Positions 1-55,970 of a stretch of 55,970 nucleotides of DNA are shown here, in pieces. The notes beneath the pieces are model-generated. The model was given only the letters and a program-made list of their open reading frames with translations, was not told the origin of the DNA and did no database searches. A program made the position numbers and the translations under genes. The stretch is from a bacterium (lineage in GTDB: Bacteria; UBP15; UBA6099; JAJRTR01), in contig JAJRTR010000073.1 in the NCBI GenBank assembly GCA_024278215.1, forward strand, positions 1 through 55,970, given 5' to 3'. The first letter of the stretch is position 1. Each line of letters begins with the position of its first letter.

Positions 1-140
1 CCTGGTGTCGGATCGCCGCCATCGCCGTGGCGTCGACCGGCTCTCCGTCGGGACCGAGCACCGTCTGGTCCGCCGCGTAGATCGGCTCACCGAGGCGTCG
101 CGGGAGCGGCACGTCGTCGCGAACGGCCGCCGCCCACCGC
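1..140. other. GC-rich contig end, probable chimeric or foreign segment
   Basis: The first ~130 bases are far richer in G+C than the rest of the window. On the minus strand, starting near 130, one frame stays open to the window edge and reads like normal protein (for example PRRLGEPIYAADQTVLGPDG) with nearly every codon ending in G or C. This frame is shifted relative to the alcohol dehydrogenase frame that enters from 431. The join lies in a GC-rich stretch around 126-140. The simplest reading is an assembly chimera or a recent recombination junction. I do not recognise the GC-rich protein. Confidence 0.55.
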
Positions 141-431
141 AACGAAACAGTCGCAATTGTTCTTCTTATAGAGATCGGCGACTTCGTTCACGACGAGATT
201 CGACGAATCCGGCGGTGTCTTGTCGTAAATAGTGCCGATTTCACAGTTCGAGCCGGCGAACGCTTTTTCGACAATCTCGACAAGGCCGGCGCCCTTGACG
301 CCCCGGTCTGTAACTATCATCGCCCTGTGCGCGCCAAGCTGGTCCATCTCATGGGGCAGATTCGACAGCGCCATAGTTCCGCTGACTATTTTTACGGGGC
401 AGAAGAATTCGTAATATGTTTTTTTCGCCAT
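87..431 (-). CDS. Iron-containing alcohol dehydrogenase, N-terminal part only (truncated)
   Basis: The protein starts MAKKTYYEFFCPVKIVSG and continues with the N-terminal Rossmann-like half of group III iron-dependent alcohol dehydrogenases: a conserved GVKGAGLV stretch and then DCFVAVGGG, which in the family is the GGGS nucleotide-phosphate loop. Directly after GGG the homology stops. The remaining residues down to the stop at 87 are an arginine/alanine-rich frame artefact in the GC-rich segment. The metal-binding helical domain is missing. The start at 431 is preferred over 464 because MAKK begins the family-like sequence and an AAGG sequence lies upstream. It probably follows the SCP-2-like gene in one minus-strand transcript. 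The family reduces aldehydes or oxidises alcohols with NAD(P); the substrate cannot be told. Confidence 0.75.
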   Translation of the reverse strand: MAKKTYYEFFCPVKIVSGTMALSNLPHEMDQLGAHRAMIVTDRGVKGAGLVEIVEKAFAGSNCEIGTIYDKTPPDSSNLVVNEVADLYKKNNCDCFVAVGGGRSRRRAAPATPR

Positions 432-468
432 GTTCGACAACCTTCTTTCTTTGCTGTTATGCAACTCT

Positions 469-1011
469 TTATTTTGAAGATTTCAGTGCGAGTCCCGGCA
501 GGAGACCGGTGATCACAACAACTTTCCGCATCCTGTCGTTGAAAGACAGTTGGGGCGGTCGCTTCGAGTTTTTCCTGACCATGCCCTCGGGCAACAGGTA
601 CTTCTGCACGATTGCCATCGCCCTGACAGCCTGCACCGACTGGCCTATGTTGCCGTGCACAATCGTGCGGCGCTGCACAGCAGCCGTGTGCGCGCCCATA
701 AGTCCGGTGAACACCATCAGCGCGGAATCTATGTTTTTGAAGTAAAGAACCAGTTTGCCGTCCTTAACGCCTTTGCCCAGGTATTTGATCACGCCGTTCT
801 CCTTTTTCATCGACACAGCCGGGCCTCCGTGCATTACCGCCAGCGAAAACACGCGCCCGTCTTCCCAGTCACTGATTTCTTTCTGCATCTCGGGCACATT
901 CTTCGAGACGACCTCGAACCCCACTCCCAGCGCCAGCATTACTGTTTCAACTATCTTGTATTTCTTTTCGTATTCGAGATCGAAAACCTGAGATATAGAA
1001 AACAATTTCAT
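469..1011 (-). CDS. SCP-2 sterol-carrier-like protein (putative)
   Basis: This 180-residue soluble protein has no signal peptide or membrane segment. It looks like an SCP-2-type lipid or acyl-CoA carrier: a central KLVLYFKNIDSALMVFTGLM segment is followed by a helical region (QAVRAMAIVQKYLLPEGM), as in bacterial SCP2-fold proteins. The start at 1011 (MKLFSISQVF) is chosen over 1110 because AGGAAGG lies just upstream and because the 1110 extension runs into repeat copy A. It lies 37 bp upstream of the alcohol dehydrogenase on the same strand, suggesting shared work on a hydrophobic alcohol or aldehyde. SCP-2 domains recur in the gene at 32770-33930. The family call is by overall pattern, not a unique motif. 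Confidence 0.5.
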   Translation of the reverse strand: MKLFSISQVFDLEYEKKYKIVETVMLALGVGFEVVSKNVPEMQKEISDWEDGRVFSLAVMHGGPAVSMKKENGVIKYLGKGVKDGKLVLYFKNIDSALMVFTGLMGAHTAAVQRRTIVHGNIGQSVQAVRAMAIVQKYLLPEGMVRKNSKRPPQLSFNDRMRKVVVITGLLPGLALKSSK

Positions 1012-1097
1012 TGTGTCCACCTTCCTCTGATCCTGATATCGGCAGGCGCAACAACCGCCTGGGCCGGGCAACTTGACGCACATCCTGATAATCATTC

Positions 1098-1272
1098 GAG
1101 CCGCCTGCAAAGCTCTGTTCTACTGTGGTCGGTTGCAATTGTCCATAGCAGAGTTGTCGCCGCAAAATCGTCCTCGACATACTTTGCGAGTACGTCCGTG
1201 GGGATTTATTTCTCCGCCTTGCCCTGATCAATCTCGCCCGGCCTCGCCACAAACGGACTTTGCAGGTGGCTC
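1098..1272. repeat. Hairpin repeat family 1, copy A (inverted orientation)
   Basis: This is a diverged, reverse-complement copy of the ~178-bp element also found at 17196, 26089 and 37142. It begins GAGCC and ends GGCTC, with the characteristic internal segments ACTGTGGTCGG, TTGTCCATAGC and CTCCGCCTTGC in the same order as the reverse complement of the other copies. It lies directly upstream of the SCP-2-like gene. It has more substitutions than the other copies, so it is probably the oldest. Confidence 0.8.
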
Positions 1273-1382
1273 CTTTGTTGTGTCATAGGTTCAACGTCGT
1301 TTTACAACAGGTGAATTTTATCACAATCCCCGTCTTCATTAAAAGGAATATCAATAATTTGCGACATGTGGGAAAACTATTT

Positions 1383-1527
1383 ATGATTCGTGTGTAATAA
1401 GTCATTTTCAAAAACAATGTTTTTGTCGAAGTCGGTCAAGATGCTTTAAAATGATGAACGCACGTTCGTTATAGTCGATCATTGTTGGTTGACATTTGTC
1501 GTCTTCGACTTATTACACACGAATCAT
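1383..1527. repeat. 145-bp element bounded by a perfect 21-bp inverted repeat
   Basis: Bases 1383-1403 are the exact reverse complement of 1507-1527 (core GTGTGTAATAAGTC / GACTTATTACACAC). The 103 bp between have no convincing reading frame. The arrangement is that of a MITE-like element or a long cruciform. The gap 1273-1733 holds only this element and a family 2 repeat. Confidence 0.75.
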
Positions 1528-1586
1528 TTATGTGTCTCGCACATTTTTTTAGCATAGACTTTTACAAGACCCTGTTTCGACGAATC

Positions 1587-1700
1587 TAACCCGGATTTCT
1601 CACAGAAGAATACGGAAGGATCACGATAGGCCCCCATTCTACTTACGTTGCGGCGGTGACCCGGGATATGTTGTCCCCGCCTTCACTTCATACGGTTGGC
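1587..1700. repeat. Intergenic repeat family 2, partial copy
   Basis: The stretch beginning TAACCCGGATTTCTCACA resembles the sequence that follows the stop codon at 5041, through the shared blocks ATTTCTCACA, CGATA and TTGCGG. The same opening is found at 25973 in the form of a hairpin. The CCCGCAT core seen in other copies is not present here. Confidence 0.5.
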
Positions 1701-1733
1701 AATTGTGACGATTTATTGTTTCATGAAAAAAAA

Positions 1734-2411
1734 TCAATTGGATGGGCACACGAAAGCATTGTTTGTCGGGCAGTTCTCGAACATGTCCGGGAAGTAGCCG
1801 GCGGGATTAAGACATACGGGGCACTGTTTTGAATCCGCAGTCCGGACTTTCAATTCGTATGAGCGGCCATCATCAATGAAATCATATTCCATGTTTTCAA
1901 CATCACAGAATTCGGCCATATCCTTCATAGCGGCATCGGCACAGTCATTGGCTGTCAGACCGTCACACGTCCACGACATCCAGGTGGACTTCATCATGAA
2001 TAAATCTGATAAGTCGGCGGCATATTTTCCGTTGTTGATGCGATACTGCTCCTGCATCACACGCACTTCACCGACTGATTTTGTGCACTCACTGAAAATC
2101 TCGCTGCTGTTAAATATAAATGTTGTTCTTAGATAAAAGCCCCAGACCACAAGACACGCTATTCCCGAAACGATATACCATGTGCCGAGAGTGTGCGACC
2201 CGCCCGTCTTCTTTCTGAAAACATAAAACGACATTACAAAACCGAAAAAAGGGATCGCCAGCGATACGACAGGTGCAAGGACCCTGAACAAGCCCTTGCA
2301 AACAGACGATACTCTGCCGAGCACGCAGTTGATAAGGGGTTCGGGCTGACCGCAATGCACACACTCGCTCGCCCTGTAGCTGATTTCATTTCCGCACTTA
2401 CAGCATTTCAT
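1734..2411 (-). CDS. Zinc-ribbon membrane protein with pilin-like C-terminal region
   Basis: This is a 225-residue protein. Residues 1-22 form a zinc ribbon (MKCCKCGNEI...CVHCG, two CxxC pairs). Two hydrophobic segments follow, at about 41-66 and 76-98. The region after the second segment (VRVMQEQYRINNGKYAADLS) resembles the conserved helix-loop of type IV pilin or pseudopilin-like proteins, where a hydrophobic helix leads into a globular domain. The C-terminal part has several cysteines (CDG, CADA, CPVC, CPTN, CPS) that could pair if it lies outside the membrane. Unlike true pilins it has no prepilin peptidase site at the N-terminus. Function unknown; a membrane sensor or assembly protein is possible. 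Confidence 0.7.
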   Translation of the reverse strand: MKCCKCGNEISYRASECVHCGQPEPLINCVLGRVSSVCKGLFRVLAPVVSLAIPFFGFVMSFYVFRKKTGGSHTLGTWYIVSGIACLVVWGFYLRTTFIFNSSEIFSECTKSVGEVRVMQEQYRINNGKYAADLSDLFMMKSTWMSWTCDGLTANDCADAAMKDMAEFCDVENMEYDFIDDGRSYELKVRTADSKQCPVCLNPAGYFPDMFENCPTNNAFVCPSN

Positions 2412-2592
2412 AACAGGCAGTATTCTAATTCAAAACCCACAATTTAGCTATGTGTTTGTGTATTCATGATTATATGTCCGTGAATTATCTGATAGTGTCG
2501 GTCGTGCTTGCGCAGGGAATCGCTTTTAAATGTGTAAGACTTAAATTATAATATTCATTCATTGAATACATGGGAAAAACGGAGGAAATGAT

Positions 2593-3786
2593 TTGAAAAA
2601 AACTATATCATTCAGAATTTCGAAATTGGTGTTCCTGTCGGCAATGCTGGTCGCGGTATTTACATGCTCGATTGTGAAAGCGGCACCGGAACTTATTGAA
2701 AAAGACGGGTTGCGTATCGTAAAACTTTCCGGCACGCCCTACGACATCGGCTTGCAGCACGGCAAGTTGCTCAAGGACGACATAATGCGAATCTACAAAA
2801 TATATTTAAAAGACCTTGTATACAATAAATGGATGAAGGAGTATGCCATACTCGGCAGAGGCGGCAAGGAGGCATATTCTAATCCGCGAAAAGTAATGAC
2901 AAAATTTGCAAAGGCAATGGAAAAAAACATACCTGAGGAATACATCCAGGAGATGAAAGGCATCGCCGACGGTGCGCAGATACCTTACTCCGAAGTGCTC
3001 AACATGAATTCGCATATAGATTATTTCGCAATACTCTGCTCGACACTTATTGCCACCGGGCCAGCCTCCAAAGACGGAAAACTCATCGAGGCAAGAAATC
3101 TCGATTGGGCGCAGGGCGGACTCAAAGACCTCGATAAATTCTCCACCGTTTTTGTGATCAAACCCGAAAAGGGACACGCTTTTGTTTCTGTTTTCTATCC
3201 CGGACTTGTGGGGGCGCTTACATCTGTCAATGATGCAAAAATCACATCGGAACTCAACTTCTCGATGGCAAAGGGAAACGCGAAGAATGGCACTCCGGCG
3301 CTTCTGCTTATGAGAAAAGTTGTTCAGTACGGCGGTTCGCTCGACGAAGCGGAAAAAATACTGCGCGACGCTCCGCGCCTTGCAGGCTACAACATCACTA
3401 TCGCAGACGGGAACACAAATAACGCGCGCCTGATCGAGATCACCGCGGATGTTGTGGACACTCTTTCGCCGACTGACGGCAAAATGGTGTCTACCAATCA
3501 TTTCATCACTGAAAAACTCGCCGACGGAAATATCGACACTTCAAATTTCAGTTCTTCACCGTCGGAAGACCGCTTCAACAGGCTAACTGAACTTCTGAAC
3601 GAAAATTACGGCAATGTGGACATGGCGCTCGCGCAGAAGATGATACACGACGGGCTCGTGAAGGTGTCCGGCACGGTGCAGACTGCAATATTCAAACCTG
3701 CGGATCAGCTCTTATGGGTCTGGACACGCAACAGGAAGCCGGGTGATTTCGTCAAGCTCAATGTCGCCGAACTGCTGGCCGATTGA
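2593..3786 (+). CDS. Secreted C45-like amidohydrolase/acyltransferase (Ntn-hydrolase fold)
   Basis: The start is TTG at 2593, seven bases after GGAGG at 2581; an ATG at 2588 in another frame stops at once. Residues 1-30 form a signal peptide (LVFLSAMLVAVFTCSIVKAA). The mature part begins like C45 proteins (IVKLSGTPYDIGLQHGKLL, then a helical N-terminal region). It carries CSTLIATGP...DGKLIEARNLDW, where Cys149 would be the N-terminal nucleophile freed by self-cleavage and the ARNLDW stretch is a family hallmark. The family includes isopenicillin N acyltransferase-like enzymes, which hydrolyse or form linear amides. The length of 397 is normal. It is followed 24 bp later by the beta-propeller gene on the same strand, so the two are probably co-transcribed. 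Substrate unknown. Confidence 0.8.
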   Translation: MKKTISFRISKLVFLSAMLVAVFTCSIVKAAPELIEKDGLRIVKLSGTPYDIGLQHGKLLKDDIMRIYKIYLKDLVYNKWMKEYAILGRGGKEAYSNPRKVMTKFAKAMEKNIPEEYIQEMKGIADGAQIPYSEVLNMNSHIDYFAILCSTLIATGPASKDGKLIEARNLDWAQGGLKDLDKFSTVFVIKPEKGHAFVSVFYPGLVGALTSVNDAKITSELNFSMAKGNAKNGTPALLLMRKVVQYGGSLDEAEKILRDAPRLAGYNITIADGNTNNARLIEITADVVDTLSPTDGKMVSTNHFITEKLADGNIDTSNFSSSPSEDRFNRLTELLNENYGNVDMALAQKMIHDGLVKVSGTVQTAIFKPADQLLWVWTRNRKPGDFVKLNVAELLAD

Positions 3787-3810
3787 CCGGCGAATGGACT
3801 TTTATTCATC

Positions 3811-5043
3811 ATGAGCGACAGCAAAATGAGAAAAAAATCGTGTCTTGCGGGCATTGCCAAGTCTTTCATCAACCTGATAATAATCCTCTGCTTTTTCTTA
3901 TCATTGCTCATCGCATATCTGTTTTTCTCGAGTTCTCCCGTCGCATTCAACGAGGAAGCGGCAAAAAAGATTACTTATACACCGCTCGAAAAACTCGTTC
4001 CCGGCGATAAACTTCCGACCGGGCTGAAGTTGGGGAGATCAAACAACAATCTCGATCTGACACAGTTCAAAGGACGTTATTATTTCGCTTTCAGAACGGC
4101 ACCCACTCATTTTGCTTCCACCGAAACAATCATTTATGTGCTGAGTTCAAAAAATCTTGAAAAGTGGGAATACGAGACCGAGTTCAATCTTAAAGACGAT
4201 CTGCGCGAACCGCGTTTTCTTGTCTTCAAAAATAAACTCATTTTGTATTTTTTCCGCGGTGGCAGCAATCCACTCGCATTCGCACCGAAACATATTTACG
4301 CAACAGAGCGTACGGCAAAAGGGAAATGGACCGAACCGAAAGAAATATATGAACCGGGCTATGTCGACTGGCGTGCAAAGGTCCACAACGGGAAGGCCTA
4401 CATGAGCGTCTACTACGGCGCGGGCCTCTACACAAACGAAAACGAGCCGGGGAGCCTTCGGCTGCTGGTGTCCGACGACGGCTACAACTACAGGATGGTC
4501 GGCGGCAAAGAGGCAAGAACAAAGTATAGCTCGGAGGAAGGCGAATTCGAGTTTGACAATAAGGGAAATCTATGGGCGACAGTGCGGCTCGAAATGCTCG
4601 GCGGAGAAGTTTGCTTCGCGCCCAAAAAAGATTTGTCCGCCTGGGACTGTAAATTCACGAATTATAAATTCGACTCGGCTCTGATGTTCCGCCGTAAAGG
4701 TGAATTCTATGTCGTCGCACGCCGAAATATCGACGGTCCATACAATAAGCAGTCAAAGCTTATTCCTTCCGCACTAAGGTCGAAACTCTATCTCGTGCGG
4801 TATTCGGGAACAAGAAAAAGGACTGCGCTCTACCGGCTGAATAAGGAGAAAAAAGAACTCGAACCGCTCTTTGATTTTCCGTCACGGGGCGACACCGCAT
4901 ACGCCGGTATCACACAACTCGACGAAAACAAATACCTGCTGTTCAACTATAGTTGCGACATCGACGGCTTTGACTGGAGCTGGATTTTCGGACAGCTTAT
5001 CGGAACCAACATCTACTCGACTGTACTTGAATTCAGGGACTAA
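3811..5043 (+). CDS. Membrane-anchored beta-propeller protein, glycosidase/sialidase-like (putative)
   Basis: A short basic N-terminus is followed by one transmembrane helix (residues about 18-36, FINLIIILCFFLSLLIAYLF), placing the rest outside the cytoplasm. The remaining ~370 residues repeat short beta-strand units of the type FKGRYYFAFRT, YVLSSKNLEKWEY, FKNKLILYFFRGG, VHNGKAYMSVYYG and LLVSDDGYNYRMV. This is the look of five-bladed propellers in GH43/GH32 and sialidase-like proteins (repeated 'YxxxSKDLxxW' strands). I cannot identify a full catalytic triad, so activity is uncertain. The start at 3811 is kept; ATG at 3826 (MRKKS) is an alternative. It lies just after the C45-like gene and probably shares its transcript. 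Confidence 0.6.
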   Translation: MSDSKMRKKSCLAGIAKSFINLIIILCFFLSLLIAYLFFSSSPVAFNEEAAKKITYTPLEKLVPGDKLPTGLKLGRSNNNLDLTQFKGRYYFAFRTAPTHFASTETIIYVLSSKNLEKWEYETEFNLKDDLREPRFLVFKNKLILYFFRGGSNPLAFAPKHIYATERTAKGKWTEPKEIYEPGYVDWRAKVHNGKAYMSVYYGAGLYTNENEPGSLRLLVSDDGYNYRMVGGKEARTKYSSEEGEFEFDNKGNLWATVRLEMLGGEVCFAPKKDLSAWDCKFTNYKFDSALMFRRKGEFYVVARRNIDGPYNKQSKLIPSALRSKLYLVRYSGTRKRTALYRLNKEKKELEPLFDFPSRGDTAYAGITQLDENKYLLFNYSCDIDGFDWSWIFGQLIGTNIYSTVLEFRD

Positions 5044-5217
5044 CCCGTATTTCTCACAAAGAAATCCGGAAAATCGCGATAACGCCTGTTTTACTGCATT
5101 GCGGTAGCGATTCGGGATCGATCACATACTAACAGTATGTTCCCTCACCACTCACTTGCCACGCCTTGTATTACAGGCATTCTCCCGATTATTAGCCCGC
5201 ATTGGTGAAATATACGG
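5044..5217. repeat. Intergenic repeat family 2, full copy
   Basis: The copy begins right at the stop codon of the propeller gene and ends with the family core CCCGCATTGGTGAAATA at 5196-5217 (right arm ATACGG, one change from the usual ATGCGGG). The block ACAGGCATTCTCCCGATT before the core also occurs at 48455-48472. It fills most of the gap before 5303. Confidence 0.7.
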
Positions 5218-5302
5218 ACTATAGGGAATGCCCATACCGCGAGATCGAACAACTGGCGGAACAAGAGCGCAAACGGATATAATATCTTTTGGAGGATGTG
5301 CG

Positions 5303-6049
5303 ATGATAGTCGGCATTGTTGGTGTGCCGCCGTGGGAGACGATGCAGGATTACCTGCGGCGCGGGGCGAAGATTATTGACCTTGACGAACCGGTCAACGG
5401 CTTTCCCGTGCGTGACATTTATCTGCCCGCGACTTTCTGCCGGGTGCTCAAGCGAGTGGTTTCAAATATCTATTCGCTGCATGAGGCGGGCCGTCTCGAT
5501 ATGGTGCTGGCGACGGTGGGCGAGTGCAAATGCGACGGTATGCGAAATATCGCTCTCCGCATCAGGGCGACTTCCGGCATACCGATTGAAACGGTGAAGA
5601 ACGACAACATGGTCGGCGCGGGCTATCCGGTGTGCAGGAGTTCGCTTCCGCCCGCGAGAAAAATGGAACTGATCGTGAGCTCGGTATTCGCGCCGCTGCC
5701 GCGTGATGTGATCGTCGAAGAATGCGAACCCGTCTGCGGTTTCTGGGGTGTGCCGCCCGCAGACTTTTCCATAATGTCGCTTTTTCCCGACCGCACACAC
5801 ATCTATGGCTGGACACGCTGCATGGAGAACAAAACGCCTGCCGATCTCGATCTTGAATGTGTTGTCGACCCTGGCGTGCCGACTGTTTTCTTCGCGCAAT
5901 CCTTCTGCCAGAAAAACGCGCTCGCCTATAATCTCGCGAAAGAACACGGCGGGCTTTTTGTCGAGGTGGACAAGGCTCTCACACGATCTGCCAGGGCTAA
6001 AATCGAAGCGTTTTTACAGTTCAATATTCCCGGTGGAGGTACGCTGTGA
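5303..6049 (+). CDS. Compact 2-hydroxyacyl-CoA dehydratase D-component-like protein
   Basis: This 248-residue soluble protein resembles a shortened HgdB/FldC-type subunit of 2-hydroxyacyl-CoA dehydratases. Evidence is the segment LDMVLATVGECKCDGMRN (Cys75, Cys77), matching the family pattern in which a strand is followed by a cluster-ligating Cys in a CDGxxK-like motif. Cys46 in ATFCRVLK and VEECEPVCGFWG are further cysteines of the kind that hold an iron-sulfur cluster, and the C-terminal domain has FAQSFCQKNALAYN. True subunits have about 330-440 residues, so part of the fold is missing. The start at 5303 has GGAGG upstream; the longer frame from 5228 adds unrelated sequence. It overlaps the next gene by 4 bp (GTGA), strongly implying that they act together. 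Substrate unknown. Confidence 0.65.
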   Translation: MIVGIVGVPPWETMQDYLRRGAKIIDLDEPVNGFPVRDIYLPATFCRVLKRVVSNIYSLHEAGRLDMVLATVGECKCDGMRNIALRIRATSGIPIETVKNDNMVGAGYPVCRSSLPPARKMELIVSSVFAPLPRDVIVEECEPVCGFWGVPPADFSIMSLFPDRTHIYGWTRCMENKTPADLDLECVVDPGVPTVFFAQSFCQKNALAYNLAKEHGGLFVEVDKALTRSARAKIEAFLQFNIPGGGTL

Positions 6050-6720
6050 ATAGTGAACGCCTTCTTGTAGACGCAGGTACGAGTTACACAAAAATATTGC
6101 GCCTGGGATCGGGCGAACGTAGTATTCTGCGCGCGAAAGATGCTAAAACTTTACTTGCTGATAAGAATGTTGTTGCCGCAACGGGACACCTGATACCGGG
6201 TGGAGAAATGTTGAAAGTCAACGAACTTGTCGCGCTTGCCGAAGGCGGCATGGCGCTTATCGGCGAGCCCGACTTCACGCTGCTGGACTGCGGAGCGCGT
6301 GATGTGAAATATGTGAAAGTGAGCGGCAGGCGCGTTGTGGGGATGGATTGGAACACGGAATGCGGCGCGTTTACGGGCCAGGTGATCGAGCTGCTGGCGC
6401 GCTACTTCGAGGTCGATCCGACGGCTGTGCCACGCGGCGTCGAGAAGATTCCTGTTGTGTGTGGTGTGCTCGGTATGACAAATATGTTCGATCTGATATC
6501 GCAGGGAGTGACACACGAGACGGCGTTCGGGCGTTTTCTGCGTGGCATCGCCTTTAATTGTGAGCGACTCGTCGGCAGGCCCGGAAAGATATTTCTGTCA
6601 GGCGGCCTCTGCGAAAACGCCCCATTCCTCGAAAGCTTTTCCTGCGAGGCTGTCCCGCTCGGGCGGCATGTCCTGCTCGAAGGATTAAAACGGATATATG
6701 AACGTGAGAACGGGGCATAA
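6046..6720 (+). CDS. BadF/HgdC-type ATPase, dehydratase activator-like
   Basis: This 224-residue ASKHA-fold ATPase has phosphate-1 loop LVDAGTSYTKILRL, second phosphate loop TLLDCGARDVKYVKV and adenosine motif IFLSGGLCEN. Two cysteines, Cys106 (ECGAFTGQ) and Cys139 (VVCGVLGMTN), sit where HgdC-type activators hold the single [4Fe-4S] cluster shared across the dimer, so it can probably act as an ATP-driven electron injector. It is a little shorter than HgdC (about 260). The start is GTG at 6046, overlapping the previous stop, with GGTGGAGGT upstream. Together with the preceding gene it forms a two-gene reductive activation module. BadF/BcrA-type benzoyl-CoA reductase subunits are relatives, but the pairing with an HgdB-like partner favours the dehydratase side. 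Confidence 0.8.
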   Translation: MNSERLLVDAGTSYTKILRLGSGERSILRAKDAKTLLADKNVVAATGHLIPGGEMLKVNELVALAEGGMALIGEPDFTLLDCGARDVKYVKVSGRRVVGMDWNTECGAFTGQVIELLARYFEVDPTAVPRGVEKIPVVCGVLGMTNMFDLISQGVTHETAFGRFLRGIAFNCERLVGRPGKIFLSGGLCENAPFLESFSCEAVPLGRHVLLEGLKRIYERENGA

Positions 6721-6753
6721 CATACGCAGACTTGTAGCAATTTCCTGCACGGA

Positions 6754-6762
6754 TGCTATAAT
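6754..6762 (+). promoter_or_regulatory. Probable extended -10 promoter of ilvC
   Basis: TGCTATAAT is a consensus extended -10 element (TGN plus TATAAT), 46 bp before the ilvC start. A weak -35 candidate (TTGTAG, 6732-6737) lies 19 bp upstream. The same motif precedes the genes at 17493, 37493 and 44681. Confidence 0.45.
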
Positions 6763-6808
6763 GTTATTTTTGTGCGGAAATGTAAAATAACATGTCGGAG
6801 GCTGAAAA

Positions 6809-7864
6809 ATGAAAAAAATACAGGTGGGAGATTATGTCGAAGAGATATACGAACGGAGCGATCTGCCTGTCGAAAAAGCTCGTGAAATACTTAAGGATGA
6901 AACCGTTGCGGTCATTGGTTACGGTGTGCAGGGCAGGGCGCAATCACAGAATATGAGAGACAACGGGGTGAATGTGATAGTAGGGATGCGAAAAGGCGCA
7001 TCGTGGGACCTCGCGGAAGGAGATGGCTGGGTCGCGGGCGAAACACTTTTTGAGATAGAAGAGTGCGTGAAGAAAGGTACAATTGTGCAGTACCTGCTGT
7101 CGGACGCCGGGCAGAAACTGTGCTGGCCCCAAGTCAGGGACAACCTCGATGAAGGTGACTGCCTGTATTTCAGCCATGGTTTCTCGATTGTATATAAGGA
7201 AGCTTCAGGTGTTGTGCCGCCGGAGAATGTCGACGTGGTGCTGGTCGCGCCGAAAGGCTCGGGGACAACCGTGCGCAGCCTTTTCCTCGAAGGGCGTGGC
7301 ATCAACGGTTCGTATGCGATACACCAGGACGCCACAGGCCGCGCGCAGGAACGCTGCCTCGCCCTCGGTATCGCCATCGGGTCCGGCTACCTGTTCAAAA
7401 CCACTTTCGAGAATGAAGTGTACAGCGACCTGACGGGCGAACGCGGTGTGCTCATGGGCGCTATATACGGTTTATGGAAAGCGCAGTATGAACTCCTGCG
7501 CGAGGAAGGCCACTCACCGTCTGAAGCATTCAACGAAACTGTCGAAGAGGCCACTCAGAGCCTCTACCCGCTGATTGCTGAAAAAGGTATGGACTGGATG
7601 TACGCCAATTGCTCGACCACAGCACAGCGCGGCGCGCTGGACTGGTACCAGAAGTTCGCCGATGCCGTTAAACCCGTTTTCCGCGAACTCTACGACAAAG
7701 TGAAGTCGGGCGAGGAAGCGCGGATATCCATCGAGTCGAACAGCAAACCGGACTATAAAGAAAACCTTGCGAAAGAACTCAAAGAGATCGCAGACAGCGA
7801 GATGTGGAAGATCGGTGCCGAACTTCGTTCACTGCGCCCAGAACGGCAGAAAAAGAATGATTGA
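6809..7864 (+). CDS. ilvC: Ketol-acid reductoisomerase
   Basis: This enzyme makes 2,3-dihydroxy-isovalerate or -methylvalerate from acetohydroxy acids in branched-chain amino acid synthesis. The Rossmann motif VAVIGYGVQGRAQ (residues about 31-43) is followed by the cofactor loop VGMRKGASW. The metal-binding signature DLTGERGVLMG and the C-terminal knotted helical domain with NETVEEATQSLYPLI are intact. The 351 residues and the KGSGTTVR segment fit the yeast/Bacteroidetes-like branch of class I enzymes rather than the common bacterial sequence. The start at 6809 has TCGGAGG upstream. It stands alone without ilvB, ilvH or ilvD nearby, and follows the HgdB/HgdC-like pair in the same direction behind its own probable promoter. 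Confidence 0.95.
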   Translation: MKKIQVGDYVEEIYERSDLPVEKAREILKDETVAVIGYGVQGRAQSQNMRDNGVNVIVGMRKGASWDLAEGDGWVAGETLFEIEECVKKGTIVQYLLSDAGQKLCWPQVRDNLDEGDCLYFSHGFSIVYKEASGVVPPENVDVVLVAPKGSGTTVRSLFLEGRGINGSYAIHQDATGRAQERCLALGIAIGSGYLFKTTFENEVYSDLTGERGVLMGAIYGLWKAQYELLREEGHSPSEAFNETVEEATQSLYPLIAEKGMDWMYANCSTTAQRGALDWYQKFADAVKPVFRELYDKVKSGEEARISIESNSKPDYKENLAKELKEIADSEMWKIGAELRSLRPERQKKND

Positions 7865-7870
7865 AGATAG

Positions 7871-7893
7871 CCCGCATTGGTGAAATATTCGCG
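7871..7893. repeat. Intergenic repeat family 2 core
   Basis: CCCGCATTGGTGAAATATTC is the family core with a changed right arm. It lies just after the ilvC stop. The rest of the gap to 8116 has a short sequence near 7970-7993 (TGTCATGCTGAACAAAGTGA) resembling a motif scattered in many bacterial genomes, and a TATAAT at 8071. Confidence 0.55.
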
Positions 7894-8116
7894 TTAGCCG
7901 TTTTATCGTGTACAAGCAGAAGACTATTCAGCACCGCCTCCGAATGACAGGCTCGAGTCACGCAGGCTTATGTCATGCTGAACAAAGTGAAGCAGTTCGT
8001 TTTTCGGCACGTGACGAGTCGACCATCAAATTTCGAATAATGTGGAAAATACAATTTGAATACACCATACTATAATGAAACTTATATTATAAGTTAATAG
8101 ATTGCTGGAGAGAGAA

Positions 8117-8644
8117 TTGAACGCTGATTTCCTTAATCCCTTTGTCAAATCGGTGCATAATGTATTAAGCGAAGTAATTTACGAAAAACCCGGCAGAGAT
8201 AAGCTTGAACTAAAGACAAAATACCCTTTCTTAACAAGTGAAGTGGCAATTATAGTTGGTTTTACCGGCGACATCGTCGGTCAGGTCGTCATCTCGATGG
8301 ATATCGACTGTGCCAGAGGAATCGCCGCGAAAATGATGATGGAGGAAGATATTCCGGAGCTCGACGAGTTCGCCAAAAGCGCCCTCGGTGAACTTGCAAA
8401 TATGATTTCGGCCAACGCCACAATAAGCCTCAGCGAAAAGGGTTTTGTCGCTGATATTACGCCTCCATCGGTAATCACCGGCAAAAAAATCGCTGTTTCG
8501 TGTCCGCAAAACATAAAAACGCTTATGGTTCCACTGACAGTATCTTCAGGAAGAATCGAGCTTTTTCTTTCTCTTATTGAAAACAAACACATTGAAGAAG
8601 AACATAAGAATCAGTTTACCAGTCACGATCTTTCAATGAATTAA
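8117..8644 (+). CDS. cheX: CheX-like chemotaxis phosphatase
   Basis: CheX/CheC-family proteins remove phosphate from CheY-P. The protein shows the family core VAIIVGFTGDIVGQVVISM, then SALGELANMISANA, which carries the catalytic E-x2-N pair, and a closing domain with MVPLTVSSGRIELFLSL. Only one such helix is present, as in CheX rather than two-site CheC. The start is placed at TTG 8117 because GGAG lies 6 bp before it; a TTG at 8102 is possible but has no ribosome site. No other chemotaxis gene is nearby, so it may serve a remote pathway or gliding control. Its stop overlaps the convergent malQ stop by 3 bp. Confidence 0.8.
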   Translation: MNADFLNPFVKSVHNVLSEVIYEKPGRDKLELKTKYPFLTSEVAIIVGFTGDIVGQVVISMDIDCARGIAAKMMMEEDIPELDEFAKSALGELANMISANATISLSEKGFVADITPPSVITGKKIAVSCPQNIKTLMVPLTVSSGRIELFLSLIENKHIEEEHKNQFTSHDLSMN

Positions 8645-10134
8645 ATACGTCCGTAGATGGTAGTGAGGTGCAGGAGGTCCGCGGCGATGTTTTCATGTAG
8701 AACGCCGGGGGCGATGCGCCATTCCCAGTTGCCGTGTGCGACGGCAGGCGTGTTCAGCCGCGAGTCCGCGCCCAGTCCGAGAATGTCCTGAATGGGGAAA
8801 AGCGCGATGTCGCCAACACTCATCATGGCGAGCCTGATGAACTCCCGGTGCATCTGCCCGTCGGGAATTTCTTTTCCGAAGTAATCGCGTATTCTGCGTC
8901 TGTCGTCGGCGCCGGTTTCGTTGTCGAGCCAGCCGCGCACTGTGTTGTTGTCGTGCGTTCCGGTGTAAACGACACAATTACGCGGGTATGTATGCGGCAG
9001 GTAGGGGTGCATGGGATCGTCTTCGTGAAAAGCGTAAAGGAGAATCTTCATTCCTGGTATGTCGTATTTCGTCATTGACTCGCGAACCTGAGGGGGCATG
9101 TAGCCGAGGTCTTCCGCGATAACCGGCAATGTACAGAAACGTTTGCGCAACGCATGAAAAAAATCGTCGAAAGGCGCGTCGGCCCAGTGCCCGTCGACCG
9201 CTGTTTCCTCGCCGAACGGGACCTCCCAGTATTTGAATAATCCCACAAAGTGATCGATTCTAACCGCGTCGAAACATGAAATTGTTTGTTTCATTCGACT
9301 GACCCACCAGTGGAAATCGTCCGCTCTCAATGTGTCCCAGTCATAAACAGGATTGCCCCACAACTGGCCGGTGTCGCTGAAATAGTCCGGTGGCACACCG
9401 GATACGAAAAGCGGTCTGAGGTCTTCGTCGAGTTTGAAAATGCCGGGATTGCTCCATGTGTCCGAGGAGTCGTAATCGACATAAAGAGGCATGTCGCCGA
9501 TAATCTGTATACACTTTTCATTGCAATATTTCTTCAAGGCGCGCCACTGTTTGTGAAAAAGATACTGAGAGAACTTTTCTCTTTCTATTGCGTGATGATT
9601 CTCGTTGCGGGCGGTTTCGAGTGAGCCCTCGTGTCTGTACCTGTATTCGTCGGGCCAGTTGTCCCACGAGCGCATATCGAACTTTATTTTCAATGCTTTA
9701 AACAGAGCGTAGTCGTCGAGCCAGAAAGAGTTTTCGGCGCAGAAGTCGTCGAACAATGATCTTTCGCGGCCTGACAGAAAACGATTGAATGCGCGGTCGA
9801 GCAGATATGTTTTGTATTCGAGCACCCACTGGTAGTTGCATCTGTCGACGGGGAAGTCCGGCGGATTGACGATGTCGTTGCTGTCCAGCAATCCGTCCCG
9901 CACGATCAGTTCCGGGCTTATCAGGAGGGTGTTGTAAGCGAAAACAGAAATGCTGCTGTAGGGTGAACTGCCGTGTGCGGGGTCTGTAGGGTTAAGGGGA
10001 AGCACCTGCCAGTATGATTGGCCGCTGCGGTGCAGGAAGTCCGCGAAATCGAATGCGGCAGGTCCGAGGTCGCCGATCCCGTATCGCGAGGGAAGTGATG
10101 TAATATGACAAAGAAGTCCGCTGCCTCTTCTCAT
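8641..10134 (-). CDS. malQ: 4-alpha-glucanotransferase (amylomaltase)
   Basis: This GH77 enzyme transfers alpha-1,4-glucan segments in glycogen and maltodextrin metabolism. Residues 1-30 match the family start (RGSGLLCHITSLPSRYGIGD). Catalytic residues are visible as Asp294 in AVRIDHFVG and Glu341 in VIAEDLGY, with the later YTGTHDNNT segment carrying the transition-state Asp. The length of 497 is typical of bacterial amylomaltase. It lies 100 bp downstream of glgB on the same strand, so the two probably form a glycogen-handling unit. The enzyme is cytoplasmic. Confidence 0.95.
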   Translation of the reverse strand: MRRGSGLLCHITSLPSRYGIGDLGPAAFDFADFLHRSGQSYWQVLPLNPTDPAHGSSPYSSISVFAYNTLLISPELIVRDGLLDSNDIVNPPDFPVDRCNYQWVLEYKTYLLDRAFNRFLSGRERSLFDDFCAENSFWLDDYALFKALKIKFDMRSWDNWPDEYRYRHEGSLETARNENHHAIEREKFSQYLFHKQWRALKKYCNEKCIQIIGDMPLYVDYDSSDTWSNPGIFKLDEDLRPLFVSGVPPDYFSDTGQLWGNPVYDWDTLRADDFHWWVSRMKQTISCFDAVRIDHFVGLFKYWEVPFGEETAVDGHWADAPFDDFFHALRKRFCTLPVIAEDLGYMPPQVRESMTKYDIPGMKILLYAFHEDDPMHPYLPHTYPRNCVVYTGTHDNNTVRGWLDNETGADDRRRIRDYFGKEIPDGQMHREFIRLAMMSVGDIALFPIQDILGLGADSRLNTPAVAHGNWEWRIAPGVLHENIAADLLHLTTIYGRI

Positions 10135-10234
10135 ATATGTTTCCTTTTGTCGATGACAGTTCCCATCTTTATTTGCGTGTATCGCAAAACCCGGTCAAAA
10201 CTGAAATTGGATATTGCGACGGCCAGACACAAGT

Positions 10235-12163
10235 TCAGTCGTGCTTTTCTTTTTTAAACAAAACAATGCCGAGCGGCGGAAGTGTCATCTGCAGCGAATG
10301 TGTGAAACCGTGATAGGGGACATCCTCGGCGTTCATGCCGCCGAAGTTGCCCACACCGCTGCCGCCGTATATTGTGGAATCGCTGTTAAGCAACTCTTTC
10401 CAGAAACCGCCCTGCGGCACACCCGCGCGGTAGCCCTCGCGCACGACAGGTGTGAAGTTGCATATAACAAGGATTTCATCGCCAGGCCTGCCGCTCATGC
10501 GCATGTAACTTAGTACACTGTTCCGGTAGTCGCTGTGGTCGATCCAGCGAAAGCCGCCGGGCTCGAAATCGAGCCTGTGCAGCGCAGGTTCCGCGCGGTA
10601 TAGGCTGTTGAGGTCGGCAACGCAGTTCCTTATGCCGGAGTGCAGGTGTGTTTCGAGCAGGTGCCAGTCGAGCGACACTTCATGGTACCACTCGTTCCAT
10701 TGTCCGAATTCGCCGCCCATGAAAAGCAGTTTCTTGCCGGGGTGCGTGAACATGTAGCCGAACATGACTCGAAGATTCGCCGCCTTCTGCCAGTTGTCTC
10801 CCGGCATTCGTCTCATCAGCGAACCTTTGCCGTGCACAACCTCGTCGTGCGACAGCGGCAGCACATAATTTTCTGAAAACGCATACCATATACTGAATGT
10901 CAGCCTGTTGTGGTCGTAGCTTCTGAATATCGGATCTCTGGACATGTAATCCAGAGTGTCGTGCATCCAGCCCATTTTCCATTTCATGCCGAAGCCGAGT
11001 CCGCCGACATACACAGGGCGCGAGACCATCGGCCAGGCGGTCGAGTCCTCGGCGATTGTCATTGTATCCGGGAAGAAATGATAAACGGTTTCATTGAGTC
11101 TCTTTATGAAATCCAGCGCTTCGAGATTCTCGCGGCCACCGTACTTGTTGGGTATCCATTCGCCTGCCGAGCGCGCGTAATCGCGATATATCATGGAAGC
11201 TATCGCGTCCACGCGCAGGCCGTCGGCGTGGTATTTGTCGAGCCAGAAGAGCGCGCTGGAGATGAGGAAATTGCGCACTTCGTTGCGTCCGTAATTAAAG
11301 ATGTAACTCTTCCATTCGGGGTGGAAACCCTCGCGTGGGTCCTGATGTTCGTAGAGGTTTGTGCCGTCGAAATAGACGAGTCCGTGCTCGTCGGAAGGGA
11401 AGTGCGAAGGCACCCAGTCGAGAATGACGCCGATACCGTACTGGTGGAGTTTGTCGACGAGATACATGAAATCCTGCGGCGAACCGTACCGGGCGGTGGG
11501 TGCGAAGAAGCCGGTCTTCTGATAGCCCCACGAAGGGTAATAGGGGTGTTCCATGATCGGCATGAATTCGACATGAGTGAAGCCGGTGTCGCGAACGTAG
11601 TCGGGAAGCGTCTCCGCTATTTCACGATATGAAAGGAGCCGTGCCGGGTTGTTCGGGTCTCGCTTCCACGAGCCGATATGTATCTCGTAGATAGACATCG
11701 GTGCGGCGAGAGAATTAGCTTCCGCGCGCGATTCCATCCATGACGAGTCTTTCCATTCGTAATCGAGTTCCCATACATAAGTGGCCGTCTCGGGAGGCGA
11801 TTGATGCGCGAAACCGAACGGATCGCTTTTTGCAGCCTCGTAATTGTTCGAGCCCGAACGCACGTAGTACTTGTAAAGAGCACCGGGTTTGATTCCCGGG
11901 ATGAAACCTTCCCATATACCGGAGCTGTCAAGCCGGCATGTAAGTTTGTGCGAGTCGCGGTTCCATCCGTTAAAGTCGCCGATAACCGATACTTCACGCG
12001 CGTTCGGCGCCCACACTGCGAACTGGACACCGCTCCTGCCCTTGAGTTTGCGCGTGTGTGCCCCAAGCTTATCGTACAGCTTGAAGTGGTTGCCTTCCTT
12101 AAAAAGATATATGTCCTGGTCCGTAAAAAGTGTCGGGCCGTATATTACGTTCTTTGCGTCCAT
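10235..12163 (-). CDS. glgB: 1,4-alpha-glucan branching enzyme
   Basis: This GH13 enzyme introduces alpha-1,6 branches into glycogen. An N-terminal CBM48-like domain (residues about 20-110, [22 protein letters not shown]) precedes the (beta/alpha)8 barrel with [12 protein letters not shown], nucleophile Asp319 ([10 protein letters not shown]), acid/base Glu372 ([10 protein letters not shown]) and [16 protein letters not shown]-terminal beta domain ends at residue 642. The extra N1 domain of longer GlgB proteins is absent, which is common. It lies upstream of malQ on the same strand. No glgA, glgC or glgP is in the window. Confidence 0.95.
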
Positions 12164-12365
12164 AAAAGTATTCCCGGCGAATATTTACATATTCAATAAT
12201 CTAACGAGAATGGAGTTTATTGCAAGCGAATGAAAGATCAATGTGAAAAGCATATAATTGCTGAAAAGGGTCTTAATGAATATTTGATGTGTACAATTGA
12301 AATCAATAAGCATAAAATGTGTCATAAGAGCATAAGGAAATAATATGCAAACGGAGGATAATAAA

Positions 12366-12743
12366 ATGTCGGGGAGACGTATAAAAATAACTGCGGGAGA
12401 TGTCAGCGTCGAGGCGGTGCTTTCCGGCGGAACGACAGCAAATAAATTATGGGACGCTCTGCCGATCACAGGAAGCGCGAACACGTGGGGCGACGAGATA
12501 TATTTTTCGATACCGCTGAAGGCGGGCGTCGAACCCGGCGCGAGCGATGTTGTCGGGAAGGGCGACATAGCATACTGGCCTCCCGGCTCTGCATTTTGCA
12601 TTTTCTGGGGTCGAACACCGGCAAGCGTTGGCGACGAGATACGCGCGGCGAGCGAAGTGAATCATCTTGGCGCGATAGACGGCGACGCCGCTGTTTTCGG
12701 CGCTGTGCAGGGCGGCACTGAAGTGAAGATCGAGAAGGTATAA
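12366..12743 (+). CDS. Cyclophilin-like fold protein
   Basis: This 125-residue cytoplasmic protein resembles the bacterial cyclophilin-like (TM1367-type) family: ITAGDVSVEAVLSGGTTANK at the start, LPITGSANTWGDEIYFSIPL, then GDIAYWPPGSAFCIFWGRTP and a final NHLGAIDGD. These mark a small closed beta-barrel; peptidyl-prolyl isomerase activity is not established for this group. The start at 12366 has GGAGGATAATAAA upstream, better than ATG 12345. The stop codon shares its last base with the start of the following amidohydrolase (TAATG), so the two are translationally coupled and may act on the same small molecule. Confidence 0.75.
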   Translation: MSGRRIKITAGDVSVEAVLSGGTTANKLWDALPITGSANTWGDEIYFSIPLKAGVEPGASDVVGKGDIAYWPPGSAFCIFWGRTPASVGDEIRAASEVNHLGAIDGDAAVFGAVQGGTEVKIEKV

Positions 12744-13648
12744 TGGTGGCTATGGCTGAAAGTTCATCGGACAACATTTGCGGTGTCATCGACGCCCACG
12801 TTCATATAACAACTCCTTTCAGACTGGCCGGACTCATGCGCTGGGTTCGATCATTCAACCCGAATCACCAGGTGCCGGTCGATGTCGACGAAAAGTATAT
12901 TCTGCATGATATGAAGTCGCTCGGCACACGCTATTTTTTCAATCTCATATATCCGCTTCGCCGAAAAGAAACCGGCACGCTGAACAAATACAATTATGAT
13001 ATTACGTGCCGTCTGCCGAACAGCGCAGGCTGGGGTTCGCTTCATCCGAGAAACGAGCGGAAGGCGGAGATTACGAGGCAGGCGATTGAGCAGTACGGTT
13101 TCATCGGCATGAAACTGCATCCGTTTGTTCAGAAGTTTTCTATAACAGATAGCTGTATGAGCCCGCTGTATGAGACACTTTCCGAACTTAAAAGACCTCT
13201 TTTCATACATACCGGCTTCGATGAATTTTACGAAATGAAATTGACAGCGGAGCAGATAAGTGGGATCGCGGGAGATTATCCCGACATGCCGATTATCATT
13301 TCACATACTTTGTTTCCGCGGCTGGACAAGGCGATAGAACTGATGGGCAGGCATGAGCAGATAATCGGCGACCTGACGAATGTGCCGGGTGCGATCAGGT
13401 ATTTGATGGGAAATAAGAAAAACGAATCGTTGTCGAAAACGGAAGCGGGCAAGCTGCTGGCCGCCGAGTTGCCTGCGTTTGCGGACAGGTTGCTATTCGG
13501 CACCGATCATCCGGCCGGTATAGGTACCTATAACAGCATCTATAATGATTTCTATGATCTGGGCCTGCCCGTCGAACTGGAGAAAAAGATTACCTGGAGC
13601 AACCCGATGAACATGGTCCGGAAATATCTGCCCGGCAGGTGGGACTGA
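12743..13648 (+). CDS. Amidohydrolase family 2 (ACMSD-like) enzyme
   Basis: This 301-residue metal-dependent TIM-barrel hydrolase or decarboxylase has the HxH pair in VIDAHVHITTP, followed by FIGMKLHPFVQKF, LFIHTGFDEF, IIISHTLFPRLDKAIEL and the final Asp in LLFGTDHPAGIGTY. These are the metal and substrate ligands of the amidohydrolase-2 family (PF04909), whose members decarboxylate or hydrolyse small aromatic or aliphatic acids. It overlaps the cyclophilin-like gene by 1 bp. A second, broken member of the family lies at 31083-32108. Substrate cannot be read from the sequence. Confidence 0.85.
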   Translation: MVAMAESSSDNICGVIDAHVHITTPFRLAGLMRWVRSFNPNHQVPVDVDEKYILHDMKSLGTRYFFNLIYPLRRKETGTLNKYNYDITCRLPNSAGWGSLHPRNERKAEITRQAIEQYGFIGMKLHPFVQKFSITDSCMSPLYETLSELKRPLFIHTGFDEFYEMKLTAEQISGIAGDYPDMPIIISHTLFPRLDKAIELMGRHEQIIGDLTNVPGAIRYLMGNKKNESLSKTEAGKLLAAELPAFADRLLFGTDHPAGIGTYNSIYNDFYDLGLPVELEKKITWSNPMNMVRKYLPGRWD

Positions 13649-13690
13649 CATACCAATGCGCGATTGTGTTGTTTTCGCGTCGCAGCAAAG

Positions 13691-16600
13691 TTAATTCAAA
13701 AAGAAGTTCGGATCGATAAGTTCTTCGAGTCCTTTCATAGCGAGATAATAATATCTTCGATTTTGCACAATTTTCATAAGCAACTCACGCGCTTCCCTTT
13801 TTTCGCCTTTGAGCGCGAGCGTCCTGCCGAGTTCAGCACGCATGTATACGTTTTCAGGTGCTATGAGCACTCCCTTTCTCAGGACGTTTTCAGCATCTGC
13901 ATATTGTTCTATCTCTATGCTGTACCTGCCGAGAGCGAGATAGCAGTCTTCACAGAATTGATTGTTCTCGATTGCGGACTTTTCGTATTTCGCCGCGAGT
14001 TCATACTCGTCGCGGCCCGCACACAGGCCCGCCATGAAGTGATGGATATACCAGCTATACGGCCACCTTTTCACGTAACGCCTGTATTCGTCGTGCAGGG
14101 AGTCGTAGTCTTCTGTCCGGTTAAAGACGGACATTCTACTGATAAGTGCGGCGGCCTCCCTGCTGTTGTCGGGGGGATGCGGCGCGCCCTTTATTTTCTT
14201 TATAAGTTCATTTGCCTTATCGCTGCGGCCTGCTTTGTAATATGCCACTACCTCCTTTATTCGAGGTGTCATGCCGGGTTCCGTTTCATGCGCTTTTCTG
14301 TAATAGGTGATTGCATCGTCGTACAATTTCCTGTCGAGGTCGACATCGGCAAGGCACAAATAGCCTTCCGTGTAATCCGGGTTTATCTCGACAGCTTTCT
14401 TACACCTTTTTTCCCTTTCGGAATTGTCGAAAATATTCAATTTTATAGTCGCGCATTCATAACATTTCGGGTCCATCTCAAGTGCGGCGTCCAGAAATGT
14501 CCGCGACTTCATCCTGTCTCCGAAAAAGGAATAGAACGCCGCGCCGGTTTTTGCTAAAGCCATCGCCTCGGCGTGTTTATTGTCTTCCGCTTTGTAATAC
14601 AGCCACATCAGTTCGGCGGCCTCTTTAATATTGCTTCTGTCCTTTTTGAGCACCAGCCACGCGAGCGGATATGTAAGGTCGCGCCAGTACGGCGCTTTCT
14701 GTTTTTCTACGATTTCACGTGCTTTTTTCTCTGATTTTTCATAATCGAAGATGGATTTCTGATAGAAGTTAAAGATATCCCTGTGGATCGTCGAGTAATC
14801 GTCGGCAAGTTTTTCCGCCTTAAGATATGTTTCTTCAGCATCATCGTCGAGATTCATTTTCTCAAGAATTTTCGCTTTCATCCATAACGAATCAAAGTCG
14901 TCGGCGTTTCTATCTATCAGGTTGTCGAGCAGTTCGACAGCTTTCTCATTGTCGCCGAGTCTGCTTGTTATGTGCGCCAGTTTTCTCATAGAGCGAATGT
15001 TGTCGCCGTCTTTCAGAACAGCTTTTGTGAGTGCCGCCCGTGCATCTGCAAGTCTGAATATCTTTTCGTATATGTCTGCAATATCCTGGAGTTCGTCGGA
15101 TGTGGGATTCATCGTTTCCGCGCGTTTGAGCGCCCTGAAAGTGTTTTTAGTACTACTGTTGTTTTCCGCAATTCTTATCATTGCGGCGACAGTTTTTCTA
15201 TCGGTCGCTTTTCTCCGCTTTTCCTCATCCTTCCATTTTCTATTCTTCTTTTCAGGGGTTGCCGCGGTGCCGTCATCGTTTGTCGCGTACAGGTAAGCGT
15301 TAACTTTAAGTTCCGGCTCGGTCAATCCGGCGATAATATCGGCGAGGCGGTCCTTAAAAGTAACCACCTTTTTCTCTTTTTTTCTTTGCTCCGCCGCGGC
15401 TTCCGTTTTCGCTCTTTGCGCGTCGACGTCAGGATTGGAAATATCTATTTCGGAGATTCCCATAGCGTCGGTAGTTCCGTCCCAGGCATAAGCTTTCAGG
15501 AAATATTTCCCGCTCGGAATGAAAGCCGGGACAGTGAAATCGACCAGGGCCGCGCCCGTGTCGTCGAGTTCAGTCTCCATTCTGTATGCGATCTTGTTGT
15601 TTGCATTTTGATAGTTGGAAGTTACAGCGTCAGATAGTTTGTTTCCGGCGAGGCCGTCGATATCAGTGATGTCGTAAATGATTTCAGTCGGGTGGCTTTC
15701 AAATGTGAAGAGGAGTTTTCCCTTCTTCTTTTCCTTCGTACGAATCGCCACATGCAGCTTTTCACCGGGGCCGGCCTTCGTGGGCGCGTCGATCTCGATC
15801 GTTTCCGCGGCATAAGGTATTTTCGTCGCGGGGTCGCCGATGTAGTTGTAAAGATAAATGTGATCATAGCTGTTCTTGATCTGCTCTTTCCTGCCCATGC
15901 CGAGCAGAGCGTATTGCTTGTCTATGAATTTACGGTCGGTGTCGAACCGCCACACGAGGGACCTGTAGATGTTGAGAATGCCTTCGCCGATGGTTGCGGG
16001 GCGTTTGTCCATCATATAGTACATAATATCTTTAGAGAGCATCGTGTTGGAGTAGGGATGCGACACCTCGGTTGCAGCGAAAACGCCGATGGGGCCGTCC
16101 GCCGCTTTGAACATCTCTTCAGCGATTGAATCCTCCTGGATATCGAATTTGCCGGTCAGGCAGCAGATGCTGAAAAAGAAAGGGGGCTTTCCGCCGGTTT
16201 TGATCCCGCCGACATCCTCATTCTGCATGATGCGTTTGCATTTGCCTTTGTAGCAAACGCTGCTGAGACCGGTAACGGAACCGTGTCCGATGTAGGTCAT
16301 GAAAAGTGAACCGTCGCTGAAGCGGTCGAATACTTTTTGTTTGAAATCGGCGGGCATCTGGAAATAGGGCATACTCGAACCGCCGTAAGTCATATTCAAG
16401 TCGAAGACCGGATCGAAATTGCTGCGAACGAGTTTTTTCGTTGTTTCTTCGAGCGTGGTATCGAAAATGCCGAAATTGCCTGTGCTCGCCAATACGGATG
16501 CGCGTCTCCGCCACGGGCCGGGCGTGGGATTCGTTTCATAGTTCAATATTTTCCTGACAGCCGCTGCGACTTCCTCTTTGTTATCCGCCGGTATCCTTCC

Positions 16601-17107
16601 GACGGCTATGTCGGGCACTTCGTCGCCGTCGACATCCCCGAACGCCGTGTCCGACGCCGCGAGTTTCTCTCCATCTTCTTCGTCCTCATCCTCGAGTTTC
16701 ACAATAAATGTCGGCATCATTAAACCATTGGGATCGTACTGCTCGAAAACATTTATGTCGCCGACCAGCAGGAGATATTTCGGTGTGCCTTTCTTCCAGT
16801 TGTGAGCCGCAAAAGTTACGAATTCCTTAATGGGCCACGGACCGGGCGGGCGGCGGTCGAACTCTGTATATATGTCTTTCGGACTTACAAGCGCGACCGA
16901 CATACCGCCTGCCGCCCTGTGGTCGAGCAGCGGCTGCAACTCATCATGAAACGCCTTCGGCGCGACAACGAGATAGACGGCTCCGTTTTTTCTCGACTTC
17001 AATTTTTTCACGGAATATTTATTGACGGCGCTCGCGCCGGCGGGATGCAGAATCGAGACAGCGAATATCGCCAGAAGGAAAATAATCGATTTTCTTATTG
17101 AATTCAT
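13691..17107 (-). CDS. Secreted gingipain-like (C25) cysteine peptidase with long TPR tail
   Basis: The signal peptide (residues 1-28, IIFLLAIFAVSILHPAGASA) marks export. Residues about 45-450 are a C25 caspase-fold peptidase: VVAPKAFHDELQPLLDHRAAG, LLLVGDINVF, catalytic His275 in MTYIGHGSV and catalytic Cys316 in FFFSICCLTGKF, the same HG...C(L/V)(T/N)G arrangement as gingipain. An Ig-like beta region follows (about 450-560, with GKYFLKAYAWDGTTDAMG). From about 640 to 1130 it is a string of TPR helices (AVELLDNLIDRNADDFDSLW, AEKLADDYSTIHRDIFNFYQ). A Por secretion C-terminal domain is not evident. TPR tails are unusual for an extracellular peptidase. It is convergent with the amidohydrolase at 12743 (42 bp gap) and divergent from the giant propeller gene. 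Confidence 0.85.
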   Translation of the reverse strand: MNSIRKSIIFLLAIFAVSILHPAGASAVNKYSVKKLKSRKNGAVYLVVAPKAFHDELQPLLDHRAAGGMSVALVSPKDIYTEFDRRPPGPWPIKEFVTFAAHNWKKGTPKYLLLVGDINVFEQYDPNGLMMPTFIVKLEDEDEEDGEKLAASDTAFGDVDGDEVPDIAVGRIPADNKEEVAAAVRKILNYETNPTPGPWRRRASVLASTGNFGIFDTTLEETTKKLVRSNFDPVFDLNMTYGGSSMPYFQMPADFKQKVFDRFSDGSLFMTYIGHGSVTGLSSVCYKGKCKRIMQNEDVGGIKTGGKPPFFFSICCLTGKFDIQEDSIAEEMFKAADGPIGVFAATEVSHPYSNTMLSKDIMYYMMDKRPATIGEGILNIYRSLVWRFDTDRKFIDKQYALLGMGRKEQIKNSYDHIYLYNYIGDPATKIPYAAETIEIDAPTKAGPGEKLHVAIRTKEKKKGKLLFTFESHPTEIIYDITDIDGLAGNKLSDAVTSNYQNANNKIAYRMETELDDTGAALVDFTVPAFIPSGKYFLKAYAWDGTTDAMGISEIDISNPDVDAQRAKTEAAAEQRKKEKKVVTFKDRLADIIAGLTEPELKVNAYLYATNDDGTAATPEKKNRKWKDEEKRRKATDRKTVAAMIRIAENNSSTKNTFRALKRAETMNPTSDELQDIADIYEKIFRLADARAALTKAVLKDGDNIRSMRKLAHITSRLGDNEKAVELLDNLIDRNADDFDSLWMKAKILEKMNLDDDAEETYLKAEKLADDYSTIHRDIFNFYQKSIFDYEKSEKKAREIVEKQKAPYWRDLTYPLAWLVLKKDRSNIKEAAELMWLYYKAEDNKHAEAMALAKTGAAFYSFFGDRMKSRTFLDAALEMDPKCYECATIKLNIFDNSEREKRCKKAVEINPDYTEGYLCLADVDLDRKLYDDAITYYRKAHETEPGMTPRIKEVVAYYKAGRSDKANELIKKIKGAPHPPDNSREAAALISRMSVFNRTEDYDSLHDEYRRYVKRWPYSWYIHHFMAGLCAGRDEYELAAKYEKSAIENNQFCEDCYLALGRYSIEIEQYADAENVLRKGVLIAPENVYMRAELGRTLALKGEKREARELLMKIVQNRRYYYLAMKGLEELIDPNFFLN

Positions 17108-17195
17108 AAAGTCGGCACCTCATCTCTTTATACAGGAAAAGCACAGGCAGACTGTCGACTGATTTTAATTCGTAGAGACGATAAATACAAATGTA

Positions 17196-17376
17196 GAGCC
17201 AATTGCAAAATCATGTTCGTAGCGAGGTCGAACGAAATTTTACAGAAGCAAGGCGGAGGTGCAAAATCCCCGCAGGCGTACTCGCCGAGTACGTTGAGGA
17301 AGATTTTGTGCTGACAACGCTGCTATGGACACAATTGCAACCGACCGCAGCCGAATCAGAATTTTGCAATTGGCTC
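17196..17376. repeat. Hairpin repeat family 1, copy B
   Basis: The ends are perfect 16-bp inverted repeats (GAGCCAATTGCAAAAT at 17196 and its complement ending at 17376). The centre contains the palindrome CGTACTCGCCGAGTACG. It sits in the divergent gap (17108-17492) between the C25 peptidase and the giant propeller gene, about 70 bp before the probable promoter of the latter. Confidence 0.9.
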
Positions 17377-17442
17377 TGTATAATTTCAGATCATTGCAAC
17401 ATGGATTCACGTCGCCGGTGTGACATGAACACATGAAAACTG

Positions 17443-17451
17443 TGCTATAAT
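17443..17451 (+). promoter_or_regulatory. Probable extended -10 promoter of the giant propeller gene
   Basis: TGCTATAAT lies 42 bp before the ATG at 17493. GTGACA at 17420-17425 could be a -35, but its spacing of 20 bp is long, so the extended -10 probably dominates. Confidence 0.4.
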
Positions 17452-17492
17452 TATATTAACCTGTAAAAAGGAATTTTACTTAAGTTCATTGC

Positions 17493-20400
17493 ATGATTTC
17501 ATATTGTCGTTACCTGTACACAACAATAATCATTTTAACATTAGTTATAGTTTTACCTGCACGTTTATATGCCTTTACGGATTCCGGCCAGTCTATAGGA
17601 AGCGGCAATGTATTGTCGGCGGCAGTCGGAGATATCGACGGCGACGGCGACCCCGATTTAATCACCGGATTGAATACACTTGGCGATAAGCTGTTTCTCA
17701 ATAGCGGCGGTACACTTACTGATTCGGGGCAGGCCCTGGACCCTGGAGATACATCCGGGATTTTCATTTTCGACGTAGATGGAGACGGTGATCTGGACTA
17801 TGTTGCAGGGAATCTCAACGGAAACGGCGGACTGTGGCTGAATGACGGGACAGGTACATTTTCTGATTCCGGATTGTCCGTCGGTAACAGTACTTACAGC
17901 TTCTATGCCGTCGATCTCGACATGGACGGCGATTACGACCTGCTCGAAGGAACAGATAATGGAGTCAGCAATAAAGCATGGCTGAATAACGGCGGTGGTG
18001 TCTTTACAGATTCCGGCCGGTCTTTCGACACTTCTACATACGCAGCCGTTGCAGGAAGTGATTTGGACGGCGACGGCGACACGGATTTTGTGGCTGCGGT
18101 TTTGGGAAGTTTACCTAATAAAGTGTGGAAGAATAACGGAACAGGAATCTTCACGGATTCCGGCCAGACACTGGGTGCCTGTGATTCGTCAAGTGTAGCT
18201 ATTTACGATTTTGACGCCGATGGAGACGCGGACGTGTTTTTTGGAAATGTCGGTGCTTCGAACACTGTCTGGCTGAATGACGGTTCCGGCGTACTAACCG
18301 ATTCGGGACAGGCGACGGGTGCGTCCGATACATACTCGGTAGCAGGCGCCGATATGGATGGCGACGGGGATTACGATGTCATATCAGGCAATGCGAATCC
18401 AATAAGCGGCATGCCGAATACATTTTGGATAAACAACGGAAGCGGTGTTTTCACTGACTCCGGCGAGGAGATAGGCGATAACGATTCATTTGCAATCGCT
18501 CTTTCCGACTTCGACGCGGACGGCGACATTGACATTTTCGACGGCAACCTGAGCGCCTCATCCGCCCTTTTCATCAACGACAACAACCATGCGAACACGA
18601 CACCGACAGCGCCGCCGCTGACGGCCGAGCCGGATATTGTAATTCTCGAAGCGACGGCGGCGATAACACTCGAGTGGGGCGCGGGCAGCGATGCAGAGGC
18701 AGCGGACACCGATCTGCTGACCTATGACCTGCGGGTCGGCACTTCAGCCGGAGCGTGCGATGTTTACTGCGGCACTTTTCCGACCGTGGGCGTGAGCCCG
18801 TATCACAGCGTGCTCCCCGGAAACGCGGGGGCGGCTCTATCTCATATTGTAGCGCTTGCGACCGGTACTTATTACTGGTCTGTGCGCACGGTGGACACAA
18901 CATATAAGGCAAGCGCGTGGAGCGTCGACGATTCGTTTATCGTCAGGCCGATTTACACCGATTCGGGCCAGTCGTTCGACGGCGCTAATACTTTCGCCGT
19001 TCACCCGCTGGACGCCGACGGCGACGGTGATGTCGATTTTATCGAAACGATATATCTCGACGACGATGTGCTGTGGAAAAACGACGGGGCCGGCACATTT
19101 ACAAAGGTAACGCAGGTCTGGAACGATATGAATGAGCTGGACGGCTGCACTGCCGACATCGACGGTGACGGCGACATCGATTTTATTTCCGCCAATAACG
19201 CGGCGCAGTCCAACAGGGTATGGAAAAACGACGGGAGCGGCACTTTTACGGACACCGGCCAGGCGCTGGGCAGCGGCAGGACGTATGACTGTGTGACCGT
19301 GGATGTGGATTCCGACGGCGATTACGATCTCGTTGCGGCAAATGAAAACGGAGACCCCAACAAGCTGTATAAAAACAACGGCACCGGGGTTTTCTCCGAT
19401 ACCTTGCAGTCGATGGGTGCGGAATACACGATGGAAGTTGTCGCCGGTGATTTCGACGACGACGGCGACGAGGATGTCGTCTTTGCGAACCGCTATGCGC
19501 CGAGTCAATTGTGGCTCAACGATGGCACAGGTGCGTTGACGGACTCGGGGCAGGCGATCGGCTCCGATGAGGCGCGATCGGTCTTCGCGGCGGATACCGA
19601 CGCGGACGGCGACGCGGACATTCTGATAGGATACGACAACGCGACGGACAGGATATTCATAAATGACGGTTCGGCTACATTCTCCGATTCGGGGCAGTCG
19701 CTCGTGTCACCGAAAACGAGGTCCGTGCATGTCATCGACGTGGATATAGACGGCGACCTGGATATTATAGCGGGCAACTATAATGCAGGCGACAAAGTCT
19801 GGTACAACGACGGTTCGGGCAATTTCAACGATTCGTTCATGAGCCTCGGAACCGGCGAAACGCAGAGTATATTCGCAGTTGATGTGGATGGCGACGGCGA
19901 CACGGACATAATCGAAGGCAACAGCAGCGGCGAGGGGTGCGCGGTATGGGAGAATATTCTCGATCCGTCGAACACGGCACCGTCGGCTCCTTCGATTACG
20001 ACAAAAGCTGATACGATAATTCCCGGAACGGCGACTGTTACATTTGAATGGTCGGACGGAAGCGACCCGGAAACAGCCGACGCCGATCTGCTGACTTATG
20101 ATATTCGTATCGGCACGAGCAGCGGCGGGTGCGAGGCTTTCTGCGGATCGCTGCCGTGGTCGGGCGCGGTGCCGTGGAGAAACACCGGGCCGGGTGCGAT
20201 GGGTGCCACGGGCTCGTTTTCAATCATTATGTCGACGGGAACATATTACTGGTCGATGCGCACGGTGGACCCGGCGAGCCTTGCTGGTGCGTGGGGAACG
20301 GAGGATTCTTTCGTTCTGATACAGGATGACGCAGCCGCTCCGACCGTTATTGACAACCAGGACGGCGATGACACATGGCGGAATGCGGCGGGCACAACTT

Positions 20401-23400
20401 ATGATGTCGATTTCGCCGATACAGGCGATTCGCTGCTCGACAATGTCCAATATACTATATGGTCCGCCGCTTCGATGGCGGGTACGGAACTCGTTTCGTG
20501 GACTGATATCGCCGATAACATTGATTCCATTTCATACACGACCGACTGGGAGATAGACTTCGAATCCGCCACCTCCGGAGTGAATTACGTTTCAGTGCGC
20601 GCTTTCGATAATTTCGGGAATGTTTCAGATGTCGCGACGGACGTTTTTTATGTGAAAAAGGAGACATCGCCGCCCACAGTAACGGACAACCAGGGCGGCG
20701 ACGCCATCTGGCGGAACGCGGCGGGCACAACTTATGATGTCGATTTCGCCGACACGGGCGGTTCGCAACTTGCCGATGTCCAATATACTATATACGATGG
20801 GGCGGGGCAGGGCGGCTCTATGATACTTGGCTGGTCCGGCATCGCGACCGGCGTCGACGCCGATTCTTATACGACAGACTGGCAGATAGATTTCAACGCG
20901 GCCGCCACGGGTACTAATTACGTATCCGTCCGCGCGACCGACAATGCAGGTAATATTTCCGCCGTAGCCACGGACGTGTTTTATGTAAAAAAAGATACGG
21001 CGCTCCCGACAATAGATGATCAAGTGAGCGGCGACGACAACTGGTATGCCGCCGATCCGGGTGCGATTTATAATGTCGATTTCAATGACTCGGGCGGCTC
21101 GATGTTATCCGCCGCTTCTTATACCGTATATACGGGTACAGGCATGTCCGGTTCGCAAGTCATCTCCTGGGCAACTATCGCAGCCGGCATCGGCTCCGAC
21201 TCATATACAGATAACTGGGGTATAGATTTTGCTTCGTTGCCGTTCGGCATCTCCTATATTTCCGTCAGGGCAGCAGATAACGCTCAGAACAGTTCGGGCG
21301 TCGTTCAGGATGTGTTTTACGTGCGGAAGACGCAGATCGCAATGTCGCTCTCATCATATCCCTCCGGAAGCAACAACACGACAGATATAAAAGCGGGCGA
21401 CCTGGACGGCGACGGTGATCTCGATATCATCGAAGGAAACACCGCCCAGACTAATATGGTATGGCTCGGAGACGGAACCGGTGGCTTCACACAGTTGGTT
21501 TCAGTCATGGGGTCTTACTACACGCAATCTGTTTTTATCGCCGACCTCGACAACGACGGCGACCTCGATGTCGTCTGTGGAAACGCATCAGCGGGCGATG
21601 TGAAAAACCGGGTATGGTTCAATGACGGCGTCGCGAATTTTACCGATGCGGGCCTGAACGACAGCCTGGGTTCGAGCGATACTATGTCCGTATTCGCGGC
21701 GGACCTGGACCGTGACGGCGATATGGATTTCATCGCGGGCAATTATGCGCAGGCCGATAAAGTATGGATAAATGACGGTGCAGGCGCGTTCGCTGATTCC
21801 GGGCAATCACTCGGTTCGTATAATACAAATTCAATATTCGGTATTGATGTCGACGGCGACGGCGATATGGATTTTATCGAGGGCAATAATGGAGCGGACA
21901 GAATCCTGCTCAACGACGGTGCCGCCTCGTTTACAGACTCCGGCCAGAGCCTGGGACTTGCTGATACGAAACATATATATTCCACAGACATCGATGCCGA
22001 CGGTGATGCCGACATAATCGCGGCCAATTACGGTGACGATAAAATATGGTTGAATGACGGCGGCGGTATGTTCACGGATTCCGGGCAGTCGCTTTCGTCG
22101 GGTCTGACGGATTCATTCGCGGCGGGCGACCTGGACGGCGACGGCGATTCTGATTTCATCACCGGTCGCGACGGTACGGATTACATCTGGATAAACGACG
22201 GTTCCGGTACGTTCTCCGCGAATGCGCAGACATTTCTATCAATACCTTCTGACGCTGTCGAAGCTCTGGATATGGACGGTGATGGAGACCTGGATATATA
22301 CGTCGGGCGTTATCAATCGAACAATCGTGTTTATATTAACAATAACAACCATGCCAACGCTGCGCCGATCGCGCCTGCGCTTGTTGGCGAACCGACGCAG
22401 GAATTGTCTTCCGACGACGCTGTCGATGTGACACTCGAATGGACCGGCGGAAGCGATGCCGAGACAGGCGACACCGACCTTCTGACTTATGACGTGCGTG
22501 TCGGTACAACAGGCGGCGGCTGCGAAGTTTTCTGCGGCTGGTTTCCGAAAACGGCGGCATGGCTCGGGCATCGGCCCGGCAACGCGGGCGCGACACACGG
22601 TATTTCGTTGTCGCTTCCGCTCGGCAGCTATTACTGGTCGGTGCGCACGGTGGACACAACATTTAAGGCGAGTTCGTGGGCTGCTGAAGATACGTTCACT
22701 CTTTTTCGCCCAGTATTTGTCGATTCCGGCCAGGAACTCGGGAGCGGAGATACGAACGAATTGTGTGTCGCGGATTTCACAGGCAACGGCCACATGGATT
22801 TTGTCGCGGTCGACGATTCCTCAAATGACCTGTTGTGGGTTAATTTCGAGAATGGAACTTTCAGCGACTCCGGCCAGGGCATGAACGCTGCTTATTCCGT
22901 CGACGTATCATGCGCCGACATCGACGGCGATTCCGATATAGACTACATAGTTGCGTTATCGGGAAATTCAAATATTGTTTGGAAGAACAACGGCACAGGA
23001 ACATTTTCTCAGTCCACATCTTTTGATTCGTCCGACACTGAAGGTGTTGTCTTTGCGGATGTCGATAATGACGGCGATGTCGATGTGATAGATGGGAACA
23101 GCGGTACGGGAAACACTGTGTTCCTGAATGACGGAAGCGGTTCTTTTTCGGATTCCGGACAGTCGCTCGGTGTCAGTAACACTACAGATGTTTTTATAGC
23201 CGATCTGGACTCCGATGGCGACAAAGACATTTATGAATCGAATGATGGAGCGGGCAACGTCGTATGGATGAACGATGGAACAGGCGTTTTCTCCGACTCG
23301 GGCCAGTCTCTAGGGACAGATACGACGACGAAGTCTTTTGGAGCGGATGTCGACGGCGATGGTGATATCGACATGATTGAAGGCAATACGCCGGGAGCGC

Positions 23401-25865
23401 CCAACAGAGTAAGGATCAACGACGGTGCGGGTGTTTTCTCCGGCACAGGCGGAGAATACGGCGGCAGCGACACAACAGCTGTTTATCCCGGCGATATCGA
23501 TGTGGACGGCGACTATGATTTCATCGCGGGCAACACGGCGCAGGGAAACGTCGTGTGGTTCAACAGCGCGGGCGTGTTTTCGGATGCCGGTAATTCGCTC
23601 GGCAGCAGCCTGACAAATACTGTTGTACTTGTCGACGTGGACGGCGACGGGGGCCTTGACTATATCGAAGGCAACGGATCCGGCCCCGATAGAATATGGT
23701 TCAATAACCTCGACACGCCGAACACGAATCCTTCGCCGCCCGCTCCGACTGCTCAGCCGGATTACGAAACGGCTTCCATGACGGTTTCCGTAACGCTCGA
23801 GTGGCCGGACGGAACCGACGCCGAAACTGCGGCCGCCGGACTATTGACTTATGAGGTGCGAGTCGGCACGAGCAGCGGAGCCTGCGACATATTATGCGCC
23901 GCGAAAGAGCGTAACCTGACAGCCGGACCCGGCAGCGGGCCGGGAGTGTTCGGACCTATGAACACGCTCGACCTCGATCTCGCATCCGGCACTTATTACT
24001 GGTCGCTGCGTACGGTCGATCCTACATATTACAGGAGCGCGTGGAGCGCCGAGGATTCGTTCTCTATTACTGTCGACAGCACTGCTCCTTCGACGATAAC
24101 GACCGTCAACGACGGCCTCGGCGACGACATCGACTTTTCTACCGATACTGCCTCCTTTTCCGCAAACTGGAGTGAAGCCGCAGACGGTGAGACTTCCATC
24201 GCGCGCTACTGGTACAGCATCGGCACAAGCGCGGGCGCGTCCGATACCGTAGGCTGGACGGATAACGGAACAGCAACATCGGTAACTGTTACGGGACTAA
24301 GTCTCACAGGTGGCCTGACATATTATATATCCGTGAAGGCCGAGAACGGCGCGGGGCTCATAGGCAATCCCGCCGTCTCCGACGGGCTTCTTGTGGACGG
24401 GACATTACCGTCGGCGGTTGCCTTCGTTTACGACGGCGCGGTTGACGGTGCCGACATTGATTTCTCTTCATCCTCATCCCGGCTTTCCGCAAACTGGGCG
24501 ACTTCATCCGATGATGAAACAAGCATCGCCGGTTACTGGTACAGCATCGGCACAAACGCGGGCGCCTCCGATACTGTGCCATGGACCGACAACGCCGCTT
24601 CCACTTCTGTCACCCTTTCTTCTCTTTCTCTCGCAAATGGACAAACTTATTTTTTCTCTGTGAAAGCCGAAAACGGCGCGGGCGCTTTCGGCAGCGTTGA
24701 AACTTCCGACGGGGCGACTGTAGACTGGACTGCGCCCGATGCTGTTCTGGTCGTTTACGACGGCACGGGTGCCGACATCGATTATTCAACCGACACAACA
24801 CAACTATCCGCAAACTGGAGCGCCGCGTCCGATCCCGAATCGGGCATCCTTTCCTACACATACTCGATAGGAACGACGGTGGGCGCGTGCGACGTTGTTT
24901 CCTGGACGGACAACGCTTCAGGCACATCCGTGACCCACACCGGGTTGTCTCTCGCGGACGGACAGGTTTACTTCTTCAGTGTCAGGGCGTTGAACTATGC
25001 CGGACTTTATTCCTCGAAGGTGTTTTCAGACGGTGTGACCATAAATATTTCAGGTCCGGGCGAAGTTGCAGACCTTATGGCCGATCCGGCAATATCCGAG
25101 ATACTTCTGAGTTGGACGAATCCCGCGGACACAGACTTTGCGGGCACAATAATAATGAGAAGTCAGGTTTCTTACCCTTCGAACGCTTCGGAAGGCACTC
25201 GAATATGCGACGAAGCAACAAACGAATTCTGCACCGATGAGACGAGTCTCGCACAGGGACTCACATATTATTATTCAGCTTTTGCTTATGATATTGCAGG
25301 CAATTATTCGACAGCCGCAGGCGAGGGTGCGCGTGCCACGGCTTCTCTTATTACACCCGGCCTGACAATATATTCCGGCTGGAACGCCGCAGGCATTTCG
25401 CTCGATCAGGTTTATATCGACCTCGCCGCGGTTTTCCCATCCGGCGATTATACGATTATCCGCTGCGACGGCCCGGTGACGAATTACGATGGATACATAA
25501 ATGCCACGGGCACCATACAACTCGATTACGCGGGCGGCTACTGGATATTCTCAGGTGAAGATATAGGTGTTGTCGATTACACAGGCGGAAACGCGCAGAC
25601 GGAAAACTACTACCAGATTTCACTTGCCGCCGGTTGGAATATGTTCTCGCTTCCTTATAACAGTGAGATCGAATGGAACGACACGAACGCCGCCCTCGAA
25701 TGCGGCGGCACAGGCACGTCGCTTCCCACTGTTTACTACTACGACAACAGTACAGGAGAATACACGGAAATCGAAGGTGGAGCCGGGAAGTCACTCATGC
25801 CGTGGAGAGGCTACTGGGTCGAAGTGAATGAGTCATGTACATTGACAATTAATAAACCGCAATAG
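17493..25865 (+). CDS. Giant secreted FG-GAP/VCBS protein: four seven-bladed propellers with Fn3-like linkers
   Basis: This is a 2790-residue protein with a signal peptide (residues 1-27, ending ARLYA). Four blocks of calcium-binding repeats (consensus DxDGDGDxD, then WLNDGxGxFxDSGQ) occupy about 28-365, 488-825, 1280-1615 and 1737-2070. Each has exactly seven repeats of ~48 residues, as expected of a seven-bladed propeller. Each block is followed by a ~115-residue Fn3-like module (LTYDLRVGTSAGACD ... GTYYWSVRTVDT). Three Ig-like modules lie at about 946-1280 (NAAGTTYDVDFADTG), and four Fn3 modules at about 2191-2620. The C-terminal ~170 residues (YSGWNAAGISL, LAAGWNMFSLPY) form a beta-rich end domain. 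Such proteins are usually adhesins or surface-matrix proteins. No catalytic domain, LPXTG or PEP-CTERM sorting signal was seen. The ribosome site before 17493 is weak. Confidence 0.9.
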   Translation: MISYCRYLYTTIIILTLVIVLPARLYAFTDSGQSIGSGNVLSAAVGDIDGDGDPDLITGLNTLGDKLFLNSGGTLTDSGQALDPGDTSGIFIFDVDGDGDLDYVAGNLNGNGGLWLNDGTGTFSDSGLSVGNSTYSFYAVDLDMDGDYDLLEGTDNGVSNKAWLNNGGGVFTDSGRSFDTSTYAAVAGSDLDGDGDTDFVAAVLGSLPNKVWKNNGTGIFTDSGQTLGACDSSSVAIYDFDADGDADVFFGNVGASNTVWLNDGSGVLTDSGQATGASDTYSVAGADMDGDGDYDVISGNANPISGMPNTFWINNGSGVFTDSGEEIGDNDSFAIALSDFDADGDIDIFDGNLSASSALFINDNNHANTTPTAPPLTAEPDIVILEATAAITLEWGAGSDAEAADTDLLTYDLRVGTSAGACDVYCGTFPTVGVSPYHSVLPGNAGAALSHIVALATGTYYWSVRTVDTTYKASAWSVDDSFIVRPIYTDSGQSFDGANTFAVHPLDADGDGDVDFIETIYLDDDVLWKNDGAGTFTKVTQVWNDMNELDGCTADIDGDGDIDFISANNAAQSNRVWKNDGSGTFTDTGQALGSGRTYDCVTVDVDSDGDYDLVAANENGDPNKLYKNNGTGVFSDTLQSMGAEYTMEVVAGDFDDDGDEDVVFANRYAPSQLWLNDGTGALTDSGQAIGSDEARSVFAADTDADGDADILIGYDNATDRIFINDGSATFSDSGQSLVSPKTRSVHVIDVDIDGDLDIIAGNYNAGDKVWYNDGSGNFNDSFMSLGTGETQSIFAVDVDGDGDTDIIEGNSSGEGCAVWENILDPSNTAPSAPSITTKADTIIPGTATVTFEWSDGSDPETADADLLTYDIRIGTSSGGCEAFCGSLPWSGAVPWRNTGPGAMGATGSFSIIMSTGTYYWSMRTVDPASLAGAWGTEDSFVLIQDDAAAPTVIDNQDGDDTWRNAAGTTYDVDFADTGDSLLDNVQYTIWSAASMAGTELVSWTDIADNIDSISYTTDWEIDFESATSGVNYVSVRAFDNFGNVSDVATDVFYVKKETSPPTVTDNQGGDAIWRNAAGTTYDVDFADTGGSQLADVQYTIYDGAGQGGSMILGWSGIATGVDADSYTTDWQIDFNAAATGTNYVSVRATDNAGNISAVATDVFYVKKDTALPTIDDQVSGDDNWYAADPGAIYNVDFNDSGGSMLSAASYTVYTGTGMSGSQVISWATIAAGIGSDSYTDNWGIDFASLPFGISYISVRAADNAQNSSGVVQDVFYVRKTQIAMSLSSYPSGSNNTTDIKAGDLDGDGDLDIIEGNTAQTNMVWLGDGTGGFTQLVSVMGSYYTQSVFIADLDNDGDLDVVCGNASAGDVKNRVWFNDGVANFTDAGLNDSLGSSDTMSVFAADLDRDGDMDFIAGNYAQADKVWINDGAGAFADSGQSLGSYNTNSIFGIDVDGDGDMDFIEGNNGADRILLNDGAASFTDSGQSLGLADTKHIYSTDIDADGDADIIAANYGDDKIWLNDGGGMFTDSGQSLSSGLTDSFAAGDLDGDGDSDFITGRDGTDYIWINDGSGTFSANAQTFLSIPSDAVEALDMDGDGDLDIYVGRYQSNNRVYINNNNHANAAPIAPALVGEPTQELSSDDAVDVTLEWTGGSDAETGDTDLLTYDVRVGTTGGGCEVFCGWFPKTAAWLGHRPGNAGATHGISLSLPLGSYYWSVRTVDTTFKASSWAAEDTFTLFRPVFVDSGQELGSGDTNELCVADFTGNGHMDFVAVDDSSNDLLWVNFENGTFSDSGQGMNAAYSVDVSCADIDGDSDIDYIVALSGNSNIVWKNNGTGTFSQSTSFDSSDTEGVVFADVDNDGDVDVIDGNSGTGNTVFLNDGSGSFSDSGQSLGVSNTTDVFIADLDSDGDKDIYESNDGAGNVVWMNDGTGVFSDSGQSLGTDTTTKSFGADVDGDGDIDMIEGNTPGAPNRVRINDGAGVFSGTGGEYGGSDTTAVYPGDIDVDGDYDFIAGNTAQGNVVWFNSAGVFSDAGNSLGSSLTNTVVLVDVDGDGGLDYIEGNGSGPDRIWFNNLDTPNTNPSPPAPTAQPDYETASMTVSVTLEWPDGTDAETAAAGLLTYEVRVGTSSGACDILCAAKERNLTAGPGSGPGVFGPMNTLDLDLASGTYYWSLRTVDPTYYRSAWSAEDSFSITVDSTAPSTITTVNDGLGDDIDFSTDTASFSANWSEAADGETSIARYWYSIGTSAGASDTVGWTDNGTATSVTVTGLSLTGGLTYYISVKAENGAGLIGNPAVSDGLLVDGTLPSAVAFVYDGAVDGADIDFSSSSSRLSANWATSSDDETSIAGYWYSIGTNAGASDTVPWTDNAASTSVTLSSLSLANGQTYFFSVKAENGAGAFGSVETSDGATVDWTAPDAVLVVYDGTGADIDYSTDTTQLSANWSAASDPESGILSYTYSIGTTVGACDVVSWTDNASGTSVTHTGLSLADGQVYFFSVRALNYAGLYSSKVFSDGVTINISGPGEVADLMADPAISEILLSWTNPADTDFAGTIIMRSQVSYPSNASEGTRICDEATNEFCTDETSLAQGLTYYYSAFAYDIAGNYSTAAGEGARATASLITPGLTIYSGWNAAGISLDQVYIDLAAVFPSGDYTIIRCDGPVTNYDGYINATGTIQLDYAGGYWIFSGEDIGVVDYTGGNAQTENYYQISLAAGWNMFSLPYNSEIEWNDTNAALECGGTGTSLPTVYYYDNSTGEYTEIEGGAGKSLMPWRGYWVEVNESCTLTINKPQ

Positions 25866-25909
25866 GACATTATTTCGACGGAAGCGACAGGATGTTGTTG
25901 ACAAGAACT

Positions 25910-26056
25910 TAACGGTGAAAGCCGGTGATTTCCAGATGCGGCGTTCCCAGGGTGGCCCCTGGAGACGAGCAATTAACCCGGATTTCTTTGTGAGAAATCC
26001 GGGTTATGGGCGTTCTTCCGATTTTTCACCCGCATCAGGTGCAATATGCGGGTTAA
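25910..26056. repeat. Intergenic repeat family 2, composite copy
   Basis: The copy begins with CGGTGAAAGCCGGTGATTTC, matching 48511-48530, and continues through a hairpin to the core CCCGCATCAGGTGCAATATGC (left arm 26029-26035, right arm 26046-26052). With copy C of family 1 it fills the gap 25866-26307. Confidence 0.65.
25974..26006. terminator. Strong hairpin after the giant gene, terminator-like
   Basis: A perfect 14-bp stem (25974-25987 with 25993-26006, core ACCCGGATTTCT / AGAAATCCGGGT) closes a 5-base loop. It lies ~110 bp after the giant gene stop, between it and the convergent gene at 26308. There is no T-run on either side, so it may be a repeat-borne structure rather than a classical intrinsic terminator. 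Confidence 0.45.
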
Positions 26057-26088
26057 CACTATCCAATGCAAAAAGTCAATCATTATAG

Positions 26089-26266
26089 GAGCTAATTGCA
26101 AAATTGTGTTCGTAGCGAGGTCGAGCGAAATTGTTCAGAGCAAGGCGGAGGTGTAAAATCCTCGCAGGCGTACTTCTATAGTACGTCGAGGACGATTTCG
26201 CGCCGACAACGCAACTATGGACAATAGCAGCCGACCGCAGCAGAATCAGAATCTTGCAATCGGCTC
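26089..26266. repeat. Hairpin repeat family 1, copy C
   Basis: The left end GAGCTAATTGCAAAAT has one change from the consensus and the right end ATCTTGCAATCGGCTC has two. Internal sequence is nearly identical to copy D at 37142 (GAGGTCGAGCGAAATTGTTC, CAGAGCAAGGCGGAGG). It lies between convergent genes. Confidence 0.9.
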
Positions 26267-26307
26267 ATCCGTCAGCGTAATTACGAATATACGTACTTAT
26301 CGAGTAT

Positions 26308-26622
26308 CTACATCTTGTCACGTCCGGGCCGGCTGTTGAGTTTATTTATCAGGTTCATAATCGCATAAGCATTTATCGCAATATCGTCGATCGGCCCGGG
26401 TATAATATCCGGCATGATAAAATATACAACCGCCAGCAATACCCATATCCAGGCCATTCGCACCTTGCGTGCATATATAGACTTGTCTGTGTCGTTATTA
26501 TTCGGGCCGGAGGAATATGTTTTGTAGTGTCGCCGGTTACCAGTGCCGGGGATCTCTTCGTCGGCATCTAATATCTCGTCCGGTGTCCGGGCTTTCGTTT
26601 CATTATCATCGCCGGTTTTCAT
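26308..26622 (-). CDS. Small DUF1232-like membrane protein
   Basis: This is a 104-residue protein. The first ~50 residues are polar and acidic. A hydrophobic segment (MAWIWVLLAVVYFIMPDIIPGPIDDIAI) carries the PxDxIP-like motif typical of the small DUF1232/YkvA family, where a membrane segment is followed by a conserved proline/aspartate turn. The role of the family is not established. It lies downstream of clpC on the same strand, with a 96-bp gap. Confidence 0.65.
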   Translation of the reverse strand: MKTGDDNETKARTPDEILDADEEIPGTGNRRHYKTYSSGPNNNDTDKSIYARKVRMAWIWVLLAVVYFIMPDIIPGPIDDIAINAYAIMNLINKLNSRPGRDKM

Positions 26623-26718
26623 CTATGCTCCATCAGTTATGTAAAAACAAAGAAGGGAACTTACCGCTCTTGTTATATTATAAGTAGAATAAACACAAAA
26701 GGTTCGCAGTGAAAAAAA

Positions 26719-29172
26719 TCACTTCTTTTCAATGACAATCTTTCCGTCGTCGAGTTTTGCAACAGCAGTGTCGCCTTCGCCGATCCTGCCTTCGATAAGC
26801 TGCATGCTTAAAGGATTCTCGATCATGTTCTCAATAGTGCGTTTCAGCGGTCTTGCCCCGAACAAAGGGCTGTAACCGAGTTCGGCGAGTTTGTCCTTCA
26901 CTTCGTCTCCGACCTCGATGAATACTTTTTTCTCAGCAAGTCTCATATTCAAATCGTGCAGAGTAAGATCGACTATTTTTCTTATGTTATCCTGCGATAA
27001 CTGATGAAAAACAATCAGATCGTCAATACGGTTCAGAAACTCGGGTTTAAAAACTTTTTTTACTTCGTTCATTACGAGTTCAGTGATGTCGTCATGGTCG
27101 TAGACGCTGCCGCCCTGTCGGAACCCGACAGTTTTCTTTTCGCGCGTTATCAGGTCGCTTCCGATGTTGCTGGTGCCGATAATGATTGTGTTGTTAAAAC
27201 TCACAGTGCGGCCCTGTCCGTCTGTGAGGCGGCCTTCGTCGAGTATCTGGAGGAATACGTTATAGACATCCTGGTGAGCTTTTTCGACCTCGTCGAGCAG
27301 GATCACCGAGTAAGGATTTCGCCTGACACGGTCAGTGAGCTGCCCTCCCTCGTCGTAGCCGACATACCCCGGAGGCGCGCCGATCAGTCTCGAAGTCGTG
27401 TGCGATTCCTGAAACTCGCTCATGTCGACACGTATGATCTTGTTTTCGTCATCGAAAAGAAACTCGGCGAGCGCTTTTGCGAGTTCAGTTTTTCCAACGC
27501 CGGTGGGGCCGAGAAAAATGAAACTGCCGATGGGTCTGTTCGCCGGCTTGAGCCCGGCCCGGTTGCGCCTTATGGCATTGCTGACTGCTGTAACAGCATT
27601 GTTTTGTCCGACCAGTCTTAAATGGATGTTTTCTTCCATCTTCATCAGCTTATGTGCTTCGGACTCGAGCATCCTGTTGACTTTTATGCCTGTCCACTGC
27701 GCCACAACTTCGGCCACATCATCGGGGTGCACGACCCTGTCCTGCGAATTAGTCCGACCGGCCCATTCCTTTTTCTTATCAGAAAGTTCTTTCTCTATTT
27801 CAATAAGTTGCTGGTGAAGAGCAGCGGCGGTCGGGTAGTCCTCTATCCTGAAGGCTTCTTCTTTTTTCTCTTCTATGTTGCGCCGTTTCTGCTCGAGTTC
27901 ACGTATATCGGGCGGTGCGTAGATACTGTTGAGATATTTATTCGCGCCTGCCTCGTCTATCAAGTCGATAGCTTTATCCGGGAGAAACCTGTCCGGGATA
28001 TAACGTTCGGAAATCTTCGCGGCAGTCACGAGCGCTTCATCCTCGAACACGACACTGTGGTGATCCTCGTAATGTTTCTTGAGCCCCCTGAGTATCTCTA
28101 TGGTCTCCTCGACGGTCGGTTCGGAAACAGTAATCGGCTGAAAACGCCTCTCGAGCGCCTTGTCCTTTTCGATATGTTTCTTATACTCATCGGTAGTCGT
28201 AGCGCCGATGCACTGCATCAGTCCGCGCGCAAGAGCCGGTTTCAGCATATTCGACGCGTCCATACCACCCCCACCGCTGCCCGCTCCGATCATTGTATGC
28301 AGCTCGTCGATGAATATAATCACTTCACCGGCACTCTTTTCGATTTCCTCTCTCAGAAGTTTCAAGCGTTCCTCGAATTCGCCCCTGAATTTTGCGCCGG
28401 CCAGAACATCCGTGATATTCAGACTTAGCAGCCGCCTGTTTATCAGCACATCCGGTACTTCCGCATCAGCGATCATTTGCGCAAGACCTTCTGCAATAAC
28501 TGTTTTCCCCACACCCGGCTCGCCTATAAGCACAGGATTGTTCTTTTTTCGACGCACCAGTATCTGTATGACACGCTTGATTTCTTTCTCACGTCCGATC
28601 ACAGGATCGAGCGCGCCGCGCCGGGCCATCTCCGTAAGGTCCGTTGTATATTCCTTAAGCACATCGACACGTGTTTCAGCATCGCGGCTCTTGATCGTCT
28701 GTCCACTGCGCACATTCAGCAGCGCTTTCCGGCACTCTTCCTGATTGAGTCCGGCAGATGTGAGGATTTTCGCGATCTCGCCTGAACGCACATCAAACAT
28801 CGCAAGAAAAAGTGTTCCGGTGCTAAGATATTTGTCCCCGAGATCAAGAGCAATCCTGTTTGCAGACTCGAACACCTGCTCCATCTCAGGCGACAACTCG
28901 ATATTAAGCGCTTCGCCCTGTGGGGGGGCTTTCTCCGGCTCCAGTTCCTGTATCAGAGCGAGAATCTGTCCGAAAACCGTATCGCGAACCAGTTCCGCGT
29001 CCTTGTCCTGATCCCTGATCAGCTTCATCACAATCGAATCTTCCTGAATAAAAAGAGAAACCGCAAGGAACGCAGGTGTCAGATGTGTCTGCTTTCTGTT
29101 GACCATCTCCTGCATAGCCATCTGCAGAGCCTGCATGGCTTTCTGTGTGCACTTATTGAAATACTGTTGCAT
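26719..29172 (-). CDS. clpC: ClpC-type AAA+ unfoldase
   Basis: This HSP100 chaperone has an N-terminal double Clp repeat (residues 1-145), first AAA+ domain with Walker A GEPGVGKT and Walker B IIFIDELH, a short middle region with a UVR-like coiled segment (EEAFRIEDYPTAAALHQQLI), and a second AAA+ domain with GPTGVGKT and VILLDEVEKA, then a D2-small domain (FGARPLKRTIE). The length of 817 and the short middle domain match ClpC, not ClpB. KKTVGFRQGG in the second module matches the VGF loop by which ClpC docks on ClpP, so this is probably a protease partner. No clpP or mcsAB lies nearby. The start at 29172 has GGGAGG upstream. Confidence 0.9.
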   Translation of the reverse strand: MQQYFNKCTQKAMQALQMAMQEMVNRKQTHLTPAFLAVSLFIQEDSIVMKLIRDQDKDAELVRDTVFGQILALIQELEPEKAPPQGEALNIELSPEMEQVFESANRIALDLGDKYLSTGTLFLAMFDVRSGEIAKILTSAGLNQEECRKALLNVRSGQTIKSRDAETRVDVLKEYTTDLTEMARRGALDPVIGREKEIKRVIQILVRRKKNNPVLIGEPGVGKTVIAEGLAQMIADAEVPDVLINRRLLSLNITDVLAGAKFRGEFEERLKLLREEIEKSAGEVIIFIDELHTMIGAGSGGGGMDASNMLKPALARGLMQCIGATTTDEYKKHIEKDKALERRFQPITVSEPTVEETIEILRGLKKHYEDHHSVVFEDEALVTAAKISERYIPDRFLPDKAIDLIDEAGANKYLNSIYAPPDIRELEQKRRNIEEKKEEAFRIEDYPTAAALHQQLIEIEKELSDKKKEWAGRTNSQDRVVHPDDVAEVVAQWTGIKVNRMLESEAHKLMKMEENIHLRLVGQNNAVTAVSNAIRRNRAGLKPANRPIGSFIFLGPTGVGKTELAKALAEFLFDDENKIIRVDMSEFQESHTTSRLIGAPPGYVGYDEGGQLTDRVRRNPYSVILLDEVEKAHQDVYNVFLQILDEGRLTDGQGRTVSFNNTIIIGTSNIGSDLITREKKTVGFRQGGSVYDHDDITELVMNEVKKVFKPEFLNRIDDLIVFHQLSQDNIRKIVDLTLHDLNMRLAEKKVFIEVGDEVKDKLAELGYSPLFGARPLKRTIENMIENPLSMQLIEGRIGEGDTAVAKLDDGKIVIEKK

Positions 29173-29201
29173 CGCCTGATAACCTCCCGGTGGTTAATTT
29201 G

Positions 29202-29359
29202 TGGCTGAACGAAAGCCAGCTCCTGCCGGAATATGCGTAAATTGCCCGCTATCTTCGTTATCCTCAGTCAACAATGCGCTGCGTTGCTTCCCTCGTCCGC
29301 CTCGCTATCGAACACTTTTCACACATTCCGGCTTTACGGAGCCGTTTTTCGCTCAACCA
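29202..29359. repeat. 158-bp element with imperfect terminal inverted repeats
   Basis: TGGCTGAACGAAA at the left end pairs with TTTTCGCTCAACCA at the right end (two mismatches). A second nested pair, GCCGGAAT and ATTCCGGC, lies inside. It has the layout of family 1 but different sequence. No second copy was seen in the window. The rest of the gap (29173-29659) contains a family 2 core at 29595. Confidence 0.55.
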
Positions 29360-29594
29360 CTTTTCAAGATGTATTTCGAAGATGCCGGTCATTTTATTGC
29401 CATATTTCGTGTTTGTTCGTTTATTACTGCTTTCCTTGCATTTGAATTGCCGATCTTCGTTTGCACTTTTGCGTGAATCCTTCCTTTATTGACAGGGCTT
29501 TCAGGGTTTTCGTTCAGCTACCAATTTATCTATGAATTCTACCATCACTTACACAATAACATAACATACGGCTTCATAGTTCCATATATTTTAC

Positions 29595-29617
29595 CCGCAC
29601 CGGTGAAATATGCGGGC
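29595..29617. repeat. Intergenic repeat family 2 core
   Basis: CCCGCACCGGTGAAATATGC plus CGGG: the arms CCCGCA and TGCGGG pair perfectly. It lies 43 bp after the stop of the convergently placed zincin gene, between it and clpC. Confidence 0.65.
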
Positions 29618-29659
29618 AAGGGCCTGCACAAAAACAAGTCGGTATTTGTGCAGAGCGGA

Positions 29660-30718
29660 TCAATCGCTCAACTTGTCAAAAAGAGAATCCATGAAACCGA
29701 CTCGATCCGCGATATTATCCCGCTCCAGCGGATCATTTATCTCGTAAACCGTTTCGCCGTTATGCTCAACTGTCAATATCCACGGCCTTTTCAACACTCG
29801 GATGTTCATGTATGCTGCAAAATATTCGGCGAAATCCTCCATGTAGGACAGGCCTCCGTAGAGTGTGATAAATGGGGAATGTTCCAGTCTTTCATATATC
29901 TCCGGGGCCTGTGAAATCTTCAGTTTCGGACCGCCGAAGAGTCCGTAGAAGACCACATCGCTCCTGCCTTTGAAATCGTATTTTTTCGCGGGTGTTCTGT
30001 ATCCCATCCAGTAGTTTTGTATGAAAGGATACGTTTTATTATCCATAGCCCCGGGCCGCTGCTGGAGCGCAAAGCCCTCTGCCTGGGCTCCGGTCGGTTC
30101 ACCCGGCGTAATGTTTGTCGAGTAGTCGAGTATGTGCCCCATCTCGTGATAGAAAATATAATAGAAACCCGACATACCTGCGCCGATATTTATGTTGATT
30201 GAATATGACGGATCATCGACGGCGAATACGGTTCTTTCTTTATCGGTCAGCCATTGCGACGCATCCTTTTTCAACACAATGTGATTCAGGGCCATAATAT
30301 AGTACTTGTTGCCGTCATCGTCTTTGAACCATTCGGTCCATCCGCTTCCGATCATATTTTCAATGAAGTAGATACCGACCAGCCGGGAACCTATCGGGCC
30401 TTTCATCCGCGGCGGCAGTTGCTCGACAGCAGCTTTTATTTCCGCAAGTTCCGACACTGTCGGGAAATACGCTTTGTATGGTTTGTCCGGCGGAATAATG
30501 TCTTTGTCGAAAGAGGCAAAGTAATCGAGCACGAAATCGGGTGTCGGCTGCACCCGTTCATAGAGTTCGCCGACAGGCGGTATCGTGTAGCTCTCCGGCC
30601 TGACGGCCTGGGGGCTTTCCCCGTATTTTTCGTTGTCGGCAACCGCTGAATTCACGGCTGTGATAATCGTCAACAGCATTAGTAATAATAGTTTTCGTGC
30701 AAAGTATTTTTTGTTCAT
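29660..30718 (-). CDS. Secreted zinc metallopeptidase-like protein (gluzincin, ATLF/PPEP-like)
   Basis: This 352-residue exported protein has a signal peptide (residues 1-27, LLLLMLLTIITAVNSAVA). The zinc motif HEMGH (His191, Glu192, His195) is preceded by a hydrophobic helix start (FYYIFY). About 100 residues later, YMEDFAEYFAAYMN supplies a glutamate third ligand (Glu294 or Glu298). This HExxH plus ExxxE/AEyFA layout occurs in anthrax-lethal-factor-like and Pro-Pro endopeptidase families. The DSTN-like segment after HEMGH (ILDYSTN) fits that group. Close family membership is inferred from motifs only. It is flanked by the unrelated clpC and the catabolic operon. Confidence 0.7.
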   Translation of the reverse strand: MNKKYFARKLLLLMLLTIITAVNSAVADNEKYGESPQAVRPESYTIPPVGELYERVQPTPDFVLDYFASFDKDIIPPDKPYKAYFPTVSELAEIKAAVEQLPPRMKGPIGSRLVGIYFIENMIGSGWTEWFKDDDGNKYYIMALNHIVLKKDASQWLTDKERTVFAVDDPSYSININIGAGMSGFYYIFYHEMGHILDYSTNITPGEPTGAQAEGFALQQRPGAMDNKTYPFIQNYWMGYRTPAKKYDFKGRSDVVFYGLFGGPKLKISQAPEIYERLEHSPFITLYGGLSYMEDFAEYFAAYMNIRVLKRPWILTVEHNGETVYEINDPLERDNIADRVGFMDSLFDKLSD

Positions 30719-30787
30719 ATTTCGTTACCGTTCTTCAGTTCTGCTTCATAATATAAAATAGATTATACATTTTATCGTGAATTTCGG

Positions 30788-31057
30788 CTATGTATCCTCA
30801 TGCGCGCGAACTTTTTCTTTTTCAAGATTCACAAGGCCGATCAGCCTGTTGCAGGGTTCAAGTACTATGCCTGCATTGATCGTGCATATATGGAGTTGAT
30901 TGCTTACGCTGATTATCATGAGAGGAATCACCTCACCCGAACATAATTTCCGCAGGTCCTCGAAGCTGAATTCCTCCGAAACTTTGTGGTTTTTACAGTG
31001 CAGCCTTGCAGGACAAGGTAGTTGATGTGATAGCAGAACAAACCCGACATCGCCCAT
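30788..31057 (-). CDS. Small hypothetical protein
   Basis: This is an 89-residue reading frame starting MGDVGFVLLSHQLPCPARLH, with GGA 5 bp upstream. It contains three cysteines and a regular strand-helix pattern (FSFEDLRKLCSGEVIPLMII, VLEPCNRLIGLVNL), which makes it look like a real protein rather than a shadow frame. It follows the broken amidohydrolase by 25 bp on the same strand and could be the last gene of the catabolic operon. The frame is open further upstream, but that part overlaps the amidohydrolase. I do not recognise the family. Confidence 0.45.
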   Translation of the reverse strand: MGDVGFVLLSHQLPCPARLHCKNHKVSEEFSFEDLRKLCSGEVIPLMIISVSNQLHICTINAGIVLEPCNRLIGLVNLEKEKVRAHEDT

Positions 31058-31082
31058 AAGTTCCAGATGGATCAGGAAGCGG

Positions 31083-32108
31083 CTACCCGCGGGATGCCAT
31101 TGTTTCCAGCAGCGAGGCGGCGTTGCTGTAAAGGATTTTGTGGCGCAGTGCGGCATCGCCGCCGGTTGCGACAAGTACTTTGGCGAGAGGAAGAACGATC
31201 GGGAAGAACGGCCAGTCTGTGCCGAACAGGATGCGGTCGTGGTCCACAGCGTCGAGGATGCGCAGGAGGTTGTCTGGCGGCTGCCCGTCTATTTCGAGGT
31301 ATACGTTATCATATTGATTGGCGTAGCTGATGGCTTTTTCATAGAAGTCCATGCCCGCATGGCCGAGAATGAAAGTAATGCCGGGAAACATTCTGAGTGC
31401 TTTTTCGTATGTTTACATTCGGGCGAGAATCTGGAGGAAACCCGGCGCGAGGCTGTTGTAGGCGGTGTGAAACTGAACCGGCAGGCCGGTGCGCTCCCAG
31501 CGGCGCAGCATTTTTATGATAAGCGGATGGTCGCTCGTCATGAATTCGCTGTAGGGGTGTATCTTCAGTCCGCGCGCGCCGTCGGCCACCATGCGGTCCA
31601 TGCGAGCCTCCCAGCCCGGTCTCAGCGGGTTGATCGCCACAAACGGGACAAGGGCGTTTTTGCCCCGCATGGCTTGCAGGTACGCATCCGAATTCTGTGT
31701 GCCGAACGCGAAATCTATAGCCATAACAATAGTTCTTTCTACATTCATATCCTTCATATCCGCCAGAAGATTGGGCACTGTGTGTGTGGCGTTGTCGCCC
31801 TGGTTAGAGACCATCGAAAGCATGTATTGCTGTACGACGCGGCCCGGCAAGTGGTGTTCAAGGTTCATGCCGGACTCCAGAGACAGGTCCACAGGAACAC
31901 CTTTCATGGGGAAATTGTAGAGTGTTCGCGCAGTGCGCCGGTTCAGGTCGAGAGGTGGCGAGAAGAATATCGCGAAGCCGAGATGGGCATGGAAATCTAT
32001 AATCGGTCCGATGTCGTCGGGTTCGGAAAGTACGATGCGGTCGTTCTCGTCGATTTTAAACCAGGGCATTTCCGCAAGCGCCCGGCAGTCATCATAATTA
32101 AGTTTCAT
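31083..32108 (-). pseudogene. Amidohydrolase family 2 interrupted by a single in-frame TAA
   Basis: Read in one frame from ATG 32108 (GGGAG upstream) to 31083, the sequence is a 341-codon amidohydrolase-2 with every motif in place: HxH in IIDFHAHLGF, GLKIHPYSEF, LPVQFHTAYN, then ITFILGHAGMDFYEKAI and ILFGTDWPFFP. Codon 232 (31413-31415) is TAA, between LQILARM and TYEKALRMFPG; there is no frameshift. Metal ligands lie on both sides, so neither half would work alone. It may be a recent nonsense mutation, a sequencing error or readthrough. It lies 170 bp behind the DUF35 gene in the catabolic operon and may once have acted on an intermediate of that pathway. Confidence 0.8.
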
Positions 32109-32278
32109 TTGAGCATCTCCCGTTTTTGGCCCTGTCGCGCAGGAAGCAACAACGTGCTGTCGCGAAAAAAAAGTGTGTACGCTCACAACATTCAGCTATT
32201 GTGTCGTATCAACATTACATGACACTTGAAACCTGACACGCCGGCTTTCAGCTTATACAACTTCCATCCAATAAAGGT

Positions 32279-32758
32279 TCACACCGGTTCGAAGTGATCG
32301 ACATCAAGGATCGTGTTGGTTGTTTCATCGGCGAAAACGGCTTTGACTTTCATACCGAGCTCGACCTTGCCGGGCTCGATGCCTTCGAGTATGTGCGGCA
32401 GGGGAGTGTCCGCGCCCCCGAGTTTTATCATAGCGAGAATATATGGCGGCTTGCGCGGCAGGTGTTTGTCTTCGTAGTTGACCACAGTGTAGTTGGTGAG
32501 CTCGCCGGTGTCGGAGAGTTCGACCCAACTGTCGCTGAGGTCTTCCATGCAGCGTTCGCAACGCTGACGAGGCGGCACGAAAACCCTGTTGCATTTTTCG
32601 CATTTTACGCCAAGTATCTGCTTTTTGTCGCGCAGCGCGATCAGGAATCTGCTGCCGACGCGGCCCGCGAAATACTGATATGGAAGCGCCAGTTTGCCGT
32701 CTCTTATATAACAATGTTCGTGCTTGTCGTCTTTTTGTCTTAGTTTCTGTCTTGCCAT
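32279..32758 (-). CDS. DUF35 zinc-ribbon/OB-fold protein
   Basis: This 159-residue protein has an N-terminal helix (residues about 18-40), a rubredoxin-like zinc ribbon (GVKCEKCNRVFVPPRQRCERC, two CxxC pairs; quoted as separate halves CEKC and CERC) and an OB-fold half (GELTNYTVVNYEDKHLP, ILEGIEPGKVELGMKVKAVF). DUF35 proteins bind thiolase-fold enzymes and often guide acyl-CoA, as in BbsA of toluene degradation and ChsH2 of steroid degradation. The start at 32758 has GAGGAGG upstream; ATG 32773 would overlap the previous stop. It sits 11 bp after the SCP2-SCP2-DUF35 gene, so there are two DUF35 proteins for two thiolase-fold proteins. Confidence 0.9.
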   Translation of the reverse strand: MARQKLRQKDDKHEHCYIRDGKLALPYQYFAGRVGSRFLIALRDKKQILGVKCEKCNRVFVPPRQRCERCMEDLSDSWVELSDTGELTNYTVVNYEDKHLPRKPPYILAMIKLGGADTPLPHILEGIEPGKVELGMKVKAVFADETTNTILDVDHFEPV

Positions 32759-32769
32759 TTGCTGCCTCC

Positions 32770-33930
32770 TCATCTCACCTTTTCAAAATAGAGGATATCG
32801 TTGACGGAGCCGGTTCGCTCGTCCGCCCACACGGGCCTCACCCGGTCGCCGGGCTGCGCATCGAAAAGGTCGTTCTTCTTCAGCATGTGCCAGAAAGTTT
32901 CATTGTCTTTGCAACCGTCCAGCAGGACATGCAGGCTGCCGTAAGGTGTTTCACGTGTTTCGCCCGTCAGGGGGTCGGGGCTGGCATAGTATGTGTCGTC
33001 GATCATGGTGATCTCGCCCCCGGGGCCTACCTCGACAAACTCGTCCGCCCGGCACCTGCACGGCGCGCACACCTCGCGCGGCGGCAACTGTTTCCTGCCG
33101 CACTTCGGACACACGTTCGCCAGTATCTTCTTTTCCATCAGGCCTTCGAAAAACTGTCCCATCACAGGTCCGGTCGAGTATTCCATGTCGACTGAAATGA
33201 TCTTTTTCAGCACTATGAGTTCTTCGACCGCTTCCGCTTCTTCGGACGGTACAAATTTCGCGAAGATTTTGGGCAGTTTCATCGCGAGTTCCATATCGCC
33301 CACAAGCTTTAGTCTGCCCGAGCCGAAAGCGACCATCGGATCGAGTTTGCCCAGCATCAGATCGACGTAATCTTCAGCGCTGACGATGTTGCTGACCGTC
33401 AGGTTGTCGCGCAGGCCCTCTTCGAGCGTGCATTTGCCGTCCTTTATGACAGCGGTCCATTGGCCGCCGCCCTTGCCCGTGAAATCGTAGCCGACAGTAA
33501 CGTCGAGTTCCTGCGCGTACTGCGGCTGGAAGCGATCGACGGCTGTTTCGATGATGTCGCGTGCAGTGATGGGTTTTTTCGGCGGCACATATTTGGTGAA
33601 CATCTGCGGCAGCCTGAGCAGCATCGCCATGTCGCCTTCGGCCCTGACGCGGCCCGCCTGGAAAGCTTCCATGCCGTCGATGCGACCGACCGTCATGCCG
33701 ACGAAAGTTTCCGCGTCCGTAATCATTTTCGCAGTGAATTCGGCGGGGAGGCTGTCGAGTTTTTTAGTTTCGGACTTGCCGCCTCCGATGGCGACCATCC
33801 ATCGGCCGCCGCCGGCGCCGCTTATGTCATAGGCGATAACGGCGTCTACGCCTTCCGCGCCCTCGGGCCGGAACCGTTCCGTCTGTGTACTGAAAATATC
33901 ATCAACTGTAGTTCCGAAATATTCTGCCAT
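32770..33930 (-). CDS. SCP2-SCP2-DUF35 fusion protein
   Basis: This 386-residue protein contains two SCP-2 sterol-carrier domains (residues about 5-113 and 122-228) with matching halves (AVIAYDISGAGGGRWMVAIG and VTVGYDFTGKGGGQWTAVI; each followed by AEDYVDLMLGKLDPM-type helices). A DUF35 module follows at about 247-386, with zinc cysteines 274, 277, 288 and 291 (CPKC...CAPC) and an OB-fold end (GDRVRPVWADERTGSVND). SCP-2 domains hold lipids or acyl-CoAs; DUF35 domains partner thiolase-fold enzymes. The fusion therefore looks like a substrate-delivery subunit for one of the two thiolase-fold proteins directly upstream (10 bp). It is cytoplasmic. An MaoC-type hydratase domain is not present. 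Confidence 0.85.
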   Translation of the reverse strand: MAEYFGTTVDDIFSTQTERFRPEGAEGVDAVIAYDISGAGGGRWMVAIGGGKSETKKLDSLPAEFTAKMITDAETFVGMTVGRIDGMEAFQAGRVRAEGDMAMLLRLPQMFTKYVPPKKPITARDIIETAVDRFQPQYAQELDVTVGYDFTGKGGGQWTAVIKDGKCTLEEGLRDNLTVSNIVSAEDYVDLMLGKLDPMVAFGSGRLKLVGDMELAMKLPKIFAKFVPSEEAEAVEELIVLKKIISVDMEYSTGPVMGQFFEGLMEKKILANVCPKCGRKQLPPREVCAPCRCRADEFVEVGPGGEITMIDDTYYASPDPLTGETRETPYGSLHVLLDGCKDNETFWHMLKKNDLFDAQPGDRVRPVWADERTGSVNDILYFEKVR

Positions 33931-33940
33931 AGTATCCTCC

Positions 33941-35137
33941 TCACCAGTCCAGGTCTTTTTCGAGCATCGTGAGCACAGTCCAGAGAGTGCCGCCGAAACC
34001 CGAGGCCAGCGCGTGTTTCACTTCGCTGGGAATCTGATGTCCACCCGCGTCGCCGCGAATCTGTAGCGCGGCCTCGGCGACACGAACCATGGCCGTAGCG
34101 CCTATCGGGTTCGCGGCCACGACACCGCCGGATGGGTTCAACGGCAGCCTGCCGCCGATCTTCAACTCGTCGTTCTCGACCATCTTCAGATGTTCGTCGC
34201 CTTCGAGCAACATGAACTCGCGGAGCCAGTCGAGGCCCCACCAGGACGACGGGTCGTACATCTCGAACACATCGAAGTAATCGACCGGATTGTCGATGCC
34301 GTTGCGCTCGAACAACTTTCGCGCGGCGAAGCGGTGGGTCGTCTCTTCGCGTTCGGCGTCTTCTTTTCCGAAAAGATTGAATGTTTCTTCGCGATGTATC
34401 GTGATATGGTCGCGTATCCAGACGGGTTTGTCGCTCAGTTCCTTTGCCTTTTCTTCGGAGGCAAATATCATGGCGCAGGCACCGTCGCTCTGTGAGCACA
34501 TGTGAATGAGACGCAGTTCGCCGACGAGTTTGGGTGAATTCTCCATCAGGTCGTCGAGCTGGTCGTAGTCGAGACCGAAGCTGCGGTGCGAGTTCGGGTT
34601 GAGCATAGCGTGCTTATCCATGTCGATGCGAAGTTTCATCGCGGCGCGGCGTGCGCGTTCTTCGCCGAATTCGCGGATCATAGCGCCTGCGGTCGCGCCG
34701 GTGAGCGCGCCGGTCTGAAGGTTGCGGGACCATAGCGGATCGGCCATGTTCGTAATGCCGCCGGTCGTGTGGCCTTCCTGTAGTTTTTCGAAACCGACGG
34801 CGAGTACGATGTCGTACATGCCTGAGGCGACAAGGTTGTCCGCGGCGCATACGAGCGTGGCACCTGTCGTGCCGCCTGTCGTAACGCGGTATGCGTCCTT
34901 GCCGTATGCGCCGGTGCCGATTGTGTGCCACAGGTCCGGCTGGTGGACCATCTCGAATAGTTCCATGTTGCCGTGCACGACGCAGTCGATGTCGTCGTAG
35001 GTCAGGCCAGCGTCTTCGAGAGCGAACCGCACGGCTTCGTTTATCATTTCCGGTTGATTGACATCTTCGCGGTGGCTGGAGTACTGCGTCTGCCCGATGC
35101 CGATTATACCAACATTCCTGTTTCTCTTATGGCTCAA
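33941..35137 (-). CDS. Thiolase-fold protein lacking the canonical nucleophile (lipid-transfer/Ltp2-like)
   Basis: This 398-residue protein has the double thiolase fold of the SCP-x/lipid-transfer subgroup: NVGIIGIGQTQYS at the start, VASGMYDIVLAVGFEKL, and the C-terminal LNPSGGVVAANPIGATAMVR...EAALQIRGDAGGHQI. The usual acyl-binding Cys position reads TTGGTTGATLV, with no Cys. The usual GHP histidine is Asn (AANP), and the second Cys-x-Gly near the end reads SGFGGT. Loss of the nucleophile is known in Ltp2-type retro-aldolases that work with DUF35 partners, so a C-C lyase role is as likely as thiolysis. It lies between a second thiolase-fold gene (13 bp upstream) and the SCP2-DUF35 gene. Confidence 0.85.
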   Translation of the reverse strand: MSHKRNRNVGIIGIGQTQYSSHREDVNQPEMINEAVRFALEDAGLTYDDIDCVVHGNMELFEMVHQPDLWHTIGTGAYGKDAYRVTTGGTTGATLVCAADNLVASGMYDIVLAVGFEKLQEGHTTGGITNMADPLWSRNLQTGALTGATAGAMIREFGEERARRAAMKLRIDMDKHAMLNPNSHRSFGLDYDQLDDLMENSPKLVGELRLIHMCSQSDGACAMIFASEEKAKELSDKPVWIRDHITIHREETFNLFGKEDAEREETTHRFAARKLFERNGIDNPVDYFDVFEMYDPSSWWGLDWLREFMLLEGDEHLKMVENDELKIGGRLPLNPSGGVVAANPIGATAMVRVAEAALQIRGDAGGHQIPSEVKHALASGFGGTLWTVLTMLEKDLDW

Positions 35138-35150
35138 TGTGTGACCTCCT

Positions 35151-36299
35151 TTACTCGGAATCGAGAACGAGCACGGAATGGAATTGGCCGGCCGCGCCGG
35201 TCGTCCCGTGAGCGAGGGCTTTCTTAGCGCCTTCGACCTGCCGGTCGCCGGCTTCGCCGCGGAGTTGTATTACGGCTTCAGCGGCGCGGGCGAGACCGCC
35301 TATCATCAGTGGGTTGCCCGCAAGCATGCCGCCCGATTTGTTCACGTTGCATGTTTTGAGTCCGCCGCCGTCGATCAGGGCGCTGCCTTTGCCTTCGCCG
35401 CACAGTCCGAGTCCTTCGAGCCACATCGGCGTCTGGTAAGCGAAGCAGTCGTTGACTTCCACGAGGTCGAACTCCTCGGCGGGGTTCTTCACGCCTGCTT
35501 TCCTGTAAGCGCGTTCGGCGGCTTTTTTCAGCGAGAAGTTACCGACGAGGTCTTTGTCGCCGAGGAAATAGCTGTCCATGCAGTTGGCGAAACCGCTGAT
35601 CCAGACCGGTTTATCTGTGAATTCCGAGGCGCGCTCTTCGCACACGAGCAGCATGGCGACAGCGCCGTCTGAGACCGGGTATTCATGAAGAAGGCGGATG
35701 GGATCGCACGTCATCGGCGATTTAAGCACCTGCTCTTCGGTCAGCAATTCCCTGGCGTTCGCCGCCGGGTTGAGGGCGGCGTTTTTCCTTGAGTTGACGA
35801 CCACCTTCGCGAGGTGCTCGTCGGTGACACCGGATTTGTTCATATAGGCGCGAGCCTGGAGCGCGGCGACATTCTTAAAGTCCAGTCCCAGCGGCCTGTA
35901 GTAGAACGGATCGAAAGCCAGGTTTGTGACCATATCGCGGCTTTCGGACTGCGATTCCTTGCAGTGGCCGACTATCAGAATGATATCGTCGTGACCCGAC
36001 AACACGCAGGCGAGCCCGTAGCCGATGGCGTTTATTCCATCCATCGTTACCTTCTCTTCGCCCCTGTAATGAGCGCCGACAGCATCGGTCATAGCGTTGT
36101 CGGAGATAGTGCGGGCGTCGAAAACATCGTCCGAGCATGTGATAATATTCCTTATACCGGTGGCCATGTCGAAAGTGACGCCGGTTTTCCGGATTATCGG
36201 TTCCACGATGTCGAACGCCATCTCCTGGAAGCGCTTTTGCCACAGATTGGTGAAGAAACCAGTCTGTTCGACAGCGCAGACAGCAACACGTTTTCCCAT
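35151..36299 (-). CDS. Second thiolase-fold protein of the SCP-x/lipid-transfer type
   Basis: This 382-residue protein is the first gene of the operon. It has MGKRVAVCAVEQTGFF at the start, HDDIILIVGHCKES, the conserved DLVEVNDCFAYQTPM, then GGGLKTCNVNKSGGMLAGNP and EAVIQLRGEAGDRQV. The nucleophile position reads DGINAIGYGLACVLSG; Cys is absent from the expected place, although ACV follows a few residues later. The histidine of GHP is Asn (GNP), and the C-terminal Cys is replaced (HGTTGAAGQF). It shares its fold with the neighbour at 33941 but is diverged, so the two could form a heteromer or act on different substrates. The start is preceded by GGAGG. A TATAAT-type promoter lies just upstream. 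Confidence 0.85.
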   Translation of the reverse strand: MGKRVAVCAVEQTGFFTNLWQKRFQEMAFDIVEPIIRKTGVTFDMATGIRNIITCSDDVFDARTISDNAMTDAVGAHYRGEEKVTMDGINAIGYGLACVLSGHDDIILIVGHCKESQSESRDMVTNLAFDPFYYRPLGLDFKNVAALQARAYMNKSGVTDEHLAKVVVNSRKNAALNPAANARELLTEEQVLKSPMTCDPIRLLHEYPVSDGAVAMLLVCEERASEFTDKPVWISGFANCMDSYFLGDKDLVGNFSLKKAAERAYRKAGVKNPAEEFDLVEVNDCFAYQTPMWLEGLGLCGEGKGSALIDGGGLKTCNVNKSGGMLAGNPLMIGGLARAAEAVIQLRGEAGDRQVEGAKKALAHGTTGAAGQFHSVLVLDSE

Positions 36300-36390
36300 T
36301 CGTTTACCTCCTGTCGTTATTAAGCATCTATTTTATAATCAATATCTCAATTCCGTTATGTGTCGGCCCTGATCGCCGCCATGCTGTGTG

Positions 36391-36399
36391 ATTATAACA
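36391..36399 (-). promoter_or_regulatory. Probable extended -10 promoter of the thiolase/DUF35 operon
   Basis: On the minus strand this reads TGTTATAAT, a TGN-TATAAT extended -10, about 92 bp before the start at 36299. No clear -35 was seen. It falls between the PHP gene stop (36404) and the operon. Confidence 0.4.
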
Positions 36400-36403
36400 C
36401 TAT

Positions 36404-36955
36404 TTACCGCGCGAAGCAGTTCCAGAAGCGGCCTTTTTTTATGGCGCGGATAATAGAGTCCTTGTTGCGTTTGCAGTCCATCTCGATCCAGGCGCGACCA
36501 CAGCCGGCGCGTGTGTGTGAATCGTCCACGACCAGTTTTGGATATTTTATCTCCGGCGTGTCGAATTCCTTATCGAGAAAACCCTTGGTTGTTATCTCGA
36601 CAGCGTCGAGAGGATAGCGTTTTTCCAGCGCGTGGAGCCGGTCCATAATCTGCTCGAACGACAGGTCGTATTCGCCGAGATGGCAGAAGACGTGAAGCTG
36701 CTCTTCGTCGCCGAAAATCTGGGTTACATGAACGTAGCCTTTCTCGAAAACCGTATGCTCGATGCCCCGAAAAATTATCAAGTCGGTTTCCACAGCATCG
36801 AAAATCCGCTCGTGTGCGGGTTTCAGGAGATAGTCATGATCGGTGAAAGCGATAAAATCGAAACCGAGTTCCGAATAGACATCGGCGACCTGTTGGGGCG
36901 TCAGTTTCCCATCCGAGCAGGTAGTGTGGCAGTGGAGACCGCCTTTCAGTATCAT
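36404..36955 (-). CDS. PHP-domain metal-dependent phosphoesterase
   Basis: This 183-residue protein has the PHP signatures [10 protein letters not shown] (HxH), FIAFTDHDY and FRGIEHT, then VFCHLGEYD and a final DSHTRAGCG. These histidines and acids bind a two- or three-metal centre. The protein is short compared with TrpH/YciV-type enzymes (about 280), lacking the usual insertion and C-terminal helix, but all visible metal motifs are there. PHP proteins hydrolyse phosphoesters of nucleotides or sugars. The stop falls close to the operon promoter at 36391, so it is probably a separate unit. Confidence 0.8.
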
Positions 36956-37141
36956 TTATAAATCTCCGTGGTACAGCATAAGTGTTATCAGTCGCTGTAG
37001 GGCGACCGCGAGATAATGCACATTATAGTACTTATAAGGAAATAAAATGAAGAGAATAAGTGATAATTTTCACTAAGTTGCGTTTTCGCAATAATATTTT
37101 ACAACTTTGATGTGATTTCCGGCTTGTGTGAATTCTGTTAT

Positions 37142-37319
37142 GAGCCAATTGCAAAATTATGTTCGTAGCGAGGTCGAGCGAAATTGTTCAGAGCAAGGCG
37201 GAGGTGTAAAATCCTCGCAGGCGTACTTGTAGAGTACGTCGAGGGCGATTTTGCGCCGGCAACGCAGCTATGGACAATAGCAGCCGACCACAGCAGAATC
37301 AGAATTTTGCAATTGGCTC
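37142..37319. repeat. Hairpin repeat family 1, copy D
   Basis: Perfect 16-bp ends (GAGCCAATTGCAAAAT and its complement). The body folds on itself: GGTGTAAAATCC with GGCGATTTTGCGCC around a GTACTTGTAGAGTAC centre. The gap 36956-37492 otherwise holds only A+T-rich sequence and a promoter-like site. Confidence 0.9.
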
Positions 37320-37433
37320 TTATGTGTGAGGATTTCTATGACATGGTTGAAATTCAATTCTCGAATGGATTTCAGTCCTGGATTTAAACTGATTATGTGT
37401 GGTTGCGATTCCTTTTACCACCGCAAATAGTTG

Positions 37434-37442
37434 TGCTATTAT
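37434..37442 (+). promoter_or_regulatory. Probable extended -10 promoter of the aminotransferase-reductase fusion
   Basis: TGCTATTAT lies 51 bp before the start at 37493 and resembles the TGCTATAAT sites at 6754 and 17443. No good -35 is visible. Confidence 0.35.
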
Positions 37443-37492
37443 AAAGTGACTGATTTCATGCGGTTACAATTTCCGAAAGGAATAATATTCTG

Positions 37493-40400
37493 ATGACGGA
37501 TGAGCAGAGAAATTTCGCGGAATACAATCGCCCGGAGCTGGCGAAGCTGCTGACGGCCTTGAGGCTGGATGTGGAATATGTGCGGGGGCGTGGCGATTAT
37601 CTTTATTACAAGAACGAAAAAGGTGAAGAAGTCGAAGTGCTGGACCTCGCGGGCGGCATGGGGTCGACCGTGCTCGGACACAACAATCCCGAGATAAAAG
37701 AAGTCATGCAATCATGTATCGACAACGATGTGCCTATGCACGCGCAGGGTTCGTTTCGCGAGTCGGCCGGCAGGCTGGGCAGGAAGCTGTCCGAGCTGTA
37801 TCCCGGCAAGGAAAAGCGGGTCACGATTCTATGCAATTCCGGCACCGAAGCGGTCGAGTGCGCGCTCAAACACGCAGAGTTCAACCGCATGTTGCGGTTC
37901 CGGGAGATCGGCAGGGACATCTACCGTAATTATAAGGAGATGAAAGAATATTTCAGGATGCACTCGAACCTGAAACTGCCGAAAAAATATGCTGAAAAGG
38001 GCGCTGAGGCGCTGCTCAACGATATCCTTCTCCAGACACAGGTGCTCGAACAACTGCCGCCGGTAGTGATCTCGACAGAGAAATCGTTCCACGGGAAAAC
38101 CACCGGGGCGCTGCGTGTTACAGGCAGCACGATGTACCGCGAAGCGTTCCAGCGACTCAGCGGCATCGACGCGAGATTCATCGAATTCAACAACCTCGAC
38201 GATCTGAAAAAAGTACTCGAAAAGAGCTATTTCACTATAAAGAAGATCACAGTGGACGACGGCGTTGTGAAACTTGTCGGCCGCCGGTACCTGAACGTGA
38301 CGGCGTTTATAATGGAGCTGATACAGGGCGAGGGCGGCATAAATGTCGCTACGCGCGATTTCGTGCGCGGCATTGTTAAACTGCGCAAGCAACACGGCTT
38401 CGAATGGATCGTCGACGAGATACAGACGGGCCTTGGCCGCACGGGAAAACTTTTCTGCATCGAGAATTATGCCGTAGACAAAGACGCGGTCGATTACATG
38501 GTGTTGTCGAAGGCGCTGGGCGGCGCCACGCACAAAGTAGGCGCTATGCTCGTGCGTGAGTCGATACACAACAGCCGGTTCGGCATCCTGCACACTTCAA
38601 CATTCGCCGAGGACTCACCCGGTTGCATGGTTGCCCTCAAGGCACTCGAGATCACTACGGCCAACAAAGGCGAGGCATTCAGGATGGCCGCCGAAAAAGG
38701 CAACTACATGAAGGCGAAGCTCAAGGAGATAAAAAAGGAATACCCGGACATTATCAGGGAAGTGCGCGGCATGGGACTGATGATCGGGGTCGATTTCCAT
38801 ATCTTCAAAGAAAGCAATTCGCTGTTCTTCAACCGGTGCAGCAAGCAGGGCGTTTTCGCATCGGTTCTCGCGGGCTACCTTCTGCACGAGCACAGAATCC
38901 GCACAGCGCCGCCGCTCAATTCGCTTGTCGCGGCCCGACCGATGAATGTATTGCGCATCGAGCCGTCGGTTTATATTTCCCGCAAGGATATGGACCGTGT
39001 GATATTCGCTATACGGCGCGCCTGCAAGATCGTCCGCAGGGCCAACGCCTACGAATTCAGCAAGTTTGTAATCGGCAAAGAGACGCCCGGCAAGTACGGC
39101 AGGATAGAAGACTACTCCGGTCCGGCATACAAGCCGCCCGTCGATCCGGAATTCGAGAAATGCCGCCGGATGGCTTTCCTTATCCACCCGCTGGACATCC
39201 ACCAGGTGATGGAGGACTTTGACAGGTCTCTGAGCGGATTCTCCAGGGAGAAGGACCCGGAGACGGGACTGAGCGAACGCGAACGTTACTGGGACATCAT
39301 CGTACCGCTGCTCGATTCGTTTGTGTTCAGAGTCGTACATGTGAAATCGCCGCGAACGGGCGACAGGGTCAAAGCCCATTTCATCGGGTTCCTCTACACG
39401 ACGCAACAGATGGTGAAACTTCGCAAAACCAACCCGGAAGTCCTGATCGAGGGCATACAGAAGGCCGTCGACCTGGGCGCGAGCCTGGGCGCGGAAGTAT
39501 GCGGGCTCGGCGCTTTCACTTCGATCGTAACACACAACGGCACGGATATGGACGATACATACATCAATATCACGAGCGGCAATTCGTACACGGCCGCGCT
39601 GGTGTGGCAGAGTGTGCTCAAGGCGGCGGATTATGCCGGTCTGAAACTCGACGAGTGTACGGGCGCAGTGGTCGGAGCGGGCGGCAACATAGGCAGTGTT
39701 TGCGCAAGCCTGCTGTCCGAGGACATACCACGTCTGTTGCTGATAGGCAGCAGAAAATCGCAGACGGTCGACAGGCTTCGCGAAGTCGCTTATTCCATCT
39801 ATTCTGACAGTGTCGACATAATCCGCACAGCCCGCCCGCAGGACCTCAAGGGCCTCCCGGCCGCGCTCGCCCGGGACCTCGTGCTGCCGTTCGCCGCTCT
39901 TAACTCCCGGGAATACCGCTTCAAAGAAAAAGCGATTAACAATTTTATCGAAAAAAATTATTCGGGCAAAGACCAGAAAATCGGACACCTTGTGAAATCT
40001 ATTTTCTACTCGCGTCCCGATTCCGACATTGGCCGCAAGGTCTACCAGGCTATTCAGCTCAAGCACGGGACCGATCCTTATATCACACTGACAACCAACC
40101 TGAAAAGATATATTCCGCAGGCCGACGTGATCATTTCCGCCGTAAGTGCCGACAGGTCCATCATGGATGTGAAGTGGTTCAAGCCCGGCGCGGTTGTGAA
40201 CGACGCGAGCCTGCCGCCAAGCATATCGACTCAGCTCTACAAAGAACGCCCCGACGTGATCGCCACGCAGGGCGGGGTCGGCCACCTGCCCGAGTACATC
40301 AACCTCGGCATACCAGGACTCGCCGCAGGCGCCACTCTCGGATGTATGGCCGAAACATTCATCCTGACAATGATGCACATGGCCGACAACTACAGCTTCG

Positions 40401-40543
40401 GCAGAATCACAAAACAGCAGGTTGTGAAAATATGGGAGGCCGGCAAAATCCTCGGATTCGGCATCGCAGCAATCAAATATATGGGTAACAAAAAACTCAC
40501 ACGAGACATAGCCGCGGAAATTATGCGCAAATCAGAAAAGTGA
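37493..40543 (+). CDS. Class III aminotransferase fused to acyl-ACP/acyl-CoA reductase-like domain
   Basis: This is a 1016-residue two-domain enzyme. Residues ~1-510 are a fold-type I class III aminotransferase: LDLAGGMGSTVLGHNNPEI, CNSGTEAVECALKHAE, KSFHGKTTGALR, IVDEIQTGLGRTGKLF and Lys340 (LSKALGGATH) for PLP. A ~55-residue helical insert (about 127-185) separates SGTEAVE from FHGKT. Residues ~570-1016 match cyanobacterial long-chain acyl-ACP reductase (AAR): GFLYTTQQMVKLRKTNPEVL, LGAEVCGLGAFTSIVTHNG, NITSGNSYTAAL, NAD(P) loop VVGAGGNIGS, and Cys951 in LGCMAETFIL, aligning with the nucleophile of AAR (ACFAES). AAR makes fatty aldehydes, so the fusion could turn an acyl thioester into an aldehyde and then an amine, or work in reverse. 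It is followed 84 bp later by a GT-C-like gene. Both active sites look intact. Confidence 0.85.
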   Translation: MTDEQRNFAEYNRPELAKLLTALRLDVEYVRGRGDYLYYKNEKGEEVEVLDLAGGMGSTVLGHNNPEIKEVMQSCIDNDVPMHAQGSFRESAGRLGRKLSELYPGKEKRVTILCNSGTEAVECALKHAEFNRMLRFREIGRDIYRNYKEMKEYFRMHSNLKLPKKYAEKGAEALLNDILLQTQVLEQLPPVVISTEKSFHGKTTGALRVTGSTMYREAFQRLSGIDARFIEFNNLDDLKKVLEKSYFTIKKITVDDGVVKLVGRRYLNVTAFIMELIQGEGGINVATRDFVRGIVKLRKQHGFEWIVDEIQTGLGRTGKLFCIENYAVDKDAVDYMVLSKALGGATHKVGAMLVRESIHNSRFGILHTSTFAEDSPGCMVALKALEITTANKGEAFRMAAEKGNYMKAKLKEIKKEYPDIIREVRGMGLMIGVDFHIFKESNSLFFNRCSKQGVFASVLAGYLLHEHRIRTAPPLNSLVAARPMNVLRIEPSVYISRKDMDRVIFAIRRACKIVRRANAYEFSKFVIGKETPGKYGRIEDYSGPAYKPPVDPEFEKCRRMAFLIHPLDIHQVMEDFDRSLSGFSREKDPETGLSERERYWDIIVPLLDSFVFRVVHVKSPRTGDRVKAHFIGFLYTTQQMVKLRKTNPEVLIEGIQKAVDLGASLGAEVCGLGAFTSIVTHNGTDMDDTYINITSGNSYTAALVWQSVLKAADYAGLKLDECTGAVVGAGGNIGSVCASLLSEDIPRLLLIGSRKSQTVDRLREVAYSIYSDSVDIIRTARPQDLKGLPAALARDLVLPFAALNSREYRFKEKAINNFIEKNYSGKDQKIGHLVKSIFYSRPDSDIGRKVYQAIQLKHGTDPYITLTTNLKRYIPQADVIISAVSADRSIMDVKWFKPGAVVNDASLPPSISTQLYKERPDVIATQGGVGHLPEYINLGIPGLAAGATLGCMAETFILTMMHMADNYSFGRITKQQVVKIWEAGKILGFGIAAIKYMGNKKLTRDIAAEIMRKSEK

Positions 40544-40551
40544 ATGTGTCG

Positions 40552-40620
40552 CGAAAAACAGGAATCAGGCACTTAGGCCGATTTTCGCAACAACCGCCTG
40601 TCGCTTACGGCAGACCAAGG
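40552..40620. repeat. Intergenic repeat family 2, partial inverted copy
   Basis: CCGCCTGTCGCTTACGGCAGAC is, in reverse complement, nearly the same as the block at 48441-48460 (GTCCGCCGTAAGCGACAGGC). The CCCGCAT core is absent here. It fills the gap between the fusion gene and the next gene. Confidence 0.4.
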
Positions 40621-40627
40621 AATTAAA

Positions 40628-42250
40628 GTGAGTCCCGACTGCACTACAGATTCAAGGTCAAATTTCTCGACAGCATACCTCGTCGCCTTCTTCATATTCT
40701 TCGCGGCTTTCTATGCGCTATTCGTTCGCGGCATACCTCCGAACGGCGACCCGGTCAATTATTTTGTTGTCGCTCAGAACCTTGTGGAAACCGGCACGTT
40801 CGGAATGGAAAAGAATCAGTACGTGCCGCTCGAGCAAGGGCGGGACGGGGCGTATTACTCGAAGTTCGCGCCCGGTCAATCTCTTCTCGAAGCACCTTTT
40901 TACGCACTCGGCAGGATGGTAGCGCCGTCAACTGATGATCAACGTTATCTCTACGCATTCAAATATTTTGTCTCTGTTTTGTGTGTGCCGCCGGTGTCCG
41001 CGCTCACACTTATTTTTTTCATGTTGACGATTCAACTGCTGGGTTATGATCGGCGCACCGCGATCCTTTCGACTTTGCTGCTCGGACTCGGCACAATGAT
41101 GTGGCCTTATGCCAGACTCGGTTTCAGCGAACCGCTTCAGGCCTGCGCGATTGCGGCGGGTTTCTACTATTCGACACGTGCGAGAAGAGAGGGGAGTTTG
41201 ACTGCGGCGGCTTTTGCCGGTGCCGCGATAGGGATGCTTCTGCTGACAAAAGTGTCGGCGGCAATTGTAGCGCCCGGATTCGCTTTGTATCTCATTACGG
41301 GAGCACACGGCCAGAAAAAAAGGTTCAGAGCCGCGATGCTGTTTTCGCTTGTTTTTCTCATTTTTCTATGCCTTTCTCTTGCATACAACCAGTTGCGATT
41401 CGGCGAACTGTTGAATTTCGGGTATTTCAGCGGCAAAGATGCCTCATTCGGCTTTAATGTAAACTGCCTGTCCGGTTTATACGGATTCCTGTTCAGTCCT
41501 GGAAAGAGTATATTCCTGTACGCGCCTGCCGTGTTGCTGTCGTTGTGGGGCGCGCGGCGGCTGCAAAGCGATCATGGCGATGTGAGCACACTTGTATGGT
41601 TCTGCGTGGCGTCGCACCTGGCGGTGTACTGCCGCTGGTGGGCGTGGCACGGCGACTGGAGCTGGGGGCCTCGCTTTCTTGTGCCGCTCATGCCGCTGCT
41701 TATGATACCTGCCGCCGCCCTGGTTGCGACCTTAAAAGAATCTGTTTTTATCCACAGATTCGCATTCATCACGATTGTTGTCGTTTCGTTTTTCATACAG
41801 ACGCTCGGCGTCGCGGTTAATCCTTATGAATACATTATGATCACACGTCACCAGGTGCCCCATGGACCGTTTTTCACACCTGGCCGCGAGGACCTGCGCG
41901 ACGACCAGACCGGCATTCACTTTGTCCCGGATTTCTCACCTGTTGCCGGCCACTGGTGGCTTCTGAAACATACAATAACCGGCGCGGGCCGGACAGCAGA
42001 GCAACAGCGTGCCGCGATGCAGAAAGATTTTCCGTGGCGCGGGCTGATGCGCTATGCCGTGCCGCCGCACCCGGAGCGCGGCGCGGTATTCGATTTCTGG
42101 TGGGTTTATTTTCCCGAATATTTCCCCGAGTCGACAACGTGGGTGAAAGTGTTTCTGATGTCTTTGCTCTTTATGGTTATTACTGTCCCGCTATTCGGAT
42201 TTATCGCGAAAAGGAGAGCGAATAAGTTTGCATCGGAAATCGAGCCGTGA
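40628..42250 (+). CDS. GT-C-like integral membrane glycosyltransferase (putative)
   Basis: This 540-residue protein has about ten to twelve hydrophobic helices. The first (residues 15-34) is followed by an extracytoplasmic loop with GIPPNGDPVNYFVVAQNLV; the Asp in this loop is the typical acid of GT39/ArnT-like lipid-linked sugar transferases. The next conserved segment is LGFSEPLQACAIAAGF. The C-terminal loop is aromatic-rich (GHWWLLKH, VFDFWWVYFPEYFPES). The start is GTG at 40628 with AAGGA upstream. It lies 84 bp after the aminotransferase-reductase fusion on the same strand. If the fusion makes a lipid amine, this protein may modify an envelope lipid, but that is inference. Confidence 0.65.
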   Translation: MSPDCTTDSRSNFSTAYLVAFFIFFAAFYALFVRGIPPNGDPVNYFVVAQNLVETGTFGMEKNQYVPLEQGRDGAYYSKFAPGQSLLEAPFYALGRMVAPSTDDQRYLYAFKYFVSVLCVPPVSALTLIFFMLTIQLLGYDRRTAILSTLLLGLGTMMWPYARLGFSEPLQACAIAAGFYYSTRARREGSLTAAAFAGAAIGMLLLTKVSAAIVAPGFALYLITGAHGQKKRFRAAMLFSLVFLIFLCLSLAYNQLRFGELLNFGYFSGKDASFGFNVNCLSGLYGFLFSPGKSIFLYAPAVLLSLWGARRLQSDHGDVSTLVWFCVASHLAVYCRWWAWHGDWSWGPRFLVPLMPLLMIPAAALVATLKESVFIHRFAFITIVVVSFFIQTLGVAVNPYEYIMITRHQVPHGPFFTPGREDLRDDQTGIHFVPDFSPVAGHWWLLKHTITGAGRTAEQQRAAMQKDFPWRGLMRYAVPPHPERGAVFDFWWVYFPEYFPESTTWVKVFLMSLLFMVITVPLFGFIAKRRANKFASEIEP

Positions 42251-42308
42251 ACAGGGTTCCGGGAGCGGCTTTTTGATGCGGAAGTCTGTTGTATAAACCT
42301 ACGAACAG

Positions 42309-43508
42309 TTACCGTTTATAAAATGAAACTATGCGCGTCAGCGCGTCCACGACATCCTGCACGTCGCGTCGCGTCATTTTAGGGAACAGGGGCAGTGTGA
42401 TAATCGATTCGCTGATCTCTTCGCAGACAGGAAAATCTTCACGCTTCAAATTCAGCGCGCGCTCGAAATACGAATGCCTGTATATCGGCCTGTAATGGAT
42501 ATTGGCATAAATATTTTCCGTACGCAACGCTGAAAGCACCCTGTCGCGGTCCACCCGCAACGCGCCCGGCGTGATGCGAATCACATACAGGTGATGTGAC
42601 GATTTCGAGCCGGGCGTCAGGACCGGTTTTATCAATTCGTCGACACCCGAAAACGCCTCATTGTAGAAATCGACATAAGAAGCTCTTAGCCTGTTGAACT
42701 CATTGATTTTGCCGAGCTGCACGAGCCCTATTGCCGCGCAGATATCCGGCATGTTGCACTTGAATCCGGGCGCGGAGACATCGTACTGCCATGGTTTATC
42801 GCTGTCCGCGCGGCTGTAGGCGTCATTATCTATCCCGAAGAAACTCAGCGCCTTCGCCTTCGATGCGAGTCCGGCGTCATCCGTTGTGATCATGCCGCCT
42901 TCGACGCTTGTCATATTCTTTATCGCATGAAAACTGAAACATGTCATGTCTCCGAAAGTGCCTATCCTTCGTCCCCTGTACTCTGCGCCGACTGCGTGAG
43001 CGCCGTCCTCGATCACCTTCAATCCGTGCTGTTTCGCGATGGCCGTAATATCGTCCATATCGGCGGGATTACCGGCATAATGCACCGGGATAATCGCCTT
43101 CGTTTTTCCCGTTATCTTTTTCTCAATCGAAGCCGGATCGATATTGTATGTGTCCATCTTTATATCCGCGAGCACAGGCGTCGCACCGCTATAAATGATT
43201 GATAAAACCGTGGCGGCAAATGTCAGAGGAGTCGTAATCACCTCGTCGCCCGGTCCGACGCCGAGAGCTGCTACAGACACAGTGAGCGCGCCGGTGCATG
43301 AGTTCAAGCCCACCGCATACTTCGCGCCGACATAACCGGCGAAGGCATCCTGAAACTCGGCGGTTCGCGGTCCGGTTGTTATCCACACGGACTTCAGCGT
43401 CTCGACAACGGCAGCGATCTCTTCCTCGCCGATCCACTGCGTTGCATAAGGAAGCGGTTCAGTGCGAACGGGCGTTCCGCCCTCGATTGCGGGTTTATCT
43501 ATAGCCAT
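42309..43508 (-). CDS. DegT/DnrJ/EryC1 sugar aminotransferase
   Basis: This 399-residue PLP enzyme of fold type I has LKSVWITTGPRTAEFQDAF, VGLNSCTGALTVSVAALG (phosphate-binding loop), VIEDGAHAVGAEYRGRRIG (Asp for the PLP ring) and CFSFHAIKNMTSVEGGM with the PLP Lys in HAIK. C-terminal segments HYRPIYRHSYF and SESIITLPLFPKMT are family-typical. Members aminate keto-sugar nucleotides for lipopolysaccharide or glycan synthesis. The gene overlaps the preceding epimerase by 10 bp, so the two act in one pathway. It converges on the GT-C-like gene. Confidence 0.9.
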   Translation of the reverse strand: MAIDKPAIEGGTPVRTEPLPYATQWIGEEEIAAVVETLKSVWITTGPRTAEFQDAFAGYVGAKYAVGLNSCTGALTVSVAALGVGPGDEVITTPLTFAATVLSIIYSGATPVLADIKMDTYNIDPASIEKKITGKTKAIIPVHYAGNPADMDDITAIAKQHGLKVIEDGAHAVGAEYRGRRIGTFGDMTCFSFHAIKNMTSVEGGMITTDDAGLASKAKALSFFGIDNDAYSRADSDKPWQYDVSAPGFKCNMPDICAAIGLVQLGKINEFNRLRASYVDFYNEAFSGVDELIKPVLTPGSKSSHHLYVIRITPGALRVDRDRVLSALRTENIYANIHYRPIYRHSYFERALNLKREDFPVCEEISESIITLPLFPKMTRRDVQDVVDALTRIVSFYKR

Positions 43509-44488
43509 TTGGAATTCTTCTCAGCAATAAGTTTTTCGAGCCACTTTCTTGTGCGCCCAAGTCCGTCTTCGATATCGACGCGGGGTCTCCATCCAAGTAC
43601 TTTCTGCGCTGCGGAACTGTCCCCGCACAGCTTCATTATTTCACTCTGAGGATGTATGTGCTTTATTCGCCTGATCTTCGAGCCTGTTTTATCGGGTGCC
43701 GAATCGACGACTGTACGCGCAAGTTTATTTATAGTAATATCGCTGCCCGTGGCGGCGTTCAGAGTGCGCCCCCACACCTTGCCCGACGTCGACGCGCGTA
43801 GCAGGAAATCGGCGCAGTCTTCGACATACAGCAAATCTCGTGTCTGGTGTCCCGTCCCATATATAAGGAGGTCTTCACCCCTGATCTGGCGAGTTAGAAA
43901 GATCGAAACCACCCCACCCTCACCCGTCGCCTTCTGGTGTGGTCCATACGTGTTGAACGGCCTTAGCACCGCAGTCGGCATACCATAGGCATGATAATAA
44001 GAAATCGTCATGTTTTCACCAGCCAGCTTCGCGCCCGCATAAGGCGAACGAGGCAGCACAGGATGCGTTTCATCTATCGCGCCTTCCGGCTTCGACAGAT
44101 CATATACCATGCACGTGCTCATGAAAACGAACTTCGTTCCTGCCGCACGACACGCTTCGAGCAGATAAAATGTGCCGTCCACATCCGACTCGAACGTCCG
44201 CACGGGATCGTCAATACTGTCCTGGACGACTATCTGAGCCGCAAGATGCAGGCAGATATCCGGCTTGATCTTCGCAACGAGGCCCCCCACCATTTTTCTC
44301 TGGCGTATGCTGCCTTTCTTCACTTCGGCAAGTCGAGGTTCATTCGCGAATTCCGCAAGATTCTCACGCAGTCCGTTCGAGAAATCATCAAGGACATATA
44401 CCCTGTGCGGCGTATCGTCGAGAAACGCTTTGACGACCCACCTGCCGATGAAGCCCGCTCCGCCTGTTATAAGTACGTTTTTTTTCAT
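43499..44488 (-). CDS. NAD-dependent sugar epimerase/dehydratase
   Basis: This 329-residue SDR-extended protein has the NAD loop NVLITGGAGFIGRWVV (TGxxGFIG), LDDFSNGLRENL, LHLAAQIVVQDSIDDPVRTF, catalytic Ser in MSTCMVYD, the YxxxK pair in SPYAGAKLAGE (Tyr, Lys), and AVLRPFNTYGPHQ. It is a UDP- or GDP-sugar 4-epimerase or dehydratase; the exact sugar cannot be told. The start at 44488 (MKKNVLITGG) begins the Rossmann fold; ATG 44551 adds 21 residues without homology. Four-gene sugar operons often have this pair, and here it feeds the DegT aminotransferase. Confidence 0.9.
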   Translation of the reverse strand: MKKNVLITGGAGFIGRWVVKAFLDDTPHRVYVLDDFSNGLRENLAEFANEPRLAEVKKGSIRQRKMVGGLVAKIKPDICLHLAAQIVVQDSIDDPVRTFESDVDGTFYLLEACRAAGTKFVFMSTCMVYDLSKPEGAIDETHPVLPRSPYAGAKLAGENMTISYYHAYGMPTAVLRPFNTYGPHQKATGEGGVVSIFLTRQIRGEDLLIYGTGHQTRDLLYVEDCADFLLRASTSGKVWGRTLNAATGSDITINKLARTVVDSAPDKTGSKIRRIKHIHPQSEIMKLCGDSSAAQKVLGWRPRVDIEDGLGRTRKWLEKLIAEKNSKWL

Positions 44489-44611
44489 AACGCTATTCCA
44501 GAAAAACCGAATGTATTTGCGCACGCACAGAAAAACCCAAATACCACGCATTCTTTAATATCGGCCATTATGCCCGGTTTATGAAATATCACGGAAAAAA
44601 AGATTGCACTG

Positions 44612-44620
44612 TGCTAAAAT
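44612..44620 (+). promoter_or_regulatory. Probable extended -10 promoter of tyrA
   Basis: TGCTAAAAT lies 61 bp before the tyrA ATG, in the divergent gap after the epimerase gene. It shares the TGCTA opening with the other promoter-like sites of the window. Confidence 0.35.
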
Positions 44621-44680
44621 ACATAATCGTGAAATCCTTGCCTGTGAATCGCACCGGCTGAACGGTTTGGGGATATCGAC

Positions 44681-45793
44681 ATGGATTCTGACTTTTTATT
44701 CGCACGAACAGCAATACTTGGGCTCGGCCTGCTGGGTGGCTCGATAGCGATTGCCGGAAAGAAGCGGGGACTGTTGAACAGAGTCGCCGGCTACGGACGC
44801 AAACCCGAGCGGCTCCGGTACGCGCTGGACAATAACATCGCCGACGAGACACATACGACACCCGAAGAAACTGTCAGGGATGCGGACCTTGTGATCGTAT
44901 GCACACCTGTCGGCCTGATACCGGAAATGATCGAGCGCATCGGACCGCATCTGCGCGACGGTGCGATTGTTACAGACGTAGGAAGTACAAAGCAGAATAT
45001 AGTGGAACATGCGGAGCGAGTGTTGCCCGGCACAGTCAGTTTCGTCGGTGGCCACCCGATGGCAGGCTCCGAGGAATCCGGTGTCGAAGCGGCAAATGAA
45101 GCACTGTTCGAAAACGCCCTTTGCATACTGACATCGTCGGCCGGCACGAATATCGGTGCACTCAACAAGCTCGAGCGGTTCTGGTCCGGCCTGAAAGCAA
45201 AGGTGCTTATCGCATCGCCGGAAGAACACGACCTGCTCGTCGCGGCCTCCAGCCACCTTGCGCATATAGTGGCCGTTTCACTCACTCGATGCGTCGAAAA
45301 AGTCAGTGAAGACAACGAAAAAGTTATTCCGCTTCTCGCGGGCGGATTCCGCGACACAACGAGAATCGCTTCCGGCAATCCCGAGATGTGGCGTGACATC
45401 TGCATCCAGAACAGGGACCATATACAGGCAGTCATCGACAGGTTCACCGAGTCGATATCCGAAATATCGGAACTTATAAGCGCAGGCAACGACAGCGCGC
45501 TGACCGATCTCTTTTCCGCAACCAAACTTTTTCGCGACGATCTGCCCGCGCGTGGCCGCGGTATCCTCGAACCAGTAAATGAGCTGCTGGTGGACGTAAC
45601 GGACAGGCCCGGTGTCATCGGCCAAATCGCTACCTCGCTCGGCAGCGGCGGGATAAACATCAGGAACATAAATGTTCAGCATGTCAGGGAAATAAAAGGC
45701 GGCACACTCAGTCTCATACTGGAAAAGGATTCCGATATGGAGCCCGCTATCGAGATTCTCATGCAACACGGTTTCTCGGCCCGTAAACGATGA
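44681..45793 (+). CDS. tyrA: Prephenate dehydrogenase with C-terminal ACT domain
   Basis: This enzyme makes 4-hydroxyphenylpyruvate in tyrosine synthesis. The NAD(P) loop AILGLGLLGGSIAIAGKKRG lies at residues about 8-27, followed by DADLVIVCTPVGLIPEMIE, TDVGSTKQNIVEHAE, FVGGHPMAGSEESGVEAA (with the conserved His and Ser) and the helical dimer domain (HIVAVSLTRCVEKV). Residues about 297-370 form an ACT domain (DRPGVIGQIATSLGSGGINI), which binds tyrosine for feedback inhibition in related enzymes. The length of 370 is normal. It stands alone, without aroA or other aromatic genes nearby, and converges on the methyltransferase gene. Confidence 0.9.
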   Translation: MDSDFLFARTAILGLGLLGGSIAIAGKKRGLLNRVAGYGRKPERLRYALDNNIADETHTTPEETVRDADLVIVCTPVGLIPEMIERIGPHLRDGAIVTDVGSTKQNIVEHAERVLPGTVSFVGGHPMAGSEESGVEAANEALFENALCILTSSAGTNIGALNKLERFWSGLKAKVLIASPEEHDLLVAASSHLAHIVAVSLTRCVEKVSEDNEKVIPLLAGGFRDTTRIASGNPEMWRDICIQNRDHIQAVIDRFTESISEISELISAGNDSALTDLFSATKLFRDDLPARGRGILEPVNELLVDVTDRPGVIGQIATSLGSGGINIRNINVQHVREIKGGTLSLILEKDSDMEPAIEILMQHGFSARKR

Positions 45794-45850
45794 GGCGATG
45801 AACGCGGCAGGAGCGTTCAGGCTATGCGTTCCGGGCCAGAGCCAACTTTA

Positions 45851-46849
45851 TTAACGCAGTTTGAGTTTTGCGCCTTCTTTTCTCTTTGCCGCGCCGGTTT
45901 CTGCTTCATCCTTTCGGAAGATAAGTATGCTGTAGTGGACAATATTGGGTACATAAGTGTGAGGATAGCCGTAGGGACGTAGTTTTTCTGCTTTGTTTTC
46001 CCATATTTTTTCACCTTTTAGTATGAAGCCTGCGTCTTCGGCGACTGATGTGAAATAAGGCGCCATGAATACGTAGCGGCTTTTGTTGTAGAGATTTCTT
46101 GTAAAAACGGCGATGTATTTTTTATTTTTCAGCCCTTTGTAACAGTTGACGAGCACCTGTCGAATGAAGTCGAAATATTCTTCGAGCGGTTTTTCGGGCG
46201 GTTCGGCTTCGGGCATCCACTCTTCGGGTGTGAGCGGGTCGGGCGGGTCGACAACAATGAAATCGATAGTGTCGGGCGGAATGTAGGCTGTCATGTATGC
46301 GGAATCGCCGAAAACAAGCTTCTGTCGTTCGATGCTTTCCTGCTTGCATATCTTGTAGTAGATGTCGATCCAGTCCTGGTTGATCTCGAAACCGATGGCA
46401 TCGCGACCGAGCAGGGATGCGGAGAGCAGGGAGGTGCCTGTGCCGGCGAAGGGGTCGACGATGTGGTCGCCCTGTTTGGTGAAGAAGGCGATAAGCTGTC
46501 CGATGAGGTGAGGGCTTTTATAGTCGGGATGGTGGCGGCGCATGTCGTGTCCGAGTATGTGCGGGAATTTCGGATTGAAAACTGTGCGAGTGAAGGTGAG
46601 CCATTCGCCGCTGGAAAGCTCGTTCATTTTATTCTTTTTATCCTGCTTGAAAGTCCGCTCATTGAGGAAAGGAAAATTGGTCATGTAGTCGAACTCGGGA
46701 GCCTTCTCTTCGACTCTGAAAGTTCTGAGCAGGTTAAGGAGATCGCGGCAGTTTTCCGCATGTGTGCATGAGGGACACATATAGATGGGACTGCGGCAAT
46801 AGAAAGAGAGCTCTTCTTCTGATTTTACATCTTTCAGGTCTTTTGACAT
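45851..46849 (-). CDS. Orphan DNA methyltransferase-like protein with N-terminal Cys cluster
   Basis: This 332-residue protein resembles N6-adenine/N4-cytosine DNA methyltransferases. KSPHLIGQLIAFFT (residues 111-124) is a motif X-like segment, VDPFAGTGTSLLSASLLGRD (131-150) is motif I for S-adenosylmethionine, and FIVVDPPD (197-204) is motif IV. Motif IV normally reads (D/N/S)PP(Y/F); here it ends in Asp, so catalysis is uncertain. Residues 18-34 contain four cysteines (CRSP, CPSC, HAENC) that could bind zinc or a cluster, an unusual addition. No restriction gene is nearby. It starts 1 bp after the HD-GYP stop, so the two are coupled. Confidence 0.75.
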   Translation of the reverse strand: MSKDLKDVKSEEELSFYCRSPIYMCPSCTHAENCRDLLNLLRTFRVEEKAPEFDYMTNFPFLNERTFKQDKKNKMNELSSGEWLTFTRTVFNPKFPHILGHDMRRHHPDYKSPHLIGQLIAFFTKQGDHIVDPFAGTGTSLLSASLLGRDAIGFEINQDWIDIYYKICKQESIERQKLVFGDSAYMTAYIPPDTIDFIVVDPPDPLTPEEWMPEAEPPEKPLEEYFDFIRQVLVNCYKGLKNKKYIAVFTRNLYNKSRYVFMAPYFTSVAEDAGFILKGEKIWENKAEKLRPYGYPHTYVPNIVHYSILIFRKDEAETGAAKRKEGAKLKLR

Positions 46850-46850
46850 G

Positions 46851-48272
46851 TCATACGATGGGTTCTTTCCGGAAGTCTGTGGATTCGCCGAGGTAGAGGT
46901 CTTTCAGGTTTTTCAGGTTGAGCACCTTGCCTTCGACCTGTTTGTTGGGGTCGGTGTAGCACTTGATGAGTTCGACGACGGGTCTGTCCGGTCGCCCCTT
47001 ATTCTGCTCTTTAATCACACATTTAAATATCGGGTCGGTGGATTTAACATGGTAGAGGTCGACGACCTCGCCGACTTCGTAGAGCATTAGTATCTGTTCG
47101 AAAGCGATAACAAGGTCCCTGTCGAACATAGGCTCGACGATTGTGCCGTCCGGTGTTGTTTTGACTTCCGAGGAATCGTACAGCCACTCGAGTACTTTTG
47201 CGCGCGAGAATTTTTTTCGCCAGGGCCGGTCTATCACCATGGAGTCGAAACAATCGATCATGCCAAGAATCTTAGCGAACGTGTGCAGCTTCGTTTTATG
47301 TTTGGGGTAGCCGGAGCCGTCGAGCCGTTCGTGGTGGTTCTCGATAGTAGTTTTCGCGAGCGGCCGGTTGGTGAAAAAGATATGATACTGGATCACGTTC
47401 ATTGTGACTTCGACATGTTTTTTCAGTATGTTGTGTTCTTCCGGTCCGATGCGACCGTCCTTGAAGAGTATCTCGGCCATGCCGTCGTGGAGATAGCCGA
47501 CATCGTGCATGAAAGCCGCAAGCGTGCCGCTCATGACTTCTTCGTCGCTGTAAAAGAAAAGAGTCTCTTTCCGTTTCTTGTGGTCGAATCCCGGTGAATA
47601 TTTGAGTTCCGAACTCACCGCTCCTTTTTTCTTGAGGTCGGCGTTGTACCTTTGCAGGGTCGCCAGGAAATAGAGACCGCAGTTTGCCATGTGATTGAAA
47701 AGATAGCTGCCCTCGATCCGGTTGTCGTTAAGATTCAACTGCACTTTATCAATTTCGTGTGGTGCGAACTCTTTTTCAATGAGATCGTAGCACATGCTCT
47801 GGAACTTCTCGAGTTTCTTGACACTGATAACAGACTCAGAGAATATCTTCAGTGCCTTAATCTGAGACGGCGGCCTGTCGGGGTCGAGGGTTGTGAGCGC
47901 GCCTCTTTTCATCAGCGCTCCGGCACCCCGGCTGATATTCCTGATCCGGAGCATTTCACGCTGAGGATCCTTTTCAGTCATTATGTCTGCAAGACTAACT
48001 GCGATATCATTCTTCAACAGGCTGTACTTTTCCGTCTTCGAAAGCTGGTCGGCCTCCTCCTCGTCGTCGTCGCCCGACAGTATATGCACCTGCTGCTCAT
48101 CCTTGCCCCTTACCCATACTTCATGGAAACCGAGCCGTTTGAGTGCGGCCAGCACTGTTTCGGAAACCGGCACGCCGGAACTGAACCCTTTCACACCGGT
48201 TCCGAGAATAACCGGCCGCGCCAGCACAAGTTCTTCATTCAGATCGATCTCATCAAGTGTAATCTTCTGCAT
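46851..48272 (-). CDS. HD-GYP domain protein, probable cyclic di-GMP phosphodiesterase
   Basis: This 473-residue protein has HD-GYP signatures: HD pair His256/Asp257 (AFMHDVGYLHDG), then NHHERLDGSGYP (His313, His314, GYP 321-323) and the helix KILGMIDCFDSM. The N-terminal ~80 residues (LVLARPVILGTGVKGFSSGVPVSETVLAAL) form a DUF3391-like partner domain common in this group. HD-GYP proteins break down cyclic di-GMP, linking the gene to motility or biofilm control. Acidic stretch DDDEEEADQ at 69-77 separates the domains. It is the upstream member of a coupled pair with the methyltransferase. Confidence 0.85.
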   Translation of the reverse strand: MQKITLDEIDLNEELVLARPVILGTGVKGFSSGVPVSETVLAALKRLGFHEVWVRGKDEQQVHILSGDDDEEEADQLSKTEKYSLLKNDIAVSLADIMTEKDPQREMLRIRNISRGAGALMKRGALTTLDPDRPPSQIKALKIFSESVISVKKLEKFQSMCYDLIEKEFAPHEIDKVQLNLNDNRIEGSYLFNHMANCGLYFLATLQRYNADLKKKGAVSSELKYSPGFDHKKRKETLFFYSDEEVMSGTLAAFMHDVGYLHDGMAEILFKDGRIGPEEHNILKKHVEVTMNVIQYHIFFTNRPLAKTTIENHHERLDGSGYPKHKTKLHTFAKILGMIDCFDSMVIDRPWRKKFSRAKVLEWLYDSSEVKTTPDGTIVEPMFDRDLVIAFEQILMLYEVGEVVDLYHVKSTDPIFKCVIKEQNKGRPDRPVVELIKCYTDPNKQVEGKVLNLKNLKDLYLGESTDFRKEPIV

Positions 48273-48440
48273 TTTTTTATTTTCTATAATTTAGTCTTTA
48301 TTGACCATTATTGTAACATGCTTTTTGATTCAATGGAACCAAAAAGCTCCTATTTAATATATTATTCGCGTTTCTTAATAAAATCAAACTAAAAACCTTA
48401 GAAAAGTGACACAGCGTCGTTGACATGACAGTGAGCCCTT

Positions 48441-48690
48441 GTCCGCCGTAAGCGACAGGCATTCTCCCGATTTTTGGCCCGCATTGGTGAAATATGCGGG
48501 ATAAAAGTTTTATGGTGAAAGTCGGCGCTTTCAGTTGCGCCGTTCCCATGGTGGACACATGGAAAGATGAAAAAGGGTGGCCCCCGGGAATGATGAAAAT
48601 CTGTGTGCCGTGCTCAAACCGCATTTATTTGGGCACGAAAATGCGACCTTTTTGGTTCCGGCTATGCGGGGTTAATGTGTGAGGAGATAA
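48441..48690. repeat. Intergenic repeat family 2, full composite copy
   Basis: The core CCCGCATTGGTGAAATATGC (48478-48500) is preceded by GCCGTAAGCGACAGGCATTC and followed by TGGTGAAAGTCGGCGCTTTC, which matches 25913-25932. It occupies most of the gap 48273-48708. The remaining sequence is A+T-rich, with no frame. Confidence 0.65.
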
Positions 48691-48708
48691 AAGTACAGGT
48701 AACTCATC

Positions 48709-49953
48709 TTATTTCAGATTCATGACCTGTCCGGGGGCAATGCGGAAAGCCGTGGTCGGAGAATAATCAGTGATGATCGCAGTTTCCATATCGAGATGTA
48801 CGCCTGTCGCAGTGAAAGCGACATAAACGCCTTCAACAGGCGGTTCGATAGTCTCGCGTTGCAATGAGATAAATATTTCGTTTCCCCTTTTTTCACAATT
48901 CACGATACCTGTATCGTTTATCCAGTGCCGGCCGCGCCTGATGATAGCGGCGCACGATTGTGTGATGCAGCGGCCTTCACGTTCATTATGCTCGCGCTGC
49001 ATTATGACGTTTTTGTCTTCCTCATCTGTAAAAGGGGGACAGGGCGCGCGGGTACACGGTGCGTTCGGTTCGTTGTTAAACTCGGTTTCGCCGAATCCCG
49101 TGCGGTAACTTGAGCATGTGGAACTGAGGAAATAGAGTGGTGAAAAAAGAACGAAAGTTGTTTTATGATAGGGATCGACATCAGTCGGGCGACCGGGATC
49201 GTAAAGTGCGAGAAGATAGAAGTAGTAATTGGCGGGAAAAAGTTCGCCTTCCGCTATGTCGCCGACTGCCTGTATCCTGAAATAGAAACGCCGATCATCT
49301 ATAGCGATCCACGATTTTGTCAGATCGAGTGCGGGGTCTATGGCGAAATTTTTCGTTTTCTCATAAGTGGAATCCTCAGACATCGGAAAGAAACAATCTT
49401 TTGAGCCGGGATGAGGTTCAGTAGTCTCGCAGGGCAATTCGATGTACGTATTCCTGTCTTCATCGCCAAGGCGCGCAAGATAATACAGCGAATCCGCATC
49501 GCGCGGCAGTTTTATTTCTGCTTTCCATCTTTTCTCGACAGGCTCGAGATCGGGAATCACCCCAACCCAGTTTTCCGTGCCGTTCGTTGAATACGCGAAC
49601 TTCGCTTTCAGACCTATCATATATTCTACGTCGGTGTCCTTGGGAGTCATGTAGATGTCCATACTTTCGCCCGCGCGCGGCGAAGACGGCAGTATTTCCA
49701 TTTTATCCAGAATCGGCGGTTTGAGCCTGTCTCGAACGCGTTTAATCAGGAAATCGATACCTGTTGGAAGCTCGACATCATCCTCGGAAGAACACTCCTG
49801 CTGGCAGGAGAAAAGACCGTCCTTATTGCGCGGAAAACACACATTCGAGCACACTTCTTCGCTGAGTTCATCTACAGCGCGCGCCTGCTGCACAAATAAA
49901 ACATGCGGTGCAAGCACCGTAACAAAAACCAATATCCATATTGTATTTCTCAT
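48709..49953 (-). CDS. Secreted cysteine-rich protein of unknown function
   Basis: This 414-residue protein has a signal peptide (residues 1-26, ending QQARA) followed by two Cys pairs (VCSNVCFP, FSCQQECSS). An Ig-like beta region (ILPSSPRAGESMDIYMTPKD, LYYLARLGDEDRNTYIELPC) lies at about 85-180. The C-terminal half has further cysteines (SSTCSSY, CTRAPCPPF, RCITQSCAAII) and ends FRIAPGQVMNLK. It is probably exported and stabilised by disulfides. There is no catalytic motif or membrane anchor. I do not recognise the family. Confidence 0.75.
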   Translation of the reverse strand: MRNTIWILVFVTVLAPHVLFVQQARAVDELSEEVCSNVCFPRNKDGLFSCQQECSSEDDVELPTGIDFLIKRVRDRLKPPILDKMEILPSSPRAGESMDIYMTPKDTDVEYMIGLKAKFAYSTNGTENWVGVIPDLEPVEKRWKAEIKLPRDADSLYYLARLGDEDRNTYIELPCETTEPHPGSKDCFFPMSEDSTYEKTKNFAIDPALDLTKSWIAIDDRRFYFRIQAVGDIAEGELFPANYYFYLLALYDPGRPTDVDPYHKTTFVLFSPLYFLSSTCSSYRTGFGETEFNNEPNAPCTRAPCPPFTDEEDKNVIMQREHNEREGRCITQSCAAIIRRGRHWINDTGIVNCEKRGNEIFISLQRETIEPPVEGVYVAFTATGVHLDMETAIITDYSPTTAFRIAPGQVMNLK

Positions 49954-50010
49954 GCGTTATAGTTTAACACCGGTCATGAATATGATGAAGTAAAACAGAA
50001 TTATTATTGG

Positions 50011-50240
50011 CTGTTCACGAGAACAGGATTTGTGAAAACTGCCATTATTTTACCGGATATTCTTCACTCTGCGTGGTAAAGACAGCCGCTGTTTTTGAGT
50101 TTTCACAGCACTATCTGAAAAGCCTGGAATGCAATAACGTAAGTTTTTGCGAAATGGGTCTTTTCTTTTCAAGTGACACTGCACCTGCAACGACATAGTC
50201 GTTGCATTCCAAAGCATTTCAAATACATACCTGTGAACAG
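50011..50240. repeat. 230-bp element with short terminal inverted repeats and a nested hairpin
   Basis: CTGTTCAC at the left end pairs with GTGAACAG at the right end. Inside, GGAATGCAA (50125-50133) pairs with TTGCATTCC (50202-50210), and TGCAACGAC-ATA-GTCGTTGCA (50186-50206) is a perfect hairpin. The gap 49954-50449 has no reliable gene; a 63-residue frame inside it looks spurious. Confidence 0.5.
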
Positions 50241-50449
50241 TTATCTTTATTGGAGGTTTCCCGTGCTGGTGAAGCAGGCGCGATGAGGTTACTTTAATGC
50301 GGTGCACATAATTCATAGTGAATTTGCGATGCCTGTGTTCCCTAATGTAATTGAACTGTGTTTTTCTTGATTTTACATACGATATTTCTATTGATAGCCG
50401 CTATAATAACAATATTATGCCCAAAGCGATTCGGGACGAGGTTCAGTTT

Positions 50450-52756
50450 ATGCCGCATAAATATACAGGAATAAAAACATTCATTCCGGTGATATTGATT
50501 TTAGTTATTTCCGTTTGCTCTCGGTCTGCCGCGTTTGAGAACACTGGAAACAATGCGGCGCAGATTGATCTGTTTCAGGCGTATCCGTGGTTGAAGGACA
50601 GGATTGCGCTCAGCCAGGAATATGATTTGTCGAAGAGCAGGCCGGCTATGTCGTCGCGGGGCGTGTACGGCGTAGGAAACGGACGTGTATTTGCGCTCGT
50701 GGGTGTCGGCCTGCCCCAGAATACGCTCACTAATCTTGTCGGGCCTGTTTATGAGAAATCAGAAACCGTGCAATTCACCCCGGTATGGAACAGGTTGATA
50801 AGAAACAACGCTGAGATTACGCAAAAACCTGTGGAGAATATAGAACTGCCGAAATGCCTTTTATATCGCGTGCGAGGGGCGGCTATCGTGGTAAACAGGG
50901 AAAGCAACGGCGGCGTTTCGATGTATTCGGTTACTTATGCGCCGCCGGGCGATGAAACAATTTACAGGATAGTTACAGTCAGGAACGAAACGAAAGAACC
51001 GGTGGAGGGGCTGTCACTTGTTGTCGAATCGCACACGATAGAGGAGACGGCGGAGGTGTTCGCCGGAAGCGCGCTCTCGTATAAGTCCGGAGACAGGATA
51101 ATGTTGATAGACCTTCCCGGCGCATCGGCGAAAGCGGCGCCGGGCAAACTCGAGTTTCCCCTGGGCGTACTTGCGCCGGGCGGTGAGGCGGCGGCAATCG
51201 TCAGGATTTCATTTTTCAGGGATGAAGTCGACAGGGGGAAAATCGAGTCGGCCCCGGAATCGTTCTATCCGAAACTCGAAGAAACCCGCGCATACTGGCA
51301 CAACTGGCTCGACGGTTCTCTTTCGGCCCGGTCGTCCGATAAAAAACTCGCGGACTTGTTTGAAAACACGCTCGTGATGCTCAAAACACAGATTGTCGAA
51401 AGCAACGGCGCGCTGGTCGTCATGGCAAGATATTCGGGCGCGTGGTGTCGCGATGCTTACGGCCCGATAAGGTATCTGCTGTGGGGCGGAAAATATAAAG
51501 ATGCGGGCCGGATCGCTGCCTACTACGATTACGCTACCCGCCTGACGGGTTTCAGGAACCGCTACAATGCCGACCTGGATATTAAGGCGGCCCCTGAAGA
51601 ATTCGACTGGCAGATGCTCGACCCGCTGCAGGGCGATGATCCGAACATACTTATCCTTCACATCTACAACTATTATCGTTTCACAGGCGACAGAGATTTT
51701 ATCAGGGAACATTACGGCTTTATGCGCCGCAATATGCTGGGACAGAAATATGATAACTTCATGATGCCTTTTCATGGCGATGAGACTTTCCAGGTGTATG
51801 TGATGATGGCCGAATCCGCTGCCATGCGCGATTTCTATTCGGTGGATACGAATTTCTGGTATACGGTTGCTGCGGAGGCGATGGCGGATATGGCCGGGCA
51901 GATCGGCGAAAAAGAGGATGCCGCTCTATTCAGGAAGCTTGCGAAACAATGCCGCGCCGTCACCGATGAAACCTACTGGCGGGAAGACAGCGGCTTTTAT
52001 ATACCTTATAAAAGGAAAGACACATTGGAGCCTGCGCAGTACCCGTTTGCCAACATAAATCTGCATCCGCTCTGGAACGGTTACGGCAAACCGGCGGATA
52101 GAAAACAAAAAAAGAACCTGCTTAAGACTGTAAAAACTCTTATGTCGAAAAACGGAACAATCAACACCACTCCCCGCGTGAGCTACTACACGGGAATGAC
52201 ACCGGGACTGCTCCTGTACGACCTGAAAAAAATGGGCGCGTACAGGGTTGCCGACCGCGCGTTCACTGCAATGACGAAGGTAATAATGTCGCCGACCGGC
52301 GAATTTGCCGAAGCTTATGACGGCAAGGACCGATGGATAAATTATGCCGCAAATCCTAATCTATACCGTCCATGGGAGACTGCGATTGATGTCGAGGCGC
52401 TGCTCTATTACATACTCGGAATGGAGTACGACCACACTGAAAACCTGTTGACGCTCTATCCCTGTCTGCCCCCCGGTGTCGGCTGGATAGAATTCAGTGA
52501 TCTTCACGCGGGTCCGGCTTCTATCGACATCGGGATAAAGAAGAGTGATTCGGGAACGATCGAAGTCAATATCAGAAATTCGGGGGAAGGTTCTGTCGGT
52601 GTGCAGGTTTATATGGAAGCCGACATGGGCCGCGACACACCGGAAGGCGCGGTGAATTTCGACACTCACGCATGGGCGCGCCGCTTATGGTTATATAAAA
52701 GCAACCTCGCGCCTGGAATGGAAATGAAGAATATCAGCGGCACTATTTCACGTTGA
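50450..52756 (+). CDS. Secreted six-hairpin (alpha/alpha)6 glycosidase-like protein
   Basis: This is a 768-residue exported protein (signal peptide residues 1-29, FIPVILILVISVCSRSAA). The N-terminal half is beta-rich (about 30-290: GVYGVGNGRVFALVGVGLPQ, VTYAPPGDETIYRIVTVRN), like the supersandwich domain of GH15, GH63, GH65 and GH78 enzymes. From about 295 the (alpha/alpha)6 part contains MARYSGAWCRDAYGPIRYLL, TNFWYTVAAEAMADMAGQIG, DETYWREDSGFYI and ETAIDVEALLYYILGMEYD. Acid residues in WCRDAYG and DETYWRED are candidate catalytic residues. It ends with a beta domain (SIDIGIKKSDSGTIEVNI). The start at 50450 has GAGG upstream; the earlier ATGs at 50351 and 50417 lack a ribosome site. Substrate unknown. 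Confidence 0.7.
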   Translation: MPHKYTGIKTFIPVILILVISVCSRSAAFENTGNNAAQIDLFQAYPWLKDRIALSQEYDLSKSRPAMSSRGVYGVGNGRVFALVGVGLPQNTLTNLVGPVYEKSETVQFTPVWNRLIRNNAEITQKPVENIELPKCLLYRVRGAAIVVNRESNGGVSMYSVTYAPPGDETIYRIVTVRNETKEPVEGLSLVVESHTIEETAEVFAGSALSYKSGDRIMLIDLPGASAKAAPGKLEFPLGVLAPGGEAAAIVRISFFRDEVDRGKIESAPESFYPKLEETRAYWHNWLDGSLSARSSDKKLADLFENTLVMLKTQIVESNGALVVMARYSGAWCRDAYGPIRYLLWGGKYKDAGRIAAYYDYATRLTGFRNRYNADLDIKAAPEEFDWQMLDPLQGDDPNILILHIYNYYRFTGDRDFIREHYGFMRRNMLGQKYDNFMMPFHGDETFQVYVMMAESAAMRDFYSVDTNFWYTVAAEAMADMAGQIGEKEDAALFRKLAKQCRAVTDETYWREDSGFYIPYKRKDTLEPAQYPFANINLHPLWNGYGKPADRKQKKNLLKTVKTLMSKNGTINTTPRVSYYTGMTPGLLLYDLKKMGAYRVADRAFTAMTKVIMSPTGEFAEAYDGKDRWINYAANPNLYRPWETAIDVEALLYYILGMEYDHTENLLTLYPCLPPGVGWIEFSDLHAGPASIDIGIKKSDSGTIEVNIRNSGEGSVGVQVYMEADMGRDTPEGAVNFDTHAWARRLWLYKSNLAPGMEMKNISGTISR

Positions 52757-52800
52757 TTTCATACCGTGATCTTCGAAATATTGAAAGAGGTGGAAGGACA

Positions 52801-53238
52801 ATGTCGAATGAATGTGAAATACCGATGAGCAATGCCTCCAGCAAGGAAATCGTGGATATTCTGAAAGAATCGAAGACGATTGCTGTTGTCGGGATATCGG
52901 CGAAGCCGGAGAGAGACAGTAATAGTGTGGCTGCATACTTGCAGAAAAACGGCTACAGGATCATACCTGTGAATCCGAATCTCGACGAAGTGCTCGGAGA
53001 GAAAGCGTATGCGAGTCTGAAAAATATTACTGAGAAAGTCGATGTGGTTGATATCTTCAGAAAACCGGACGCAATTCCGGGTATTGTGGATGAAGCCATA
53101 GAGATCGGCGCGAAAACGGTATGGATGCAGGAAGGACTCGCGCATAACGAATCGGCGAAGAAAGCAAGAGACAAGGGGCTGAAGGTCGTTATGAGCAAGT
53201 GCATCAAAAAAGAGCATATGGCGGCATTTCAGAGTTGA
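52801..53238 (+). CDS. CoA-binding domain protein (YccU-like)
   Basis: This 145-residue Rossmann-type protein has the nucleotide-binding start IAVVGISAKPERDSNSVAAY, then RIIPVNPNLDEVLGEKAYAS, VDVVDIFRKPDAIPGIVDEA and VWMQEGLAHNESAKKARDKG. This is the stand-alone CoA-binding family (PF13380), whose members bind CoA or acyl-CoA; no reaction is established. The start at 52801 has GAAAGAGGTGGAAGG upstream; ATG 52753 would read through the upstream ribosome site. It lies 44 bp after the glycosidase-like gene and may share its transcript. Confidence 0.9.
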   Translation: MSNECEIPMSNASSKEIVDILKESKTIAVVGISAKPERDSNSVAAYLQKNGYRIIPVNPNLDEVLGEKAYASLKNITEKVDVVDIFRKPDAIPGIVDEAIEIGAKTVWMQEGLAHNESAKKARDKGLKVVMSKCIKKEHMAAFQS

Positions 53239-53305
53239 CTTTTGACAAACGACGGGGATATGAGAAATCGGAGCGCGGAAAGCTATAAGGTGCTGTTAAT
53301 ATCCG

Positions 53306-54922
53306 TTAATTGTCGAGCTGTTCTGTTTCGGTGTATCTTTTCCTGATGTAGGTATTCTCGAATGACGGAGCGCCTCCGATGCCTGATTGAATGCCGAAGA
53401 TGAAGGGCTGGTATACATAGGCGGGCCGCTTTGCAAACAGCATAATAACGGCGGCTCCGGGTGTGTCGGCGGTCTCTCCGTAAGTGTTGATCGACGTCCG
53501 GAGACTCATGGCTGAGTTGCGGGACCTGTATTTTTTGTTGTAGAGTGGTTCGCTGACGGATTCAGCGACATTTTCAAGCAGAGGGATCGACCTGAGGATG
53601 AACGCCGGGGCAGCATCGGTCGGGTACTGGAACAGGCCGGGTATAGTGCGGTTTTCCGGCACGATCCGCATACCGAGTTTACCGAGATCGGATTTGATTT
53701 TTTCCGCGACATCTTTAATTTCCGGTATATACTCCGTATACCACAGAGGGAACGAAACCGTAACTTCCTTCATTGCCGGTTCTCCGTCGGCAGTCGCAGC
53801 GTTTTCCTCGTCCGGCACAAACACCTGTTTTGACGCTTCGAGCCGCACGCCCTCGTCGTCACCGGGGCCTTCGAGTCCGTTTGTCACGACAGCTTTCCCG
53901 TCGAGAATCCCCTTTACTATTCCTTTTCTGTCGATCGCATTTGAGATGGAAATCCTGAAAGCGGGTGAAGAAAGCGCTGTGTATGTGGGATTGACATCAA
54001 GCATGTAAGCCCATTTTACCGGGCTGATGACAGGCGTGCGGAACATAGATTGTTCCTGTTTCGAGAGACCGCCGATCGGTACATCGCAAACATCCAGCTC
54101 GCCACGTTTAAAAGCGATCAGGCGGTCGCGCTCACCGCGTATGAGTTTAAATATTATGCGGTCGAGATATGGACGGCCCTCGTGATGGTCCTTGAATGCT
54201 TCGAGAATGATGTCGCCCTGCGGAGTTTTGTCCACATATTTGAAAGGCCCGGTGCCTATCGGCGGTTCGAACAGGCGGTCTGTGGTGGGAATGATAGCTG
54301 TGGCGGGGAAACTGAGATATTTGATGAAATCCGGCTGTTCTCTTTTCATGACTATCTCGAAACGGAGTGAATCTTTTATGATGAAGCCGCTTATGGTTCT
54401 TGATTTTCCCGTTCTGTAGTCGTCGGCGCCCACTACGTTGCTGAATATCCACGAATATGCGGAGTGCTTATTGTTGACAAGTTGTTTGAAACTGTGGAGC
54501 ACGTCTGCGACATCGAGGGGCGAGCCGTCGTGAAATTTTATCCCGCTCCTGAGCTTGAAGTAATACTTCATATTATCGTCCGATGCGATGGGCATGGTGT
54601 CGAGAAGCACAGGGCGAAGTGTGCCTCCGGGACCGGGTGCGATGAGAGTTTCATATATGCAGCCGAGCATCATGAACTCGTGCTTGTTGACACCGAGCAC
54701 CGGGTTTAATCTCGACATTCGGTCGGGCACAGGCACCTTCAGAGTGCCGCCGAATTTTGGGGGCAGCATTGCAGACGCTGGTGCGCAGGCTGTCAGAAAA
54801 GCAATAAGCATGAAAACAAATGTTGCGTTGGCGGCGGCTGAAAATATATTGAAATTCCTGTCGCCGCCGCATTTGCAAAAAGGAATCCGATCAGCTTTTT
54901 TTCTGTGTGTCAAATCATTCAT
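53306..54922 (-). CDS. Oligopeptide/nickel-type ABC transporter solute-binding lipoprotein
   Basis: This 538-residue SBP_bac_5 family protein has a hydrophobic segment ending in a lipobox (residues about 37-46, MLIAFLTACAP), so Cys45 would carry lipid. FGGTLKVPVPDRMSRLNPVL, YYFKLRSGIKFHDGSPLDVADV (as KFHDGSPL) and GTGPFKYVDKTPQGD are family marks. About 35 unusual residues precede the hydrophobic segment. The start at 54922 overlaps the previous gene by 8 bp; ATG 55054 would add 44 unrelated residues. No permease or ATPase gene is in the window. It may have become a ligand sensor for its propeller-like neighbour. Confidence 0.85.
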   Translation of the reverse strand: MNDLTHRKKADRIPFCKCGGDRNFNIFSAAANATFVFMLIAFLTACAPASAMLPPKFGGTLKVPVPDRMSRLNPVLGVNKHEFMMLGCIYETLIAPGPGGTLRPVLLDTMPIASDDNMKYYFKLRSGIKFHDGSPLDVADVLHSFKQLVNNKHSAYSWIFSNVVGADDYRTGKSRTISGFIIKDSLRFEIVMKREQPDFIKYLSFPATAIIPTTDRLFEPPIGTGPFKYVDKTPQGDIILEAFKDHHEGRPYLDRIIFKLIRGERDRLIAFKRGELDVCDVPIGGLSKQEQSMFRTPVISPVKWAYMLDVNPTYTALSSPAFRISISNAIDRKGIVKGILDGKAVVTNGLEGPGDDEGVRLEASKQVFVPDEENAATADGEPAMKEVTVSFPLWYTEYIPEIKDVAEKIKSDLGKLGMRIVPENRTIPGLFQYPTDAAPAFILRSIPLLENVAESVSEPLYNKKYRSRNSAMSLRTSINTYGETADTPGAAVIMLFAKRPAYVYQPFIFGIQSGIGGAPSFENTYIRKRYTETEQLDN

Positions 54923-55970
54923 TTTCAGTCTCAGGTTCGTTCGTCTTTTCCGTTCCGATAATATCGACATCACTGTCGAGTCTCCTGGCGGTGTCTTTGT
55001 ATTCGGGCAGCAGTCGGAAAAGAATCTGGCGGCCCGTACCGGTCTGGAGAACACCCAGAAGTTCCATTTCTCCGTTTTTGTCGAGGTCGCAGTCTGTGAG
55101 TTGAACGACAGCGCCGCCGAGCGGGTCCGTGCGCCATACCTCGGTAATCTCGCTGCCGGTATAATTCAGCATCACTATCGCATCGTCCGTGTCGGAACTT
55201 GTAGTTGTGAAAAGATAGCTTCCATCCGGTGTGCGCGGACCGCAAACGAGCTGTCCGCCATATTCCGGTTCCGTCCGCGCCATGAGTTTGCTCGGTCCCT
55301 GGAAGACCTTCACTGCGCCGGTTTCAGTCACAACAGCGATTCTCGCAAGCTCGGCGCTTACAAGCGTCCATCTCATGATGCAGCCCGAATAGTAGTTTTC
55401 CTGTATCGGAAACCCTGTTTTACGGGGTTCCGCGTCGTTTGCTTCCACGAAATGAGTGCTGCCGCCGTCGCGTGAGATAATACCTTCTCCATAGTCGGCC
55501 ATCAGATATACGGACTGCATGGGCAGCAGGTCCACCATATATGAATTGATCCTGCCCGCTTTCTCGAGGCTATGGTTGTTGATACTCCATCTATACGCGA
55601 AAGACTTAGTGAATTTGTTCAGTGAAACGAACACCATGCGACGCCCTTTATGCGTGCCTGCGAAAACCGTGGCGGCGGTACCGCGCCGTGGGAAACTCTT
55701 TGCGAATTCACCCTTCCATTCACGCACGAGACGTCCCTTTTTATTGAAACGAAAAACCTCCATCGACGAGGTCGTCATCATTACAATTCCCGGCGTATCA
55801 ATTTCATCGAGCGAAATCACATCTATTGCTATAATGTCACCCGTCGGCTGCTCACCCTCGAAATATTCGATCTTGCCGGGAACAGCGAGCGGTAGTTCAT
55901 GCAGAAGGTCGATGTCGGACTCGGGGACTTCGCTTGCAAGAAAATTGTCGTCATCGAACGGAGTTGAAAA
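54915..55970 (-). CDS. Beta-propeller-like (FG-GAP/VCBS type) protein, 5' end outside window
   Basis: The frame is open to the window edge: at 55970-55821 it reads FSTPFDDDNFLASEVPESDI and on into IAIDVISLDEIDTPG without a stop. The GTG at 55820 is therefore an internal codon, and at least 351 residues are coded. The repeated strand pattern (IVMMTTSSMEVFRFNKKGRL, TVFAGTHKGRRMVFVSLNKF) and one clear DCDLDKNGEMELLG (FG-GAP-like calcium loop) mark a beta-propeller. The C-terminus is acidic (DVDIIGTEKTNEPETENE). Its stop overlaps the solute-binding lipoprotein start by 8 bp (ATGAATGA), so the two are coupled and probably form one exported complex. Confidence 0.75.
   Translation of the reverse strand, partial: FSTPFDDDNFLASEVPESDIDLLHELPLAVPGKIEYFEGEQPTGDIIAIDVISLDEIDTPGIVMMTTSSMEVFRFNKKGRLVREWKGEFAKSFPRRGTAATVFAGTHKGRRMVFVSLNKFTKSFAYRWSINNHSLEKAGRINSYMVDLLPMQSVYLMADYGEGIISRDGGSTHFVEANDAEPRKTGFPIQENYYSGCIMRWTLVSAELARIAVVTETGAVKVFQGPSKLMARTEPEYGGQLVCGPRTPDGSYLFTTTSSDTDDAIVMLNYTGSEITEVWRTDPLGGAVVQLTDCDLDKNGEMELLGVLQTGTGRQILFRLLPEYKDTARRLDSDVDIIGTEKTNEPETENE

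Follow-up and report, generated by a model that had tools for sequence, protein, structure and literature searches.

VCBS propellers and their relatives

The closest described relatives of the protein considered here are the propellers of the VCBS/FG-GAP_3 (PF13517) superfamily, with which it has both the blade motif and the calcium loop in common. In the parts of PMC8023676 drawn on here, prokaryotic VCBS proteins are described that carry signal sequences, may possess several propellers and contain Ig-like domains, while fungal lectins of the PVL type appear as VCBS-family propellers with DxDxDG loops; the sugar pocket of PVL and tachylectin-2 is reported there to be built from a GW motif in the D-A' loop. 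A second account, also represented here by part of its text (PMC9218822), describes blade-wise amplification and a variable number of blades in VCBS propellers, and presents WRAP (Npun_R6612), whose 14 near-identical blades make two seven-bladed rings. WRAP resembles the protein described below in having more than one seven-bladed ring per chain, but it is of WD40 lineage and the product of very recent blade amplification, whereas the gene described below consists of diverged whole units with spacers between them (comparison with the same part of PMC9218822). A search of one open-licence library for FG-GAP propeller proteins of giant size or tandem build gave only the paper on blade amplification, which is not proof that others are absent.

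Two further proteins bear on the comparison. CRTAC1 has a single propeller, and integrin alpha heads, which work as heterodimers, have calcium loops in some blades only.

The gene analysed here lies on a stretch of 55,970 nucleotides (the window), from a bacterium whose genome is a 4.55 Mb draft in 207 contigs. Since signal sequences, multiple propellers and Ig-like domains are all described for VCBS proteins in the cited parts of PMC8023676, the kind of protein is a known one, and the window protein is an added member of the VCBS multi-propeller class. It differs from the superfamily at large in its fixed Fn3-like spacer and strict number of seven blades, no such fixed unit being described in those parts of PMC8023676.

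Organisation of the gene

The open reading frame noted earlier lies at 17493..25865 on the forward strand, as translation and Pfam matches confirm; it encodes 2790 residues of a multi-propeller protein, apparently secreted, with a signal peptide at aa 1-27 (17493..17573) recognised by eye and from hydropathy. All that follows is read on the same strand. Propeller 1 (17574..18590; seven loops, aa 47-339) is followed by Fn3-like module 1 (18591..18953), and propeller 2 (18954..19961; seven loops, aa 507-797) by Fn3-like module 2 (19962..20330). Three Ig-like repeats of about 111 residues each, found by repeat comparison, occupy 20331..21338, between unit 2 and block 3 as had been noted earlier, and the alternation then resumes with propeller 3 (21339..22349; seven loops, aa 1303-1593), Fn3-like module 3 (22350..22712), propeller 4 (22713..23714; seven blades, loops at aa 1761-2048) and Fn3-like module 4 (23715..24077). 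Propellers were delimited by loop motifs and a blade HMM, with the help of a structural model for propeller 3 and of strand order in a low-confidence model for propeller 4, and the spacers by module alignment. The protein ends in a tail of about four more Fn3-type modules (24078..25337; at least three from repeats, HMM and Pfam, the fourth by eye) and a C-terminal domain, here called GWN, that runs to the stop codon (25365..25862; profile matches, no Pfam family). The tail and this domain of about 165 residues, both lying beyond unit 4, were absent from the earlier note. A gene for a C25-family peptidase with TPR repeats (13691-17107, minus strand) lies next to the giant gene and runs divergently from it.

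The modules that follow the propellers are about 120 residues long, and each of the four has the CxxxC pair previously reported (Cys 422/426, 880/884, 1677/1681 and 2131/2135); the linkers after the blocks, also remarked on before, read NHAN after blocks 1 and 3, PSNTAP after block 2 and TPNTNP after block 4. Module 1, the single inter-propeller module scanned alone, did not match fn3 (PF00041), and since its best Pfam match, to Ig_Rha78A_N, had an E value of 0.082, with no family below 0.08, 'Fn3-like' serves here as a descriptive label. Pfam fn3 does match modules of the tail. The Ig-like repeats gave a weak match of the OmpL47 type in NCBIfam, below the cut-off, and repeats 1 and 2, which are 84% identical over 121 nt and share 35 nt exactly, resemble each other more than any other long repeat pair observed in the gene.

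Calcium loops and predicted fold

Loop motifs and a blade HMM reproduced the earlier count of 28 calcium-loop blades, grouped by sevens into four blocks that are each followed by an Fn3-like module. FG-GAP_3 matches the protein with an E value of 7.6e-117 and 382.4 bits (cut-off 26.9) over 25 stretches. The strict motif DxDGDGDxD occurs 12 times and DxDxDGDxD 25 times, whereas 1000 shuffles of the same protein gave the latter 0.012 times on average and at most once. Three variant loops, DFTGNGHMD (aa 1761), DIDGDSDID (aa 1809) and DVDGDGGLD (aa 2048), complete the 28. Loops are spaced 47-53 residues apart inside blocks. The blade HMM found seven blades in each of the intervals 28-365, 488-822, 1285-1619 and 1741-2074, both it and the Fn3 HMM having been built from rows of the window protein and its paralogues, which they therefore favour. 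The three acidic loop positions (DxDxDG) are kept in 27 of the 28 loops, the exception being the first loop of block 4 (22773..22799, forward strand), correctly singled out before as degenerate. Because its D-x-T-x-N-G retains one acidic position of the three, loss of the calcium site at this loop is plausible from the residues themselves.

A structure check was run on one block. Given block 3 plus its spacer, with nine aligned rows, AlphaFold2 returned a model with pLDDT 81 and pTM 0.80, in which the DSSP strand order is an N-terminal outer strand D followed by seven sets of A-B-C with six D strands, and together with the fold matches this predicts a seven-bladed propeller, as had been proposed. 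The N-terminal strand is predicted to be the outer strand of blade 7, a 'Velcro' closure, and we infer a closed ring in block 3 from this strand order and from the full-length alignment of the model to solved propellers. CRTAC1 (9etn) was the best match in both fold (Z 33.3, rmsd 3.0 over 378 residues) and sequence, with an alignment that extends beyond the propeller, but it is an animal protein with 15% identity. The EPTP propeller of LGI1 followed (Z 32.0, rmsd 2.5 over 312 residues), and then integrin aIIb (Z about 29, rmsd 2.8 over about 315 residues), a seven-bladed FG-GAP propeller like block 3 but with identity of about 17%; PVL-type lectins were also among the matches. A model of two units was poor (pLDDT 55, pTM 0.43) and gave no usable inter-unit geometry, and in that poor model block 4 again had seven blades by strand order.

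Related genes

Propeller-Fn3 units of the window type occur in three other genes of the host genome, C151, C201 and C20. C151 (L016:4532-16057) encodes 3842 residues with eight units, and its spacers carry a CxxC, nearer their start than the CxxxC in those of the window gene and C201. C201 has six units, three on each side of an in-frame TAG (L017, about 8024-8022, minus strand) that leaves both halves otherwise open and may reflect a nonsense mutation, readthrough or a sequence error. C20 has one complete unit and then six blades up to the end of its contig (L018), while C202, at the start of L050, opens with a single blade followed by a spacer; the two are probably parts of a single gene interrupted where the contig ends. 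Besides its propeller units, C20 (L018:1525-7002) has an N-terminal GWN domain, a weak dockerin-like match and Ig, TIG and carboxypeptidase-regulatory-like domains. Every one of the 19 units that lie whole on one contig has seven blades (four in the window, eight in C151, six in C201 and one in C20).

Beyond this genome the picture is more varied. In the related genome G002 one gene (C83) has two units of seven by the blade HMM and another (C386) has four, two of which fall short of seven by HMM and have seven when counted by eye; the spacers of C386 are without the CxxxC pair, and its contig is identical to a contig of the MAG DeMMO6_30. Of the 60 genomes searched, 12 gave the Fn3-like module, and single propeller-spacer units are present in other lineages. 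Many units outside the core family have fewer than seven blades by HMM. Counts made by eye, which are weaker than the count of 19 out of 19, gave seven for L033 unit 2, L036, L042, L048 and L021, about seven with degenerate loops for L037 and six visible blades for L049; L033 units 1 and 3 were also counted by eye, and L039 was left uncounted. On the G053 stretch (L046) no ORF had five or more blades by the blade HMM. A comparison with plasmids yielded eight records, the best of which covered 8% of the query, at identity below 60%.

A conserved linkage with the C25 peptidase was considered and rejected, since relatives with 95-97% coverage in G001 and G006 lie on fetched stretches that have no propeller, GWN or Fn3-like ORF. 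The other C25 match of the host genome is on the contig of the eight-unit gene, and the sole C25 match of G002 lies directly 3' of a propeller-Fn3 ORF of 4512 residues; C25 and GWN overlap partly across the genomes searched, as read off the search results.

Multiplication of the units

It had been proposed that propeller and Fn3-like module multiplied together. The part of this proposal that concerns the family stood, with strict alternation in four genes and with register and co-variation in C201, but within the window gene the signal is not significant. In C201 a cyclic shift of 0 gave the best blade register in 14 of 15 unit pairs (0/2000 permutations), and its units 2 and 3 are sisters in the unit tree (support 100/99); within the window gene the same shift was best in two of six pairs (419/5000 permutations). 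Register between the window gene and C201 was reached in 0/2000 permutations (1/2000 on repeat; 7/2000 on inner blades alone) and that between the window gene and C151 likewise in 0/2000 (10/2000 on inner blades alone), while between C201 and C151 it fades on inner blades (131/2000). The similarity of propellers correlates with that of their Fn3-like modules in C201 (r 0.66, 260/10000) and across the three genes taken together (r 0.87, 0/10000), the latter probably driven by the split of C151; the correlation is weak in the window gene and C201 together (924/10000) and not significant within the window gene (3173/10000) or C151 (2973/10000). Whole-unit copying is thus well supported by these comparisons across the family, and for the window gene it is the simplest reading, not proved within the gene. 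The unit of multiplication would then be an entire seven-bladed propeller plus its Fn3-like module and not the blade.

An important consideration is how these data bear on two other explanations of the same layout. Each block might have been amplified independently from a single blade, with seven being merely a stable ring size; single-blade amplification is ongoing and well documented in the superfamily (in the part of PMC9218822 cited above), and the lack of significant register within the window gene is what such a history would allow. Blades within a block are, however, barely more similar to one another than blades of different blocks (83.2 versus 81.8), which argues against each block having grown from one blade, and with register kept in C201 and between C201 and the window gene, and the identical type of Fn3-like module after every block, we regard this explanation as improbable. 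A still smaller probability attaches to the idea that the copy number reflects repeats collapsed or expanded in assembly. The draft and fragmented state of the genome, the in-frame TAG of C201 and the apparent splitting of one gene between C20 and C202 all speak in its favour, but a tandem array was looked for in the window gene and not found, the longest exact repeat there is 35 nt and the units are just 50-55% identical in DNA. For the window gene such an artefact is, on this sequence evidence, very unlikely.

The preferred reading, whole-unit copying, does not come with a chronology. The suggestion that the gene is a clean case for dating duplications is unsupported, because fourfold sites are near saturation, the forks of the tree are mostly open and the window units were not recovered as a clade. 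Pairs of window units are 39-45% identical in amino acids, and at fourfold sites they agree in 37-42% of cases, where codon usage would lead one to expect 30%; the Fn3-like modules are 39-52% identical to one another and 34-57% identical to those of C201, and the window units as a whole are as near to C201 units as to one another. In the unit tree window and C201 units intermingle and the four window units do not form one clade, and forcing them into one costs 6.9 log units (p-AU 0.094) and is not rejected; the C151 units and those of G002 C83 do form one clade (100/100). Ordering the four window units was abandoned, the forks being mostly open in both trees, as was dating by synonymous sites. 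The copies in the window gene appear too old to date from DNA, and their multiplication would accordingly be old in the scheme favoured here.

Export, possible attachment and proposed function

The one strongly hydrophobic stretch of the protein is N-terminal (windows above 1.6 all start at aa 1-13), and Omp85 homologues found in the genome suggest that the host has an outer membrane. Neither an LPxTG motif nor a second hydrophobic stretch was found in the window protein, so that any anchoring is attributed solely to the putative role of GWN. This domain has 25 matches in the genome, spread over 18 ORFs, and in all 18 it is at or near a terminus, ending 0-10 residues before the stop in 15 and lying near the N-terminus, past an apparent signal peptide, in three, C20 included; in these counts L059, which repeats L051, was counted once, and L061, without a GWN hit in the scan, was found by genome search and its C-terminal position taken from coordinates and sequence. 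One of the proteins it closes has alpha/beta-hydrolase domains. GWN is present in all seven genomes of the order and in 19 of the 60 genomes searched, belongs to no Pfam family and has no convincing sequence match in the PDB (best E 0.045). Its terminal position in unrelated, apparently exported proteins suggests a candidate sorting or attachment module that would direct the protein to the cell surface or hold it there. Type IX secretion was considered and, on a search for SprA, rejected: the two matches in the host's own genome are short and score 35 and 32 bits where 200 is required, and none of the seven genomes of the order has SprA above the cut-off. Short SprA-like matches are similar in all genomes of the order; two ORFs that carry such matches below the cut-off (L066:4053-7796 and L067:5039-8410) encode about 1100-1250 residues with no clear Pfam family.

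Of the earlier suggestion of a giant surface fibre, the size and the export signal are borne out, with the surface location and the fibre form staying putative. In the reading that we favour, the protein would be stabilised by calcium and would bind multivalently, at the cell surface or outside it. Calcium in the A-B loops would stiffen each ring, and the rings would serve as repeated binding faces, with Fn3 and Ig spacers between them, giving avidity for a putative ligand. A more specific alternative makes the protein a multivalent lectin that binds glycans at its blade interfaces in the manner of PVL and so captures polysaccharide. VCBS propellers are typically tied to carbohydrate recognition (PMC9218822, in the part cited), the fold search also matched fungal lectins (PVL, PAL and that of Agrocybe), and genes for a 4-alpha-glucanotransferase and an alpha-amylase/CBM48-family protein lie nearby; but the GW of the PVL and tachylectin sugar pocket occurs nowhere in the 1351 residues of the window's four propellers, and the neighbouring sugar enzymes resemble those of ordinary glycogen metabolism, so that we consider a lectin of this kind doubtful. 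It is rather probable, in our judgement, that the window gene encodes an exported chain of beads, a multivalent series of calcium-stiffened seven-bladed rings held by GWN and produced by an old multiplication of whole units.

Implications for the family

The main point of interest is the fixed number of seven set beside the blade-wise amplification published for VCBS propellers (in the cited part of PMC9218822): seven blades have been held through divergence close to saturation while the number of propellers varies between genes. A wider proposal, which we put forward tentatively and hold to be possible at less than even confidence, is that the order uses GWN, as a previously undescribed sorting or attachment domain, to display exported giant proteins in which seven-bladed propeller and spacer are gained or lost as indivisible units (2, 4, 6, 8). 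If this is true, reach and avidity would evolve stepwise with the size of the ring fixed. GWN itself offers a testable handle on the export and retention of giant proteins in a poorly known lineage.

Follow-up and report, generated by a model that had tools for sequence, protein, structure and literature searches.

The product of the four genes described here is probably a thiolase-fold retro-aldolase (aldol-lyase) that is heteromeric like Ltp3/Ltp4, with protein B as the catalytic subunit, protein A as its partner, and DUF35 domains that dock neighbouring steps. The reaction is most likely a reverse aldol cleavage of bulky or branched fatty-acid-like molecules and not the usual thiolase reaction. 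The residue replacements, the pairing and co-divergence of A and B, their Ltp4/Ltp3-type placement and the domain fusions were all computed directly, and the reaction, the heterodimer and the roles of individual residues are proposed on that basis.

Gene organization

The window, i.e. the whole 55,970-nt stretch of DNA analysed, comes from the genome of JAJRTR01, an uncultured anaerobe. The four genes lie on the minus strand in one compact series, each with its own ribosome-binding site. Three copies of the four-gene set are present in this genome, and the set is widespread among other anaerobic bacteria, with loci also in the cultured Desulfosarcina alkanivorans and D. widdelii; no relatives were found in viral contigs. 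Gene calls, Pfam, PDB comparison and fold search agree with the initial annotation, which had placed two thiolase-fold and two DUF35 proteins at 32279-36299. The features are as follows:

32279..32773, minus strand: P0004, DUF35 alone, zinc ribbon and OB fold (Pfam zf-ChsH2/OB_ChsH2)
32770..33930, minus strand: P0003, SCP2-SCP2-DUF35 fusion, 386 aa (Pfam SCP2 twice, zf-ChsH2)
32776..33198, minus strand: DUF35 domain of P0003, about aa 245-385 (Pfam and similarity to P0004)
33247..33570, minus strand: second SCP2 domain of P0003, about aa 121-228 (Pfam)
33592..33903, minus strand: first SCP2 domain of P0003, about aa 10-113 (Pfam, two stretches)
33941..35137, minus strand: B, thiolase-fold subunit, 398 aa, TTG start (Pfam, PDB fold, AlphaFold model, active-site alignment)
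34109..34111, minus strand: Asn343 of B (ANP), GHP His column (90/90 close and 11/12 distant relatives)
34256..34258, minus strand: Tyr294 of B (EMY294DPS), HDCF His column, aligned to residue 294 of 6OK1 (102/102)
34871..34873, minus strand: Gly89 of B (TTGG89TTGA), acylating Cys column (Gly in 102/102)
35151..36299, minus strand: A, thiolase-fold subunit, 382 aa (Pfam Thiolase_C_1, AlphaFold model, A clade)
36102..36134, minus strand: SDDVFDARTIS hallmark loop of A, aa 56-66 (conservation 0.88 over 41 relatives)
36404..36955, minus strand: PHP-domain protein (Pfam PHP), upstream of A

For P0004 the second ATG, at 32758, is more likely the start than the one at 32773. The PHP gene is the first gene of the operon in most relatives and was present upstream of A in 50 of the 76 loci fetched. 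Further large flanking ORFs are mostly unrelated genes. A promoter and terminator scan returned more promoter-like sites than shuffled sequences did, but these sites are uninformative.

The active site of protein B

Pfam, PDB comparison, an AlphaFold model and fold search all assign B to the thiolase fold. Active-site columns of A and B were read from an alignment to PDB thiolases, and those of B were followed through 102 relatives (90 close and 12 distant). The column of the acylating Cys holds Gly, and that of the HDCF His holds Tyr, in every close and every distant relative. The initial annotation was thus right that the acylating Cys is missing (Gly89 in B, Gly88 in A) and that Asn replaces the GHP His (ANP, Asn343, in B; GNP, Asn329, in A). 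It had also counted the lack of a C-terminal Cys, which is not diagnostic, because in SCP2-type thiolases, the nearest Cys-bearing relatives, the second catalytic Cys sits in the HDCF motif (PMC12329534); A in fact still has a Cys there (Cys285, in NDCF).

Tyr294 of B shares its alignment column with Tyr294 of the steroid aldolase TcLtp2 (6OK1), which was found by mutagenesis to be the base, and CtSal has a Tyr in the matching place and, instead of the Cys, a Gly (PMC12329534). Tyr294 is therefore the predicted catalytic base of B, as judged from the alignment. The second catalytic residue of these aldolases has no counterpart in B: Tyr344 of Ltp2 aligns near Asn343, and the column of Sal Cys304 and Ltp2 His296 is occupied by Pro296, so that no general acid is assigned. 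Loop 125-144, modelled with low confidence in B, corresponds to the beta4-alpha4 loop that is open in Sal, Ltp2 and BbsB (PMC12329534). Cys214 is invariant among B relatives, but since TcLtp2 likewise has a Cys in this column, beside the SDG motif (CCQESDG), it is no thiolase marker. B keeps 70-81% identity among members of the Desulfobacterota, Spirochaetota, Bacillota and several candidate phyla.

Pairing of A and B and their phylogenetic placement

The gene for A immediately precedes that for B in 87 of 102 cases, and 12 of the remaining 15 are at contig edges. The trees of the two proteins mirror each other, with a distance correlation of r = 0.94 (null maximum 0.24) that partly reflects shared descent. 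Together A and B form a single clade with support 100, to which Cys-thiolases and Ltp2/Sal are external; their separation from the Cys-thiolase clade has support 97 to 99. Clustering with proven thiolases had been named beforehand as the result that would speak against a retro-aldolase, and the trees favour the retro-aldolase. With Gly/Tyr/Asn in B and Gly/Asn/Asn in A at the catalytic columns, the residues and the trees led us to reject a true-thiolase identity for both. Grouping of B with Ltp2/Sal was rejected (AU test, p = 0.0005), so B is not simply a member of that group, and a BbsAB-like identity was likewise rejected, BbsB having a complete thiolase triad and falling among the Cys-thiolases. 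B does not belong with Ltp2 or BbsB, the models put forward in the initial annotation.

A different relationship emerged from an actinobacterial plasmid set, DUF35-PRK07937-PRK08313, of which one protein falls in the A clade and one in the B clade. This pair scores 593 and 734 bits against PRK07937 and PRK08313 (cut-offs 419 and 514), and, going by the NCBIfam models and the gene order, it is probably of the Ltp3/Ltp4 type. Because A and B of the window score far below both cut-offs, they belong to the same broad clade and are not equivalogs. By tree placement, then, their nearest kin appear to be paired Ltp4/Ltp3-type proteins, which makes one A-B heteromer likelier than two separate thiolase-DUF35 enzymes.

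Protein A as a probable partner subunit

The AlphaFold model of A (pLDDT 92) matches 6ESQ with a TM of 0.91; two structure predictions were run without plasmid-derived alignment rows. A has Asn283 at the HDCF His column, its loop at the acylating-Cys position is 2-3 residues shorter, and in its close relatives the HDCF position is variable and holds no catalytic pattern. A functional role for Cys285 was dropped because orthologs do not conserve the position. No part of the A family is better conserved than SDDVFDARTIS, which close relatives hold strictly, and an actinobacterial Ltp4-type protein has a related SxDxxxxRxxS pattern. A is thus probably a partner subunit devoid of thiolase catalytic residues, and this loop is a candidate contributor to the pocket of B.

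DUF35 proteins, SCP2 domains and fusions

Both smaller proteins carry DUF35, as initially annotated, although it had been overlooked that P0003 also carries two SCP2 lipid-carrier domains, an SCP2-DUF35 architecture conserved among its relatives. In P0004 the zinc ribbon (CEKC-x10-CERC) and the OB domain both score above the Pfam cut-offs. In P0003 zf-ChsH2 falls just below (22.4 bits, cut-off 23.2) and the OB part was recognised only through similarity to P0004, but a C4 zinc motif (CPKC-x10-CAPC) is present, and the CxxC-x10-CxxC pattern, zinc ribbon and OB fold are common to both.

Each operon thus has two DUF35 slots, which in anaerobes carry SCP2, CoA-ligase-SCP2, MaoC hydratase or BKACE (beta-keto acid cleavage). 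The second DUF35 is fused to MaoC hydratase in 17 cases and to BKACE in 23; BKACE is near the genes in 35 loci, and a CoA transferase occurs in 17. The MaoC fusions parallel Shy and ChsH2, hydratases with DUF35 through which Sal and Ltp2 are docked (PMC11321319). Other neighbours in the relatives' loci are CoA ligases, ACADs, ECH and TetR regulators, with an aldehyde ferredoxin oxidoreductase in 7 loci. A methyl-ketone route is not claimed, since fitting carboxylase/HMG-CoA-lyase-like genes were limited to one locus (L070). Literature searches for DUF35 with BKACE and for DUF35 with syntrophs gave no papers, and the N47 naphthalene paper makes no mention of a thiolase or aldolase.

Proposed mechanism and alternatives

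A and B would form a pseudo-symmetric heterodimer with two DUF35 domains at its flanks. A CoA ligase would activate an acid, acyl-CoA dehydrogenases would introduce a double bond, and a MaoC or ECH hydratase would add water to give a beta-hydroxyacyl-CoA, likely a bulky or beta-branched one. This would be bound by B, where Gly89 would occupy the place of the thiolase nucleophile and Tyr294 would deprotonate the beta-hydroxyl, so that Calpha-Cbeta cleavage would yield a ketone or aldehyde together with acetyl-CoA (or propionyl-CoA). A would probably shape the pocket, perhaps by inserting its conserved SDDVFDARTIS loop, while the DUF35 domains would dock SCP2 substrate carriers and neighbouring enzymes. 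Because B lies outside the Ltp2/Sal clade, transfer of the mechanism draws on one Tyr, one Gly and the context. A DUF35-partnered retro-aldolase whose substrate is bound to CoA and may be branched or polycyclic, as first suggested, remains the best fit; what changes is that a single A-B heteromer with the aldolase Tyr only in B is now thought likelier than two enzymes.

Two independent homodimers, in which A and B would each take one of the DUF35 proteins and be an aldolase or lyase in its own right, would suit the two DUF35 proteins of the operon and the known Ltp2 and Sal, homodimers in which every protomer has one DUF35 (PMC12329534); the A2 paralogs, which retain both Tyr (YDAF) and the GHP His, point the same way. 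However, A and B stay side by side throughout several phyla and their trees mirror each other, close A relatives lack a catalytic pattern at the HDCF position, and the Ltp3-Ltp4 precedent is described as heteromeric, so that we consider separate homodimers unlikely. It could also be that the complex carries out another CoA-thioester reaction without an acyl-enzyme (beta-keto decarboxylation or hydrolysis, or a Claisen-type condensation), together with BKACE and CoA transferase. The 23 BKACE fusions, for which a retro-aldolase does not account, and the loci with these genes nearby speak for this, as does the Cys-less relative TbSLP, which decarboxylates malonyl-CoA, if very slowly; CtSal, however, did not show that activity (PMC12329534). 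Since the Tyr/Gly pattern is that of proven aldolases, the same DUF35 slot is filled by MaoC in other lineages and the window's own operon has no BKACE, such a reaction seems improbable.

True thiolases with relocated catalytic Cys and His would accord with the thiolase-like fold and the invariant Cys214 of B, but this Cys is shared with Ltp2, no substitute His exists for HDCF or GHP, and the trees place both proteins apart from Cys-thiolases, which makes relocation very unlikely. Hardly more credible is a non-catalytic scaffold or lipid-carrier complex with both thiolase-fold proteins dead: catalytic residues are gone from A and SCP2 carrier domains are attached, but the changed residues of B are strictly held over several phyla at 70-81% identity, unlike a decaying site. 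The heteromeric retro-aldolase therefore remains our preferred reading.

Significance

To our knowledge, the thiolase-fold aldolases described to date are from steroid-degrading organisms, most of them aerobic, and the Ltp3-Ltp4 kind is from aerobic actinobacteria; what is new here is a paired form strongly conserved in many uncultured anaerobes. Tentatively, and with somewhat less than even confidence, we suggest a widespread and hitherto undescribed anaerobic C-C-cleaving platform with a composite A-B site (Tyr294 of B and the loop of A) and two DUF35 sockets with swapped cargo (SCP2 carriers, CoA ligase, MaoC hydratase, BKACE). If true, sulfate reducers, syntrophs and spirochaetes could use this platform to break down acyl-CoAs with a branched or tertiary beta-carbon in the absence of oxygen, the substrates being isoprenoid, sterol-like or alicyclic acids. 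For anaerobic chain breakage at branched positions the operon supplies a concrete candidate enzyme with a mutable base (Tyr294), natural fusions name the adjacent reaction steps, and the label 'thiolase domain-containing protein', present in hundreds of genomes, acquires a meaning that can be tested.

Comparison with known systems

BbsA-BbsB, the benzoylsuccinyl-CoA thiolase (7PXP), is likewise anaerobic and combines a thiolase fold with DUF35, but it retains Cys, HDAF and GHP and is a true thiolase. TcLtp2-ChsH2 resembles B in its thiolase fold without a Cys nucleophile, the Tyr294 column and the DUF35 partner, and differs in having one catalytic protein (a homodimer), YDHF with Tyr344, and a separate clade. 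CtSal-CtShy (9MYR) shares the Gly at the Cys position, the Tyr base (Tyr302) and a DUF35 joined to MaoC hydratase, a fusion that also occurs in 17 of the operon's relatives, whereas its catalytic Cys304 is replaced by Pro296 in B, its zinc finger is C3H1 instead of C4, and it is a homodimer of another clade.

In ChsH1-ChsH2 and the heteromeric steroid acyl-CoA dehydrogenases, folds and reactions are different but the principle of catalytic and inert paralogous subunits is the same, an arrangement that gives space for bulky substrates (PMC11321319, PMC8399759). Ltp3-Ltp4 is described as a heteromeric aldol-lyase acting on C24-branched sterols (PMC6678751). The examined actinobacterial set differs in its aerobic hosts, its single long DUF35 protein (two here), the lack of SCP2, MaoC and BKACE fusions, and its low identity to A and B of the window. 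It nevertheless shares with our operon an A-type and a B-type thiolase-fold gene that adjoin each other next to a DUF35 gene; the catalytic positions of its B-type member read AG, Y-x-P and NP, and its A-type member has the related loop.

Organization and context of the operon

The genes for the two thiolase-fold proteins A and B and for the DUF35 proteins P0003 and P0004 run in the same direction, are separated by about 10–15 bases or overlap slightly, and are each preceded by an AGGAGG-like site:

35151–36299 (−): A, 382 aa, Pfam Thiolase_C_1
33941–35137 (−): B, 398 aa, TTG start, Pfam Thiolase_N and Thiolase_C_1
32770–33930 (−): P0003, 386 aa, two Pfam SCP2 domains and a borderline zf-ChsH2
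32279–32773 (−): P0004, 164 aa (likely 159), Pfam zf-ChsH2 and OB_ChsH2_C
105 bases upstream of the four-gene run (−): PHP-domain gene

Two DUF35 proteins had been proposed in the initial annotation, and zf-ChsH2 was indeed recognized in both (borderline in P0003), but it had been overlooked that P0003 is, according to Pfam, an SCP2-SCP2-DUF35 fusion.

In 76 fetched loci, from which context was counted and domains were confirmed on representatives, the genes usually run from PHP through A and B to the first and then the second DUF35 protein. The first slot holds an SCP2-DUF35 protein in 59 cases and a CoA ligase-SCP2-DUF35 fusion (780–1022 aa, mostly in Desulfobacterota) in 16, and the second a stand-alone DUF35, a DUF35-BKACE (beta-keto acid cleavage enzyme; 23) or a DUF35-MaoC protein (17). 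At L099:2601-5618 the place of the SCP2-DUF35 protein is taken by a 1006-aa protein in which a CoA ligase, three SCP2 domains and DUF35 are fused. Neighbours include CoA ligase (49 of 76 loci), BKACE (35), ACAD (34), ECH (20), TetR (20), MaoC (19), CoA transferase (17) and aldehyde ferredoxin oxidoreductase (7). BKACE occurs fused to DUF35 or alone in the same operon (e.g. L096:12410-13834, L077:12942-13808 and L109:3291-4202), and has no obvious part to play in a retro-aldol pathway. In a single case (L070:14634-17439) the operon is followed by genes of the biotin-type carboxyltransferase and HMG-CoA-lyase-like kinds, resembling those of leucine or isoprenoid degradation, and a reverse-transcriptase gene lies directly upstream of it in a related genome (L034:6960-8174).

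Several other genes of the window were noted. The Amidohydrolase_2 gene at 31083-32186 (−) has an in-frame TAA at 31413-31415; since the frames of its orthologs in same-order relatives are uninterrupted (351-437 aa), this copy is a pseudogene or reflects a sequencing error. A 352-aa exported-looking protein with a zinc-peptidase-like HEMGH motif (29660-30718, −) had no match in a Pfam search. The 1016-aa protein at 37493-40543 (+) is an unusual fusion in which the N-terminal half is a class-III aminotransferase and the C-terminal half bears only a weak resemblance to shikimate dehydrogenase. A 2790-aa secreted-looking protein (17493-25865, +) carries about 22 FG-GAP repeats, and a 643-aa stretch akin to it adjoins another A/B operon copy (L028:12070-13998).

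Distribution and pairing of A and B

In a single scan of genome contigs, B was matched at 70-81% identity in numerous Desulfobacterota, Desulfosarcina alkanivorans and D. widdelii among them; Smithella, Syntrophaceae, Spirochaetota, Syntrophomonas-like Bacillota, Calditrichota and UBP15 MAGs were also among the matches listed. Three copies of the operon are present in the window's own genome (contigs C43, C140 and C199; A about 68% and B about 80% identical), and relatives of A or P0003 occur in all six other genomes searched within its order. Just upstream of a second copy, an iron-containing alcohol dehydrogenase is spread over two ORFs (L028:814-2019). The same genome has two further thiolase-family genes, one with Cys and HDCF (C183:1066-1791) and one of another Cys-less type, with GG, HDAF and MHA (C50:5156-6148).

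In 87 of 102 cases the gene immediately before B is A; of the other 15, 12 begin near a contig edge. Distances of A and B are correlated (r = 0.94 overall against a null maximum of 0.24, and 0.91 for 74 orthologous pairs), part of which is shared descent. Branching order is the same in both trees, including a second, paralogous pair, A2/B2, of Syntrophaceae and spirochaetes, which has its own DUF35 proteins at L096:18121-20432 and similar loci. A2 has YDAF and the GHP His and no Cys, B2 has YQP and NP, and the pair may represent a different activity within the family.

Active sites, fold and phylogeny

Active-site columns were read from profile alignments to PDB chains and one joint alignment. 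The acylating Cys of the true thiolases 6HSJ, 6ESQ, 7PXP (BbsB) and 7YVY is replaced by Gly88 in A, where the loop is 2-3 residues shorter, and by Gly89 in B; the GHP His is replaced by Asn329 and Asn343, respectively. Both losses had been noticed beforehand and are borne out. At the HDCF His, A has Asn283 and B has Tyr294, which in a fragment search maps onto residue 294 of TcLtp2 (6OK1), whose sequence carries Y294-DHF and Y344. TcLtp2 uses Tyr294 as base and Tyr344 as acid; CtSal, with Gly at the former Cys position, uses Tyr302 and Cys304 (PMC12329534). B therefore shares the base Tyr with both and the Gly with CtSal, but has neither known acid. Gly, Tyr and Asn are each present in 90 of 90 close B relatives and in 12, 12 and 11 of 12 distant ones (joint alignment); the 77 close A relatives mostly have S, N, M or C at the HDCF position and GNP for GHP.

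AlphaFold2 models of A (pLDDT 92, pTM 0.93) and B (86, 0.90) have the thiolase fold. Thiolases were the best PDB matches, with 6OK1 and 9MYR (CtSal) also among them, so that fold cannot separate thiolase from aldolase. In Sal, Ltp2 and BbsB, the counterpart of an uncertain loop of the B model (125-144) is the mobile beta4-alpha4 loop.

In trees including the four PDB thiolases, further Cys-bearing homologs, Ltp2, Sal (9MYR) and Ltp2-like proteins, Cys-thiolases (support 97-99), Ltp2/Sal (100) and A+B (99-100; a single clade with support 100 in a reduced set) form separate groups. Grouping of B with Ltp2/Sal was rejected (p-AU 0.0005). A plasmid of the actinobacterium Tsukamurella carries a set made up of a DUF35 protein (309 aa) and two thiolase-like proteins (359 and 390 aa) passing NCBIfam PRK07937 and PRK08313; one of the pair goes with A and the other with B, their exact placement being unsure because of long branches in quick trees.

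Proposed function and comparison with known systems

B is most likely the cleaver of a beta-hydroxyacyl-CoA. Tyr294 would accept the proton of the substrate hydroxyl, the enolate of acetyl-CoA (or propionyl-CoA) would depart and gain a proton from an acid, and a ketone or aldehyde would be set free; the aldehyde oxidoreductase, though rare, fits the latter product. A would be the non-thiolase partner of B. Its best-conserved stretch, SDDVFDARTIS (aa 56-66), corresponds by position to the beta2-alpha2 region. In Sal, loops of that region reach into the active site and divide the dimer's two pockets (PMC12329534), and we infer that A may lend its own stretch to B's site. The SCP2 domains suggest that the substrate is hydrophobic. 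A Sal2/Ltp2-type enzyme is needed because a tertiary beta-hydroxyl cannot be oxidized ahead of thiolysis (PMC8399759), a rationale which would by analogy extend to beta-branched acids at this operon.

The proposed role of A has a parallel in heteromeric steroid hydratases and dehydrogenases, in which one paralog lacks catalytic residues and, in the case of the hydratase, gives space for a bulky substrate (PMC11321319, PMC8399759). The DUF35-MaoC architecture of the second DUF35 protein in 17 cases is that of Shy, the docking partner of Sal (PMC11321319), and an operon with two proteins of each kind, DUF35 and thiolase-fold, fits an asymmetric version of the Sal/Ltp2 alpha-beta-beta-alpha complex. 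In size and order, the Tsukamurella set presumably matches Rv3521-Rv3522(Ltp4)-Rv3523(Ltp3) of M. tuberculosis. Ltp3-Ltp4 is described in a review as a heteromeric aldol-lyase that takes acetyl- or propionyl-CoA off C24-branched sterol side chains (PMC6678751).

Follow-up and report, generated by a model that had tools for sequence, protein, structure and literature searches.

Proteins that join an aminotransferase to an acyl thioester reductase in one chain are already known, as both TamH and PigE have been published. PtTamH, from tambjamine YP1 synthesis in Pseudoalteromonas tunicata, was described in 2022, and converts C12-ACP to the C12 amine with NADH and L-Glu (PMC9594044). It is NADH-specific and does not accept acyl-CoA, and the aldehyde is seen when Glu is left out (PMC9594044). 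PigE, from the MAP branch of prodigiosin synthesis in Serratia, reduces a thioester, and transamination follows (PMC8341465). Relatives of TamH were named only in Pseudoalteromonas, Chitinimonas, Paucibacter and Streptomyces (PMC9594044). I describe here a gene of this type in a stretch of 55,970 nucleotides (hereafter the window) from an uncultured bacterial lineage. An earlier note on this DNA had described the fusion from the sequence alone. Its architecture is not novel, given the two published systems; what is new is its wide distribution, its duplicated copy in the uncultured lineage, and an operon that includes a radical enzyme.

The reading frame is uninterrupted from an ATG at 37493 to a stop at 40541-40543, and encodes 1016 amino acids (Table 1). 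The genome itself and its order-mates contain full-length homologues with 58-64% identity, and the frame is therefore far beyond chance. No variation is seen at Lys340, Gly728, Gly731, Cys951 or Glu954 across the 49 aligned single-chain homologues. The note had named the lysine, the NAD(P) loop, the cysteine and the coordinates correctly, and its reading as a class III aminotransferase and an AAR-type reductase in a single chain is borne out by Pfam (PF00202), phmmer and the structural models described below.

Table 1. Features of the fusion gene, in window coordinates.
Feature	Position	Strand	Evidence
CDS, TamH-type aminotransferase-acyl thioester reductase, one chain, 1016 aa	37493..40543	+	ORF and full-length conservation in order-mates
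AAAGGAA, resembling a ribosome site, ~10 nt 5' of the ATG	37476..37482	+	Direct reading of the sequence
Class III PLP aminotransferase domain, residues ~1-510	37493..39022	+	PF00202, CrmG 5dds, Foldseek 8jt3
Helical insert of the aminotransferase, ~63 residues (128-190), marks the long subtype	37874..38062	+	CrmG alignment, model
Lys340 codon (LSKALGG), PLP Schiff-base lysine	38510..38512	+	Invariant in 49 homologues; K340 of PtTamH (PMC9594044)
Interdomain linker, residues 516-556	39038..39160	+	Model and alignment
Acyl-ACP reductase (AAR)-type domain, residues 557-1016	39161..40540	+	phmmer PigE/AAR; AlphaFold model
NAD(P)-binding loop VVGAGGNIGS, residues 726-735	39668..39697	+	Gly728, Ala729, Gly731 and Ile733 invariant in 49
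Wholly helical insertion of the reductase, in its Rossmann part (758-858)	39764..40066	+	Longest in the window's order
Cys951 codon (LGCMAETF), predicted acyl-accepting nucleophile	40343..40345	+	Aligns with AAR Cys294; invariant in 49

The N-terminal half matches the Pfam family Aminotran_3 (PF00202, E 3.8e-63) over residues 27-475. Its closest solved relative, CrmG (5dds, E 1.7e-69), spans residues 18-508, and the aminotransferase part is matched by Foldseek to 8jt3 (E 3.4e-40). An AlphaFold2 model of the whole chain, built with 49 homologues, has a mean pLDDT of 91.3 and a pTM of 0.86, and CrmG is its top match in the PDB, followed by PigE and putrescine aminotransferase. The model places helices at residues 117-156 and 171-187, within or around the aminotransferase insert.

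For the C-terminal half, no Pfam family scored above its cut-off. Sequence comparison with phmmer identified PigE (4ppm, E 2.3e-17) and the Synechococcus AAR (6jzq, E 1.4e-9). GCMAETFIL aligns over ACFAEAMLL, which places Cys951 on the catalytic Cys294 of the Synechococcus enzyme, and the match continues past the cysteine with NYSFGR over NFSWGR, just as the note had read it. Since aminotransferases swamped the fold search with the whole chain, the C-terminal half was folded alone, giving an AlphaFold model with a pLDDT of 93.9. Its best PDB match is 6jzy, an AAR structure containing NADPH and stearyl (E 8.8e-18; TM 0.78 when scaled to the target length), with the related carmabin TAD domain second and level with it (E 3.0e-17). 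AAR crystal structures are thus the best match for this half, and no other Rossmann family does better: such enzymes reach ~1e-5, eleven orders of magnitude behind AAR. A better alignment to another Rossmann family was what the note had said would refute its reading, and the AAR assignment withstands this comparison. Hints from Pfam had pointed to shikimate DH and FolD; an identity as such another Rossmann enzyme is ruled out by sequence and fold together.

Domain identity, the conserved catalytic residues, the fold and the conservation of the fusion are direct observations. Given the precedents of PtTamH and PigE, conversion of an acyl thioester to an aldehyde and then to an amine is the best-supported reading, and I put at about three in four the probability that the window protein is a TamH-type bifunctional enzyme, taking a carrier-bound acyl group to a fatty aldehyde and on to a primary fatty amine. 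Cys951 of the C-terminal domain would take over the acyl group from an acyl carrier protein (or from CoA), and reduction with NAD(P)H would yield the fatty aldehyde. The N-terminal domain, its PLP bound to Lys340, would then transaminate the aldehyde to the primary fatty amine, with glutamate as the probable donor. The earlier note had proposed this same reaction, and it is identical to that demonstrated for PtTamH (PMC9594044), the homologue from which it is extended to the window protein by likeness. I further infer an acyl-ACP substrate, a long chain, a biosynthetic direction, and a role for the amine as a building block of lipids or secondary metabolites. The second Rossmann strand is followed by basic residues (IGSRK, IGRER, LGSKK), which suggests NADPH as the cofactor.

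Contigs were scanned with a profile of the C-half alignment and the best 80 named loci were kept; an earlier scan with a single protein as the query had returned no matches. Both domains lie in one frame, with the aminotransferase first, in 74 of these best 80 loci, and the remaining six are truncated or not resolved by a simple ORF caller. Outside the window's order, identity to fused relatives is only ~25-34%, a point against the TamH-type reading. The fusion is seen in seven named phyla in addition to the window's lineage, namely Bacillota (many, including Bacillus, Brevibacillus and Anoxybacillus), Thermodesulfobacteriota, Planctomycetota, Gemmatimonadota, Myxococcota, Pseudomonadota and Goldiibacteriota. 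Given this spread, fatty amines may be formed in nature far more often than has been assumed, and the family offers biotechnology a wide set of one-chain catalysts from fatty acid to amine. Fusions occur in Anoxybacillus, Brevibacillus and Bacillus genomes (L090, L102, L111), so that isolates exist for testing; Brevibacillus gelatini DSM 100115 is one cultured carrier. A fusion frame from Polyangiaceae (L113:3600-8132) is 1510 amino acids long, with ~490 extra N-terminal residues that have no Pfam match and possibly reflect only an over-long start.

Two subtypes are apparent. Long-type fusions carry a helical insert of 61-74 residues in the aminotransferase, and short-type fusions have 8 residues at the same place. 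In a tree built without PtTamH, the window protein falls on the long side, and its order forms one clade (support 100) split into paralogue A (window, G001, G002) and paralogue B (G000:C151, G002). The note had suggested that the insert binds the acyl carrier, but the stand-alone CrmG aligns through it, and short-type fusions keep the AAR domain without it, which argues against such a role. The reductase has a helical insertion of its own, where positions 756 to 870 comprise 115 residues in the window protein as against 70-105 in relatives; the corresponding gap in the Synechococcus AAR is ~11 residues in the phmmer alignment. In Syntrophomonadaceae and other Clostridia, the short-type fusions are surrounded by a conserved set of housekeeping genes, with M16 peptidases, prolyl-tRNA synthetase and 5-FTHF cyclo-ligase (L058, L065, L067, L069, L076, L083, L084, L088, L089, L108 and similar loci), which suggests a core role rather than a secondary-metabolite role for them.

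The window gene is preceded by a divergent PHP-domain gene and a gene cluster, and followed 85 bp downstream by a GT-C gene; these local neighbours are not conserved in relatives. The note had proposed the GT-C gene as a partner, and asked whether the two halves are fused elsewhere beside the same gene. The fusion does recur, as described above, but the GT-C gene is absent beside it in G001 and G002, and the GT-C homologues of the order are on other contigs, so the partnership is not upheld. Copy A is flanked by genes resembling Lnt (apolipoprotein N-acyltransferase) in G001 and G002 (L036:11941-13425, L037:6225-7814). They look like a shared partner, but the two share only 25% identity and have different orientations, so that their placement may be due to chance, and G000 has a single LNT_N match, on another contig than the fusion. 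Elsewhere in the window, a 2790-aa protein on the forward strand (17493-25865), carrying fn3 domains and about 27 FG-GAP repeats, is probably a large surface or secreted protein.

In several long-type relatives the fusion has other neighbours. An AMP-binding acyl ligase adjoins it in L118, L122, L099 and L120, an ACP gene is nearby in L049, and MMPL-type exporters are found close to it, by Pfam on L118 and L047 and as similar proteins in L122, L049, L096, L099 and L120. Ligase, ACP and exporter are what synthesis and export of a fatty amine would need. Beside the gene in the window's own lineage, I found no acyl ligase, ACP, desaturase or exporter, and saw no tambjamine-type genes. Genome-wide searches returned only generic ANL matches for a TamA-like ligase. 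For the PP-binding family they returned two ACP genes, both small, at G000:C34 and G000:C85 (G000 being the window's genome), and the presence of these favours the fatty-amine reading. With the local genes unconserved, no such neighbours, and only generic TamA-like ligase matches, the substrate and product are not fixed by context.

Two other readings keep both active sites and change what passes through them. The same chemistry could run towards breakdown, from a primary amine through the aldehyde to an acyl thioester destined for beta-oxidation. In its favour, positions 32279-36299 on the reverse strand of the window hold a cluster of lipid or steroid-type degradation. Two of its products resemble thiolases, one combines two SCP2 domains with a ChsH2-type zinc ribbon, and another is again like a zinc-ribbon protein. 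Paralogue B also adjoins a glycyl radical enzyme, and pathways with such enzymes can be catabolic, as reported for taurine breakdown (PMC6386719). However, the cluster is divergent from the fusion and its link to it is not found in relatives, both PtTamH and PigE run biosynthetically, and long-type relatives adjoin acyl-activating ligases and exporters, as synthesis predicts. I consider breakdown improbable.

The product might instead be a shorter or functionalised amine, for example from an offloaded polyketide or peptide thioester. PigE, with its 3-acetyloctanoyl thioester, is a precedent for this, as is CrmG for the aminotransferase alone; CrmG is also the closest aminotransferase structure, and in fold the C-terminal half matches the carmabin TAD domain as well as it does AAR. 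One homologue (G034, L041:8767-14001) adjoins a short-chain dehydrogenase and a class I/II PLP enzyme that resembles alpha-oxoamine synthases, a neighbourhood reminiscent of sphingoid or natural-product chemistry. Against this, no PKS or NRPS gene was seen beside the window gene, and the only PP-binding proteins found genome-wide were the two small ACPs. A shorter or functionalised product is unlikely, and synthesis of a fatty amine from a carrier-bound acyl group remains the preferred reading.

The second fusion copy in the window's genome, paralogue B, is 58% identical to the window protein, and its operon is the most unusual lead of this analysis. It is present in two different families of the order (L035:5276-12304 in G000:C151 and L038:7192-14170 in G002), as a run of a ~990-aa glycyl radical enzyme, a radical-SAM activase and then, as the third gene, fusion copy B. 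The radical enzyme carries GCVEP and glycyl-radical motifs, and scores below every NCBIfam equivalog cut-off. Its N-terminus is a ~190-residue domain with weak similarity to SCP2 lipid carriers (E 0.0079 in the G003 orthologue, below the Pfam cut-off). It occurs in all seven genomes of the order, G003 included, where the fusion was not found. Four other lineages (L142-L145) likewise have the SCP2-like domain fused to a radical enzyme, whereas in two more (L146, L147) it is a separate 162-aa gene beside a radical enzyme and activase.

A literature search revealed no paper linking an SCP2-like domain with a radical enzyme, and the SCP2-domain radical enzyme may be an undescribed class that acts on lipids. 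The link between the radical enzyme and amine formation is made by two operons only; a search for such a link outside the order gave only L045, itself an order-mate, and L082, where a distant radical enzyme of the ordinary PFL kind lies ~1.4 kb from the fusion. It is conceivable, if a long shot, that the fusions of this order supply a lipid pathway with long-chain amines for membrane or storage lipids, and that paralogue B works together with this putative enzyme class. A lipid amine, or the precursor of one, would then be the target of radical chemistry, carried out by an operon that joins a radical enzyme, its activase and an amine-forming fusion.

The described system closest to the window protein is PtTamH. 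According to its published description, it likewise has the aminotransferase followed by the AAR-type reductase in one chain, PLP on Lys340, a GxxGxxG loop, and a single conserved cysteine homologous to Cys294 of AAR; CrmG and AAR are the closest structures for both proteins. They differ in length (1016 amino acids as against 941), and in the cofactor motif, which looks NADPH-like in the window protein whereas PtTamH uses NADH. TamA, an ANL-ACP acyl-activating enzyme, is encoded in the PtTamH cluster, a trait of context more than of definition, while no TamA-like ANL-ACP gene adjoins the window gene, whose lineage, unlike that of PtTamH, is uncultured and has two paralogues. PigE (4ppm) also combines a class III aminotransferase with an AAR-type thioester reductase in one chain, and both halves match the window protein by sequence. 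The reductase domain is first in PigE, the reverse of the order seen here, and the score against the NCBIfam PigE model (NF053554) is 344.5 bits, below the cut-off of 850.

Among proteins that resemble one half, CrmG, the caerulomycin aminotransferase, shares the helical insert but stands alone, without a reductase domain. The carmabin TAD domain (9e56, 9e4s), the second-ranked fold for the C-terminal half, is a cysteine enzyme caught with dephospho-CoA and NAD, and belongs to a cyanobacterial natural-product pathway. The cyanobacterial long-chain AAR (6jzy/6jzq) has the closest fold, with the same catalytic cysteine and NAD(P) loop. It is a stand-alone protein of ~340 amino acids, without the ~100-residue helical insertion present in the fused window protein, and its partner is the aldehyde deformylating oxygenase, whereas the reductase of the window protein is partnered with an aminotransferase.
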